From contig SNVD02012231.1 in assembly GCA_013180625.2 (NCBI GenBank), positions 1 to 64,000 of the forward strand: 64,000 nucleotides of DNA, in the 5' to 3' direction. The position numbers were made by a program, and so were the translations under genes. This DNA comes from Boswellia sacra (Eukaryota; Streptophyta; Magnoliopsida; Sapindales; Burseraceae). Position 1 is the first letter of the stretch, and each line of letters starts with the position of its first letter. This document shows, piece after piece, positions 1 to 64,000 of the stretch. The notes beneath the pieces are model-generated. The model saw nothing but the letters and a program-made list of their open reading frames with translations, was not told the DNA's origin and searched no databases.

Positions 1-1106
1 GGACTAATTCCCAAACTTGATTTCTCTCAAATTGGTTCAATTCTTCTTGCATAGCCAAAATCCAACTTTCGTCATTTTCGGCTTCTTAAAAGATTTTGGT
101 TCAAATTGAGAGACAAAAGCAAAATGATTACAAAAGTTCTTAAAAGAAGATCTAGTTTTCATACCTTGTGATGGTTCACCAATAATGAGATCTTTAGGGT
201 GAGTTTTTGCATACCTCCATTCCTTTGGCAATTCTTGGGAAGAATCATTTACTTCCACAAGCTTTTCTTGTTGAAGTTGTAATTCATCTTGGCTCTTTTC
301 ATCAAGTCTTGATTCCTTGATTTGCCTTTCTTCCTCAACAATATCATCTTCTAAATTCTTTGAAGAAATAACATTAGTTTTATCAAATTCAACATGCATA
401 GATTCTTCAATAGTAAGAGTCTTTTTGTTAAAAACTCTATATGCTTTACTATGGTTGGAGTAGCCAACAAAAATTCCAACATTGGCTTTTGCATCAAATT
501 TTTCAAGGTTATCCTTGGTGTTTAAAATAAAACATTTACATCCAAAAACTTTAAAAAATCCAATGTGGGGTTTTCTTCCTTTCCAAAGTTCATAAGGAGT
601 TTTCTTTATTAAAGCTCTAATATGGACTCTATTGATTATAAAGCATGCAGTATTAACGGCTTCGGCCCAAAAATATTTTGGCAAATTATTTTCAAGTAAC
701 ATGGTCTTAGCCATTTCTTGGATAGTCCTATTTTTCCTTTCAACAACACCATTTTGTTGTAGAGTTCTAGGTGAGGAAAAATTATATGTTCAAAACCATT
801 TTCATCACAAAGATTTTCAAATGCAACATTGTCTACTTCACCACCATGATCACTCCTAATGGACACAATAGAATACCCTTTTTGATTTTGAACTTTTTTC
901 GCAAATTTTGAAAAAGCTTGTATGGTCTCATTTTTAGTATTCAAGAATAATACCCAAGTGAATCTTGAATAATCATCCATAATAACAAAAACATAATACT
1001 TTCCACCAAGGCTTTGAGTTCTTGATGGTCCAAATAAATCCAAATGAAATAATTGTAGAGGTTTATTTGTTGAAATAAATTTATTTTGTTTAAAAGAAGT
1101 TCTCAC
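1..1106 (-). pseudogene. copia A integrase and start of reverse transcriptase
   Basis: The rve integrase core lies at 1106-636, with the first catalytic Asp in HLDLFGP and the second in IRSDHGGE. Where copia elements normally read TPQQNGVVERKNR (third catalytic residue, Glu), the frame is garbled (YNKMVLLKGKIG), so a frameshift removes the Glu region. A second frame at 714-37 carries the integrase C-terminal part (PKYFWAEAVNTACFIINR, then GCKCF and GIFVGYS). Near position 60 the frame shifts again into WILAMQEELNQFERNQVWEL, the canonical start of the copia RT domain (RVT_2). The rest of RT is off the window. Confidence 0.9.
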
Positions 1107-1174
1107 TTGTTTTCCAAATTGACAAGCATCACAAATTTTATCCTTTTCAAATTTTATTTTTGGAAGACCATCAA

Positions 1175-1990
1175 CTAAATCATTTTTAGAATTTTTGAAA
1201 TTGTGTCCATGCTAGCATGACCTAACCTTCTATGCCATAACCAAGCATCATCATTAACAAAGAAACAAATTTCTACATGATCATTAACATCAATATCAAT
1301 TGTATAAATATTACCACATCTATTACCAACAAATAATTTCTTATTGTTACTAACATCCGTAATCACACATCTATTAGGCTCAAAAGCAACAAAATACCCC
1401 TTATCACACAATTGACTAATGCTAATCAAATCATGTTTCAAACCATGAACAAGCAAACCATCTTTAATAATAGGTGAAGAAGGGTTACCAATATCACCAT
1501 GTCCGATTACCCTTCCTTTGGCATTATCACCGAAGGTCACATATCCTCTTTTCTTCATGATTAATCTTGAGAACTTGGAGGCATCTCCGGTCATATGCCT
1601 TGAGCATCCACTATCTAAGTACCACTTGTGTTTGTCACTTTGTCTCTACAATCAACATTCAAGGAGTAACTTTTTGGTACCCAAAAGTTCTTGGGTCCTT
1701 GGGGGTTAGTTATGGTACGTTTTGGAACCCATATTTGTTTCAAATTAGGATTTTTCTTAATATAGCAAGAATGCACTTTGTGTCCTTTTCTTCCACAATA
1801 AGTACATGAATGATTAGGATTATTCCTAGAAGATGCATGAGCAAAATAATTTTCAAAATTTTGATTTTTATGAGTTTTAATCCTAAAACCTCTTTTATCA
1901 AAACACACTTTGGTTTGGAACATAGAAGTCAAGTTTTTGTGCTTTTGGCTAAAAACTATCAAAAAAAACAAAAAATTTAATTATTGGTTT
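1175..1990 (-). pseudogene. copia A second zinc knuckle, protease tail and GAG-pre-integrase
   Basis: The frame at 1971-1615 holds a CCHC-like motif, CTYCGRKGHKVHSC, followed by a basic linker with repeated WVPK. The frame at 1594-1175 starts after the protease active site with a beta-rich stretch (GDNAKGRVIGHGDIG) and ends in the HHCC zinc-binding start of integrase (WLWHRRLGHAS). The residues that should carry the protease DSG lie near the frame break at about 1600 and are not seen in one continuous frame. In the parent element this would be an internal part of one gag-pol polyprotein. Confidence 0.82.
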
Positions 1991-2288
1991 TTTTTTTTTT
2001 CCCTTTTTAAAGTCATTATTTTCCTTTTTCAAAAATAGCATTTTGTTTTCTCCAATTTATCAAAATCCTTTTGTTTTAAAATGTCATTTTCAGTTTTTAA
2101 TAAATGTATTTGACTTTCCAAACTTTCAAAATCTTTTGCTTTAAAATTTCATTTTCATTTTCTAAAGCTTCATTTATTTCTACCACCTCTTCTAATTGAG
2201 ATAACATGATTTTTGACTTCTTTTTGAAAGCATTAATTTTTGAATTTTGCTTATCAACTTGCACATATAAATTTTGGAATACTTCAAG
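1991..2288 (-). other. copia A gag C-terminal linker, degenerate
   Basis: AT-rich sequence with poly-T/poly-A runs joins the gag zinc knuckle to the second knuckle. The minus strand reads as broken Lys/Asn/Glu-rich coiled-coil-like codons. No intact frame or separate element was seen. Confidence 0.5.
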
Positions 2289-3381
2289 TCATTCATCATA
2301 TGAAAGTTTAGGATCATAGTTTAGAATACTTACCTCATCTTCACTTAAAGCCATAAAGCACATGTTTGCCACTTCGCAATCTTCTTCTTCGGTGGAGCTA
2401 GCTTCACTATCATCCCAATTTGTGGCTTTCATTGCTTTGGATTTCTTATTTTGACTCTTGAAGTAAGGATAATCCATCTTTACATGTCCCGATTTCTTGC
2501 ATTCATAGCAAATGACTTGATCATTTTTCTTATCTTGCTTTGAGCTTTGCCCTTTGTACTTCCTTCTAGAATTCTTCTTGAATCCTTGGTTTCTTCTAAT
2601 CATCCTTTTTAGCTTTCTTGTGATGAATGCAAGATCTTCATCATCTCCTTTGTCATCGAAGTCATCTTTTTCTTTCGTTGAAGATTTGAAAGCGATATTT
2701 TTCTTTTTCTTGAAATCTTCTTCATTCTCCTTCAAGGTGATTTCATGAGTCATGAGAGAACCCAGAAGTTCTTCTAATGGGAGTTTGGTGAGGTCCTTTG
2801 CTTCTTGAATTGCCGTCACCTTTGGCTCCCAAGATTTTGGTAGACACCTAAGAATCTTTCTCACCATTTCAACATTAGATAAGATTTACCAAGAGATTTC
2901 AAACTATTAATAATATCCGTAAATCTAGTAAACATTTCAGAAATTGATTCATCCGATTTTATCTTAAAAAGCTCATCACTATGAACTAGCATACTAATTT
3001 GGATTCTTTAACTTGACTAGTTCCTTCATGAGTTAATTCAAGTGTGTGCCATATTTCTTGTGCCGTAGAACAAGTAGATATTCTATTAAACTCATTTCTA
3101 TCTAGAGCACAATATAACACATTCATAGCTTTAGCATTCAAACTCAATTTTTTTTTATCATCGTCACTAAACTCTTTAGGTTCTTTAAGTATGCATTCCC
3201 CATTTTCAATTTTGGTAGGAACAAAAGGTCCTTCCAAAACAATAGATCACAAATCATAATCAAAAGATTTCAAGAAAATAATCATTCTAGTTTTCCAATA
3301 AGAGTAATCACTTCCATTAAAAAATGGAGGTCTAGAGATAGAAAGTCCCTAAACATATGAAGTTGAATTAAAAGTTGCCAT
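2289..3381 (-). pseudogene. copia A gag (UBN2-type) pseudogene
   Basis: The start is placed at the ATG at 3381 because it opens the typical copia gag N-terminus (MATFNSTSY) about 40 bp inside the primer site. An in-frame stop follows soon after, at a position usually Gln, so this is a TAG mutation. The frame 3237-2986 carries the first UBN2 half (Ala-rich helix, then STAQEIWHTL). The frame 2867-2289 carries the second half (MVRKILRCLP.SWEPKVTAI) and a zinc knuckle, CYECKKSGHVKMDYP, whose last Cys has become Tyr. At least two frame breaks separate the pieces. Gag would form the virus-like particle and bind element RNA. Confidence 0.88.
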
Positions 3382-3422
3382 AGCTCAAAAATCGATTAAG
3401 ATTTAAAAAATTGAGCAACCTT

Positions 3423-3434
3423 GCTCTGATACCA
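3423..3434 (-). other. copia A primer binding site (initiator tRNA-Met)
   Basis: The minus strand reads TGGTATCAGAGC, the classic plant copia primer site for initiator methionine tRNA. It lies two bases inside the LTR end, which fixes the LTR boundary and the element's orientation. Confidence 0.95.
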
Positions 3435-3754
3435 CTTGTTGACCAGGTATGGCAACCCAAGAGGGGGGGTGAATTGGGTTTTTATTTATCAAAACGGATT
3501 TAGAAAACTTTTCTTGAAAGATGAAAATTATTTAAATCTTTCTTTGAGAACAAAGGTGAAGAAGATGAAAATAGAATGCAATCAAGAGAATGACAATAAA
3601 GAACAATCACAAGTGCAAGTAAATATAAAGAGATAGGGATAGAAAGAGTGCAAACTCAATTTACGTGGTTCGGCAAACCTTGCCTACGTCCACGGGCTCC
3701 TAGCTCCACGAGCTAAGCTTTCCACTAAGTTGTAGAAATCTTTACAAATTGCTT

Positions 3755-4078
3755 GATGAACAACCTCACCAAGACTTTTTTCTTCAAACCTTGATAACAC
3801 CACACCAAGAGTTCTTCTTGATGAACAACCTCACTAAGGCAACTTTCTTCAACCCTTAATAACACCACACCAAGAGTTCTTCTTGATGAACAACCTCACC
3901 AAGGCAACTTCCTTCAACCCTTGATAAAACCACACCAAGAGTTCTTCTTGATGAACAACCTCACCAAGGAAACTTCCTTCAACCCTTGATAACACCACAC
4001 CAAGAGTTCTTCTTGATGAACAACATCACCAAGGAAACTTCCTTCAACTCTTGATAACACACAACAAGAGTTCTCTCA
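3755..4078 (-). repeat. 5 x 65-bp tandem repeat in R/U5 of copia A LTR
   Basis: Unit starts at 3755, 3820, 3885, 3950 and 4015, each exactly 65 bp apart and beginning GATGAACAACCTCACCAAGG. The copies differ at a few bases each, and the last is slightly shortened. They lie downstream of the TATA box, so they would be part of the element's RNA leader. Confidence 0.95.
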
Positions 4079-4380
4079 AGGATAACTATTATCCTTTACA
4101 ATAATATCTCACTCTCACCACAATACAAGAACAAAGATAATTTTTTACAACAAAAGTATAACTCTCTTCAAAGAGTAGATAAATAATATAAAAGCTCTCT
4201 AGACTTGATATTTCTCTTGCTTTTTGCTTGATAAAATGCTTCTCTTGCTCTCCTGAATGCATGGGAGAATGGCTCCTTTTATAGGCAAATGAGATGAACT
4301 TAATCAAGTGAAGACACCAACTCCAAATTTTCTGCCCACCATAAAAAACCGTAATTTTTTCTGCCATTTTTGTCAATGTT

Positions 4381-5095
4381 CTGTTTGAAATTTGAAAATC
4401 TGAAAAACATAAAAGATTTGCATGTTTGAATAATATTTCCAACGCATCAAGAATCAAGTCATTTGGATATCTGTAGCTCAAGATATGGCCAAAAAACCAT
4501 TCAGTGCTCATGTGACTTGATTTTTCTTTCTTGTGTCAGTCCACCAAATTGAATGATAATTCTGTAAGCCTTCCGTTTGAAATTTGAATTTCTTCAAAAC
4601 ATAAACGATCTGCATATTTGAATAATCTTTCCAAAACATTAAGAATCAAAGCATTTGGATATCTCTATCTTAAGATATGGCCAAAACACTATTCGGTGCT
4701 CATGTGAGTTGATTTTTCTTCTTTGTGTCAGTCTACCGAATTGCATGTCAAATATGTCGGCCTTCTGTTTGAAATTTGAATTTTTTCAAAACATATGAAA
4801 TGTTCTCCATTAAGTCATCTTTCTAATTCCACAAGAATCAAGTCATTTTGATTTTTCTAGCTCAAGATGTGTCCAAAGGAGTATTCAATGCTCATGTCAA
4901 CTGCTTCCATTTGTCTTTCAACTTGCATGATGATTTGGACAACCTTGCACTTCAAATTTGAATTTCATTAAAACATATGAAATGTTATAAATTGAGTAAG
5001 CTTTCCAAAGCTTAAGAATCACATCATTTGGATATTTGTAGAGATATATATGACCAATTGATTGAACATTGCTCATGTGTCACATTCCTTGAGTC
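4381..5095 (-). repeat. about 4 x 190-bp diverged tandem repeat in U3 of copia A LTR
   Basis: Unit starts, marked by the shared TTTGAAATTTGAA stretch, fall at about 4381, 4573, 4765 and 4948, giving spacings of 192, 192 and about 183 bp. Each unit repeats the order GAATCAAGTCATTTGGATAT, AAGATATGGCCAAA, GCTCATGTGA. Divergence is much higher than in the 65-bp array, so this array is older. It sits upstream of the TATA box, where enhancer repeats are typical. Confidence 0.88.
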
Positions 5096-5294
5096 AATCC
5101 TTGTTCTTAAACTTTGGTGCCTTTAACATGTAGTCTTCTCCTTAGCTTCAACACTTCATTTTAATAAGCCTCTTCTTGATTTTAAAATTATTTCAATGAT
5201 CTTACTCTTGCACATAAATAAACATGTTAGTAAATCTCAATTAATCAATATGTATTGTTATCATCAAAATTATCATGTAGCCTTAGGGCTAACA

Positions 5295-5901
5295 CAAAAT
5301 ACCAAGCACAATAGATATATCAAACTATAATAAGCAAACAAGCAAAGAAAAATAAATAGAGATGGAACACCAAGATCTATAGTGTGGTTCAATTCAAGTT
5401 GAACCTACATCCACTAAGAAGACTACAGAAGGATTTTTCATTGTGAAGAAAACAAGACTACAAGGTTTACAATACTCTCTCACACTAAGAGAACTCTCTT
5501 TTCTTAGCGTCCCTCATTTCTCGAGAAACCCTAGAAGAGTATGTTCTGTTCACTCTCTCAAAATAACAAAACACACTTTCAATAGAGTCCTAGTCGTGTA
5601 CAGTAACCGCCACTGGCATCACAGCACAATGCACCTTACACAGAAGTGCCATATCTCTGCCTGAACACATCCATGTGTCCTCCATGATTGCATAGCGGTG
5701 CAACTTGCCTTGCGTGGGGTGCAAGGCCTCTGTTCGAAAGCAGATCATTCTATCTCTGTTGTTACGCAGTGTCACAACAAACCTTGCATAAGAGTGCAAG
5801 TTTTCTACCAAACTTGCACAGGAGCGTGAGTCTCATGGTGCAAGAGTGTGAGTCACCAGGTCTAACACCGAATTCAATAGGATTTGTGAGCCAAAACTAA
5901 C
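5295..5901 (-). repeat. copia B 3' LTR, outer end truncated
   Basis: It aligns with 21611-22223: both hold the run from ATACCAAG through TTCAATTCAAGTTGAACCTA to GAGCCAAAACTAACA. The 5' LTR has about 45 more bases at its outer end (from TGTTGTGG at 21568), and these are missing here because the LTR of copia A begins at 5294. The inner end is 5901, next to GATGGAGCTT read on the minus strand as a poor polypurine tract. Confidence 0.88.
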
Positions 5902-5959
5902 AAAGCTCCATCTGGGATCTCAAATCCTCCATCTTCATAACACACTGCAGTCTCCCCTT

Positions 5960-7520
5960 AATAGAACATCATTAACAAACCTCATCCTGGACTTTTAACA
6001 AATTCAAACAATTCAAGAACTTATTTGATGGTACTACCTTCATAGCCATGTCCACTATATTATCTTTTGTTGAAATCTTCTCCACTTTTACAAGTCCTTT
6101 TGCTACAACGTAACATCGCGAACAAAATACAACCTCACATCAAGGTGCTTAGTACGCTTATGATACATGTGATTCCTCATTAGATGTATGCACTTTGACT
6201 ATTACAAAATACAGTCATGGACTTTTGTGACACCCTAAGTTCAGCTACCAAGCCCATTAACCACAAAGCTTCCTTTATAGCTTTAGTAACAATTATATAC
6301 TCATACTCTATAGTTGATAAAGCAACAATGGATTGCAACTGAGCTTTTCAACTAATACATCCTCCATCAAATGTGAACACGCAGCCCATTTGCATCCTCC
6401 TTATATCAAGATCTCTAGGATAATCTGCATCAACAAAGCCCTTTAGAATTGTTCCTTCTTGTTATATTTTCTAAACATCAATCCTCTATTGATTGATCCT
6501 TTTAAGTATCTCAGCAACCATTTTACTACTTCCATATGAACCTTACCTGGATTCGACATAAATCTGCTGACAACTGATACAGCCTGCATAATATATGGAC
6601 GAGTGCACACCATTAAGTACATGACACTCCTAGTTGCATTTGCATATGGAATCCTATCCACATGAAGTTCCTCTTCATCTATCTTGGTACACTGATTACA
6701 TGAGAGCCTAAAATATGTTGCCAATGCTACACTAACATCCTTTGCATCACCCATATTAAATTGATGTAAGACTTTTTCAAGATAGTTCTTCTGAGACAAC
6801 AAAAGTGTACCTTTGTCTCTAGCTCTATGAATGTCCTTCCCTAATATCCTCTTAGCCTACCTCAAGTCCTTCATGTCAAACTTTGTCTACAACAATTCCT
6901 TCAAGTCTTGAATTTTTTAGATTTCCTTGCTGGCTATGAGCATATCATCAACATACAAGAGTGAGTAGATCATATCCAAACATGTAGTCCCTCTATAGTA
7001 AGCACAATTGAACTCCTTGAGAAACCCTTGCTTACAATGAATGTATCAAACCCCAAATACCATTGTCTTGGACTTTTCTTTAAACCATGCAATGATATCT
7101 TCAACAAACAAACACAATGTTCTTTACCCAGAAGTTCAAATCCTTCAAGCTGGTTCATATAGATCTTCTTTTCTAACTCACCATGCAGGAAGGCAAATTG
7201 ACATCCATCTGCTTAAGTTCAAGATCAAAAAAGGCCGCAAGGTATAGAAGGACCCTAATCGATGTGTGTTTTACTATCGGAGAAAATATGTCATTGTAAT
7301 CAATCCCCTCATACTGTGTAAAACCCTTAGCCACTAGCCTAGCCTTGTATCTAGGCTTCTCACCTGACAACCTTCCTTACATTTGAATATCCATTTATAA
7401 CCAACAAGCGTTTGATTTTCGAGATTCTCTACAATCTCCCATGTCTTATTCTTTATCAAAGATTTAATCTCCTCTAACATTACTTCTTTCCACTAGATGG
7501 ACTCATCATAACTCATAGCC
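5960..7520 (-). pseudogene. copia B reverse transcriptase and RNase H
   Basis: The RT start frame at 7370-7173 shows RYKARLVAKGFTQ and FDLELKQMDV, both diagnostic of the copia RVT_2 domain. The frame at 7158-6970 carries the next part (LKKSPRQWY). The catalytic YVDDM box is intact at 6955-6941. The frame at 6802-6443 carries the RT tail and connection (KNYLEKVLHQFNMGDAK.., GSVMYLMVCTRPY-like). RNase H continues in broken frames and ends near 5960 with a KHIDVR / TKDN motif pair. Several frameshifts and stops make it non-functional. Confidence 0.88.
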
Positions 7521-7925
7521 TCAAGGTATGTAAGTGGCTTATTTCCATTAATCACATCAGCCGTATTTAATGCATAAGCCATACAGTCAAAATACCATAT
7601 GTTTCTAAGTAAGCTGTAGTACTCATAGCTTTTGCCCATAACTCTTTTCCCAATTCTGCATTAGAGAGCATGCACCTATCTCTCTCCATAAAGTCCTATT
7701 CATCTTCTTAGATAAGCCATTTTGTTGAGGAGTATGTCTAACTGTTTTATGCCTCACAATCTTATGGTCTTTACAATAAGAATCAAACTTACGACTAAAA
7801 AACTCAAGCCCATTATCTGTCTTATGTTTCTTTACCTTTTACCAATACAAGTTTCTACAAGTTTTTTCTACTATCTAAATTTTTCAAAAGCTTCATTCTC
7901 ATGTTTCAACAAGTAAATCCACACC
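7521..7925 (-). pseudogene. copia B integrase, C-terminal half of core
   Basis: On the minus strand the broken frame reads VWIYLLKHENEAFEKF, then a TDNGLEF motif with the second catalytic Asp, then PQQNGLSKKMNRTL around 7740-7690. In the last motif the usual catalytic Glu (VERKNR) reads as Lys in KK. The sequence before VWIY, which should hold the first Asp, is missing and is replaced by the unrelated segment 7926-8840. Confidence 0.82.
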
Positions 7926-8840
7926 TTTAATTGCTTCTGTTCTTTTCCCCCAAGAGTGTGGTCCGACGGAAAACAAAAGTCGTCAGTATCAAGTGATATG
8001 TAAATTGGGGGGCCAAAGCTGCTACCCTGACTTATTTAGTGATAGGCACCGTTCCGTCATGTTCACGGGATGAGCCGTATCTTACTTGCTAGGGACAATT
8101 CGCTGGTAAGAAAATAGTAACATGTGTTGGGCAAATTGACTCAGCCTTAGGTGTCATCCTTGAAAACTGGTATAGGGGGCCCATATAGAGAGTAGATAGC
8201 GAAAACAGGAGCTTCTAACAGTGGATCTGCAATATAGGAATATGCATAAACTGTACCTCAAAAGAGTAAATAATCTTGCTGATGATTCTAATGTTGGCAA
8301 TCTTGAACAACATGCTACGGATCCTGAATTGGCCATTACTAAGGAAGTAAGAGAGCATGGATCACAAACTGTTTTCCCTTTGCTTTCTGGCATAAAGTGA
8401 TTCACTAAAACCCGTGTTGTTCTTCCCCCCATTCCTTCATTAGTTTATCAAATCCTCCATCTTTCCATGACATGGCTGAAGCATTCAGTTGTTCATTAGA
8501 TACTGATACTTTTTTCAAATTTCCCCTGCCTTCCACCGAATATAAAATTACAGCTACCTTGCCTCAAGACAGATTCAAGTAATCAGTTTTTGCTTTACAG
8601 TTCGAATGGTTAAGGTAGGTCCAAGATGGCTCCATACACGATTGATCTTTCCACACTTTTGCGTCTTTCTTCCTCCAGGCTGAAATTGATGGATAGAATG
8701 ATTCGCTGGATCCTGTATATTGATTTGTGTGTAGTATGTCAGACTAGTCAGGAGCAAAAAATGTGCATACTCCATGATGGATCCCGTATTTTGTTGCGTT
8801 TCCTTTTCGTTTGTTTCGAGAAATATATCGATTAATTCTG
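7926..8840 (+). other. unrelated ~0.9-kb segment replacing part of copia B integrase
   Basis: Copia B integrase stops being recognisable at about 8840 and resumes at about 7925. The sequence between is not copia-like and is visibly richer in G and C (for example around 7960-8130). On the plus strand 8200-8400 holds an open stretch with protein-like composition (QYRNMHKLYLKRVNNLADD) that ends in TGA. I do not recognise the product. The strongest alternatives are organelle DNA, captured host-gene sequence, or filler DNA from break repair. About 180 bp of integrase core is lost at the junction. Strand is given for the open stretch only. Confidence 0.55.
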
Positions 8841-9420
8841 ATTCTTTCTTTTTCTATTCCCAAAGATATAGTGCTCGTAAAACTCAAATTTACTCACTTG
8901 ATCACCATACAACAACCCTTGATTGATTCGTTCCTTCAAACCTCTCTAACTAATATGACTAAGCCTTTGATGCCAAAGCTTGGTTGTGACCCTATCATAT
9001 GCCTCTCCAACTACTAGTTCACAGATTAAAACTTCTCCTTCCAACACATACGAGCCATTATCAATCTTGGCTTTTATGACAACCAGTGCTCCCTTTATCA
9101 CATGTGACATATCGGACAATGCATTGTACTGACAACCTATTTTATCCAACGTTCCTAAGAAAGTCAAGTTCCTCTTTAACCTAGGAACATGCCTCACTTC
9201 CTTCAAAATTTGAACAATCCCATCAAACATCTTAAATTTGATACAACCGATTCCCACCACATCACAAGCTATATTATTCCTTATTAGAACTTTTCCCCTA
9301 TCAAATTAATGATAAGAAGTGAAAAATTCTCTCCTAGGACACATGTGGAATGTGCAGCCTAAATCAAGAATCTACTCACCATCAAAACTCATGTCTGACA
9401 TTGTCAAAACTTATGCACCT
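8841..9420 (-). pseudogene. copia B protease and GAG-pre-integrase
   Basis: The minus strand near 9390-9340 reads ILDLGCTFHMCPR after an in-frame stop, so the protease active triplet is DLG instead of the DSG typical of copia. The frame 9260-8946 continues with VRHVPRLKRNLTFLGTLD and the HHCC start of integrase, LWHQRLSHIS. The second half of the HHCC domain (EHYIFG, where Cys is expected in place of Tyr) runs to about 8840. Both domains are inactivated by substitutions. Confidence 0.85.
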
Positions 9421-10166
9421 TCACATAGTTTTACATTGATGCCATAACTGCATCACCATCCACAACTTCTTTCTCCTTTTCGTTCTTCTAATTAGGATAG
9501 ACACGCCTAAAGTGACCCTCCTTTTTATAGTGAAAACATCTCTTCCCTTGCTAGTATTTCGACTTTGATCTCGACTTGCCTTTGCCCCTTTCCTCTTTTT
9601 TCTTAGATCTACCCCTCGCTATCAAACTCTCCTGATTATTTTTTATTTTTCTCTCAATCCTAATCTCAAAGCCCGAAGTACATCATCCAGATCATGACTA
9701 TCTCTACCATATATAATAGCAGATTTAACCTCCCTGAAATCATCTAATAAAGAGTTCAAGAGAATAACTGTCTGGTTTTTATTACTAATTTTCTCATTAA
9801 CATTAGCAAGATCAACCACAATCTTTTTAAAGTCATCAAGATTATCTTCTAGTGCCTTAGATGGGTCCATCTTAAACCTATACTATTGCTCTTTAAGATA
9901 AATCTTATTAGACAAAGATTTTGTCTTCTACAAAGATTCGAGTTTTAGCCAAACCTTTGTCGCAATATCCTCTCCACCAATTTTTCATAGAACTTTATCT
10001 ATTAGGTAGAGTATGAGAGTGCTATAGGCTGTCTCCATGATACCATCTTTCTTCTTCTCAGATGGATCTTCCTTTAGGGTAATTTTTCCTACAAGAGCCT
10101 TTACACACTTTTACTACACAAAAATCACCCTCATCTTCTTCTTCCAAAGACCAAAGTCACTCTTGC
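9421..10166 (-). pseudogene. copia B gag, larger part
   Basis: The frame 9870-9643 is typical UBN2 gag (VILLNSLLDDFREVKSAI). A zinc knuckle follows near 9550-9500, but it reads CFHYKKEGHFRRVYP, with two Cys changed to Tyr. The 5' part continues in broken frames to 10166, where gypsy element D begins. The missing first 13 codons lie across D at 21493-21457. Confidence 0.85.
10162..10166 (+). other. target site duplication CTTGC, left copy
   Basis: CTTGC directly precedes the LTR start of element D. The identical 5-mer directly follows its right LTR at 21452-21456. Five bases is the normal duplication length for gypsy elements. Confidence 0.95.
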
Positions 10167-11533
10167 TGATGAACACTTAAATATGCATGTTTAATAAGAG
10201 TTTAGTTCATCATATTCATTAATAGTGTCATTAAATTCCTCAACTTAAGCATATTTGTAGCATTTACATCTTTGGAATTAATTTCTCTTAATTTTGGTTT
10301 TGTTACAGGTTCGGTAAAATGGGCATAACTCTCTATTTATAAATCAGAATGGTGCAATTCTTAATGTTTTGGAAAGCTGATTTAATTGTCTACAAGATTA
10401 CATTTCACAAGCATCATCAAATTCGGGCTCTTAGTGGACCAAAATTGGGCTTGAACTGAACCCATCTACAGTCTCGGCCCAGTCTGACCAGGCTTCAGTA
10501 TTTGGATCGTATCTCTCAAAATACGTATCCAAATTGTGCAAATCAATATGTTCTAGAAAGCTGAGAGAAATATCTACAACTTTCATGAAGAGTGTGATTG
10601 AAATTCACAACATTTCGATGTCAAAATTGATGGTCAAAGTCGGTGCCTAATGATCCCAATTGTCAAAGATATTTACAACTAATATTTGACAATTATGCCC
10701 TTGTAATTTGACAAGTTTGCCCCTGGATGTATCTATAAATAGAGGTGCCTTGTGACCCATTAGGGCATCTTGGCCTTGGCTGGAACATTTTGGCTTTGGC
10801 TAGGATCTTGTATTGTGTTTTGTGTGTTTATGTTATTAATGAATTTCCTTTTTCTTGCATTTTATTTTCTTTCTATTATAATGTTCTTCTAATTTCTCTT
10901 TTGCTAAGGTGAAAGGGTGAAACCCTTGATATGAGAATAAGGATTCTCTAACCCTTAATATGTGCTTAATAATCTTAATCTTATAATGTTTATTCAATAT
11001 GATTTATATTTAATTTCTTAATCAATCTTGACACCACTCGTAAAGTGGAGGTCTTGATCCATTGTCGACAATCCTTGGCACATCAAATGCTTGGATCCTT
11101 TCTAGATGATGTATGGTTCTTCCTTACCGACACGAATCTAGTTAGGAACCTTGATTTGTTGTAGACATATGATGATTGGCACATTGGATGCTTGAACCCA
11201 TTTACAAGAAGTGGTATAAATATTGGTAATGAAACAAATATAATTCATATAACTAAAATGGGTTAATTATCCTTATTTGAAATATCAAGGGCGGATCCCC
11301 GAACCTTAGCTTTCATTATTATTGTGTTAATTCCTTTTACTTGGCATTTTAATTTATTCTTATCTATTGTTGATATTATCTTGTCACCTCTTTGAATCAT
11401 CCATATCACATTTGCTTAGCTTATAATTTGTAACGCTTAAATTCCCTTCCTCGTGGATCGACCTCCGGTCTCACCGGGTTTATTACTTCGACACTCCTAT
11501 ACTTGGGAGACAATCCTATTTTCGGATGTGTCA
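10167..11533 (+). repeat. element D 5' LTR, 1367 bp
   Basis: It starts TGATGAAC and ends GGATGTGTCA, so TG...CA. A TATA box, TATAAATA, lies at 10734-10741 and would drive genomic RNA. It is nearly identical to 20088-21451 and, reversed, to the LTRs of C. Unlike C it lacks the roughly 160-bp block with GGTGGTATAACC-type motifs. Confidence 0.95.
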
Positions 11534-11539
11534 AGTTTT

Positions 11540-11556
11540 TGGCGCCATTGCCGGGG
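11540..11556 (+). other. element D primer binding site (tRNA-Asp)
   Basis: TGGCGCCATTGCCGGGG begins seven bases after the LTR. It matches the complement of the 3' end of plant tRNA-Asp (TGGCGCCGTTGCCGGGG) with one mismatch. This primer site is typical of Athila. Confidence 0.9.
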
Positions 11557-11664
11557 AAGGTAAAAAATTGGCGTGCAAAATTGTAAGTATTCTCTTTTCC
11601 CATTTCTATTTTTATTTTTTTTTGTGTATTCATCTTTTGCTCTCTTTTCTTCTCTCTTTCTTGC

Positions 11665-13402
11665 ATGAAAATTTGGTCACGAACATCTAGTGGTAGACTT
11701 GTTAGAAAAAAATCATCTTCCTTAGAAAACATGGCCGACAATCATGAGGAAATATTCACGGATGAAGGGGACAACCGTTCGCAACAAAATGATCAAAAAC
11801 AACGAAGAACCCTCAAAGACTACATGAATCCGGTAAGGACTAGTGCACCATCTTGTGTAGTTTCTCCTCCAGATTCAATCCATTTCAATTTCAAACCAAG
11901 TTTTGTTCAGACTCTACCCACTTTCATGCGCCTTTGGACATGGAGAAACCAATATTCCACTTGAAACTCTTGAAGAGGTATGTAGCTACTACACTGACCC
12001 AAATTGTAGCATAAAACACCATTAGATTAAAGCTTTTTTTCTTTTTCTTTAAAAGATAAAGCTAGAACATGGCTACAAAATTTGAGGTCGAATTCATTAG
12101 TTCATGGGATGGAGAGAAACAAACAATTTGAAAAACTTTTTCCTACCCAAGACCAGAATTCTCTTAAAAGACAAATTTCTGATTTCTCTCAAAAACAAGG
12201 GAAAACCCTTTACCAATGTTGGGATAGGTATAAGGAACTACTTAATACCTGTCCTCACCATGGGTTTGAAACTTGGAGAATAGTTGCACATTTCTATGAA
12301 GGGTTAACACCTCACGATAGGCAACTAGTGGAATTAATGTGTAATGGAGAATTTAAAGAAAAAGACCTGAGGAAGCACTTGACTACATAGACTCCTTGAC
12401 AGAAAAGGCACAAAATTAGGACACTGCTGGCACCTAGAAGGTACCAGGCAAGGCCCCCCAACCTCGCCATCCAATAGAGGCATTTACAACCTTGAGAGAA
12501 GACCATGGACCTTCAAAGCCAAATTGCTCCCTCGCTAGAAAGGCGAGGCTTAGAAGATGAAAAGAGTGGTCAATTGAAATCTATTCACGAAATGTCTGTA
12601 ACATGTGTGATGACAATGACCATTCTACTGATGATTGCCCAACTTTGCCTGCCTTTAGGGAATGTCTCCATGAAGAAGCCAATGCCTTAAACACTTTCAA
12701 AAGGCCAAATCACAATCCATATTCACAAACCTACAATCCTGGTTGGAGAAATCATCCAAAATTTAGCTGAAAAAATGATAATCATGCACAATCTTCACAA
12801 GTCCCTTTTCAAACACGACAAAATTTTCAAAATTCTCATGATCATGCATATGCTTCTCCTCTTAGGAATGACCTTGAAGAGACATTGCATTCATCATTAC
12901 AAAGCAAGAGACTTTCAATAGTCAAACTGCTCAAACATTAGCAAATTTGTCAGAAACTCTTGCAAAATTTGCATTTACATTTAGCATCCAAGAGAAGGGA
13001 AAATTTCCTTCTCAAACATTGCAAAACCCCAAAGATCAATCTAACTCAAATGCAGGGAATTCATATAACCATTATTTTGACCAAGCCAAGTCAGTCATGA
13101 CCCTTCGCAATGGTAAGGTTGTTGAAAAACACATTCCTAATCCTTGTGAGAAAGAAGAAAAATCGATCTCTAAAGGACAGGAAGAGGCTGCCAACCCAAC
13201 ACCTAGCGAAGAAGAAACCAAATCCTCATCTGTGCCTCCATTTCCTCAAGCATTAGCTACACCAAAGAAGCCAACTCACAATTCTGAAATCTTTAAAATT
13301 TTCAAACAGGTAAAGGTCAACATTCCCTTGCTTGATGTGATCAAACAGGTACCTTCTTATGCAAAGTTTTTGAAAGACTTGTGCACTGTGAAAGAAAACT
13401 AA
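11665..13402 (+). pseudogene. element D gag
   Basis: The start ATG at 11665 (MKIWSRTSSGR) is shared with element C. The N-terminal region is a Gln/Asp-rich tail, then a retrotransposon-gag domain broken after residue ~85 and continued at 12082-12390 (LYQCWDRYKELLNTCPHHG, HFYEGLTPHDRQLVELMC). The zinc knuckle at about 12600-12645 reads CNMCDDNDHSTDDC, CX2CX4HX4C with all ligands present but in a shifted frame. The last part, 12947-13402, carries the MTLRNGK motif and an acidic Pro/Ser-rich linker into protease. At least four frame breaks are present. Confidence 0.9.
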
Positions 13403-14505
13403 ATGTGAAAAAGAAGGCCTTTCTAGCCGAGCAAGTAAGTGCTATTCTTCAAAATAATAATACAGTGAAATATAAGGATCCAGGTTGTCCTACAATTTCA
13501 TGTGTTATTGGAGACCATAAATTTGAACAAGCTTTACTTGATCTTGGTGCTAGTGTGAATTTGCTTCCATACTCAGTTTTTCAAAAACTCAATCTAGGTG
13601 AGTTAAAAACAACTTCTGTCACTCTTTTGCTTGCTGATAGATCAATTAAAGTACCAAGAGGAATAGTAGAAGATGTGTTAGTTCAAGTCGATAAATTCAT
13701 TTACCCAGTGGATTTTATCGTCTTGGATACACAACCAGTGGAAGTAAGCAATTCAATTCCTGTTATTTTAGGGCGTCCATTTCTAGCTACCTCTAATGCT
13801 TTGATTAATTACAGGAATGGAGTCATGAAGCTATCATTTGGGAACATGACATTGGAACTTAATGTTTTTAATATGTGCAAACAACCAAATGAAGAAGAAG
13901 ATGAAATTGACGAGGCCAATGTAATTGAATCTATTGTAGAAGATCACATCCAAAAAGGGAGTTCTTCTGACCCTTTGGAAACTTGTCTAGTGAATTCATT
14001 AGAATCACGCATGGAACTAGAGTCTGATCTTTCTGATATATGTTCTTTATTGGATTGTGCACAGGTGATGGAAAAAGGCTCCAAATCAAGATTTGAAGAA
14101 TTGGGGCAAATGAATGAAAGCAAGGAAGATGAAGCTCCCAAGTTAGAATTGAAGCCCTTACCTGAAGGACTGAAATATGCATATCTTGAGGAGAATCAGA
14201 CATATCCAGAATTGAAGCCCTTACCTGAAGGACTGAAATATGCATATCTTGGGGAGAATCAGACATATCCAGTGGTAATTTCTTCATCCATCACATGCGA
14301 GCAACAAGGTAAGTTGATAGAAGTGCTTAAAAGGCATAAAAATGCAATTGGGTGGACGTTAAAAGATATAAAAGGCATTAACCCTTTAATTTGCACACAT
14401 AGAATACATTTAGAGGAAAATGCCAAAACATCTCAACAACCTCAAAGGAGATTAAATCAACACATGAAAGAGGTCATTAGGGCTGAAGTTCTCAAACTAC
14501 TTTGA
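13381..14505 (+). pseudogene. element D protease and RT N-terminus
   Basis: The retropepsin-like active site is LLDLGASVNLLPY, with DLGA as the catalytic triplet region. The second strand motif is PVILGRPFLATSNA, typical of plant gypsy protease. An acidic spacer follows, then KLIEVLKRHKNAIGWTLKDI and RRLNQHMKEVIRAEVLKLL, which lead into reverse transcriptase. A stop directly follows KLL. A 63-bp direct duplication inside this frame (14146-14271) doubles the ELKPLPEGLKYAY block relative to element C and keeps the frame. Confidence 0.92.
14146..14271 (+). repeat. 63-bp in-frame tandem duplication in D pol
   Basis: Two copies start at 14146 and 14209, each encoding ELKPLPEGLKYAY plus eight more residues. 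They differ by one base (GAG vs GGG). Element C has one copy, so the duplication is specific to D. Confidence 0.95.
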
Positions 14506-15937
14506 TTGGGAATTATCTATCCTATTTCTGATAGTAGTGGGTAAGCCCGACACAATGTACCTAAGAAATCGGCAATTACAGAAGTTTAAAAATAAAAGGC
14601 TGGAATATTGCCACTCGTGTCCCATCTAGTTGGAGGATGTGCATTGATTATAGAAAATTAAATGCTGTCACTAGAAAAGACCATTTTCCCTTACCTTTCC
14701 TTGACCAAATTCTTGAAAGAGTAGCATGAAACCCCTACTCTGCTTTCTCGATGGATACTCAGGCTATTATCAAATTCCCATTGCACTTGAAGACCAAGAA
14801 AAAACAACATTCACGTGCCTCTTCGGCACTTTTGCATTTAGGAGAATGCCTTTGGACTTTGTAATGCCCCAGCCACTTTTCAAAGATGCATGTTAAGCAT
14901 TTTCAGTGACATGGTTGAGCATTGTTTAGAAGTTTTCATGGATGATTTAACTGTCTTTGGAAACTCTTTTGATAATTGTCTTGAAAATTTAGAAAAAGTC
15001 CTAAAAAGGTGTGTAGAAAAAAGGTCTTATTTTGAATTGGAAAAAATGTCATTATATGGTCACTTCAGGAATTGTCTTAGGTCATGTGGTGTCTTCTAAA
15101 GGAATTGAAGTGGACAAAGCAAAAGTGGAATTAATTTCCCATTTGCCTCCACCAAAAACAGTTAAAGAGGTTCGTTCATTCTTAGGGCATGCTGGATTTT
15201 ATAGGAGGTTCATAAGAAATTTCAGTGCTATATCTAAACCTCTTTGTAACCTCTTAATAAAAGATACTTCCTTTGAATGGACTCAAGAATGTCAAAATGC
15301 CGTTGATACACTAATTGGACTTTTAACAACTGCTCCAATTATGCAATCTCCTGATTGGTCCTTGCCTTTTGAATTGATGTGTGATGCAAGTGACTATGCC
15401 GTTGGTGCTGTCTTAGGACAAAGAAAAGAAGGTAAGCCTTATGTAATATACTATGCAAGTAGGACTTTAAATGATGCACAAATGAATTACACAACAACTG
15501 CGAAAGAACTACTTGCAGTAGTATTTGCATTGGACAAATTTCGATCTTATTTAATTGGTTCTCCAACAATTGTTTACACTGACCATGCAGCTGTGAGATA
15601 TTTAATGACTAAACAGGATGCAAAACCTAGATTGATACGGTGGATCTTATTGCTCCAAGAATTCAACATCACAATAAAGGATAAGAAAGGAGCCGAAAAT
15701 GTCATTGCTGATCATCTTTTAAGACTAACGACAGAGACATTAATTGAAACTTCACCTATCAATGATTCTTTTCCTGATGAATTTTTATTTTCCGTTGCTA
15801 CTGTACCTTGGTTTGCTAACATTGTAAATTTTCTTGCGACAGGGAAAATGCCACCTCATTGGAAAGCTCAAGACAAAAGAAAATTTTTAACCGAGATGAA
15901 AATTTTTTACTGGGATGACCCATATCTGTTCAAATAG
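14506..15937 (+). pseudogene. element D reverse transcriptase and RNase H
   Basis: RT is shattered between 14506 and 14890: stops and frameshifts cover the fingers and palm start. It is readable again at 14890 with the catalytic FMDDLTVFG box. A frameshift near 15050 leads into a long open frame to 15937 with KGIEVDKAKVELISHLP and FLGHAGFYRRFI, then RNase H with Asp in CDASD, Glu in AKELLAV, Asp in YTDHAA and the last Asp in NVIADHLLR. All four RNase H acidic residues are present. The frame ends in the start of integrase (HWKAQDKRKFL, FYWDDPYLFK) at a TAG. Confidence 0.9.
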
Positions 15938-17174
15938 TGGTCCAGACCAAATAATAGAAGATGCATCCCGACAATGAGGGCAAGTATGTCATTACTTTTT
16001 TCATTCTGAAGCATGTGGAGACATTTTTCCATCTAGAAAACAGTTTGCGAAGATCTACAATGTGGATTTTTATTGGCCCCCTTATTTTAACGATGCCAAT
16101 GCATTTGTTGAAAAAACGTGTGAAAATTGGTCAAAAATTGGGATCTATTCAAAAAGAAACATGATGCCCGTTGAATCCCATTCTTGTCGTTGAAATCTTT
16201 GACTGTTGGGGTATTGACTTTATGGGACCTTTTCCACCGTCATTTTGTTTTGTGTACATCCTTGTTGCAGTAGACTATGTTTCAAAATGGGTCGAGGCAA
16301 TTCCATGTCGAAACAATGATCACAAAACAGTTGTCAAATTCTTGAAAGAGAATATCTTGAGTAGATTTGGAATTCTTCGAACCATTATTGTGATGGGGGT
16401 ACACATTTTTGTAACAAACCATTTTAAACTTTAATGAAGAAATATGGAATAACCCATAAAATTTCTACACCTTATCACCCACAAACAAGTGGACAAGTTG
16501 AATTAGCTAATAGGGAGATAAAACAGATCTTAGAAAAAAACGGTTAACCCAAATCGTAAAGATTGGTCTTTAAGACTTAATGATGCACTTTGGCTTACCG
16601 AACTGCTTTCAAAACATCATTGGAAATGTCTCCTTATAGATTAGTTTATGGAAAACCTTGTCACTTGCCGGTGGAAATTGAACATAAAGCTTACTGGGCC
16701 ATTAAAACATTTAACACAACTTTGAATGATGCGTGCCAGATTTTTTACGGAAAAAAAACCTCCAACTGAGTGAACTTGAAAGAAATCAGGAATGAGTGCT
16801 TATGAAAATTCTAAAATCTCAAAGAAAAAATGAAGGTTTTTCCCTACAAATTTTTGTTAGAAATCTTTTGAACCTTCACAAAAGTTCTTTTGTATGATTC
16901 AAGGTTGCATTTATTTCCTGGTAAACTTCGGTCACGTTTGACTGGGCCTTTCATTGTTAAAAATGTTTTCCCTCATGGAGCAGTTGAAATTGAGAACCCA
17001 AAGAATGGTCAAGTGTTTAAAGTTAATGGACAACGGTTAAAACCATTCTTTGAAAATTTTGACCAAAATGAAGAGTCAATTGCTTTAGTCGATCCTTTTC
17101 AAAGATTGATTTTTCCCAGTCAAGTGGCGGATACGTACTCCGTGACTATTAAAGTCGGTTTTTCAGTTCCCTAA
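15938..17174 (+). pseudogene. element D integrase
   Basis: The HHCC domain (15961-16160) is frameshifted. The core frame 16171-16434 holds the first Asp ([11 protein letters not shown]) and [13 protein letters not shown] frameshift just before the second Asp turns DGGTHF into VMGVHIF. The Glu region ([17 protein letters not shown]) follows in another frame near 16480. The C-terminal domain at 16890-17174 ([27 protein letters not shown]) is open and ends at TAA. No single frame carries all three catalytic residues. Confidence 0.88.
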
Positions 17175-17223
17175 AAACTGTTGCTTGCATCCATTTTCTT
17201 TTCTTCTCTCTCATTTTCTTCAC

Positions 17224-17914
17224 ATGGATACCATTCTCTCAAAATTGCACAAACATTTTCCCTCTCTTCCTCAAAATGATTTTCTTAAAATTTATAAAGC
17301 TCGTGCAGAAAGACTAAGGTTGTTGATGCGTAAGGGTATTCCTGCTGATTTAAGATGGTTAATTGAAGCCAAGGTTCGATTCTCTTGTAAGTTTTCAGAT
17401 AATCTTGTTTCCCATATGCCAGGTTTGGGAAAAAGCTCTTATGTCAAAAAGCGAAGAGCGAAAAGGTTACAAGTTTGTCCCAGATGTGCAAGATGGACTT
17501 GTAACCAGCGTTGCCGCTCCTTGGGATATTTGTCTAACAATCGATAGGTAACTACCGTCATCAATAATGGACTGAGTAACAGAGTCTTTGGATGATATCC
17601 ACGACTCTTGAGACGCATTCTTTGTGGACTTGGTTCAGCGTGAAATTTTTAATTTGTGGACCCAATTCCGAGATGAGCAGGAACGCTATAGTCTTGGGAA
17701 TCTGACTCAAAACGACCCTGTTTGCCAGTTTATAAGAAAACTGGATGGGAAGCATATCCCCAACTCATATAAGGTGTTTAAGCCGTTTCTGGACGTAAAA
17801 CCAGAGGAAGATGTGAGCCACAGTCACAACTACCTGTACATATGCATGCGTCCCATCATTTTTGAATTTTTATGCCTTATAGCTGTCATTTTTGAATTTG
17901 TATCTTTTGCTTGA
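17224..17914 (+). pseudogene. ORF-X in element D: Cys-rich basic protein of unknown function
   Basis: Not a family I recognise. The start at 17224 (MDTILSKLHKHFPSLPQND) is chosen because the C copy opens identically and the E copy aligns from the same codon. Order: N-terminal helix, LRWLIEAKVRFS, PGLGKSSY, a very basic run (KKRRAKRL), then C-x2-C-x4-C-x3-C (CPRCARWTCNQRC), a possible zinc or nucleic-acid-binding knuckle. After a frameshift near 17550 it continues with LWTQFRDEQERYSLGNL, DPVCQFIRKLDGKHIP and DVKPEEDVSHSHNYLYI. It sits 50 bp after integrase, where Athila elements usually have an env-like frame, but no membrane or signal segment is seen. Homologous copies lie in C and E. Confidence 0.75.
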
Positions 17915-18030
17915 CTTATGGTGTCTTATTTCATCATCTTTTGACCTTTGTTTTGCATTATTGTCAACTTTTTCAACAAACAATCGAGCTACCTAGATAG
18001 ATATCATCATTAACATGCCTTTTTGCACTC

Positions 18031-18041
18031 CATAAATACCT
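18031..18041 (+). promoter_or_regulatory. possible TATA box upstream of LOG in D
   Basis: CCATAAATACC lies about 55 bp upstream of the LOG start position. The same string, on the minus strand, precedes LOG in element C. It suggests that cargo expression may not depend on the LTR promoter. Short AT-rich matches are common, so support is weak. Confidence 0.35.
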
Positions 18042-18090
18042 GACATGTCTTGTTCTCGTTCTTCACACATAGTTAGAGGTCCACATAGAC

Positions 18091-18742
18091 AGGGAAGGAA
18101 CTTCAAAACGTCGAATCCAAAGGATATGTGTATTCTGCGGATCTCGACCGGGTAAAAGTGAGGAGTTTGTAGAAGTAGCAAACTATCTTGGTAGGCTACT
18201 GGCTGAAAGAAAGATTCATGTGGTTATGGGGGAGGTAGCCTCGGGTTAATGGGTTGCGTATCAACAGCTACACATGTAGGAGGCAGTCAAGTGTTAGGAG
18301 TTATTCCTAAAGCTTTGGCTGTAGAAAGCATTGTTGAAAAAACGGTTGGGAAGGAGTTACAGGTCTCCTCTATGCATGAACGCATGGCACATATGCTCAT
18401 CAATTCAGATGCCTTTATTGCTTTACCAGGTGGCTTTGGCACTCTTGAAGAAAATTTTTCAAATTGCCTCTTGGGCCCAACTGAATCTCCATCAAAAACC
18501 CATAGGTTTGTTGAATGTCAAAAATTTCTTTGATCCTATGATAAGTTTTGTTGATGCAGCTGTGGACAGAATTTTATCCCTCATTGTCAGCGAGAAAGAT
18601 CCTTATTTCTGCCACTTCTGCTGGTGAGCTACTTAACAAATTACACGAAGTTGAGTATGAACCTGACCCAGCTAGTACTCAAATTAATTGGGCAGGAGGG
18701 CAAAACAAAAAGTGCAAATTGGATCTGAATCTCCGGTTGTAA
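18091..18742 (+). pseudogene. LOG-family (cytokinin riboside 5'-monophosphate phosphoribohydrolase) cargo, element D
   Basis: LOG enzymes cut the ribose-phosphate from cytokinin nucleotides to give active free-base cytokinin. Here RICVFCGSRPGKSEEF starts the Rossmann-like fold, followed by [35 protein letters not shown] and [11 protein letters not shown] (the PGGxGTxxE signature). The C-terminus is a basic patch plus LDLNLRL, then TAA. Defects: the start codon reads AGG where C has ATG; a one-base loss near 18225 breaks HVVYGGG; two more frame changes follow PGGFGTLEE. About 217 codons in total, normal for LOG. It lies 180 bp after ORF-X. Confidence 0.92.
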
Positions 18743-20075
18743 TTTTTTTGTCTTTTATTTTATTTTATTTTTAGCATGTTATTTTATGAGTCTTTCAGGT
18801 CATCTCTCTTGAATAACAGAAGTTTCAGGTAATGTCCCCTATACTTTATCTCTCTACATTTAAACATTGAGGACAATGTTTCATTTGGTTGGGGGGGGGA
18901 AGGATAGTAGACATAAGTGTGTCTTGAAATTTTATTTTTTCTTGCAAAAAAAAAAAAGAAAAGCGAGTTAGTAATTAGATTCAAAGTGCGGTGTAAGGAG
19001 TTCAAATCCTCTTGAGACACATTCTGGGTTAGGAATGACAGAGTAAAGAGGACCAGTTTGAACTCCTGAAACCCATTCTAACCAATTTGTCATTTTATTT
19101 TGATTTTGTGAACTCATTTTAGCTAACTTGATATTATTTAGTCTTGAGTTTTGAATTTTATAACAAGGAGGTCTTATTCATTTCACTTTGAATCATTCAA
19201 ATCTATGAACTCTCACAACCTTATCATTTAATAAATTATGTGCTTATGTGCTCATTAAGCGAGTATCTATGAATCTTTCTTCACACACACACATACCTTG
19301 ATGTATGATTGTGGGTGGCGAAATGAAATATTGCAATATTTGAGTTCTTTTGTTTTGTTTAGGATAACAACAAAAGGAAGGGGAAAGTTAAAAAAAAAAA
19401 AATGAAAAAATGAAAAAATGAAAAATGAAAAAAAAAGAAAAAAAAAGAAAAAAAGAGAGAAAGCAATGGTGGATAAGTTTGGTCTTGTAGCCTCCTTAAT
19501 TCGAGCAATTAAGCCCGAGTGGTGCCTCAACACCTAATACCTAAAGACCAACTGGTTTGGGAGTTATTGGCCCAAAGCTCGCTACATGGATTAAGGAGAA
19601 AGCTTAATGGGATTGAACATTGCACTATCCATAAGTTTCTAAGCAAAAATAAAGCATCGGCAACCGAGTCGTTAAGCTCGTAGGGGTGTCTTAATACCTA
19701 ATGCCCTAAGGCCAACTGGTCTGGGAGTCATTAGCCTAAGGCTCGCTACATGGGTTAAAGATGCATTCTTTCAAAAAAAATATGTATAAAATGAATGAAT
19801 ATCCCCTACCTAAGGTTGTTAGCCTTAACAAATACTAGAACCGATATGGCATATTTCTAATAAGCCCCATAGTCATGTGTCAACTGAGCACAAAAGAAGG
19901 TTTGTGGATATCTTGACTGAAGGGTACATGATTCATTAAAAAAAAAAAAATCAGTTGAGAGTTTGTTTATTTGGATAAAATCAAGGAGAGTGCAATAATG
20001 ACTACCTTGGATGTAAAATTCTATAAATCACTTCTAAATAATAACGCTTTAATTGCTAGGGACTAGCAATAAGCT
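18743..20075 (+). other. element D 3' noncoding region
   Basis: About 1.3 kb without a usable frame. It contains ACATTGAGGACAATGT (an inverted repeat) followed by a G-rich purine run at about 18866-18903, an oligo-A run, and the motif pair GAACTCC / GTCTCAAGAGGATTTGAA near 19000-19075. A duplicated stem-forming block lies at 19505-19600 and 19665-19765. The same parts occur in the same order in C, and most are recognisable in E, so this region is conserved beyond chance. The long A-rich run at 19380-19460 gives a false K-rich reading. Confidence 0.8.
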
Positions 20076-20087
20076 AGTTGGGGGGTG
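20076..20087 (+). other. element D polypurine tract
   Basis: AGTTGGGGGGTG lies directly before the 3' LTR start TGATGAAC at 20088. Its position and G-richness fit the primer for plus-strand DNA synthesis. Confidence 0.85.
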
Positions 20088-21451
20088 TGATGAACATTTA
20101 AATATGCATGTTTAATAAGAGTTTAGTTCATCATATTGCATTAATAGTGTCATTAAATTCTTCAACTTAAGCATATTTTGTAGCATTTGCATCTTTGGAA
20201 TTAATTCCTCTTAATTTTGGTTTTGTTACAGGTTCGGTAAAATGGGCATAACTCTCTATTTATAGATCAGAATGGTGCAATTTTTAATGTTTTGGAAAGC
20301 TGATTTAATTGTCTACAAGATTGCATTTCACAAGCGTCATCAAATTCGGGCTCTTAGTGGACCAAAATTGGGCTTGAAATGAACCCATCTACAGTCTCTG
20401 CCCAGTCTGACCAGGCCTCAGTATTTGGACCGTATCTCTCAAAATACGTATCCAAATTGTGCAAATCAATATGTTCTAGAAAGCTTAGAGAAATATCTAC
20501 AACTTTCATGAAGACATGTGATTAAAATTCACAACATTTCGATGTCAAAATTGATGGTCAAGTCGGTGCCTAATGATCCCAATTGTCAAAGATATTTACA
20601 ACTAATATTTGACAATTATGCCCTTGTAATTTGACAAGTTTGCCCCTGGATGTATCTATAAATAGAGGTGCATTGTGACCTATTAGGGCATCTTGGCCTT
20701 GGCTGGAACATTTTGGCTTTGGCTAGGATCTTGTATTGTGTTTTGTGTGTTTATGTTATTAATGAATTTCCTTTTTCTTGCATTTTATTTTCTTTCTATT
20801 ATAATGTTCTTCTATTTCTCTTTTGCTAAGGTGAAAGGGTGAAACCCTTGATATGAGAATAAGGATTCTCTAACCCTTAATATGTGCTTAATAATCTTAT
20901 CTTATAATGTTTATTCAATATGATTTATATTTAATTTCTTAATCAATCTTGACACCACTCGTAAAGTGGAGGTCTTGATCCATTGTCGACAATCCTTGGC
21001 ACATCAAATGCTTGGATCCTTTCTAGATGATTTATGGTTCTTCCTTACCGACACGAATCTAGTTAGGAACCTTGATTTGGTGTAGACATATGGTGATTGG
21101 CACATTGGATGCTTGAACCCATTTACAAGAAGTGGTATAAATATTGGTAACGAAACAAATATAATTCATATAACTAAAATGGGTTAATTATCCTTATTTG
21201 AAATATCAAGGGCGGATCCCCTAACCTTAACTTTCATTATTATTGTGTTAATTCCTTTTACTTGCGCATTTTAATTATTCTCATCCATTATTGATATTAT
21301 CTTGTCATATCTTTGAATCATCATATCGTATTTGCTTAGCTTATAATTTGAGCGCTAAAATCCCCTTCCTCGTGGATCGACCCCGGTCTCACCGGGTTTT
21401 ATTACTTCGACACTCCTATACTTGGGAGACAATCCTTTTTCGGATGTGTCA
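20088..21451 (+). repeat. element D 3' LTR, 1364 bp
   Basis: TGATGAAC...GGATGTGTCA, collinear with 10167-11533 with scattered substitutions and one-base indels (about six differences in the first 130 bp, fewer later). The TATA box is at 20657-20664. It is followed by the target duplication CTTGC at 21452-21456. Confidence 0.95.
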
Positions 21452-21456
21452 CTTGC

Positions 21457-21493
21457 CATTGAACTTCTCTATTTCAAACTTGGTTCCAGCCAT
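21457..21493 (-). pseudogene. copia B gag, first codons
   Basis: The minus strand from 21493 reads ATG then AGTKFEIEKFNG, the standard N-terminus of copia gag. The frame continues across element D at 10161 (SDFGLWKKKMR). The insertion duplicated GCAAG (CTTGC on plus), bases of codons 13-14. This shows directly which element is the host and which the guest. Confidence 0.92.
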
Positions 21494-21556
21494 TGTTTCT
21501 CACTTTGAAATTTTCACGAGTAGGTTGTATGCGAAGCCAAGTCTAAACCAAGACTT

Positions 21557-21567
21557 TCATACCAAAT
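21557..21567 (-). other. copia B primer binding site, degraded
   Basis: The minus strand reads TTGGTATGAAAG beside the LTR. The standard copia site would be TTGGTATCAGAG, so two to three positions have decayed. Confidence 0.75.
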
Positions 21568-22223
21568 TGTTGTGGTAGACGACGGATCTAGGCAGCCAAT
21601 TCCACCCAAGAGCCACACAATACCAAGTATAGTTGAGATATCTAACCGCAGTAAACAAACAAGCAAAGAAAAATAAACAAGAGATTGAACACCATGATTT
21701 ATAGTGGTTCAATTCAAGTTGAACCTACATCCACTGGGAAGACTGCAAAAGGATTATTCATTATGAAGAAAAGAAGACTACAAGGATTACAATACTCTGT
21801 CACACTAAGAAAACTCTCTTTTCTTAGCCTCCTTTGTTTCTTCAGAAATCCTATAAGAGTTGGTTCTGTTCTTTCTCTCAACATAAAAAAACAGCCTTTT
21901 AATAAAGTACTAGTCATGTACAATAACCGCTATTGGCATTGCAACGCATTGCACCTTGCGCAGGAGCGCCATATCTTTACCTAAAAACGTCCCTGTGTCC
22001 CCCGTGGTTGTGCAAAGACACAACTCGCTTTGCATAAGGGTGCAAGGTTTCTATCTGGAAGTAGAGTGTTCTGTCCCTATCATTGCGTAGTTACGCAACA
22101 AACCTTGCGTAGGAGCACAAGATTTCTGCCTTACTTGCGTAGGAGCACGAGTCTCATGGTGTAGAGCGCAAGTGACCAGGTCTGACACTGAATTCAGTGA
22201 GGATTTGTGAGCCAAAACTAACA
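21568..22223 (-). repeat. copia B 5' LTR, 656 bp
   Basis: Plus-strand ends are TGTTGTGG and GCCAAAACTAACA. It aligns over about 600 bp with the truncated 3' LTR at 5295-5901 but with many differences, several at CG or TG positions as expected for aged methylated DNA. It fixes the right border of B at 22223. Confidence 0.88.
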
Positions 22224-24746
22224 TGAAAAATTCAGATGGGGCTATTTGAAGAAGATAAATTAGGTAAGTTCATGGTTTCTAAGGATGTTGTGTTGTGTTG
22301 TTTGTTTTACTAACGGAAATCTCAACGGCCAAAAAGTTGGCAAGTGTAGGAAGCTTTAGAGAGAGAGGGAAGATCAAAGATGACATTGGAAGTCCCATTC
22401 AAGCTATTTTACTCTTCTTTGATTGCTTTATTCATTGAAATGTGAAGGTTTTAAGAAGTGGTGATCAAAATCTAGATTTGCAGTGAACAATAGATATTAC
22501 AAAAATTTCTGCAATTACTTAGATTTGAATTTGATTTCCAAGTTTACATATGTAAAACAGACAAAAGTGCTGGATTAAAATCGTTTTCACAGAAAAATGA
22601 TGAGTCTTAAATTTCATACGAACTTTCTAATTTTACTATTCACAACTAGAATTTTCAATTTTATGCAAGAGGTCTATATTGTGAAAATTATTTGAGGTAT
22701 CTAGAGGTCTCATAAATTATAAAATTTTTCGGATTTGTTTGTATTTATGTCTAGTTTAAATTTGCAGATTTTTGTGATTTTAGCAATTTACCGTGAATTG
22801 TACTGTATATCTAAATAGAGAGAGGTCAATCTTGGAAATTGATTTATAGATTTGTTATAGTTGAGGAGTTAAATTTTTTTAAGTGTTTAACAACTTTGGA
22901 ATGCTATAAAATCATAAAACTAACGTGCTCTATTTTAGAATTCTGAAAATGGAGTTAATTAGTATTGGTTCGATTAAGATGAAGTTGGATATTGGGAATC
23001 TCAAGCATTCAAGTTAAATATGATGTGATGAGTTCTTTTATGATGATTAGGACTAGAAGAATTTCATTGAAGAAGAGATGACATGACGAGGTAGTTGGAA
23101 ACATTGCTTGGATTTACAACGAAGCTCAAGTCGTGCATCAAGATTAGTGAGTGGGAAAATCATGTTTTCTTTCATAAGTTATAAATGTATTTTAAATGCT
23201 ATTTTATACAAGTTAGAAATTTTTAAAGTAATTAGCAAATTTATTTTCTAGATGAATTGAGAAGCATACTTAGTTGTTTATTTAGCTTTTCTTGGAAATA
23301 ATAACCATGATGTTTTAGCAAATTTAGAAGTTTTAAAGTGATTAGGAATTTAACTTCTAGTTGAAATGAAGAAAGCATGTTTACTAGTTGCTTTAGTAGT
23401 TCTTAGATTCTCTTACTTTCAATAAAATTAGAAATATTCGAGCTAGTTTCTTATAGTATTTTTTTTTTTTGAGATAAATATAGCACTATTTATTATAGTT
23501 GCTTAGAGTCATTAGAATGTTCAAACAAATTAGCTTCTAAAACAGTTTTGAGCAAGATATAGCATTTAGAAATGAAAATCTAGATTTTTATATTCAAAGT
23601 GCTTTTTAATTTATCAAAAAGGTATATTTTACAATTTTAGAGAAATAGTGTTAAAGCATGATATTTAAATTATCATAGCAAATTTTATTTCAAGGATCTT
23701 CTTAAAGTATTTAAATTTCTCTTGTAGATGTTCATCATGGATTTTAAATGATTTAAATATTTTCAGCTTTAACTTGCATAAATTTTGAATGATTGATGAG
23801 TTGCATGAAAAACAAGGTTTTAGCATACAAACCCATTTTAAAAAATAAGTTTTAACAAAGATAAGAAAATTTAGTTACGGTATCCTGCGCTAGTACCCAG
23901 ACTCAGACAATGAGGTAGTAGATTCACTTAGATAGTGATATAAATAGAGGCCTTTAGGGTCTGTTCAAACGCACATAGAGGCTTTTGACTGTGTGATCTA
24001 GGTGCTTTGCCCTTTGAGGGTAGTTCTGTGTATGCGTATGGTCAGTTTAGTAGATGGCTCAGCCTACGCGATGTTAGATTTCTTCAAGTATGACCAGATT
24101 TAGATAGCTTTGACTGTGCAATCTCAGTCCCGCCAGGTATGATCAGTTTAGCAGGCCTGTGCGATGTTAGATTTAGTATATCAAAGTGTTTTAAATATGA
24201 TTACATGAGTTAGCTTAAGAAAGAAGCATTTTTAACAAAATTGCATAATTTTTCATAAATCTTTAGAAAGAGTTTTATGATGATAATTTATTTCCTTCAT
24301 CAATAGAGTTATTTACAAAAGTTATTTAAAAGAGGATTATAATGAAAATCATGCCTTAATGTTTCAAATAGCTTTTGAACAAGTCTTTTAGCACAATTGT
24401 TATGAGCATGTTTTTATGTGATTGAGAAAATTATCCTTCTTATTGTTTTTTGAAAGTATAGAAATAAGGCAAGGTATTTAAAGAATTCAATAACTTGTTT
24501 ATTCAATTTTTTATAAAGATTAAATGATATATTATTCTATTATGCCCAAATTATTAGAAGTTTTTATAAAGATTTGTTTTAATAGGGCAAAGATTTTGTT
24601 TTATAATGGTATAATGTTTTCAAAAATTTGTTTTTTGTTAATATACCTCTATCCCCACTCACTGAATTTTGTACTTCTTTTTTTTTTAAAACCCCAAACC
24701 CCAACACCCCCCGCCCCCTTCCTTCCCTCCCCGGTGAAAGAAAGAT
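22224..24746. other. AT-rich intergenic DNA without recognised genes
   Basis: 2.5 kb with no convincing coding frame. A relatively GC-richer patch at 23880-24180 has repeated GCGATGTTAGATT and GTATGACCAG/GTATGATCAG phrases, like parts of old gypsy LTRs, but no TG...CA borders, primer site or second copy were found. A short C-rich run lies at 24690-24735. Most likely an eroded LTR or plain intergenic DNA. Confidence 0.5.
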
Positions 24747-25270
24747 CACTACAACAAAAAAGGTCTTTTGTGTCGGTCGAAAAATGACACATATCAATAT
24801 ACATGTCAGTCTTCGCGCGACATAAATGGCCCTGACACATATTCTATACGTGTCACTTGGTTAAACCGACATAAGCATATGTGTCATTCACAAACAGACA
24901 TGTATAAACAAATATGTGTCATACAGTATAGAATTTTATTAAATATGTGTCAGTCAGTAAGTGACACAAATCTTGTGTCGGTCAAAGAACGACATGAAAT
25001 ATCGGATTTTACTAAATATGTGTCTGTCAACAAGTGACACATATATTGTGTCGGTCAGAGAATGACATGCTAGTGTCATTCTATGACCGACACAAATATT
25101 GTGTCGGTCAATGAATGACATTTTAGTGTCATTCTTTGACTGACACAAAAGGGCTCCTCTTAAAAGATATGTGTCGTTTTACGACCAACATTTACAGATA
25201 ACATATGTGTCATTTTTAGGCCGACATCTACTTTCATTGACTAAATGACACATATTTTTTGCTGGCTTGT
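24747..25270 (+). mobile_element. CACTA-like terminal/MITE block with palindromic subterminal repeats
   Basis: CACTACAACAAAAAAGG at 24747 is a typical CACTA (En/Spm) terminus. It is followed by many copies of TGTGTCGGTCA...GAATGACA. Copies run in one orientation to about 25070 and inverted after it (GTGTCATTCTATGACCGACAC), so the block is nearly a palindrome. The right terminus should read like TTTTTTGTTGTAGTG; only a poor match (TTTTTTGCTGGCTTGTA) is seen near 25256-25272. No transposase is present, so this is a non-autonomous or eroded copy. Confidence 0.65.
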
Positions 25271-25746
25271 ATTCCATATCATGCAAGGAAAAGGGCACTG
25301 GTCAATGTTGCAGTGCTTCCTAATGATGACAAAGAAGAAAGTGTTGCAAAACTTTTTCTTGTTGAAAGATATATAAAGGCAACACCAAGAAAAATATATA
25401 AGTCCTAAGCTTGTATATGTCTACTTGCAGATCTTACTCATATAGCTTTCACGCTAATGCATGACACAAAGAAAAATAATTATACGCCAAAAGCCTATTT
25501 ACCTACACAAATGTTAAAGGCTCTGACATAAATACGTAACTGATAGAAATATTTATAAGATATAAATCAAACAGGAGAAACTTGTCTCACAGGTCATCAA
25601 CATTTAAAAAGCAAAAAATTTTGTCTCTTTATAGCATCCATACTGGCCACTAGTAAACAGAAGTTAAACAGACCAAAATGCACACAGAATGAAAGCTCAC
25701 AAGCCCTCTCATCAAGGGGAAAAAAACGGATCATATTTTCTTAATT
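25271..25746. other. noncoding sequence between CACTA block and gene-fragment cluster
   Basis: AT-rich with no frame, repeat or RNA gene recognised. If the host-gene fragments belong to a Helitron read on the minus strand, its 3' terminus would be expected here; I could not identify a convincing CTRR end with hairpin. Confidence 0.5.
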
Positions 25747-25837
25747 GACATACTGCATCTGGTGCATGACATGTAGCTTCAATTGCATATAATGCATCAA
25801 AACTATTGTCACGAAATGGCATCTTCATGAAGTCAGC
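25747..25837 (-). pseudogene. sterol C-24 methyltransferase (SMT1-like) exon fragment
   Basis: Read from 25837, after a CAG splice acceptor, the exon gives ADFMKMPF then [19 protein letters not shown]. This is the conserved sterol-methyltransferase segment following the SAM-binding region. SMT1 methylates cycloartenol at C-24 in membrane sterol synthesis. Only one exon is present; the sequence after APDA does not continue as SMT1 and has no clear donor. Flanking exons are absent, so this is a captured or relict fragment. Confidence 0.85.
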
Positions 25838-26119
25838 CTGCAATTTTTCAGAAACAACAAAAATCATCAAATCCAACACCAGAAAACATAAATAATTATG
25901 TTGAATTGTAAAATGTTTCCTCACACCAGAATTGAAACTTTTAAGTTGTGTAATGTTATTCAATAATTGGCAAATACCAAACAATAACATGGGCTTGAAA
26001 TATGTATGCTAACAACCTTTACAAATTTTATAGTCAATGTATTGTAACTAGACCATGCTACTTGTGATGCCATGGATTATATATTTTATTTACACTAGCA
26101 AGAAGTTTGAAGAACTTAC
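25838..26119. other. noncoding, intron-like
   Basis: AT-rich sequence between the SMT1-like and RPN10-like exons. It carries the pyrimidine-rich acceptor side of the SMT1 exon; nothing else recognised. Confidence 0.4.
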
Positions 26120-26489
26120 CTCAGATTGGTCTTGCATGGAATCAAGAGCATCTTTAACTGAGGGATCATTTGTGTCTACCCCTGGAAGCTGCAGAAGCAT
26201 TAAAGTGAAATAATTATTAACTAAGCTCTGTAACTCTTGAATAGATGATCTCATTCTTTAATTTCTTAGTGTAATTTTTAGCATACCAAGGTATGCTGCA
26301 TTCATAAGAGGCCTAAGACCATAAGAATAGTTAGGCTTAGCAAAAGTTAACTTTTGGATGGCATTTGAGGATTTCAATAGAGATCCAGTAGGGGAACTCC
26401 AGATCACCAACATCAACCAGCAGAGTAGTTTACAGTCAAATTAAATTCTTGTTGGATGATAACATAGCAGGATATATATATATATATAT

Positions 26490-26523
<34 letters not shown>

Positions 26524-26721
26524 AATATAAAGACACGGTTAGATAAGCCATTCCATGAAATTTAGATGAACTCATGAAATTATACTAAACATTTAAGACT
26601 CACCTAATGCCAATTGTGTATCACTGGCATCGCCCATATCAATGTCTCGCAAATCACGGTAGGTAGAAGGATCATCCATTGACATTGCAAGGGCTTGCTG
26701 AAGTAGAACACTATCCCCATC
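26120..26721 (-). pseudogene. RPN10 (26S proteasome ubiquitin receptor) two-exon fragment
   Basis: Exon one, 26721-26604, lies between a CAG acceptor and a GTGAGT donor and reads LLQQALAMSMDDP, then DIDMGDAS. This is the C-terminal half of plant RPN10 near the first ubiquitin-interacting region. Exon two, 26188-26120, between CAG and GTAAGT, reads LPGVDTNDPSVKDALDSM, the conserved block near the RPN10 C-terminus. The intron between is kept, so this is DNA-level capture and not a processed copy. The N-terminal VWA domain and the last exon are missing. An AT microsatellite sits in the intron. Confidence 0.88.
26471..26522. repeat. (AT)n microsatellite
   Basis: About 50 bp of alternating TA interrupted by one GATA, inside the intron of the RPN10 fragment. 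Confidence 0.97.
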
Positions 26722-27687
26722 CTGTTGTAAGTTTAAAGTTGGTTCAAAAGAATAATTGATCCATCTCATGCTAATGGTAAATCAAATATAAGCAAAATGA
26801 GATCAGACATAGAAGGAATGACATTACCGGTTATCAAGTTAAGAATCTTATGCAATGGCTAGTATATAAGAAATTTTAGATTCTGGATTTTCTTTACTAT
26901 CAAATGGTTAATTCAAATTCTTTTTAATATGCGAAATATGCTTATCTTTTAGCCAGCACCAACATGCTAAAGAAAGGAAACATTTATGTGAATCAATATG
27001 CAATAACGGCAAAGCAAAAGAAACTTCATATCCAAAGAGAAGCTAAAAGCCGAATTCTATCCCACAAAAATTGAATGTATGTCTTTGTAGTACTTCTGAG
27101 CAAGCTTCTATTCCTTTCACTCCCTTATCCAAAATATTGCCATAACAGCACACTTCCACAATACTTTAGCCTTTTAACATATAGTGTATGATCCAAATAA
27201 ATCATCGCTAAATTATCTGTGTAGTGTAAGCCGAATAGCTAACTAAAATGGCTATAGACAACTTTAAACCAACTAATAGCAAAATCTAACCTGAGTTCTT
27301 CCCAATTTAAGTAAATAAAGAAAAAGGAGATATCCTGACAGGCTTTTGAGAGACAAGCACAAAGAAATTTGTGGCACACAACCCAGTTAGAGTGAGATTG
27401 TTTGAAAATATAAGACTTCAGTGAATTTTTATTTTTAATTTTTTTCCCTGTGAAACCAACTCCCGCTATATCCATTCAGTGGGTGACTCTAATGCATGTC
27501 AAGAATATAAATTGCTTGAATGATAAAATCTGAACAAATAGTGAAGATCCAGATCACTCTTAAAAGAATAGGGCAACTATAAAATAAAGTGGAGCAATAT
27601 AGCACAAAGAATTCTACTAATAGAAATCTAGAGAACGTGAAAGAGCCTATAAAAAGGGCACAGATGATATGGTATTAATCTTACTTG
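26722..27687. other. noncoding, between RPN10 and TAF1 fragments
   Basis: About 1 kb of AT-rich sequence. No exon of either gene is recognised. The frame at 27475-27239 has no protein-like features. Confidence 0.45.
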
Positions 27688-28961
27688 CTTAACTTCAGTT
27701 TCATCGTCTGCAGCTTAAGTGCAGATGCCTAATGATGAACTCTGATGCCATGAGTTGTGCGTTTATTAGAATTTGTTTGCAGCTGCTGTGAAATCTTTCC
27801 ATTCATGTAGAAATTGTCATTAGCAATATTAAATTTCCAGTCGCATTGATATTTACGACCTGTCAGCACAGAGGAATCCAAACTACTCGAATTCACTGAT
27901 CGATTTACAATCATAGCCCCAGCATGAAGCTAAAGATGTTTACTATCCTTGTTATCTAGGATTTCAAAAAGCATTTGCTTATCTTAAAGATCAAGAATTA
28001 GCTTGGGCTTCCCAATAGCATCTTTTGGCTTCTAGATAACATTGTCCAACCAAGATTCGTCCATCACCGCTTTGTTCTGCAATGCAACTTTGTTAAAGCG
28101 CTTCATAGAATCAGTTTGGCTGAGCTCTGGTAAGAGATTCTCTCATCTGCCATTGGAATGATTTATATTCTCCATGTCTAACTGAGACTTTAACCTCAAA
28201 ATTTGGGGATGGCACTTGCTTTCTGTAAGTGAATAATTTATATGATCTAAAGAATTTCTTGAGCCAAAGGGCTCCAACAAAATGTGAGAGTGATGACTAA
28301 CAATTTTATGATCCATCTAATCAGATAGCTTTGAATGATGAATATGTTGCTTAGGCTCAAGTTCTTTTCCCCTTATAAAAGAAGCTTTTGAGTCAACTCC
28401 AATGACTTCACAACCGTCAACAGAATTTTCACTTACTGCAGGAGAATTGTCCCGTAGTCATGCTGCAATCCCTGTATGTGCCTGAAGTGAAAAACCTTGA
28501 CCAGAGCCCTTTAAATAACCCTCTTCGTCATCTTCAACAAGTCTTAAGATATCCACGACATCATATTTGTCTAGACTGATCAAGAAAGAAAGGGTGAACA
28601 GAACTCAAAACAGGAAGTTCAGAACTATAAGTTGTTAGAAATGAATTCAACAGAACATTAAGAAAATAAAACCATGTACCTTTATGAATAGAGTGTCTTT
28701 GATCTTTTTTCTCTCGTTTCTTCAAGGGTTCATGAATACCAAATATTTCAGAGAATCGTAAAATCACCATTCCATCTTCCACACACAGAATTGGAAGTGG
28801 TATGGGGGCTTGGCCATCTAATGGCTCTTCCAATATATCAGCTACCACCTCCTATTATTTATTATTAAGAAAATGAAAACATAATTACATTAATCGTGAA
28901 AAACCAAGATAGATATATATATTGCATGCTTAAATTTAAATCAACTCATATCCATCTAGTT

Positions 28962-29167
28962 TTAGCTGCAAGGGTTGGGCTTAGTGGTAAAAAACCCTTG
29001 GCCCCATCATTGAGGTCAAGGGTTCATTAAATCTTCCCTTAGGGCCACCTACTGAGAACATATACATGTCTCACATGTATCCCGACCACAAAGCTTGTAA
29101 GGTGTTAATGTAAAATTTGACGGACAAACGAAAGGTAGAGGGATTTCTAAGTGAGAAAAAAAAATCA
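28962..29167 (+). mobile_element. tRNA-derived SINE with 16-bp target duplication
   Basis: About 205 bp. The pol III box A-like TGGGCTTAGTGG and box B-like GGTCAAGGGTTCA lie at tRNA spacing near the 5' end, and the 3' end is A-rich. It is flanked by TCATATCCATCTAGTT at 28946-28961 and TCATATCCATCTGGTT at 29168-29183, a target duplication with one difference. It lies in the intron of the TAF1 fragment and so inserted there after, or travelled with, the gene copy. Confidence 0.88.
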
Positions 29168-29618
29168 TCATATCCATCTGGTTGTCTTTTAAGATAAGAA
29201 GGCAAAGTCAACTGCCAAATATATCACAAAGGAATTATTTTATTTTATTTTTTTGAATTAACATTCGACACTCACTAAGGGAACATTAGTGAAAGAACTT
29301 GTAATAAAATTATAATATGACAAAAACATGTAAACGTATGACATTTTATTTGTAAAATTGATCATTTCGTATGATATCGTAGATAGCACATAAGCAACCA
29401 ACGGCGTACATTAGTTTAAAATTGTACACAATGCCCATACAGTCAAACATCTTAATAAAATACAGTGATTTCATGTGCTAAACAAACTCAGAAGTCATTT
29501 TCTTAGGAAATAACAAATATCACACTGTCACACGTCCTAGCAACTGGTTACTAAAAGCATAGGACTCTGCAAAGTGGTAATTCAATCTGTAACAATCTGT
29601 TACTTTTCATGCATTTCC

Positions 29619-29848
29619 AAAAGATAAAAAATAAAATAGAAGAATAACAGTTTTCAATTCAAAACAAATTGCCAATATACTTCTTACACTTTCCAATATC
29701 AAAAAATACCTCAGAGAAAAGAAATTCAAGCTAAAAGATAAAAAAAAATAAAATAGAAGGATTATAGTTTTCAATTTGAAACAAATTGTCAATATACTTC
29801 TTACAGTTGCCAATATAAAAAAATACCCCAGAGAAAAGAAAGTCAAAA
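29619..29848. repeat. 2 x 114-bp tandem duplication in TAF1-fragment intron
   Basis: Units start at 29619 and 29733 (AAAAGATAAAAA...). Both continue with CAATATACTTCTTACA and end in CAGAGAAAAGAAA. They differ at roughly a dozen positions. The overlapping hydrophobic reading frames here come only from this duplicated AT-rich sequence. Confidence 0.9.
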
Positions 29849-30010
29849 ATAAAATTCTTATAAAATTTAGAAGGATAAACATCGCCAACTAACCTCATTT
29901 TGATCTTCGACCCCCATGTCTTCATCAGTACCTAAGAAGCTATTTTGTAGATCATTCTTAAGAGATTTCTCTCCTTCCAGAAGTGCTGTAACACAGTCCT
30001 CCCCCGGCTC

Positions 30011-30969
30011 ACCTGAAAGGGCAATTCTAAAGCCCAAAATCAAAATGAAACACTAAGAAAAAAGTTCATGGTAAAAACTTAACTTTATAGAAGCAAGGTC
30101 ACCACAAACCGCAGAATCAAGGCAACAAGGTGATCAGAGAGATAGTAAAAAAAAGGTATAAATTTATCTCTTTCTCTTCTTGTCCCTGCGGATATAAAAT
30201 CTAATTTACTGAAATGTACTTGCTTAGTTACATGTTTTTAATATATCACACTTAATTCTATTTAAACTTTAAGAGAGAGAGGCAGCTTGTAAGGATACTT
30301 GAAGAAGGCTAAGCAGAAACCATATTAAACATCCTGCATTAACAACCTAACTAGTCAGTAAAGATTCTTGCATGCATAGAAGTTACACACACAAGTTAGC
30401 TTACCCTCCTATAGTAGTTCCCAAACTTAGATTTATATTTGATGATAAACATGTACTAAACACTATAGTCCGCATTTTTGCAACCCTATAAAAACTAACA
30501 TAAAAGGTCAATGGGAGCTCCTGAGTCAATACGCTATAGAATGTATACAACACTTGATGTGATTATGTCTATAATTGATTGGAACCAGGGTGCATTAGCT
30601 TCCCTAGCTTCAATCAAAGGTTTCAGCAGCACATTGCTGGATTTAGCACAGCTAAAGATGGAAAAGACTTGAAAATAATTACGTAGGATATTGTGTAGAA
30701 TAAGAGGGCGACATTAGTTGATGCAAAACAAAAATTCAAAACTCAAGCCTTCTCCCAGTGTTAGTAAACTTTCATTGGTAGGTACTATTTTGAGACCCAA
30801 ATGTCATGGAGTGTACCACTTTAGTGCTAAAAACCATGGAGAATGTCGCCTATAGGGATCTACTTGCACATAGTTTAACATCAATGTACAGGTGGATAAA
30901 ATTTTACATTCACTGAACATAGAGAACCAAAAAAGTGAAATTACTTAAGGATATTTTGATGAGAAAATA
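30011..30969. other. intron-like sequence of the TAF1 fragment
   Basis: AT-rich, no exon, repeat or RNA gene recognised. Confidence 0.45.
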
Positions 30970-31092
30970 CCGTATACAATAGCTTCATTATCTGATTTGT
31001 CCACAAAACTATTACTATTATGATCAATTGTTCCATTCAAACTCTCTTGCCGTTCCATCACATTGGAAGAAAAATGTAAATATGCAGGATCT

Positions 31093-32064
31093 ACAAGGAA
31101 ATAAAGGAAAAATCAATGGGACACCCAAAGACCAAAAGAAAAGGATGAAAAGCTAAAACTTCACTAACATCAGATGAAGAGTGATAAAGAATGGATCAAG
31201 GTAAGTAAGATAATGATGAGATTGAAGTTACAACACCAAGATCAATGGGAATTGAAAAGATAATTTTTATTACCGTGGCATTAACAAGGTATAACTTAGC
31301 CTTGTAGATCAAAGATATGTGTAGCTCCAGTTTATAACTCAAAGAACAAAGGTCAAGGAAGTTCTTGGTCACAAATAAAGAAAATTAAAAAAAAAAAAAA
31401 AGATGTGTGCATCTGACAAGAACATTAGAGGGCCAAAAAATAAGACTAAAGTATTGTAGCAAGAAGTTAAAATGTAAAAAAAGTGAAAACAGGTAAGTGG
31501 AGGGGCTATAAAGAATGAACTTATGATCTATATGGTTCTTAAAACCCTATGACCATGGTCGCAGAAGGAAAGTTAAAATCATTCCAGCATATGTGTTGCA
31601 CTATTCCCAGGCCTATTCATGAAAGGCCGACCAAAATCCATCATTGGCTAAACACTCATTTGGCCGTGCTTGGAAATTCAAATATTAGATTGGTGGCATC
31701 CTCATTTGTGAGAGGGGCTTTCAAATTAAAAATTAAAATAGAGTATGACTTTTATGACAAAGAGACCACATAAGAGAAATGGTGCAGCCACCACACTAGT
31801 AAATATTTTCACTTTTGTTTTGAAAGGACCAGAAGCAGGTATCTAAATTGAGCACTCCTTCATCAAAATTGCATGACACCTGCAGAACTAACCCCTGAAG
31901 TAAACTTTATTATAGTTCTTCTAGACCAAATACAAAGATGAAGAGACCAAGTCACACACCTATGTGTATGAAAACTTCAGATACTTCAGGATGAGACCTA
32001 TGGATTTGATGGCGAACATTTTCGCCAATGCCATGTGCAGCACTAACACTACAAAATGGGTCAA
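31093..32064. other. noncoding flank left of element C
   Basis: No gene recognised. The short plus frame 31549-31773 has no family resemblance. The sequence stops abruptly at 32064, where the LTR of element C begins. Confidence 0.45.
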
Positions 32065-33319
32065 TGACACATCCGAAAAAGGATTGTCTCCCAAGTATAG
32101 GAGTGTCGAAGTAATAAAACCCGGTGAGACCGGGGTCGATCCACGAGGAAGGGAATTTAAGCGTTACAAATTATAAGTTAAGCAAATATGATATGAATAA
32201 TTGAAAGAAATGATAAGATAATCTCAACAAATATGTAAAGATGGTAGGTGGTATTACCGACCATTCAAATATAAAACAAAAGGCAAAAGGAGGTAAAACC
32301 ATCCATGGAAATAGGTGGTATAACCAACCATAGTAAATTAAAGAACAATTTCATAAGGTGGTAGAACCTACCATAGTAAATAAAATAAAAAGTTCATAAA
32401 CAATAGAATAATTAAAATACAAGAGGAATTAACACAATAACAATGAAGGCTAAGGTTAGGGGATCCGCCCTTGATATTCAAATAAGGATAATTAACCCAT
32501 TTTAGTTATATGAATTATATTTGTTTCATTACCAATATTTATACCACTTCTTGTAAATGGTTTCAAGCATCCAATGTGCCAATCATCATATGTCTACAAC
32601 AAATCAAGGTTCCTAACTAGATTCGTGTCGGTAAGGAAGAACCATACATCATCTAGAAAGGATCCAAGCATTTGATGTGCCAAGGATTGTCGACAATGGA
32701 TCAAGACCTCCACTTTACGAGTGGTGTCAAGATTGATTAAGAAATTAAATATAAATCATATTGAATAAACATTATAAGATTAAGATTATTAAGCACATAT
32801 TAAGGTTTAGAGAATCCTTATTCTCATATCAAGGGTTTCACCCTTTCACCTTAGCAAAAGAGAAATTAGAAGAACATTATAATAGAAAGAAAATAAAATG
32901 CAAGAAAAAGGAAATTCATTAATAACATAAACACACAAAACACAATACAAGATCCTAGCCAAAGCCAAAATGTTCCAGCCAAGGCCAAGATGCCCTAATG
33001 GGTCACAAGGCACCTCTATTTATAGATACATCCAGGGGCAAACTTGTCCACTAAGAGCCCGAATTTGATGATTCTTGTGAAATGCAATCTTGTAGACAAT
33101 TAAATCAGCTTTCCAAAACATTAAGAATTGCACCATTCTGATCTATAAATAGAGAGTTATGCCCATTTTACCGAACCTGTAACAAAACCAAAATTAAGAG
33201 AAATTAATTCCAAAGATGCAAATGCTACAAATATGCTTAAGTTGAGGAATTTAATGACACTATTAATGCAATATGATGAACTAAACTCTTATTAAACATG
33301 CATATTTAAGTGTTCATCA
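32065..33319 (-). repeat. element C 3' LTR, 1255 bp, internally deleted
   Basis: Plus-strand ends are TGACACATCCG and GTGTTCATCA. Compared with the 5' LTR it lacks 274 bp of U3 upstream of the TATA box (minus strand, 33024-33017). The junction near 33047 shares only GTC between the two sides. It contains the C-specific block of about 160 bp (about 32243-32412). Confidence 0.93.
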
Positions 33320-33332
33320 CACCCCCCAACTA
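33320..33332 (-). other. element C polypurine tract
   Basis: The minus strand reads AGTTGGGGGGTG directly before the 3' LTR, identical to the tract of D. Confidence 0.85.
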
Positions 33333-34731
33333 GCTTATTGCTAGTCCCTAGCAATTAAAGCGTTATTATTTAGAAGTGATTTATAGAATTTTACATCCAA
33401 GGTGGTCATTATTGCACTCTCCTTGATTTTATCCAAATAAACAAACTCTCAACTGATTTTTTTTTTTTAATGACTCATGTACCCTTCAGTCAAGATATCC
33501 ACAAACCTTCTTTTGTGCTCAGTTGACACATGACTATGGGGCTTATTAGAAATAAGCCATATCGGTTCTAGTATTTGTTAAGGCTAACAACCTTAGGTAG
33601 GGGATATTCATTCATTTTATACATTTTTTTTCTTTTTTTTTTTTCTCTTTTTTTTTTGAAGAATGCATCTTTAACCCATGTAGCGAGCCTTAGGCTAATG
33701 ACTCCCAGACCAGTTGGCCTTAGGGCATTAGGTGTTAAGACACCCCTACGAGCTTAACGACTCGGGTTGCCGATGCTTTATTTTTGCTTAGAAACTTGTG
33801 GATAGTGCAATGTTCAATCCCATTAAGCTTTCTCCTTAATCCATGTAGCGAGCTTTGGGCCAATAGCTCCCAAACCAGTTGGTCTTAGGGTATTAGGTGT
33901 TGAGGCACCCCTCGGGCTTAATTGCTCGAATTAAGGAGGCTACAAGACCAAACTTATCCACCATTACTTTCTCTTTTTTTCTTTTTTTTCTTCTTTTTTT
34001 TTCTTTCATTTTTCATTTTTTTCATTTCATTTTTTTTTTAAACTTTCCCCTTCCTTTTGTTGTTTTCCTAAACAAAACAAAAGAACTCAAATATTGCAAT
34101 ATTTCATTTCGCCACCCACAATCATACATCAAGGTATGTGTGTGTGTGAAGAAAGATTCATAGATACTTGCTTAATGAGCACATAAGCACACAATTTATT
34201 AAATGATAAGGTTGTGAGAGTTCATAGATTTGAATGATTCAAAGTGAAATGAATAAGACCTCCTTGTTATAAAATTCAAAAATCAAGACTAAATAATATC
34301 AAATAAGTCTTCAAAAATGCAAGAATAAAATGACAATTGGTTAGAATGGGTTTCAAGAGTTCAAACTGGTCCTCCCTACTCTGCCATTCCTGACCCAGAA
34401 TGCGTCTCAAGAGGATTTGAACTCTTACACACACCGCACTCTGAATCTAATTACTAACTCGCTTTTTTTTTTCTTTTTTTTTTTTTTTTTTTTTTTTTTT
34501 GTTTTTTTTTCTTTCTTTTCTTTTTTTTTTTGCGAAAAAAAAGTAAAATTTCAAGACCACTTATTTCTCTATCCTTCCCCCAACCAAATGAAACATTGTC
34601 CTCAATGTTTAAATGTAAAGAGATAAAGTATAGCAAACATTACCTAAAGCTTCTGTTATTCAAGAGAGATGACCTGAAAGACTCATAAAATAAAATGCTA
34701 AAAATAAAATAAAATAAAAGACAAGAAAAAA
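33333..34731 (-). other. element C 3' noncoding region
   Basis: Collinear with 18743-20075 of D in reverse: a duplicated stem-forming block at 33660-33745 and 33835-33925, an oligo-T/A run, the GAGTTCAAAC...CTCAAGAGGATTTGAACTC pair at 34355-34420, a long pyrimidine run at 34460-34535, and ACATTGTCCTCAATGT at about 34590-34606 beside a second purine-rich tract. No coding frame. Confidence 0.8.
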
Positions 34732-35364
34732 TTACAAAATGAGATTCAGATCCAATTTGCACTTTTTGTTTTGCCCTCCTGCCAATTAATTTGAGTACTA
34801 GCTGGGTCAGGTTCTACCACTTCTTGTAATTTGTCAAGTAGCTCACCAGTAGAAGTGATAAATAGGATCTTTCTCGCTATGAGGGATCAATTTCTGTTCC
34901 ACAGCTGCATCCAAAACTTATCAAGGATCAAGAATTTTTTGTACATTCCACAACATATGGGTTTGTGAATGGAGATTCAGTTTGCCCAAGAGCAATTTGA
35001 AAAATTTCTTCAGAGTGCCAAGCCACCTAGTAAGCAATACATGCATCGAATGAATGAGCATATGTGCCATGCGTTCATGCATAGAGGAGACCTGTAACTC
35101 CTTCCCAAGCGTTTTTCCAACAATACTTTCTACAGCCAAAGCTTTAGGAATAACTCCTAAAACTTGAGTACCCCCTACATGTGCAGCTGTTGACACACAA
35201 CCCATTAACCCGAGGCTACCTCCCCCATACACCACATGAATCTTTCTTTCAGCCAGTAGCCTACCAAGATAATTCGCTACTTCTACGAACTCTTCACTTT
35301 TACCTGGTCGAGATCCACAGAATACACATATCCTTTGGATTCGACGTTTTGAAGTTCCCTCCAT
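34732..35364 (-). pseudogene. LOG-family cargo gene, element C
   Basis: The start ATG at 35364 is intact (MEGTSKRRIQRICVFCGSR). The first 110 codons are open: the phosphate-binding [23 protein letters not shown] and [10 protein letters not shown] are all readable. Just after, the region that should encode the catalytic PGGxGTxxE is frameshifted (the frame reads RWLGTLKKF), and later parts run in other frames. The C-terminus KKCKLDLNLIL and a TAA at 34732-34734 match D and E. Normal LOG length. It lies about 210 bp after ORF-X, as in D. The sequence ATAAATACC precedes the start by about 50 bp. Confidence 0.92.
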
Positions 35365-35575
35365 GTCTATGTGACTCTCTAACTATGTGTGAAGAAGAGA
35401 CCAAGACATGTGGTATTTATGGAGTGTAAAAAGGTATGTTAATGATGATATTTATCTAGGTAGCTCGATTGTTTGTTGAAAAAGTTGACAATAATGCAAA
35501 AAGGTCAAAAGATGATGAAATAAGACACCATAAGTCAAACAAAAGATACAAATTCAAAATGACAGCAATGAGGTA

Positions 35576-36226
35576 TTAAAATTCAAAAATGATGGCACGC
35601 ATGCATATGTACAGGTAGTTGTGACTGTGGCTCACATCTTCCTCTGGTTTTACGTCCAGAAACAGCTTAACCACCTTCTATGAGTTGGGGATATGCTTCC
35701 CATCCAGTTTTCTTATAAACTGGCAAACAGGATCGTTTTGAGTCGATTCCCAAGACTATAGCGTTCCTGCTCATCTCGGAATTGTGTCCACAAAATAAAA
35801 ATTTCACGCTGCACAAGTCCACAAGAATTGCGTCTCAAGAGTCGTTCGGATATCATCCAAAGACTCCTTACTCAGTCCATTCTTGATGAACTGTAGTTTA
35901 TTCTCTCGATTGTTAGACAAATATCCCAAGGAGCGGCAACGCTGGTTACAAGTCCATCTTGCACATCTGGGACAAACTTGTAACCTTTTCGCTCTTCGCT
36001 TTTTGGCATAAGAGCTTTTTCCTAAACCTGGCATATGGGAAACAAGATTATCTGAAAACTCACAAGAGAATCGAACCTTGGCTTCAATTAACCATCTTAA
36101 ATCAGCAGGAATACCCTTACGCATCAACAACCTTAGTCTTTCTGCACGAGCTTTATAAATTTTAAGCAAATCATTTTGAGAAAGAGAGGGAAAATGTTTG
36201 TGCAATTTAGAGAGAATGGTATCCAT
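35576..36226 (-). pseudogene. ORF-X in element C
   Basis: Near-copy of the D frame: MDTILSKLHKHFPSLSQND at the start, LRWLIEAKVRFSCEF, PGLGKSSYAKKRRAKRLQVC, then CPRCARWTCNQRC. It is open for 140 codons, frameshifted near 35810 (after LETQFLW), and continues with the DPVCQFIRKL-type part to a stop at 35576. The first frame can be extended 13 codons upstream (MHLFSFLL...), but the shared ATG at 36226 is preferred because E aligns only from there. It follows integrase by about 110 bp. Confidence 0.75.
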
Positions 36227-36339
36227 GTGAAGAAAATGAGAGAGAAGAAAAGAAAATAGATGCAAGCAACAGTTTTTAGGGAACTGAAAAACCGACTTTG
36301 ATAGTCACGGAGTACCGTATCCGCCACTTGACCGGGAAA

Positions 36340-37510
36340 AATCAATCCTTAAAAAGATCGACTAAAGCAATGGACTCTTCATTTTGGTCAAAATTTTCAA
36401 AGAATGGTTTTAACCGTTGTCCAGTAACTTTAAACACATTACCATTCTTTGGGTTCTCAATTTCAACTGCTCTATGAGGGAAAACATTTTTAACAATGAA
36501 AGGCCCAGTCCTACGAGATCGAAGTTTACTAGAAAACAAGTGCAATCTTGAATCATACAAAAGAACTTTTGGGGGAGGAGGGGGAAGGTGCAAAAGATTT
36601 CTAACAATAATTTGTCATGAAACACCTTCATTTTTTCTTTGTGAATTTAGAATTTTCGTAGCCTCATTTCCTGATTTCTTCAAGTTCACTCAGTTGGAAG
36701 TTTTTCGTAACTTGCAAGCACCATTCAATTTGTGTTAAATGTTTAATGGCCCAATAAGCTTTATGTTCAATTTCCTGGCAAAGTGACAGGTTTTCCATAA
36801 ACTAATCTTATAAGGAGACTTCCCATGATGTTTTAAAAGCAGTTCGGTAAGCCCAAAGTGCATCACTAAGTCTTAAAGACCAATCTTTACGATTTGGGTT
36901 AACCGTTTTTTCTAGGATCTGTTTTATCTCCCTATTAGCTAATTCAACTTGTCCACTTGTTTTGGGTGATAAGGTGTAGAAATTTTATGGGTTATTCCAT
37001 ATTTCTTCATTAAAGTTTCAAATGGTTTGTTACAAAAATGTGTAACCCCATCACTAATAATGGCTCGAGGAATTCCAAATCTACTTAGATATTCTCCTTC
37101 AAGAATTTGACAACTGTTTTGTGATCATTGTTTCGACATGGAATTGCCTCGACCCATTTTGAAACATAGTCTACTGCAACAAGGATGTACACAAAACCAT
37201 ATGACGGTGGAAAGCGTCCCATAAAATCAATACCCCAACAGTCAAAGATTTCAACGATAAGAATGGGATTCAACGGCATCATGTTTCTTTTTGAAATAGT
37301 TCCCAATTTTTGACAATTTTCACCCGTTTTTGCAAAATGCATGTGGCATCTTTAATAAGGTTTGCCAATAAAATCCACATTGCAAGATTTTAACAGTTGT
37401 TTTTTTAGATGAAAAATGTCCTCCACATGCTTCAAAATGACAAAAATTAATGACACTACTTAACTCATTGTCAGGTATGCATCGTCTAATTATTTAGTCC
37501 GGACAATATT
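36340..37510 (-). pseudogene. element C integrase
   Basis: The HHCC region near 37490-37340 is broken. The core frame 37342-37085 shows [12 protein letters not shown] (first Asp) and [12 protein letters not shown]. The next frame keeps ISDGVTHFCN (second Asp, with one Gly changed to Val). The YHP..SGQ-Glu region is frameshifted near 36960. The C-terminal frame 36593-36342 carries [20 protein letters not shown] and GQRLKPF. Inactive. Confidence 0.88.
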
Positions 37511-38395
37511 TGAACATATATGGGTCATCCCAATAAAAATTTTTCACCTCGTTCAAAAACTTCCTTTTGTCTTGAGCATTCCAATGAGGTGGCATTTCCT
37601 GTTGCAAGAAAATTTACAATGTTAGCAAACCAAGGTATTGTAGCAACGGAGAATAAAAAATCATCAGGAAAAGAGTCATTGATAGGTGAAGCTTCAATTA
37701 ATATCTCTGTCGTTAATCTTGAAAGATGATCTGCAATGAAATTTTCGCTTCCTTTCTTATCCTTTATTGTGGATGTTGAATTCAGTGAGCAATAAGATCC
37801 ACCGTATCATCTAGGTTTTGCATTTTTAGTCTTAAACTCTCACGCTTCATTGATCAGTGAAACAATTTGTTTGGAGAGCCAATTAATAGATCAATTTTGT
37901 CCAATGCAAATACTACTGCAAGTAGTTCTTTCTCAGATTGTTGTGTAATTCATTTGTGCATCATTTAAAGTCTCTTGCATAGATATTACGTAAGGCTTAC
38001 CTTCTTTTCTTTGTCCTAAGACAGCACCAACGGCATAGTCACTTGCATCACACAGCAATTCAAAAGGCAAGGACCAATCAGGAGATTGCATAATTGGAGC
38101 AGTTGTTAAAAGTCCAATTAGTGTATCAAAGGCATTTTGACATTCTTGAGTCCATTCAAAGGAATTATCTTTTATTAAGAGGTTACAAAGAGGTTTAGAT
38201 ATAGCACTGAAATTTCTTATGAACCTCCTATAAAATCCAGTATGCCCTAAGAATGAACGAACCTCTTTAACTGTTTTTGTGGAGGCAAATGAGAAATTAA
38301 TTCCACTTTTGCTTTATCCACTTCAATTCCTTTAGAAGACACCACATGACCTAAAACAATTCCTGAAGTGACCATATAATGACATTTTTCCCAAT
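37511..38395 (-). pseudogene. element C RT tail and RNase H, heavily frameshifted
   Basis: Collinear with 15032-15937 of D, but the frame changes every 50 to 150 bp. Recognisable pieces are VLGHVVSSKGIEVDKAKVEL, KELLAVVFALDK and PPHWNAQDKRKFL. The RNase H acidic motifs cannot be followed in one frame. Confidence 0.85.
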
Positions 38396-40002
38396 TCAAA
38401 ATAAGACCTTTTCTACACACCTTTTTAGGACTTTTTCTAAGTTTTCAAGACAATTATCAAAAGAGTTTCCAAAGACAGTTAAATCATCCATGAAAACTTC
38501 TAAACAATGCTCAACCATGTCACTGAAAATGCTTAACATGCATCTTTGAAAAGTGGCTAGGGCATTACAAAGTCCAAAAGGCATTCTCCTAAATGCAAAA
38601 GTGCCAAAGGGGCACGTGAATGTGGTTTTTTCTTGGTCTTCGAGTGCAATAGAAATTTGATAGTAGCCTAAGTATCCATCAAGAAAGCAGTAGTAGGGGT
38701 GCCCTGCTACTCTTTCAAGAATTTGGTCAAGGAAAGGTAAGGAAAAATGGTCTTTTCTGGTGACAGCATTTAATTTTCTATAATCAATGCACATCCTCCA
38801 ACTAGATGAGACACGAGTTGGCAATGATTCCCCTTTTTCATTTTTAACAACTGTAATACCAGATTTTTTAGGTGCTACTTGTGTAGGGCTTACCCACTTA
38901 CTATCAAAAATAGGATAGATAATTCTCACATCAAGTAGTTTGAGAACTTCAGCCCTAATGACCTCTTTCATGTGTGGATTTAATCTCCTTTGCGGTTGTT
39001 GAGATGTTTTGGCATTTTCCTCTAAATGTATTCTATGTGTGCAGATTAAAGGGTTAATGCCTTTTATATCTTTTAAAGTCCACCCAATTGCATTTTTATG
39101 CTTTTTAAGCACTTCTATCAACTTACCTTGTTGCTCGCATGTGAGGGATGAAGAAATTACCACCGGATATGTCTGATTCTCCCCAAGATAAGCATATTTC
39201 AGTCCTTCAGGTAAGGGCTTCAATTCTAGCTTGGGAGCTTCATCTTCCTTGCTTTCATTCATTTGCCCCAATTCTTCAAATCTTGATTTTGAGCCTTTTT
39301 CCATCACCTGTGAACAATCCAATAAAGAGCATATATCAGAAAGATCAGACTCTAGTTCCATGCTTGATTCTAATGAATTCACTGGAGAAGTTTCCAAAGG
39401 GTCAAAAGAACTCCCTTTTTGGATGTGATCTTCCACAATAGATTCAATCATATTAGCCTCCTCAATTTCATCTTCTTCTTCATGTGGTTGTTTGCACATA
39501 TTGAAAACATTAAGTTCCAATGTCATGTTCCCAAAAGATAGCTTCATGACTCCATTTCTGCAATTAATCAAAGCATTAGAGGTAGCTAGAAATGGACGCC
39601 CTAAAATGACAGGAATTGAATTACATACTTCCACTGGTTGTGTGGCCAAGACAATATAATCCACTGGGTAAATGAATTTATCGACTTGAACTAACACATC
39701 TTCTACTACTCCTCCTGGTACTTTAATTGATCTATCAGCAAGCAAAAGAGTCACAGAAGTCGGTTTTAACTCACCTAGATTGAGTTTTTGAAAAACCAAG
39801 TATGGAAGCAAATTCACACTAGCACCAAATCAAGTAAAGCTTGTTCAATTTGATGGTCTCTAATAACACATGAAATTGTAAGACAACCTGGATCCTTATA
39901 TTTCATTGTATTATTATTTTGAAGAATAGCACTTACCTGCTCTACTAGAAAGGCCTTATTTTTCACATTTAGTTTTCTCTTCACAGTGCACAAGTCTTTC
40001 AA
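38396..40002 (-). pseudogene. element C protease and reverse transcriptase
   Basis: One frameshift splits the protease at its active site: 40002-39814 ends ALLDL and 39817-38396 starts NLLPYLVFQKL. The long frame (473 codons) then gives PVILGRPFLATSNA, one copy of ELKPLPEGLKYAY, KNAIGWTLKDI, and an almost complete RT: WVSPTQVAPKKSG, RMCIDYRKLNAVTRKDHF, LPFLDQILERV, FPFGTFAFRRMPFGL-type and the catalytic FMDDLTVFG. One oddity is CFLDGYLGYYQI, where FSGY is usual. This is the best-preserved RT in the window. Confidence 0.93.
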
Positions 40003-41707
40003 AAATTTTGCATGAGAAGTACGTTGATCACATCAAGCAAGGGAATGTTGACCTTGACCTGTTTGAAAATTTCAAAGATTACAGAATTGTGAGTTGGCTT
40101 CTTTGGTGTAGCTAATGCTTGAGGAAATGGAGGCACAGATGAGGATTTGGTTTCTTCTTCGCTAGGTGTTGGTTTGGCAACCCCTTCCTGCCCTTTAGAG
40201 ATCGATTCTTCTTCTTTCTCACAAAGGTTAGGAATATGTTTTTTAACAACCTTACCATTGCGAAGGGTCATGACTGACTTGGCTTGGTCAAAATAATGGT
40301 TATTTGAACTCCCTGCATTTGAGTTAGATTGATCTTTGGGGTTTTGCAATGTTTGAGAAGGAAATTTTCCCTTCTCTTGGATGCTAAATGTAGATGCAAA
40401 TTTTGCAAGAGTTTATGACAAATTTGCTAATGTTTGAGCAGTTTGGCTATTGAAAGTCTCTTGCTTTATAATGAATGAATGCAATGTTTCTTGAAGGTCA
40501 TTCCTAAGAGGAGGAGCATATGCATGATCATGAGAATTTTGAAAATTTTGTCGTGTTTGAAAAGGGACTTGTGAAGATTGTGCATGATTGTCATTTTTCC
40601 AGCTAAAAATTGGATGATTTCTCCAACCAGGATTGTAGGTTTGTGAATATGGATTGTGATTTGGCCTTTTGAAAGTGTTCAAGGCATTGGCTTCTTCATG
40701 GAGAAATTCCCTAAAGGCAGGCAAAGTTGGGCAATCATCAGTAGAATGGTCATTGTCATCACAGATGTTACAGACAGTTTCTTGAATAGATTTCAATTGA
40801 CCACTCTTTTTCATCTCTAAAGCCTCGACTTTTCTAGCTAGGGATGCAAATTTGGCTTGAAGGTCATGCTCTTCCCTAAGGTTGTAAATGCCTCTATTGG
40901 ATGTCGAGGTTGGGGCCTTGCCTGGTACCTCATAGGTGCCAGCAGTGTCCCAATTTTGTGCCTTTTCTGCCAAGGAATCTAGAAAGTCAAGTGCTTCGTC
41001 AGGGTCTTTTTCTTTAAATTCTCCATTACACATTAATTCTACTAGTTGCCTATCTTGAGGTGTTAACCCTTCAAAGAAGTGTGCAACTATTCTCCAAGTT
41101 TCAAACCCATGGTGAGGACAGGTATTAAGTAGTTCCTTATACCTATCCCAACATTGGTAAAGGGTTTCTCCTTGTTTTTGAGAGAAATCAGAAATTTGTC
41201 TTTTAAGAGAATTTGTTCTATGGGTAGGAAAAAATTTTTTTTCAAAAATTGTTGTTTCATCTCATCCCATGAACTGATGGAATTCGACCTCAAATTTTGT
41301 AGCCATGTTCTAGCTTTATCTTTTAAAGAAAAAGAAAAAAGCTTTAATCTAATGGTGTTTATGCTACAATTTGGGTCAGTGTAGGAGCTACATACCTCTT
41401 CAAAGAGTTTCAAGTGCGAATATGGGTTCTCCATGTCAAGGCCATGAAAAGTGGGTAGAAGTCGAACAAAACTTGGTTTGAAATTGAAATGGATTGAATC
41501 TGGAGGAGAAACTACACAAGATGGTGCACTAGTCCTTACCGGATTCATGTAGTCTTTGAGGGTTCTTCGTTGGTTTTGATCATTTTGTTGCGAACGGTTG
41601 TCCCCTTCATCCGTGAATATTTCCTTATGATTGTCGGCCATGTTTTCTAAGGAAGATGATGTTTTTCTAACAAGTCTACCACTAGATGTTCGTGACCAAA
41701 TTTTCAT
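39999..41707 (-). pseudogene. element C gag
   Basis: The start ATG at 41707 (MKIWSRTSSGR) is the same as in D. The retrotransposon-gag domain is continuous for over 200 codons (FHGLDMENPYSHLKLFEEVC, KDKARTWLQNL, SWDEMKQQFLKK). A frameshift near 41090 leads into 41033-40413 with the intact zinc knuckle CNICDDNDHSTDDC and YSQTYNPGWRNHPIF. A stop near 40410 is followed by 40349-39999 with KSVMTLRNGKVV. Only two or three lesions, far fewer than in D. Confidence 0.92.
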
Positions 41708-41818
41708 GCAAGAAAGAGAGAAGATAAGAGAGGAAAAGATGAACACAAAAAAATAAAAAATTTAGATCTAAGATGAGAAAAGAGAATACTTACAATTTTG
41801 CACACCAATTTTTACCTT

Positions 41819-41835
41819 CCTCGGCAACGGCGCCA
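41819..41835 (-). other. element C primer binding site (tRNA-Asp)
   Basis: The minus strand reads TGGCGCCGTTGCCGAGG, six bases inside the 5' LTR. It matches the tRNA-Asp complement with one mismatch, different from the one in D. Confidence 0.9.
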
Positions 41836-41841
41836 AAAACT

Positions 41842-43370
41842 TGACACATCCGAAAAAGGATTGTCTCCCAAGTATAGGAGTGTCGAAGTAATAAAACCCG
41901 GTGAGACCGGGGTCGATCCACGAGGAAGGGAATTTAAGCGTTAAAAATTATAAGCTAAACAAATGTGATATGGATGATTCAAAGAGGTGACATGATAATA
42001 TCAACAAGTATGTTAGATGGTAGGCGGTATTACCGACCATTCAAATATAAAACAAAAAGCAAGAGGAGGTAAAACCATCCATGGAAATAGGTGGTATAAC
42101 CAACCATAGTAAATTAAAGAACAATTTCATAAGGTGGTAGAACCTACCATAGTAAATAAAATAAAAAGTTCATAAACAATAGAATAATTAAAATACAAGA
42201 GGAATTAACACAATAACAATGAAGGCTAAGGTTAGGGGATCCGCCCTTGATATTTCAAATAAGGATAATTAACCCATTTTAGTTATATGAATTATATTTG
42301 TTTCATCACCAATATTTATACCACTTCTTGTAAATGGGTTCAAACATCCAATGTGCCGATCATCATATGTCTACAACAAATCAAGGTTCCTAACTAGATT
42401 CGTGTCGGTAAGGAAGAACCATTCATCATCTAGAAAGGATCCAAGCATTTGATGTGCCAAGGATTGTCGACAATGGATCAAGACCTCCACTTTACGAGTG
42501 GTGTCAAGATTGATTAAGAAATTAAATATAAATCATATTGAATATAAATTATAAGATTAAGATTATTAAGCACATATTAAGGGTTAGAGAATCCTTATTC
42601 TCATATCAAGGGTTTCACCCTTTCACCTTAGCAAAAGAGAAATTAGAAGAACATTATAATAGAAAGAAAATAAAGTACAAGAAAAAGGAAATTCATTAAT
42701 AACATAAACACACAAAACACAATACAAGATCCTAGCCAAAGCCAAAATGTTCCAGCCAAGGCCAAGATGATCTAATGGGTCACAAGGCACCTCTATTTAT
42801 AGATACATCCAGGGGCAAACTTGTCAAATTACAAGGGCATAATTGTCAAATATTAGTTGTAAATATCTTTGACAATTGGGATCATTAGGCACCGACTTTG
42901 ACCATCAATTTTGACATCGAAATGTTGTGAATTTTAATCACATGTCTTCATGAAAGTTGTAGATATTTCTCTCAGCTTTCTAGAACATATTGATTTGCAC
43001 AATTTGGATACGTATTTTGAGAGATACGGTTCAAATACTGAGGCCTGGTCAGACTGGGCCGAGACTGTAGATGGGTTCACTTCAAGCCCAATTTTGGTCC
43101 ACTAAGAGCCCGAATTTGATGATGCTTGTGAAATGCAATCTTGTAGATAATTAAATCAGATTTCCAAAACAATAAGAATTGCACCATTCTGATCTATAAA
43201 TAGAGAGTTATGCCCATTTTACCGAACCTGTAACAAAACCAAAATTAAGAGAAATTAATTCCATATATGCAAATGCTACAAATATGCTTAAGTTGAGGAA
43301 TTTAATGACACTATTAATGCAATATGATGAACTAAACTCTTATTAAACATGCATATTTAAGTGTTCATCA
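41842..43370 (-). repeat. element C 5' LTR, 1529 bp
   Basis: TGACACATCCG...GTTCATCA on plus. The TATA box is on minus at 42801-42794. About 160 bp longer than the D LTRs because of a block at about 42027-42192 with three imperfect palindromes of the form GGTGGTA..ACCTACC, downstream of the promoter and so in the RNA leader. Confidence 0.93.
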
Positions 43371-44040
43371 GTGGGCTAGAAGGCATTTCCTAAAGTGTAA
43401 GAAATGGCAGCACAAACGGTGGGCTGCACTTCCCCACTAACTTGGTGGTTGAGTGGACTCAACCATGTCCCTAAAAGAAGAAGCGAAATTGGGTAGTGGC
43501 TTGAGGAAGTTACTCCCATGATTAAGGCCATGATCTCCATTCATGGGAGTGGGGGATGCGTGTGGCAGTGTAGGAGCGCGCCACCTCGCCTTGTAGTTGC
43601 GGTTGTGAACTATATGGACCATGTGGCGCTTAGCCCATAGAAATAGAACCTAGCAACTAGGGGTGTTGGTTGGCTCTTTACCTATAAATTGCACCAAGAG
43701 GGGTGGGCTGGAAACACACACAAGACACACAAAGTGTAACACACAAGAGAAGCAAGAGAGTGCTTACTCTAGAGAGGCAAACACTTAGCAAACGGAGTAG
43801 CTAGTGTTAGTGTGGGTGTTTCCAGCACACAAGCTTAGGGCGGATTGTAAATCTTTTCTTTTGAGGCAATGAAAGAAGAGTTGGAAGTCGGTGCTTCCAT
43901 AAAAACATTTGTGTGCATTCAAAAAATTTGTGGGTGGGTTGCGCATATCTACGGGTGGTAACCTCCAAAGCGGTTTATCGAGTAGCTGGCTGAGCGCAGC
44001 TTAGCGCTATTGCAAGGCACTCTGCTTAGCAAGAAAAAGT
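43371..44040 (+). other. LTR-like or leader sequence with TATA box, right flank of C
   Basis: No coding frame. It has a TATAAATT box at 43683 followed by a GC-poor leader with repeated ACACAC / CACAAG, and a composition like a gypsy or copia LTR U3-R. No TG border or partner copy was found, so its relation to the Tat-type repeats downstream is uncertain. Confidence 0.45.
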
Positions 44041-46980
44041 CTTGTGACACTAGGGCTGACACCTTTAAAACTATAGCCGTACGCCTTTAGCAAGAGGAGT
44101 GCTGCCTCTAATGTTATAGGTGCATACCCTCAGGGTTACGTCTAAAACAAACTTATGACCTTAATGCCGCTTGTAACATTACAAGCTATGCCATTAGGGT
44201 TGTGCCTTTAGCAAATATAAAAACCGTGGTGCCACGTGTAGGTTAAAAGTGTGCACCTTGAAGGTTACAGACACACGCCTGTAGTCTGCAGTCCCACATC
44301 AGGAAATTATTGCATTTATGGCCCTTGAGGGGCCTGGATAAGGGCGGAGGGCCGTAATTTTAGGAACAAGGCAAGCATCCATGGAAAACACTTGGAGAAT
44401 TCAGTCTTCTGGTGATTCCTGTAGTCAATATTATTCCTCTGATAGTGATCAGAATTAGGTAAGGTTTTGAAGACCTTTTCTAGTATTTAAATATTATTTA
44501 TTTCCAGTTAATTGCTATGAGTAACTTAGGTATAATTAGGAGATAGTTATGCCATGTTTAGTTTATGATTAGTTGATTATGCCATGTCTTTTTTAGGATT
44601 TGTTAATTATGCCGTGTTTACTTTAGGATTAGTTTAATCAATTATGCCATGCTTAAGATTAGCCATAGTTAAATTAGTAATTTGATTATGCATGATTAGT
44701 AATTAATCATGTGGTAAGTTAATTAATAATTATGTCATGATCAAGGGATAGTTAGGAAGCATGTGACGATTATCAACCAGTTATGTGATCACTCATTATG
44801 TATGATGTGGCTTAGTTAATGATCAATTTTATGTTTAATTTACTTTCTATTTAAAATTGTGCTTATTAATTCCTTTATTTGATGATGAAGGAATGAAACC
44901 CTCTCTATATTGTAATAATTTACTTTTTTTATTGCACTTATCATGGAAAATTGTTGTAATCTTAATCCCTTCCCCCATGTTTGATGGAAATGCAATAAAG
45001 TCTCCTCCATGTATATAAATCGTCAACACATCACATGTAATATCAAGATAAAAGCAATTGTGTGCATAATAAAACTTAGGATCCAGAAAGGATAACAGTA
45101 ATGACATTAGAATTTAGAACTCAATAAACCCATAGTGGAGGCTGGATTAATGTCTAAGTAGGTGTAACCCGTACCTAACTTTCCAAACATGTCTTTGAAG
45201 GGGTGATAGGTAGTTAGGTCCAAAGCTAGGGATCGACTGTCGTCATCCAAACTTTCCCATGGTTATTTACCTGGGTGGTGACTCCACCACATTCTTTGGG
45301 CCTTGTCTCCCTGACCTAGATTGTACGACCCTCAGGGCAATCGAAAGGGAGCCTGCGCATGGAATTGGGTGTGAGTGTGGCCGCTTACAAGCATGATTAG
45401 GTTTATTTGCTAATATTTAGAAGCATGTTTTAGGAGTAATGTTTAAGTTAGTTTTAATTGCTTTTATTGCCATGTTTAGTTAGCGTTTAATTGGTCGTTT
45501 AATTGCTCAGTTAGTTAGTTAATTAGTTGATTAGTTAGCTTGGTAGTTCAGATAAGTATGAATAGATTACGATTAGTTAGGAAATGTATGCTTAGTTCAT
45601 GCTTCTTAATTATGATCATGGCATATTAGTAATATCTTGATTTTGCATGAATAGGAATGATGAATGAATGATTATAATTGTGGTATGATTAAGTCCTTAA
45701 CTAGAATCCTATGCTCTTTTTTAAGAATACCATTCTGTCTTAATTAGGCCATGATTGAAAACTATTTATTGCTTTGAGAGCAAGTAATTTGATCTTGGCC
45801 ATGAATAGGTGCACGACTCCTTCAAGAGTAGGCACGTGCCCATATGAGGCCAAGTCATGAATTTTTCTTTTTTATTTGTAAATGCATGACTATAACATAG
45901 ATTAGATCCTCATTATGATTAGTTTATGTCCATTATCTTATTTTTGTGATCAGTTATCTTATTTACATGGATTATGAAGCGGTAGCTTAATTCCTTTATT
46001 ACTCTTATTATCCATTTTATCATTACTTTTTTGTGTAATATTTTGGACAAATTGTTGTAATCCCTTCCCCAAAATCCCCCAGTAATTGTAATCGATTCTC
46101 CTCGCTCTTTCTATGGATAGATACCAATTGTCTCACCTACATGTATTAAAAAGATAAAATTTGATTGTGTAAAAATGAATATGGAATTAAGGTGGATCGA
46201 ATTGATGAACTAGAAAATTTTAATCCAAAAAACTCTAGTGGAGATCGGACTTTGTCCTAGGGATCAGCTATAATTACTCACACTTTTTCCGTGGTTAATT
46301 ACCTTGGGGGCAACTCCACTTCATTTCTTCAGACCCTGCCTTTGTGGCTTGGTCTGATGACCCTCTCAGTCCCGTCACAAAACTTAGAAAAGTTGTGACT
46401 TTGGCAGGATGGAAGCCTTGTCCACAGTTTGGTGAGTCTATTAGGTACAGAAAATAAGTTGTTTCTGATGGGAATACTGGGTTGTTAGTTTCATTTTCAT
46501 CAATAATATCCAATACATCACTACATCTACACATGAAACACAATTTGTCTTGTCTTTAACCACATGGCGTTGGTGTTAGAAGTCCTTAGCTCTAGTCGAC
46601 CCATTGATGACTGTCACCATCGTCACCACCTTTGAGCACATACCAACTCATTTGGTATAAAAAGAGATCGGCTCAAGGGGGCATTTCTCGCTTAAAGGAG
46701 CCCTAGAAATTGGACACTTGTGACCTAGGCCTATATAGTTTACATAGTCATTACCTCTTAGGACGACCAAAATCTTTGGTTTGATCTCCTTTAAGCTGAA
46801 ATAGATACAGAAAAAGCATGACATGGATTGCAAATTCATTGTATCATGTGTGAACATTCTATGACCACTTTGATTAGCTAACTATGATTCTATGATAATT
46901 ATGAAACAGTTGTCATGGAATCATTTATAAGTACTAGAATTTCGCTTACAACTTTTTTAGGCCCAATGATGATAACCGGA
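44041..46980 (+). repeat. first copy of T LTR plus leader
   Basis: From CTAGGGCTGACACC it aligns with 47216 onward: the phrases CAGTCCCACATCAGGAAA, GGCCTGGATAAGGG, ATTCAGTCTT, GTTATGCCATGTTTAG and GGGAGCCTGCGCA recur in the same order. Near 44540-44700 a short degenerate repeat (TTAGTTAATTATGCCATG) runs in tandem. The later part, 46560-46900, matches the leader at 48770-48960, so the duplicated unit is LTR plus leader with an offset of about 3.2 kb. A third partial match lies at 46020-46330. Confidence 0.75.
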
Positions 46981-47215
46981 GACATTAAATCAGAGGACTA
47001 CTCTAAGCTGCAAAAACGACACCAAAAAGGGTAAAAAAGCCAAGTAGGCATAGGATCAGTACAGTATCGATGGAGAATGGTTAAGACCCTAGGAATTATC
47101 TCCACCCGATGCATAAATGAATTGACCTTCATGATAAGGTCACCATTGGGTTGGAAGGGGGTAGAAGGCCCTGAGCCAAATAGTGTGAAAATAGAGAAGG
47201 AGCCTAGGAATAGTG

Positions 47216-48605
47216 TTAGGGCTTGTAGGCTAGGGCTGGCGCCTTTGGAGCTACAGGCATGCACCTTTAGTAGAAAAGTGTTGCCTGTAACGTTATAGGT
47301 GCGAGCCCTTAAGGTTGCACCTCAAGCGAGTTTGTAAACCCTAGTGCCGCCTGTAACTTTACAGGTGTGCATCTTTAGGAAAAAGTGCCAACTGTCACAT
47401 TATAGGTGCGTGCTCTTAAGGTTGCACTACAAGATGATGGGTAAACCTTAGTGTCGCCTGTAGGTTACAAGCATGAGCCTATAGTCTTCAGTCCCGCATC
47501 AGGAAAAGAGCACATTTATGGCCCTTAGCAGGCCCGTATAAGGGTAGGTGGCCCTAAGTTCAAGACAAGACAAGCTTCCTGGTGATGATACTTAGAGAAT
47601 TCAGTCTTTAGTGATTTCTTTAGTCAAGATTCTTCATTTGATAGTGATCAAAGTAAGAGAAGGTTCTGAGAACCTTCTATAGTATTTAAATTTTGTTTAT
47701 TTTTAGTTAATTGCCATGATTGGCTTAGGTATAAGTAGGAGATGGTTATGCCATGTTTAGTAGTTTAATTAGTTATGCCATGTTTAGTTTAGGATTAGTT
47801 TAATTAGTTATGACACATTAGGTATAGGATTATTTTAATTAATTATGCCATGTGCAACTTAAGAATAGCTAATTAGCAGTTTAATTATGCATGCTTAGTA
47901 ATTAATCTTGTGGTTAGTTAATCGTTAATTATGCCAAGATTAGCGGATAGTTATTGATAAAGCATATGAGGATTAGCGATCAATTATGTGATATTTAATC
48001 ACCAACTATGCATGATATAACTTAGTTAATGATCAATGCAATGCATAACTTTCTGTTTATTTAAATTGTGCTTACCAATATCTCTATTTGATGATGAGGG
48101 GATGACCTAAGACTCCTATATGCAATAATTTAGTTTTACCATAATTATTATGAGAAATTATTGTAATCCTTAATCCCTTCCCCTATGTTTGATGGAAATG
48201 TAATCAATTCTCCTCCGCCTTTCTATGTACATATATAAACTATCAACACCTCACCTATAATAAATAGATAAAAGCGGTTGTGCACATAATAAAACCTAGG
48301 ATCTAGACAGGAAAACATTAGCAACCTATAACTCAATAAATGCATAACAGAGGCCGAATTAATGTCTAAGAAGGTATGACCCGTACCTAACTTCCCAAAC
48401 CCATCTTTGAAGGGGTGATGGGTAGTTAGGTCTATCTAGAAGCTAGAGATCAGCTGCGATCATACAAAATTTTCTTATGGTTAGTTACCCAAGTAGCGAT
48501 TCTGACTTTTTCTCTAGGTCTTATCTCAATGAACTGACTCGTACAACCATCTAAGCAACCAAAAGGGAGCCTGCGTAGGGAATCGAGTGTGAGAGGCTGC
48601 TCACA
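47216..48605 (+). repeat. T LTR copy next to primer site
   Basis: Second copy of the unit, ending GAGGCTGCTCACAA directly before the primer site. Divergence from the first copy is roughly a fifth to a quarter by eye. The exact 5' border is not clear because no clean TG start was identified. Confidence 0.7.
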
Positions 48606-48623
48606 ATGGCGATTCCACTAGGG
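48606..48623 (+). other. T primer binding site (tRNA-Arg-like)
   Basis: TGGCGATTCCACTAGGGG resembles the TGGCGACTCTGCTGGGG site used by Tat/Ogre elements (tRNA-Arg complement), with several changes. Its position directly after the LTR supports it. Confidence 0.65.
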
Positions 48624-49560
48624 GCCTAGAGAAGTTGATTTAGATTGGGATTACTGATATTCTTTTGTCCTGGGTCATTGTATGTTATCCTCATGCATCA
48701 ATACACTTGCATACTTGCATGAACTGCCTTACTTATTTTGACCGATGGCTTTGATATAAGGATATCCCATGTTCCATTCAAGCCTTTGAGACTTATATCA
48801 TTGATGACCACCACCTTGAGCATGTACCATTAAGTTGGTATACAAAGAGGACCACCTTCCACTCGACGGTACCTCTCGCTCAAAGGGACACTTAGCCAAT
48901 GAACATAGACCAAAGTTCATATGGACAAACATAGTGGCAATCCCTAGGATTACCTAGAATATCTTATTTGTTAAATGAATAAGAGGATGAACCTTGAGAG
49001 TCAGAGTAATTACAACCATGATTGCACATATTGGGCATGATTATTGTACATTGCCTACACGCTTCTTGCATGTTGATTACATGCAATAAGTAGGATTGTT
49101 ACACATCACCCGCACGCTTCTTACACATTGATTGCATGTAATGCGCACGATCATTGCATATTGTTTGCACACTTCTTACACGTTGGTTGCACACAATGGG
49201 CATAATTGTTGTGCGTTACTTGAATGCTTCTTGCACATTGATTGCATGCAATAGGCACGATTGTTGCACGTTGCCTGCACCCTTCTTGCATGTTAGTAGC
49301 ACAATGTTGAATTGTGCATAGTTACCATGAAACTTGGATGCCAAGGTACTTAATAGAGAGAGAGTTTAAAGACTTATAATCGCCTATTGAAAGGAGTCTA
49401 AGCCAAAATCCTAGGAAGATTGACTTTACCATCTATGTGGGAGAAATAAGGTTGGAAGGATGACTATACTGTGATTGTGCCTTCTATGCTCTATATGAGC
49501 ATACATTGCACTTTATGTATACATGCATCCATGCACCATGCTAACTTCTTGTGTTTGCAG
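48624..49560 (+). other. T leader, noncoding, with 55-bp minisatellite
   Basis: About 940 bp between primer site and gag ATG. It contains the minisatellite at 49020-49315 and ends in TTGTGTTTGCAG directly before the gag ATG, which resembles a splice acceptor. No frame is supported. Confidence 0.6.
49020..49315 (+). repeat. 5 x 55-bp minisatellite in T leader
   Basis: The anchor CTTCTTGCAYRTTG recurs at 49061, 49116, 49171, 49226 and 49281, exactly 55 bp apart. Each unit also carries GCATGATTATTGTACATTGC-like and CATGCAAT. Copies differ by about 20-25 percent. Confidence 0.93.
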
Positions 49561-52530
49561 ATGCCGAGACAAGAGGATAATTTGCACTGGATAGAACCTG
49601 TAGACATAGAAGACACCATAGAACCTGAAGAAGAGGAAGTCATGACAAAACAGGATCCTTTATGTGGCATGAATCAAGTAGGGGCAGAAATGGATGCCAT
49701 GAGGCAATAAATGATTGAATTGATGAAGTTGATAGCAACCCGATTGCTGCCACGTACAGGGCCAATCATGAGAACTAATGGTGAAGGATTTTGCACAGGC
49801 CTACCTCCTGGCTCAAATGACAGTAATAACATTGAAACTGGAGAAAACCCAAGAGGCAATAGTCATGAGGAAGGGTTCCATGATGAAGAATAGTATCTCA
49901 AGGCCAAGGAGGCCAAACAAATGGAAATGGTAAAGAAGTTCTCTAAAGACTTCGAGAAATTACAAGCGATGATGAAGAAGAAAGGTTTAGAAGAAATTGA
50001 AGACCTTTTTGACTTAAAGATTAAAGGTTTGCCACCCAAGTTCAAAATGCCAAAATTGATAAAATTCATTGGAGATAGGAAATCAAAGTCCTACCTTTGA
50101 TATTATGCAGTCATGACAGGCATGATAGGCCTATCAAGAGAGATGGTTCTAAAGTATTTTATCCACTCGCAAGAAGGATGAGCTATGGAATGGTACCTCA
50201 AACAAGAGGACAAAGTGAAAGAAGACTAGTTAGAGTTGTCCAAATGATTTGTTGACCAGTACTCTTATAACAGACAATTGGGAGTAACATTGCAAGATCT
50301 ACAGTCAACCAAGTAAAAGCCTGGAAAGACATTCTCTGAATACCTAGTATGCTAGAGGAAAGTGGTCAAGCAAATGGTAATCAGGCCATCAAGTAAGGAT
50401 AGTGATGCTACGAGTCCTTCCTTATACAAAACAACGCCTTGTGGGATAGCCATTGAAGACATTCAAAAAGCTATATGATTTGGGCACTCAGATTGAAGAT
50501 GTCGAGATTGAAAATAATAAGAGTTTCCTAAAGAGAAACCAAGGAAATTTCCACCAATAAGGAGGTCGAGGAAAGCTTTAGCCTCCAAAAGTGTTGAAGT
50601 CAATGTGATTAGGCCGCAAAGGAATTCAGTAACCTAGGGCAGTCACTGTCTAAGGTTTTGGAGAAGCTATGTGCACATTTTGAGTTGTTGTCACTACCAA
50701 AGAAGGACCAGTAGGGTCCTTTCCTAGCAAACTACAAATTGAATGAGTACTGTCATTTCCATCATATCACCAGCCACCTCAAAGATAACTACACTAGATT
50801 GTGGCATGAGATACAAGATCTCATTAATGATGGGCAAAGAACAAATCTTGATAAGCAGCAGCCCAACACTAGTAATAAACCATTGCCAAACTATATAGGA
50901 ATGTGCCACCTCTACAAGTGAACATGGTTAAATCTTTAGACGAAGATGAAGTAAAGAAAGAATGGGCTTGGATATTTTAGAAATTTGATGGATGCCTAAT
51001 TAAAGGAATGAAGAGAGTAGCTCATAAGGAGGAAGAAGAAAAAGCTAGAACTTTAAATGCCTTCAAAGAAAAATGGATACGAATGCAACCATGACCTTTA
51101 AAGACAAATGAATAACGAGAAGAGGTCTAAGAGGAGTTTGAGGCCTAAAAGAGAGATAAACAGAGTAAAGAAAGTTGTAGCAAAAAAAGAAAGTCGTTCT
51201 TACCAACAGAGAAGCCCAAATAAGAGTGAAGATAAAGTTTAGAGTATATACAAGCCTGATAATAGAGAAGACAACTCGAGTAACAATGAATATGGGTTTA
51301 TTCCAGCCTATGAAGGGAACGATGAGCATATGCCACTCAACGACACAGGAAGCTGAAGTGCATACATGCCACTAAGTAAGGAAGTTGAACTTAGTAGGTG
51401 CTCACTAGACATTTTCACGATTGGATCATGAGTCATAGAAGAAGAGATAATGAAGTCTTTTGAGAGCGGAAAGCAAGAGGATACGAATGGACCAATCCAT
51501 GTGACTCCATTGGCAGCTAGGGTACAAATTAAGGAAAAGTAAGTAGAAATAACTCTACTCCAATTCAAAGAGTGGTTAAAGAAAAAAGAGGAAGTAGATA
51601 AGTAGACAAAGCTATTTAATGTAGTACCTCTAGCAGCTAAGGTGTATTCTCAATAGGCTAGATGGTTGAAACTCAAGATGGAGTCACTAAACCAGATAGG
51701 AAAATGGATGAAAAAGGGAACATGGTCACAACCAATTTGGGTTGACGACAATGAAGACAGTGACAATAGTGAAGAAAAGATCCTTATGATCAAATCAGGG
51801 CATACAAAAGAAAAAGTTGTGAAATCCTTCGAGGATGATCATACTACTTGAGCAGAGGTCAGGATACAAATTCAAGTAGAATAGGTGGAGATAACCTTGG
51901 CATAGTTCAAGTATTGGATGCCAGTTGCCAAGAAGTTATTTGAGATGACGTCTTTGATAGTGGAAGTATACTCCTAAAGTGCCAAGTGGATGGGAGTTGA
52001 TATGATTGTAAGCAACAACAAAGATGAAGAAAATAACAAGAAACTTTTGGGAATATGGGACAACATCTAAACCATTCATGACTTTTGGGATGATTTTAAT
52101 AACGAAGAAATACGAGCAGGAAATAAGAGAGTAATGATAGAAGACTTTTAGGATGGCTTTGAAGAAGAAGGATATAACAGAGAAAGGGATGACTTCTCGA
52201 ATAATTTTGGTAAAGAGAGTGAAACAATTGGTGGGGAAGAAACATAGAAAGGAAGAGAGCAAGAGCATGAATGTGGCACAGAAGAGGGAGGGAGAAAAGA
52301 AAGAGATAAGTGAAAAAGAGAAAGAGGTTCAAGGCCTAACCCGAAATAGAAGGTTCAATGAGAACCCAAAAGCCAATAAAGAGGTGGATAAATGAGAGAA
52401 TAAGATCTAAAAGAGAGAGGAAAAGAAGAAAGAAGAGGAAGATGATTTAATCCTCACATAACTTAAGAAGACACAGGCCAATGCAAGCATCTGGGACCTG
52501 CTCATCCCATCCTAGAAACAGAGAGAGGCA
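49561..52530 (+). pseudogene. T gag and gag-protease linker
   Basis: The start is put at ATG 49561 (MPRQEDNLHWIEPVD). An acidic N-terminus is followed by the gag domain: GLPPKFKMPKLIKFIGDR, AMEWYLKQEDKVKED, VDQYSYNRQLGVTLQDL. Stops interrupt it about every 20 to 60 codons, many at expected Trp or Gln. After about 51000 a long Lys/Glu-rich linker (52153-52395 and around) joins to protease. No zinc knuckle is seen; a motif CHFHHITSHLKDNY near 50750 (C.FH..TSH) resembles the Tat gag knuckle YCEYHRDxGH with changes. Confidence 0.78.
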
Positions 52531-52977
52531 ATGGCTAAAGCCTTAGTTGGGATGCCAAGTTCGCTCGTCTCTAGCCTTAAGGATATGATCATAATGGTTA
52601 CTCTAAAAAAGGCACAAAAGGGTTTGATTAGCTTCTCTGATGTTGATATTCCCTTAGAGGGAAGATATCACAACAAATTGTTATTCATAGTAACTGTGAT
52701 TAGAGGAAAGAAGGCCTGGTATGTGATGATAGATGATGGATCGATAATTAATTTAATTTCATTGAAGCTTCTAAGCAAATTTGGGACTAAGAAGAAAGAA
52801 TTAGAGCCATCTCAAGTGGTCATCAAGGCTTATGATAACACCAAGAGAAGTGCAGAAGGAACCTTTAAGGCATTGGTAAAAATGGGCCCAATCAAAGTAA
52901 TGATGAACTTTACTGTACTAGATATTCCAGTAACTTTTGTAGCAATAGTAGGACGTACGTGGTTCCACCCCTTATGA
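52531..52977 (+). pseudogene. T aspartic protease
   Basis: A retropepsin-like domain of Tat type: YVMIDDGSIINLISLKLLSK carries the active-site region (Tat elements usually read VDGGSA, here IDDGSI), then VVIKAYDNTKRSAEGTF and IVGRTWFHPL at the end, which aligns with the usual LGRPWLH. Open for 148 codons. A stop after HPL separates it from RT. Confidence 0.82.
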
Positions 52978-53411
52978 GGCATGTTATCCACTATGCATCA
53001 AGCTATCTGTTTTAATGTTGAAGGGGAAGAAATAATGATACACGTAAAGTCCTTGCTTGCAGTGGCAACGCATACAAAGAAAAAGGATATACAATATTAA
53101 GGATATAAAATAGTGGTCGCTGGTATCATGAAGAAGCAAGGATACATGCTCGTGACTAGACTTGGAAAATGCTCTATAGGAGTGCCCATTTTTTCAAAGA
53201 TTAAGTGACAAATAACTCACATGAAGACATGTGCCCAACTGGGGGTAAGGGGCCTATTAATTTCGTGAAAGCATAAGAAGTCATATATGCCAGGGAACCT
53301 GAACCATGGAGTTACAATAGGATCATGAAGCTGGGGTTTGAAATCTTCAAGGATATGATAAACCCAAGGGATCTGAAGATCAATGGACTCGATAAGTAGA
53401 TAGATAAGCTA

Positions 53412-55038
53412 ATGTTGGGAAGTCCGATGATGAAAGAGGCAGCATGCTCAGACGAGGAGACTCTTGTTGACTTGGCCACCCTTGTGGAAGAGGAAATGAT
53501 TGATGCTTATCATAAAGATGTCTTTGTTGCTAAATTGTTTGAGGACACTCTGTTTGTAAATAAATTTGATGCAATAAAATATAACTTTGCTTACTTGTGT
53601 AATATTTTTCCTTATAGCTTACATGAATTTCATTTTAATAGCATGTTTGGCATTCACCTTATGAACACTAATAATATTAATCTTGGCACAACTGAATATC
53701 CAAGGAACATATGCATTGCTCATGGTACCACTCTTGATAAGAGAGAGAGATTTCAGAAAATATTAAAAGAACATGAAAAAGTATTTGCTTGGTCCTATGA
53801 TGATATGCCAGGAGTTGATCGTAGTATAGCAAACATGCCATCCCCACCTATTCACACATGAAATCTGTAAAGCAAAAGTTGAGGAGAATGAGGTTGGAAT
53901 AGGCAAAGAAGATTAAGAAAGAAGTTACCAAGTAGATAGAAGCAAAGTTTTTAGATGTGGTAAATTACCCTTCATGGCAGGCTAACATAGTCGCGGTGTC
54001 GAAGAAAGATAGACCGGTAATGATGAGTGTAGATTATAGGGATCTTAGTAAGGCCTCACCAAAGGACAATTTCCCATTATCATATATAAATATATTGGTC
54101 AATATAGAGGCTTCAAGTAAAATGTTTTCATTCGTTGATGGCTTCTGAAGTTATAATCAAATCATGATGGCAATAGAGGACATTATGAAAACAACCATTG
54201 TTACATAATAGTGGACCTATTACTATAACGTAATGTCGTTTGGGTTGAAAAATGCCCAAGCAACTTATCAGAGGATGGCCATGGCACTCTTCTGTGACAT
54301 GGTCCATAAAGAGATTAAGGTTTATGTCGATAAGATGATGGTAAAGTCTGATACACGGAAGGGGCACTTCAAAGCCTTGGAGAAGTTCTTGGCCCGGCCA
54401 GAGATGTATCAATTAAGACTGAACCCGAAGAAGTGTGTGCTTGGAGTGACATCAGAAAAATTGTTAGGATTTATGGCCGAAGAGCAAAAGATAGAAGTTG
54501 ATCCAACAAAGTTAAAAACAACCATAGAAATGCCAACACTAAAGATGAAAAATGAGGTCGGAGGGTTATAGGGAAAAATTCAATATATTAGCTGATTCAT
54601 TGTCAAACTCATGATTGTCCGTGTGCCAATCTTCAAATTATTAAGGAAGGATCAACCAATGGAATAGAATGAACAATGTCAAAAGGCCTTTGAGAAAGTA
54701 AAGGAGTATTTGGCTAACCCACTTGTGTTAAGACCTTCAAAACTGGGGAAACCACTGATTTTGTATTTGGCATTTGAAGAGGAAGAGGTAAGAGCCATGT
54801 TGGCACATGCTGATGAAAATGGTGTGAAACACACAGTCTATTACTTAAGCAAGAAGTTGTTGGAATATGAGCTTAAATACACTTAGGAGGAAAAGACCTA
54901 CTTAGCGATGGTGTGGGCCTCTAAGAAGCTTAGGCATTATTTTCAATCATACGTAGTACAACCAATTTCTAAGATGGATTTGATGAAGTACTTGTATGAA
55001 GCTTCATCATTGGAAGGGAAGCTGGCGAGATGGCTCGA
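53412..55038 (+). pseudogene. T reverse transcriptase and RNase H, truncated by E
   Basis: The pre-RT frame 53412-53861 ends with FAWSYDDMPGVDRSI, the Tat pre-RT motif. RT pieces follow: YPSWQANIVAVSKKD, VDYRDLSKASPKDNFPL, FSFVDGF, then MSFGLKNAQATYQRM. The catalytic box reads VYVDKMMVKS, so the second Asp of YVDD is Lys. RNase H follows from about 54720 with LVLRPSKLGKPLILYLAFEE and YYLSKKLLEYELKYT, then LAMVWASKKLRHYF. It breaks off at EGKLARWLD where the LTR of E begins. Confidence 0.87.
55034..55038. other. probable left target duplication of E (CTCGA)
   Basis: The five bases before the E LTR. The right copy lies outside the window, so this is by position only. Confidence 0.5.
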
Positions 55039-56475
55039 TGATGCGTTCGAAACTAGCAAGCATACTAGTCGCACAAGTAATAAAGTGATAAGTAAGATAT
55101 CGTTCCCACGAGGATTGATTCTAATTGAATTTGTTATTTCCAGCAACAATTAACTAAATGGGGGGTTTTGTTGGTTGATTAACTAGATGAAAAACTGAAT
55201 ACGACGGTAATTAATGAATAACACAATGCAAGTAAAGAATAACAAAACAGAAAGTTAATTGGAGTGAAAACTCAATGAGAGAAACCTGGTTAAGGGATCC
55301 TTCTCTGCCACAAGATATGGATTTGCTAATTAATCATAGAATTGTCATCCAATTACACCATTGAAATTATCAACCGTAGATAACAACAAGCTCTGTTATC
55401 CCAATCTTTCCTTACTTTGTTGTTAAATAAAATAGGCTCTTTATTTAATCTCTATCCATTAAACAACCTAGAACAAGCTCTCTAAATTTAATTCAATGGA
55501 TGCATTACGATAAGAAAGATAGGTTGATCTAAGCAATAAACACACAAGCTCGGATTATTTAACTTAGGTTGTATTCTCCAATTGCAATCTCTGATCACAA
55601 TTTTGCTACTAAGGATTAGAAATTCAAGACAATTACGGATCAAGATTTCTAGTCTAGCAATAGACAATATCCAGATTATATTCAGTTGGCCACCCAAATA
55701 CAATCCAGCAAGCAATCATAAGCATTAACATGGGAAAATACAAGCAACTTCAATTAGAGAATTGGATAACAACTTCTTGCACAATCAACTTACAAAAACC
55801 ATATCAGGGGCTTTGAAATCACCCTCAACCAATTCAGATTCAGTTACACATGTTTAAGAACGTGGTAAATACAATACAACATGGAGACATTCCAGAAAAT
55901 GAAAGGGAAGGGAAAAACTTAGCAAATTTGATGTAATTCTCTTTGGATTGTAGTTCTTCCTCTTTCCAAGCTTCCTTTCTCCTTCAAGAACTCCAAGAGA
56001 TGAAAGAATTCCAGAGCTGCAGCCTCCACCACGTTCTCCCCTCTTCAAGTTATGAAAATAAAACCCTAAAATGTGTTTAAATACTCTGCTACAGTAACGT
56101 GCTACAGTGTCCCGTATTATACATGCTACAGTGATGTGTGGAATTACATTTCTACACTTCTCACACTGTTTTGATTACAACTTTCGGTACACTGAATGGA
56201 TTCATAAACCGTAAATTTCTCCAAAAAGTAGACTTCGAGAGCTTTTCAACGGTATATGATATGTCATCGGGTTCATTGTATATCAATACAATTAAATCCG
56301 AGAAGATGGTTGACTAGCAGAGGTGAAAATGAAGGGTTTTACTCCATTTTTGTGCAAGTTGCTCCAAAACTCCTACAAACATCAAAACCACACAAAAACA
56401 TAAAAATACCAAGGAATATAGCAAAGAAACATGGACGAATTGATATGAAAATGATATATAAATAGACACTTATCA
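55039..56475 (-). repeat. element E 3' LTR, 1437 bp
   Basis: Plus-strand ends are TGATGCGTTCG and GACACTTATCA. It matches 62861-64000 almost base for base, apart from a handful of substitutions, small indels and the adapter artefact. It is unrelated in sequence to the D/C LTRs except for the border bases. Confidence 0.95.
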
Positions 56476-56490
56476 AATTCCCCCACACTT
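56476..56490 (-). other. element E polypurine tract
   Basis: The minus strand reads AAGTGTGGGGGAATT directly before the 3' LTR. Confidence 0.88.
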
Positions 56491-58457
56491 AGACTTTGCT
56501 AGTCCTCGAGCAACTACGACAATATGAAATAAAACTAAACCGAAACAGAATCAACAAAAAATTAAAACACACAAATGCTTCATCTTGCAAATAGGCCTCA
56601 AAACTTGTACTTAATTATAACCCAAGGAAAACTTCAAAATAATGCACTTGATCAAGAATTTTATCTCAAAGATTAGTTTCGCTTCATTTCAATTCCTCAA
56701 GTGTGTGTGTGTAGAGCCATTCTCACCTAATCACTTGTAACCCGGATGAGTTTATGCATAAAAATGAATCATATTTAATATTGAAGATGTGTGTATAAAT
56801 GAACTCCATAGGCCTGCTTTTCAAGTCACTCTCCACTAATGTAGACATGCACAACACCAAGGATCAAGTAGGACTTTATTAAGTTTGTAACGTTTGGCTT
56901 GGGTGAAGGTATGATAAAGGATAATAATTTGGCTCAAATCACCCACAAACACATAAATCATTCAAGACTATGTAGAGCTCAACCCTATAACACAACTTCA
57001 TTTCAATTCACCAGGTTACTCCCCCAAACTTATTTAGAACACTCAATCTTTTTTTTTTTTTTTGCAGAAAACAAAAGAAAACTACACCCCCACACTTTGT
57101 TGTTTCATTCTTTTTAAGAACACTTAAGGGTATAGATCTCTTATTCTTCTTCTTTTGTTCTCTTTTTTTTCTTTTTTTTTTCTTTTTTTTTTACTAGACT
57201 TCCCCTCCCCCACACTTAAATAACACATTGTCCTCAATGTGTAAGTACGTGGACGATAAGTACAGATTGGCTTTTTTTTCTTTTTTTCTTTTTTTTTTTA
57301 CAAACACAATAGAACTCACTTGCATTGCTCATGACACATCCCAACCTCCTCTAACTTCCCAAAACCAGAACATAGCTCAGAATTTAATTGTGAATGATCT
57401 ACATGCTCATAGGTAAGGGATAAACTGTTTGGAACAAATTCATTTGAGGTTAGGAAATCTTTTAGTGAGTTAACAAAGAAAAAGGCTTACAGAGGCTCAA
57501 AGGGATAACTAGGGATCAATTTCAGTCAAGGTTGGCTATTAAGGCTCAAACGGTCCAAAGATGGCCTAAATCATTTCCCCAATGTTGCACAGTCTAGGAT
57601 TTCGCCTCGAGTGACCATCAAACAAGTTCTAGAATTCATTGAAATCTGAAGAAACACTTAAATTACATAAACTTTCTCTAAGTAAACAAATAACTCAGTG
57701 ATAATGGCTCGGTGCTCAATTTTGTGCAAGGACTCAAAGGTAAAGCAAAAACTAATTAACATTTCAAGCACACAGATCCATGCATCATTTATCATTTTCC
57801 AAGAGTTATTCTTAATTCAATCATTGCCTTATCATTGGCCCATAAAATGCAAGAGAAGAGGTACGTGGCATTGTTACACCTGAGTCAAGATTGTATATTT
57901 CAACAATCCTTAGGACCAGTAGCCCGCAGACTTAAGGTTTCCAGCCTATATACCTTTATTATAAAGAACAAAACAAGAAACAAGACACTTCAAACAACAT
58001 GAAATAAACAAACTACAGATTTATTCGAGAGAATGCGTTTCAAGGGTTAAAGAAAACCCCATATTCTGCCATTCTCAACTTTTTTCCACAATTTTTTTTA
58101 ATCGAAAGTGATAAAGACAAAAAACACATAACAACTTCAAAATTACATAAAACTAAACTTACTCATAAAATAACAAAGTCCAACAAGCCAGCAAACAAAA
58201 ACAAGTCAGTTAGAATGGGTCTAAAAAGTTAGAAGTTAGCCTCCTTATTCAGTCATTATGGATTAAAGAGATCCAAAATGCGTTTCAAGAGGACTTACAC
58301 TTTTTAAGCCACCACTCTAAAAACCAAGATTAGAAAATATTACCTGGGACAAAAGAAACAACCTGAAAAAACTCAAAAAGAAATAACATAAAAAAAAACT
58401 CAAATAAACACAATAAAAAGAAAGCAAACGAAAACAAAGCAAACCAGCTGATATAGA
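56491..58457 (-). other. element E 3' noncoding region
   Basis: Nearly 2 kb without a supported frame. It has poly-T runs (57050, 57165-57190, 57270-57300) and ACATTGTCCTCAATGTG at about 57222-57239 beside a pyrimidine tract (a second purine tract on minus). At 58020-58330 it has GCGTTTCAAG...GGAC motifs like those flanking the same region in C and D. The shared motifs show common descent of this region although the LTRs have diverged beyond recognition. Confidence 0.75.
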
Positions 58458-59107
58458 TTACAGATGGAGCGTTAAATCCAGTTTACGCCTCTTATTGCCT
58501 TCTCCAAACCAATCAATCCGAGCTGTTGTTGGATCAGGCGAATAGACGAATTCTTGTAGTTTGTCAATTAACTCCCCTGCCGTTGAAGCTGTAACAAGGA
58601 TTTGCCTCGCTGATGGTGAGATAAAATTTTTTTCTACAGCTTGATCAAGAAAAAACAACAAACCATCAAAAAAGTTATTGACATTTAACAAACCAATGGG
58701 TTTTTTATGGATGTTTAGCTGTGCCCAAGATGTGATTTGAAATATCTCCTCTAATGTACCATAACCACCGGGCAAAGCTATAAATGCATCAGATTTAATG
58801 ATCATATGTGCAATACGCTCATGCATACTAGAAACCTGTAACTCTTCCCCCATGGTGTTGACTACGATATCTCGTACAGCTAATGGTTTAGGGATAATGC
58901 CGAGAACTTTGCTTCCTCCTAAGGATGCAGCTGTCGACACACACCCCATTAACCCAACACTACCCCCTCCATAAATCAAATGAATACCCCTCGCAGCTAA
59001 TGTCCTACCAAGATCAAGAGCTGCTGTTGTAAACTCTCCATCTTTACCAATTGCGATCCACAAAATACGCATATATTTTGGAGTCGCCGAATTGGTGTTT
59101 TCTCCAT
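58458..59107 (-). pseudogene. LOG-family cargo gene, element E (one frameshift)
   Basis: The start ATG at 59107 begins MEKTPIRRLQNICVFCGS; one missing base right after CGS (near 59055) shifts the frame, and the rest to the TAA at 58458 is uninterrupted (about 200 codons). Seen in order: [78 protein letters not shown]. The Arg of MHER and the PGGYGTLEE loop, both needed in LOG enzymes, are intact. The tail NKRRKLDLTLHL is a basic patch plus LxLxL. The 650-bp span fits a family member of about 216 residues. A TATATATCC sequence lies about 110 bp upstream. Confidence 0.94.
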
Positions 59108-59209
59108 TTCTACAAGTGCTCTAACCTTGTGTAAGACAATGATGCACGTTAGGTAATATGCTTTTCAAGTGCAAGATAGGTTCTAATAATGACATTTGAA
59201 AATATGGAG

Positions 59210-59221
59210 AATGGATATATA
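59210..59221 (-). promoter_or_regulatory. possible TATA box upstream of LOG in E
   Basis: The minus strand reads GTGTATATATCC about 105 bp upstream of the LOG ATG, after a CACGTG-containing repeat array. Weak but well placed. Confidence 0.4.
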
Positions 59222-59249
59222 CACACGTAACACTCTCAAATTTGACACA

Positions 59250-59508
59250 TGGGGACATAATTTCGGTGGGGGTTGCTCGATGCAGATTTATCGCCCCAAG
59301 ATTTGAAAAAATGAGATATGCTTTCGGCGAGGTTTGACAAACCTACACACTTGTCTCCCACGTGAAGCATGAAAAATGGAAATATACTTTCGACGGGGTT
59401 TGACAAAACCGCCACACTTGTCTCCCACGTGAAGCATGAAAAGTAGAGATATACTTTCGGTGGAGGTTGACAAAACCTCCACACTTGTCTCCCACATGTA
59501 CTTATGCC
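59250..59508. repeat. 3-4 x 66-bp repeat with internal hairpins between ORF-X and LOG (E)
   Basis: Units start at 59316, 59382 and 59449 (spacing 66 and 67), with a weaker one before. Each holds CTTTCGRYGRGGTTTGACAA, CACACTTGTCTCCCACGTG and a stem such as GTGGAGGTT...AACCTCCAC around GACAA. Each unit includes CACGTG (a G-box core) except the last, which has CACATG. The frames read here come only from the repeat. Confidence 0.9.
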
Positions 59509-59652
59509 CTAGGGTAGTCATATGGTTTGTCAAAAAGAAAACTTGAAATTAAAACAAACAAAATCAACAAACAACAACAACACAAAAACCACATTGATAA
59601 TCAGATCAAACGAAACAAGAAAGAAATAAAATTCGACAACAACAACACACAT

Positions 59653-60282
59653 TCAAATATACAAGTAGTTGTAATTGTGGCTCACATCTTCCTCTGGTTT
59701 TACGTCCAGTAACGGCTGAAACGCCTTCTATGAGTCGGGGATTTGCTTCCCATCCAGTTTCCTTATAAACTGGCAAACAGGGTCGTTTTTAGTCAGATTC
59801 CCTAGACTATAACACTGCAATTCATCACGAAATTGTGTCCATAGATTAAGCAATTCACGCTGAACATATCCACAAGAATGTGACTCGAGAGTTAACAAAA
59901 CATTATCCAGCGACTCATTACTCAAACCATTCTTAATAAATGAAAGTTTATCTTCTCTATTCCTGTACGCAAAACCTAATGAATGACAAGTCTGGTTACA
60001 ATTCCATCTAGCACATTTATAACATACTTGTAACCGCTTCGCTCTTCGCCTCTTGGCGTAGTAGCTCTTTCCTAGACCAGGCATGTATTTTGCGAGATTA
60101 ATGTCAGGTTCACCTGACAATCTCACCTTGGCTTCGATAAGCCATCGGATATTAGCAGGCACATTTAAGAGCATCAACGCCCAAAGTCTAGTCATCCGTA
60201 CTTTATAAATTTTGAACACAGCATTTTGAGGAAGTGAAGGGAAATATTTACGAAGGTTCGACAGAAATATATCGGCATCTAT
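59653..60282 (-). pseudogene. ORF-X in element E
   Basis: 210 codons. The start codon position holds ATA (60282), where D and C have ATG, followed by DADIFLSNLRKYFPSLPQN. Then NIRWLIEAKVRLSGEPDINL, MPGLGKSYYAKRRRAKRL, CYKCARWNCNQTC (all four Cys spaced as in D and C), LSFIKNGLSNESLDNVLLTL, LLNLWTQFRDELQCYSLGNL, DPVCQFIRKLDGKQIP. One in-frame stop follows (TAG where D has TAT), and the frame ends DVKPEEDVSHNYNYLYI, TGA. Otherwise unbroken. Residue conservation across E and D/C at divergent DNA suggests past protein-level selection. Confidence 0.78.
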
Positions 60283-60647
60283 TGAAGAGGAGAAAAGGAA
60301 AGATATTACCGATAATGTGATTGAGTCTGCTCTTCTCCAAGATGTGCACGTTTCAAACCTTCGGGCAATGGCTTCAGCTTTCGTTTAGATGTTTCCACAA
60401 GCTGCTGCACAAATGAGCTCAAAGCACAGAGTAATCAAATTAAACAAAAGAAAGGAAAAGAAAAGAGCTGAAACGAAACTAAAGACACATAAAAGAGTAA
60501 CAAAACCATAACAAACAAAAGTAAAAAACTAAGTAAAAAAATATAAAAACAAAGAACATATGGCAAAGAGAGATAAAACCTGATCAATTTGATGGCCTAT
60601 GAAAGGAATCTCCTCGAGACACAAAAGTCGATCATTATTACCTCATT
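60283..60647 (-). other. post-pol spacer of E
   Basis: Mostly noncoding and A-rich. Around 60400-60330 the minus strand reads KLKPLPEGLKRAHLGEEQT, a stray copy of the KPLPEGLKYAYLGE segment normally found between protease and RT. It is out of place here, so it marks a rearrangement next to the pol deletion. Confidence 0.65.
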
Positions 60648-61733
60648 TTATTTTTCTTTTTTTTTTAAAACATTGGGTTGCCTCCCAATAAGCGCTTGGT
60701 TTAACGTCCTCAGCCTGACGTTGGTTCCATCATGGCAGAGGTCCAATCTCCACTGTGCTTCTCTAGTGGGCTTGGATCCTTTTTCCAACAAGAATTGGTG
60801 CATGCATATGGCTGGGCCTTGGATGTTAGCAATCGTCCACCCAATAGCTGTTTTGTGGTCTGTAAGTATTCGGACGAGTTTCTCTTCTTGTATTCGTGCA
60901 AGGCCCATTTCCATTGTAATTGGCAAAGTATCATTCTCACCTAAGAATCCATGATTCAAATGATCTGGCAGTGACTTAAGCTCCAAGGTATTGGCTTTCG
61001 TCACAGAAGGAAGAAGTTTCTCATTAGATAAAGTAAATTGTATGTACGAAACATCATACCTATTTGTGGTTATTGCTATGGTCTCATTTAAGCTCGCTAT
61101 AGCTTCCTCCATTTCTTTGGATACTTGAATCAAAATTCCTGACTCATTGGAATTTTCTGTCCCTATATGCTCACTAATAGCTACATCCAATCCATTCTTG
61201 CGAGTTAACTCAAAATATTGTTGTGACAAAGAATCAACAATGTCAACTGCAAAAACAGAATGTAAGTTACTAGAGTACCTCATTGCCTCAAAAATATTGA
61301 AACATATCACCTTGCCATCAAACTCTATGATGAGAGTGCAATCATGAACATCAATCTTGGTTCTAACAGTTTTCGAGAATGGTCTCCCTAAAAGAATCGG
61401 AGTTGGATTAGGAGATGTCTCATTCTCTATTTTAAGGACATAGAAGTCTGCTGGGAAAACCAATTGATTCACCTGCACAAGCACATCTTCCACAACTCTT
61501 TTGGGATATGCATTAAAATGATAAGCAAGTTGAATGGTAATATCAGTTTTCGCAAAAGGTCCAAGATTTAAAGAAGCATAAATAAATATGGCATTGACAT
61601 TATATAAGATTGCTTCTAAATCTAAAATACTCTTCAAACTTGGTTTTCCATGGTGCATGAATGGTGTCATACCTGGATTATTGCATTTTCTGAGTAATTT
61701 TTCTTGGTAGTACAGCCTGAAACATTTTCCCAC
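60648..61733 (-). pseudogene. element E protease and truncated RT leader
   Basis: 361 codons open. The protease active-site region is changed (LDLEAILYNVNA where D reads LDLGASVNLLPY), while VVEDVLVQVNQLVFPADFYV and PILLGRPFSKTVRTKIDV are typical. It then reads EKLVRILTDHKTAIGWTIAN and PTREAQWRLDL, the last residues before RT. The frame passes directly into the conserved untranslated post-pol motif (AAGCGCTTATTGGGAGGCAA), so all of RT, RNase H and integrase is missing. Loss of the catalytic Gly and neighbours makes the protease doubtful. Confidence 0.88.
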
Positions 61734-62766
61734 ACTTCACTTTCACATTCCCTTTTAACTTTCTCAGGATTGACTGGTGCATAACTCCTTGAGACATTTT
61801 GTATAACAAGGTACTTTGCTCTGTAGATCCAGAAGTTTGGGGGGGGGGTATCATTTTACCTTCGATTTTTGTGAAAGTATCCAGGATTTCTTGTTCTTGT
61901 TCCTCCTTCTTCATTTCGCGCAATCTACTAGGAAAAAGTGGAGGAGAAACATATGCAGGAATGGGAGTTATAGGATTTACCTGAGAAGTCAGTGTTTTGT
62001 TCATGGTGGAAGTGGTGTCATCTCCTTCATCAGTTTGTGATTTCTTTGGTAGGACATCTAATTGCTCTCCATTTTGCAAAGTTTTCGCACAAGAATTCTC
62101 TCTTGGATTGATCACCATTTGACAAGATAATTCTTCTGAGCCTTGGCCCTCGAATTTGCTCATGCTAGTAGCCAGTTGTTCCATTTGATTTACCAGGTTT
62201 TGGATACTTGCCCCAGTTTCCTGCTGGAATTGCATTGTGTTAGTGGCAAGTGCATTAACAATATCCTCGAGTGACATACCTGAATTTTCTGAAGCTAGTT
62301 GTGGTGCTAGTTGTGGCATTGGTGGTGGTTGCATTTGAAATGGTTGCTGCACTCTAGGTTGATTGAAACCTTGTGGCCGATTTGGTATCACATTTGGAGT
62401 GATTGGTTGATGATCCCAGTAACTGAAATTATGTTGATCTTCCCATCCAGCATTGTAAGTGCTAGAGAAAGGATCATACCATTGCCTCGTTTGTCCTGGA
62501 AATCCAACCATGGCATTGGCTTGTTCGATATATTCCTCTTGTAAAGTTGGATACATGTCGATTGGATGCTCCATCGTAGAATATATCCCACATTCATAAG
62601 ATTTTTTCATATCTCCTACAGCCATGTTTGCCACAAGAGAGGTTAGCTCAGAAAGTTGTTGTTCAATGTTCGGAGTGCTTACCTCATTTACTCTCCATGG
62701 TACTTGTGGCTCAAATCTGCTACTGATTGATAGAAGTTTACTGCCATGTTGTCTAAACACAAACAA
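61678..62766 (-). pseudogene. element E gag, C-terminal part only
   Basis: 362 codons open. It starts at ATG 62766, but the first residues (SISSRFEPQVPWRVNEVSTP) match the middle of Athila gag. The knuckle reads CGIYSTMEHPIDMYP, a CCHC with two Cys changed to Tyr. Next come FSSTYNAGWEDQHNFSYWDH, a Pro/Gln-rich stretch, and LEDIVNALATNTMQFQQETG. The N-terminal particle-forming domain is absent. The frame overlaps the protease frame by about 55 bp with a frame change. Confidence 0.88.
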
Positions 62767-62836
62767 TCAGAAAAGAAAAACAAAGAAAATATGAATCAAC
62801 AATGAAAACAAAATAACAAATCGATTAGAAAATCCA

Positions 62837-62853
62837 TCCCCGGCAACGGCGCC
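62837..62853 (-). other. element E primer binding site (tRNA-Asp)
   Basis: The minus strand reads TGGCGCCGTTGCCGGGG, an exact match to the tRNA-Asp complement, seven bases inside the LTR. Confidence 0.93.
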
Positions 62854-62860
62854 AAAAACT

Positions 62861-64000
62861 TGATGCGTTCGAAACTAGCAAGTATACTAGTCGCACAGTA
62901 ATAAAGTGATAAGTAAGATATCGTTCCCACGAGGATTGATTCTAATTGAATTTGTTATTTCCAGCAACAATTAACTAAATGGGGGGTTTTGTTGGTTGAT
63001 TAACTAGATGAAAAACTGAATACGACAGTAATTAATGAATAACACAATGCAAGTAAAGAATAACAAAACAGAAAGTTGATTGGAGTGAAAACTCAATGAG
63101 AGAAACCTGGTTAAGGGATCCTTCTCTGCCACAAGATATGGATTTGCTAATTAATCATAGAATTGTCATCCAATTACACCATTGAAATTATCAACCGTAG
63201 ATAACAACAAGCTCTGTTATCCAATCTTTCCTTACTTTGTCGTTAAATAAAACAGGCTCTTTATTTAATCTCTATCCATTAAACAACCTAGAACAAGCTC
63301 TCTAAATTTAATTCAATGGATGCATTACGATAAGAAAGATAGGTTGATCTAAGCAATAACACACAAGCTCGGATTATTTAACTTAGGTTGTATTCTCCAA
63401 TTGCAATCTCTGATCACAATTTTGCTACTAATGATTAGAAGTTCAAGACAATTACGGATCAAGATTTCTAGTCTAGCAATAAATCACAACCAGATTATAT
63501 TCAGTTGGTCACTCAAATACAATCAGCAAGCAATCATAAGCATTAAATATGGGAGAATACAAGCAACTTCAATTAGAGAATTGGATAACAAGTCCTTACA
63601 CAATCCACTTACAAAAACCATATCAGGGGCTTTGAAATCACCCTCAACCAATTCAGATTTAGTTACACATGTTTAAGAACGTGGTAAATACAATACAACA
63701 TGGAGAAATTCCAGAAAATGAAAGGGAAGGGAAAAACTTAGCAAATTTGATGTAATTCTCTTTGGATTGTAGTTCTTCCTCTTTCCAAGCTTCCTTTCTC
63801 CTTCAAGAACTCCAAGAAATGAAAGAATTCCAGAGCTGCAGCCTCCACCACCTGTCTCTTATACACATCTAGATGTGTATAAGAGACAGGTTTTAATACT
63901 CTGCTACAGTAACGTGCTACAGTGTCCCGTATTATACATGCTACAGTGATGTGTGGAATTACATTCTACACTTCTCACACTGTTTTGATTACAACTTTCA
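62861..64000 (-). repeat. element E 5' LTR, truncated by window end
   Basis: 1140 bp seen of about 1437. It differs from 55039-56475 at few positions, for example one base near 62902 and a small change near 63484. It contains the sequencing-adapter artefact at 63852-63889. Confidence 0.95.
63852..63889. other. Nextera/Tn5 mosaic-end junction adapter (artefact)
   Basis: CTGTCTCTTATACACATCT followed at once by its exact reverse complement, 38 bp in all. This is the 19-bp Tn5 mosaic end in both orientations, the known junction adapter of Illumina Nextera mate-pair libraries. In the partner LTR (56034-56080) the same place holds about 42 bp of ordinary sequence. This is not plant DNA. Confidence 0.98.

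Follow-up and report, generated by a model that had tools for sequence, protein, structure and literature searches.

The DNA under study is a stretch of 64,000 nucleotides from Boswellia sacra (GenBank assembly GCA_013180625.2, contig SNVD02012231.1, positions 1 to 64,000, forward strand). We refer to this whole stretch as the window; coordinates are window positions unless a contig position is stated. The window carries three LTR retrotransposons (D, C and E), which we take to be Athila-like on the basis of an earlier note on this DNA and of features typical of that lineage. Each contains a gene derived from LOG (LONELY GUY), preceded by a second gene, ORF-X, that encodes a Carla_C4/Viral_NABP protein (hereafter NABP). 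The features of the three elements are as follows (RT, reverse transcriptase).

10167..11533, forward strand: D 5' LTR, 96.6% identical to the 3' LTR
11641-13228, forward strand: D gag (tblastn)
13528-14457, forward strand: D protease region (tblastn)
14538-15021, forward strand: D RT (tblastn)
15032-15934, forward strand: D RNase H (tblastn; Pfam 2.1e-37)
15872-17063, forward strand: D integrase (tblastn)
17224..17767, forward strand: D NABP gene, one frameshift
18094..18724, forward strand: D LOG-derived gene, frameshifted (tblastn)
20088..21451, forward strand: D 3' LTR
32065..33319, reverse strand: C 3' LTR, 96.9-97.8% identical to pieces of 41842-43370
34735..35364, reverse strand: C LOG-derived gene, open over 34921-35364, then broken (frameshifted)
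35681..36226, reverse strand: C NABP gene (ORF 35804-36265; Viral_NABP E=1.8e-7)
37571-36387, reverse strand: C integrase (tblastn)
38399-37509, reverse strand: C RNase H (tblastn)
38917-38399, reverse strand: C RT (Pfam match)
39814-38978, reverse strand: C protease region (tblastn)
41746-40140, reverse strand: C gag (Pfam match)
41842..43370, reverse strand: C 5' LTR
55039..56778, reverse strand: E 3' LTR, 95.3% and 98.3% identical to contig positions 62861-64591 in two overlapping pieces
58458..59107, reverse strand: E LOG-derived gene, open frame 58458-59072, ending NKRRKLDLTLHL-stop
59728..60273, reverse strand: E NABP gene, ORF-X (listed ORF 59728-60219; Viral_NABP E=4.3e-8, Carla_C4 E=1.2e-5)
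60648..61733, reverse strand: E protease-region ORF, 361 aa, aligning with the first part of the C and D pol frame
61678..62766, reverse strand: E ORF of 362 aa in gag position, presumed gag from that position
62846..62860, reverse strand: E TGGCGCC..., directly inside the 5' LTR, which we take to be a candidate primer-binding site
62861..64000, reverse strand: E 5' LTR, running past the window end to contig position 64591

In line with the earlier note, tblastn, ORF and Pfam evidence places LOG-related sequence at the same position in all three elements: on the sense strand and 3' of ORF-X. Two further claims of the note stand in part. Firstly, a location after the integrase or its remains applies to D and C, which share an integrase-NABP-LOG order with extra sense ORFs between pol and the 3' LTR, but not to E, in which no integrase is detected (tblastn, 1e-6). 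Secondly, the LOG cargo is present in each element but not intact: frameshifts interrupt the LOG copies of D and C (as they do the D coding span, 11641..17063), and the N-terminus of the E copy is altered. The E LOG reads through as an ORF of 204 aa (Pfam PF03641, E=3.5e-38); most sampled copies use another frame for the first ~20 residues, where E has 'PKYMRILWIAIG' in place of the usual 'ICVFCGSQFG' (first strand 'ICVFCGS'). The altered frame is common to a subgroup of E-type LOGs (L001-L006, L010, L011, L014, L015 and L023), and thus copies carrying it seem to have gone on multiplying.

The coding content of E sets it apart from D and C. Besides the integrase, tblastn with the C and D proteins (1e-6) gives no match for RT or RNase H, which rules out E as a pol-bearing element. 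Only the gag-position, protease-region, ORF-X and LOG frames are seen; the first two have no Pfam match, and ORF-X and then LOG follow ~0.4 kb after the protease-region ORF. The same gag-prot-NABP-LOG arrangement occurs on five other contigs (C3725, C6153, C770, C5338 and C4341), and the gag-position ORF is also present in the other E-type copies read. Among loci L031-L040, no RT, RNase H or integrase is found (tblastn, 1e-6), except RT and RNase H in L039, which lie outside the E-type genes of that locus (contig positions 360038-361121). The E type, with LTRs delimited for some copies, is thus a non-autonomous LTR retrotransposon. Two of its copies, L037 and L038 (G000:C5338:1-16000), adjoin one another and are 91% identical over 5.4 kb. 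The LTRs of E and those of D and C show no mutual match (blastn, 1e-10, pieces >150 bases), as the earlier note had stated. E itself seems to have inserted into another gypsy element, because the RT and RNase H of the latter (53834-55036, forward strand) stop directly beside the E LTR, which starts at 55039. At a substitution rate of 1.3e-8, LTR identities of 95-98% would make the insertions of E, D and the copies on C3725 and C770 about 0.7 to 1.9 million years old.

LOG-bearing elements are not confined to the window. A search of the 639-Mb genome with the E LOG gave at least 150 scored copies among 14,284 first-look candidates, the two figures on which our statement of copy number is based. 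The 150 listed copies are 92-100% identical to the E LOG, and 19 of these 150 rows contain an internal stop. With at least 150 scored copies in the same genome, the occurrence of LOG in these elements is not a chance association.

The earlier note named ORF-X without identifying it and did not mention the end of the LOG protein; the former turns out to be a viral-type partner protein, and the latter carries an LxLxL tail (discussed below). ORF-X, which precedes LOG and follows pol or the site where pol would be, matches Carla_C4/Viral_NABP above the Pfam cut-offs in E and C. Among 50 aligned NABP proteins, Viral_NABP is matched by 40 and Carla_C4 by 39 (E<=1e-3), with the match spanning a basic patch and a Cys motif; in the E protein, likeness to the viral profiles is limited to ~65 residues. 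Named homologues among the best 120 of 138 hits come from Xanthoceras, Acer, Populus, Rhamnella, Orobanche, Striga and Citrus, and no virus is among them, although most hits are unnamed; some homologue clusters hold dozens of members. Two relatives, P0229 (Populus) and P0238 (Citrus), are without the Cys motif, owing to a deletion, and have no Pfam match. No PDB sequence is matched up to E=1, and the NABP structure model (pLDDT 65, pTM 0.28) is too poor for fold comparison.

How regularly the two genes occur together was assessed from two independent seeds. In 30 LOG-seeded loci, NABP adjoins LOG in 28 (absent from L006, and from L015, where the contig ends). Conversely, LOG is found in 28 of 30 NABP-seeded loci, the exceptions being L044 and L046 (the latter at a contig end), both of which have integrase before NABP and no LOG match. 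Since L047 and L063 are overlapping loci of a single contig, the latter sample corresponds to 27 of 29 separate places with the pair; these two loci (G000:C769, ~11.1-11.8 kb) contain two NABP matches 0.6 kb apart, seemingly within one element. In the sampled loci of the Boswellia sacra genome, NABP and LOG thus almost always occur together.

What lies upstream of the pair is more variable. In the 30 NABP-seeded loci, NABP is preceded by integrase in 23, by a gag tail in six (L045, L049, L054, L059, L062 and L066) and by neither in one (L053). A gag tail followed by NABP, with no integrase between them, points to a second type, gag-NABP-LOG, besides the E type. Hence, two element types that lack integrase before NABP—gag-prot-NABP-LOG and gag-NABP-LOG—keep the pair. 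Of the D-like loci in this sample, 28 match LOG; six of these have an open LOG frame of at least 195 aa, and three of the six (L054, L059 and L066) belong to the gag-NABP-LOG type. Gene models of other plants show the same adjacency: one from Rhamnella fuses NABP to the C-terminal end of an integrase (111 aa at 74% identity), one from Orobanche fuses NABP to LOG, and the Rhamnella models P0072 (LOG) and P0179 (NABP) bear consecutive names.

The origin of the element LOGs was addressed with trees that include host LOGs. The 'element-type' label rests on search rank for 120 proteins, with genomic context available for the copies of this genome and a handful of gene models. In a maximum-likelihood tree, 49 element-type rows form one clade (support 99/92). 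In a second tree, built with the tails removed, with three of this genome's own host LOGs included and without two long-branch rows, 48 element-type rows again form one clade (100/95). The host LOGs, conifer and monocot sequences included, form another clade, and the element-type clade is placed outside them; as faster evolution may exaggerate this outside position, we leave the capture undated. Within the element-type clade, two basal rows, P0046 and P0095, may be host genes or may represent the most ancestral element type. One gene model, P0001 (Xanthoceras, 336 aa), reads as two tandem LOG domains without a C-terminal LxLxL. A search of viral contigs with the E LOG gave one stretch and no relative.

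These results bear on the proposal that the LOG sequences are host genes that happen to adjoin elements, or several recent captures from such genes. Host LOGs are certainly present in this genome, where the host-type motif MHQRKAEM occurs at 13 places. However, the element-type LOGs are a single clade apart from the tested host LOGs, including the three of this genome, on which ground we reject three separate recent captures. In addition, each of the four host LOG loci looked at is split into exons, whereas the frames of the element LOGs are uninterrupted, as expected for a captured spliced mRNA. We consider the host-gene explanation very improbable.

To measure constraint, LOG was scored in the NABP-seeded loci and NABP in the LOG-seeded loci, since this avoids choosing copies by the protein under test. 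Variants were counted as nonsynonymous (N), synonymous (S) or nonsense in 27 of 28 LOG alignments (30 NABP-seeded loci) and in 27 of 28 NABP alignments (30 LOG-seeded loci). For LOG, singletons comprise 139 N, 51 S and 12 nonsense variants (omega 0.85); variants common to at least two copies comprise 91 N, 60 S and 6 nonsense (omega 0.55), and those common to at least three copies 48 N, 47 S and 2 nonsense (omega 0.37; Fisher p=2e-4 against singletons). For nonsense variants of LOG the contrast is not significant (p=0.24). For NABP, singletons comprise 52 N, 37 S and 2 nonsense variants (omega 0.49), and variants common to at least two copies 8 N and 16 S (omega 0.23; Fisher p=0.04). Same-seed samples, which are biased by the choice of locus (the NABP-seeded loci were picked by profile score), were used as a control: LOG in LOG-seeded loci (30/30 rows) gives omega 0.46 for singletons, 0.15 for variants in at least two copies and 0.14 in at least three, while NABP in D-like NABP-seeded loci (30/30 rows) shows no constraint (0.77, 0.82 and 0.82, respectively; p=0.50 for the last).

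The divergence between element types gives a consistent result. Across 12 E-D pairs of open copies (NG86), dN/dS is 0.15-0.23 for LOG (dS 1.1-1.4) and 0.18-0.26 for NABP (dS 0.8-1.1); YN00 failed for many pairs of LOG copies, and between some closely related NABP copies dN/dS reaches 0.5-0.8. The synonymous distances agree with the earlier description of the E and D/C LOGs as clearly diverged. Judged by these substitution patterns, LOG is under purifying selection in the element lineage. A single clade, together with selection on variants common to several copies, supports the view of LOG as a conserved cargo at a fixed place, and that NABP and LOG constitute a conserved, selected module is, in our judgement, highly probable.

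The same counts may be set against a neutral passenger, i.e., a captured host mRNA that is merely copied along with a multiplying element. Captured gene fragments are common in plant elements, many of the present copies are broken (as the scarcity of open D-like frames illustrates), and singleton LOG variants are near neutral. Yet shared variants are constrained, E-D dN/dS is low, and the pair is retained in two types without integrase before NABP. These three observations disfavor a passenger gene, to which we give very little credence.

The module being conserved, attention turns to what the LOG protein might do. In structural work on LOGs (CgLOG numbering), R99 and E122 are assigned to catalysis, M96, K100 and E121 to adenine binding, and M96, H97, K100, E125 and W129 to prenyl binding, the residues of the prenyl site being identical in AtLOG3, OsLOG and CpLOG (PMC4979012). 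These positions were examined in non-redundant (<88% identity) subsets of 48 element-type and 25 host proteins, taken from 113 and 90 length-filtered sequences that were themselves drawn from the best 120 of 5525 (element-type) and best 120 of 7999 (host) hits. The PGGxGTxxE motif is well preserved in the 48 element-type proteins (P in 46, G in 47, G in 46, G in 48, T in 48 and E in 47), as are R99 (45), E122 (47), the phosphate-loop residue T119 (48) and W129 (47); 44 of the 48 retain both R99 and E122. The adenine/prenyl pocket is a different matter: K100 is replaced by I, M or L in 44/48 (K in four), and E125 by Q, H, G or N in 45/48 (E in three), whereas both are invariant in the 25 host LOGs. 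Copies of this genome (60 loci given) agree, with I or M at the Lys site and Q at the Glu-125 site in all 57 that are readable. The basal element-type rows P0046, P0095 and P0058 retain K and E; hence, the pocket change seemingly arose within the element lineage.

On these grounds, the earlier description of the cargo as a hormone-activating enzyme is doubtful: most proteins retain the catalytic residues, but the pocket is changed. An ordinary cytokinin-activating LOG would raise active cytokinin, promote meristem or dividing states and so favor germline spread. Such an activity would be compatible with the mostly retained catalytic Arg and Glu, phosphate loop and prenyl-site Trp, with the host-like pocket of the basal rows, with a strong match to Arabidopsis LOG3 (5.9e-59) and with the confident Rossmann-type fold of an element LOG model (P0003; pLDDT 84.5, pTM 0.81). 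Arabidopsis LOG3 (2A33) and LOG8 (1YDH) likewise share PGGxGTxxE and the catalytic Arg and Glu with the element LOGs, which nonetheless differ from plant LOG enzymes in having no introns, replaced K100 and E125 equivalents and an extra basic and LxLxL tail. Against cytokinin activation stands the loss of the pocket Lys and Glu from nearly all element-type proteins and from none of the host LOGs. Ala at the presumed K100 equivalent abolished the activity of a bacterial type-II LOG (PMC5379747), although that mutant carried Ala where the element LOGs have Ile, Met or Leu. For these reasons plain cytokinin activation by the element LOG is doubtful; the tail, moreover, points to a further, nuclear role. 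We regard the ordinary-enzyme explanation as quite unlikely, and consider a changed substrate, or the loss of plain cytokinin activation, to be somewhat probable.

Individual copies from this genome raise a further alternative. Among E-like copies the catalytic Arg is kept in 29/30 and the Glu in 30/30; among D-like copies, the figures are 23/27 and 20/27. In seven of the 27 D-like copies the catalytic Glu is Gly (L041, L047, L049, L056, L062, L064 and L065), and in four the Arg is His or Cys (L041 and L047 carry His). The Gly-bearing copies suggest a sub-lineage that may have spread with a dead enzyme, which speaks further against cytokinin activation. LOG could then be a weak or inactive dimeric scaffold that presents the basic patch and the EAR-like tail, its core being kept for folding and dimerization. 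The replacement of the pocket Lys and Glu and the conservation of the tail would suit such a scaffold, and the Gly common to 7/27 D-like copies favors it a little. However, the retention of Arg, Glu and the phosphate-loop Thr across the element-type proteins (45, 47 and 48 of 48, respectively) is more than a pure scaffold needs, and we see this explanation as possible but unlikely.

The C-terminal tail is the second feature that distinguishes the element LOGs. After a variable linker, the protein ends in a conserved island of basic residues followed by L-D-L-x-L-x-L-stop. LxLxL, an EAR-like motif, forms the very C-terminal end of 41/48 element-type proteins and of 0/25 host LOGs; in shuffled tails (2000 rounds) it occurs in a mean of 4.05 and a maximum of 11, versus the 41 observed. 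At least three K/R residues lie just before the tail end in 45/48. Three element-type LOGs (P0046, P0095 and P0099) have a basic tail and no LxLxL. In the P0003 model, the tail is disordered (residues 201-217, pLDDT <50). The element tail resembles the DLELRL motif of SUPERMAN, and a C-terminal LxLxL is shared with the secreted pathogen effector HaRxL21, in which it was shown to bind TOPLESS; ten other LxLxL effectors gave no TOPLESS binding, so the motif by itself is often insufficient (PMC7446885). In the element LOG, unlike in HaRxL21, the motif is known from sequence alone, and we consider the chances that the tail works by TOPLESS recruitment to be evenly balanced.

NABP also invites comparison with proteins of known effect. 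Carlavirus cysteine-rich proteins (CRPs) share with it the Carla_C4/Viral_NABP profile, the basic patch and the Cys motif; it differs from them in being carried by retrotransposons, and in the short extent of likeness (~65 residues) of the E protein. Carlavirus and mandarivirus CRPs are described as silencing suppressors, and p12 of CVB as a transcription factor that induces hyperplasia (PMC12172455).

We propose the following explanation. An Athila-like Ty3/gypsy clade would carry an accessory module of NABP followed by LOG, located downstream of pol, or of the site where pol would be, and upstream of the 3' LTR. LOG would have been captured as a spliced LOG mRNA and re-specialized into a nuclear effector whose tail recruits TOPLESS-type co-repressors. 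Its core may bind or hydrolyze a nucleotide other than the usual one, or cytokinin nucleotides with altered preference, while NABP may act as plant-virus CRPs do, by silencing suppression and/or transcriptional reprogramming. Together, the two proteins would create a host cell environment permissive for element expression and spread, much as retroviral accessory genes do. A selected two-gene module with a LOG re-specialized as a probably nuclear effector is the reading that we prefer and hold to be fairly probable, chiefly on account of the part observed directly; the whole accessory-effector mechanism as written is offered more tentatively, as rather less likely than not. Bolder still, and rather unlikely in our estimation, is the possibility that these are true accessory effectors: NABP together with a LOG whose pocket has been rebuilt for another nucleotide signal (e.g., not cytokinin but a nucleotide that is modified or acts in immunity), with TOPLESS hijacked, and maintained by selection even in elements without their own polymerase.

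Extra ORFs are common in plant LTR retrotransposons, and mostly of unknown use. Two Athila-like elements with similarity to LOGL4 were reportedly described by Steinbauerova et al. in 2011. The earlier note's statement that no such case had been described does not hold, as LOG in gypsy elements is already in print: a LOG-type YgdH domain is present in consensus sequences of LTR retrotransposons from two Citrus species and, once the filter of that study was switched off, from Populus trichocarpa (PMC9289625, citing Steinbauerova 2011). Those elements are like the present ones in having a LOG-family domain inside Ty3/gypsy; the relevant passages of PMC9289625 list domains and mention neither a partner gene nor a tail, a changed pocket or signs of selection. 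The matches listed here also include LOG and NABP entries from Populus and one NABP entry from Citrus. Phalaenopsis orchids provide a parallel, in that their gypsy elements carry an AlkB-type RNA demethylase with demonstrated activity (PMC9289625). As here, a gypsy lineage has a fixed extra enzyme ORF, thought in the orchid case to counter host control; the enzyme and lineage differ, and activity was demonstrated there, while here the case is built on sequences.

In the open-access literature searched, a LOG in an LTR retrotransposon with a cytokinin context was found in PMC9289625 only, and LONELY GUY/YgdH is absent from the main texts of PMC7264820, PMC11963269 and PMC6317226. No carlavirus-type nucleic acid binding protein in a retrotransposon was found in that literature, nor any mention of NABP as a partner, of the LxLxL tail, of the altered pocket or of the pair being kept without integrase.

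NABP and LOG are selected extra genes that are retained where the polymerase genes are absent, which suggests that this element family may use its two extra genes to manipulate the host. With its recognizable enzyme core, altered pocket, short linear motif and viral-type partner, this case makes the question of a host-manipulating effector directly testable. If the answer is affirmative, plant retrotransposons would have evolved accessory effectors of the kind that complex retroviruses have. There is also a consequence for annotation: some plant genes annotated as 'LOG', for instance the many Reevesia, Diplodiscus and Populus entries, may be element genes, and such genes may not activate cytokinin.

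Elsewhere in the window, ORFs on the reverse strand at 37-2867 resemble Ty1/copia pieces. Two repeat pairs were also observed: 5293-5902 and 21614-22223 (80% identity), and 44248-45375 and 47450-48593 (75% identity).
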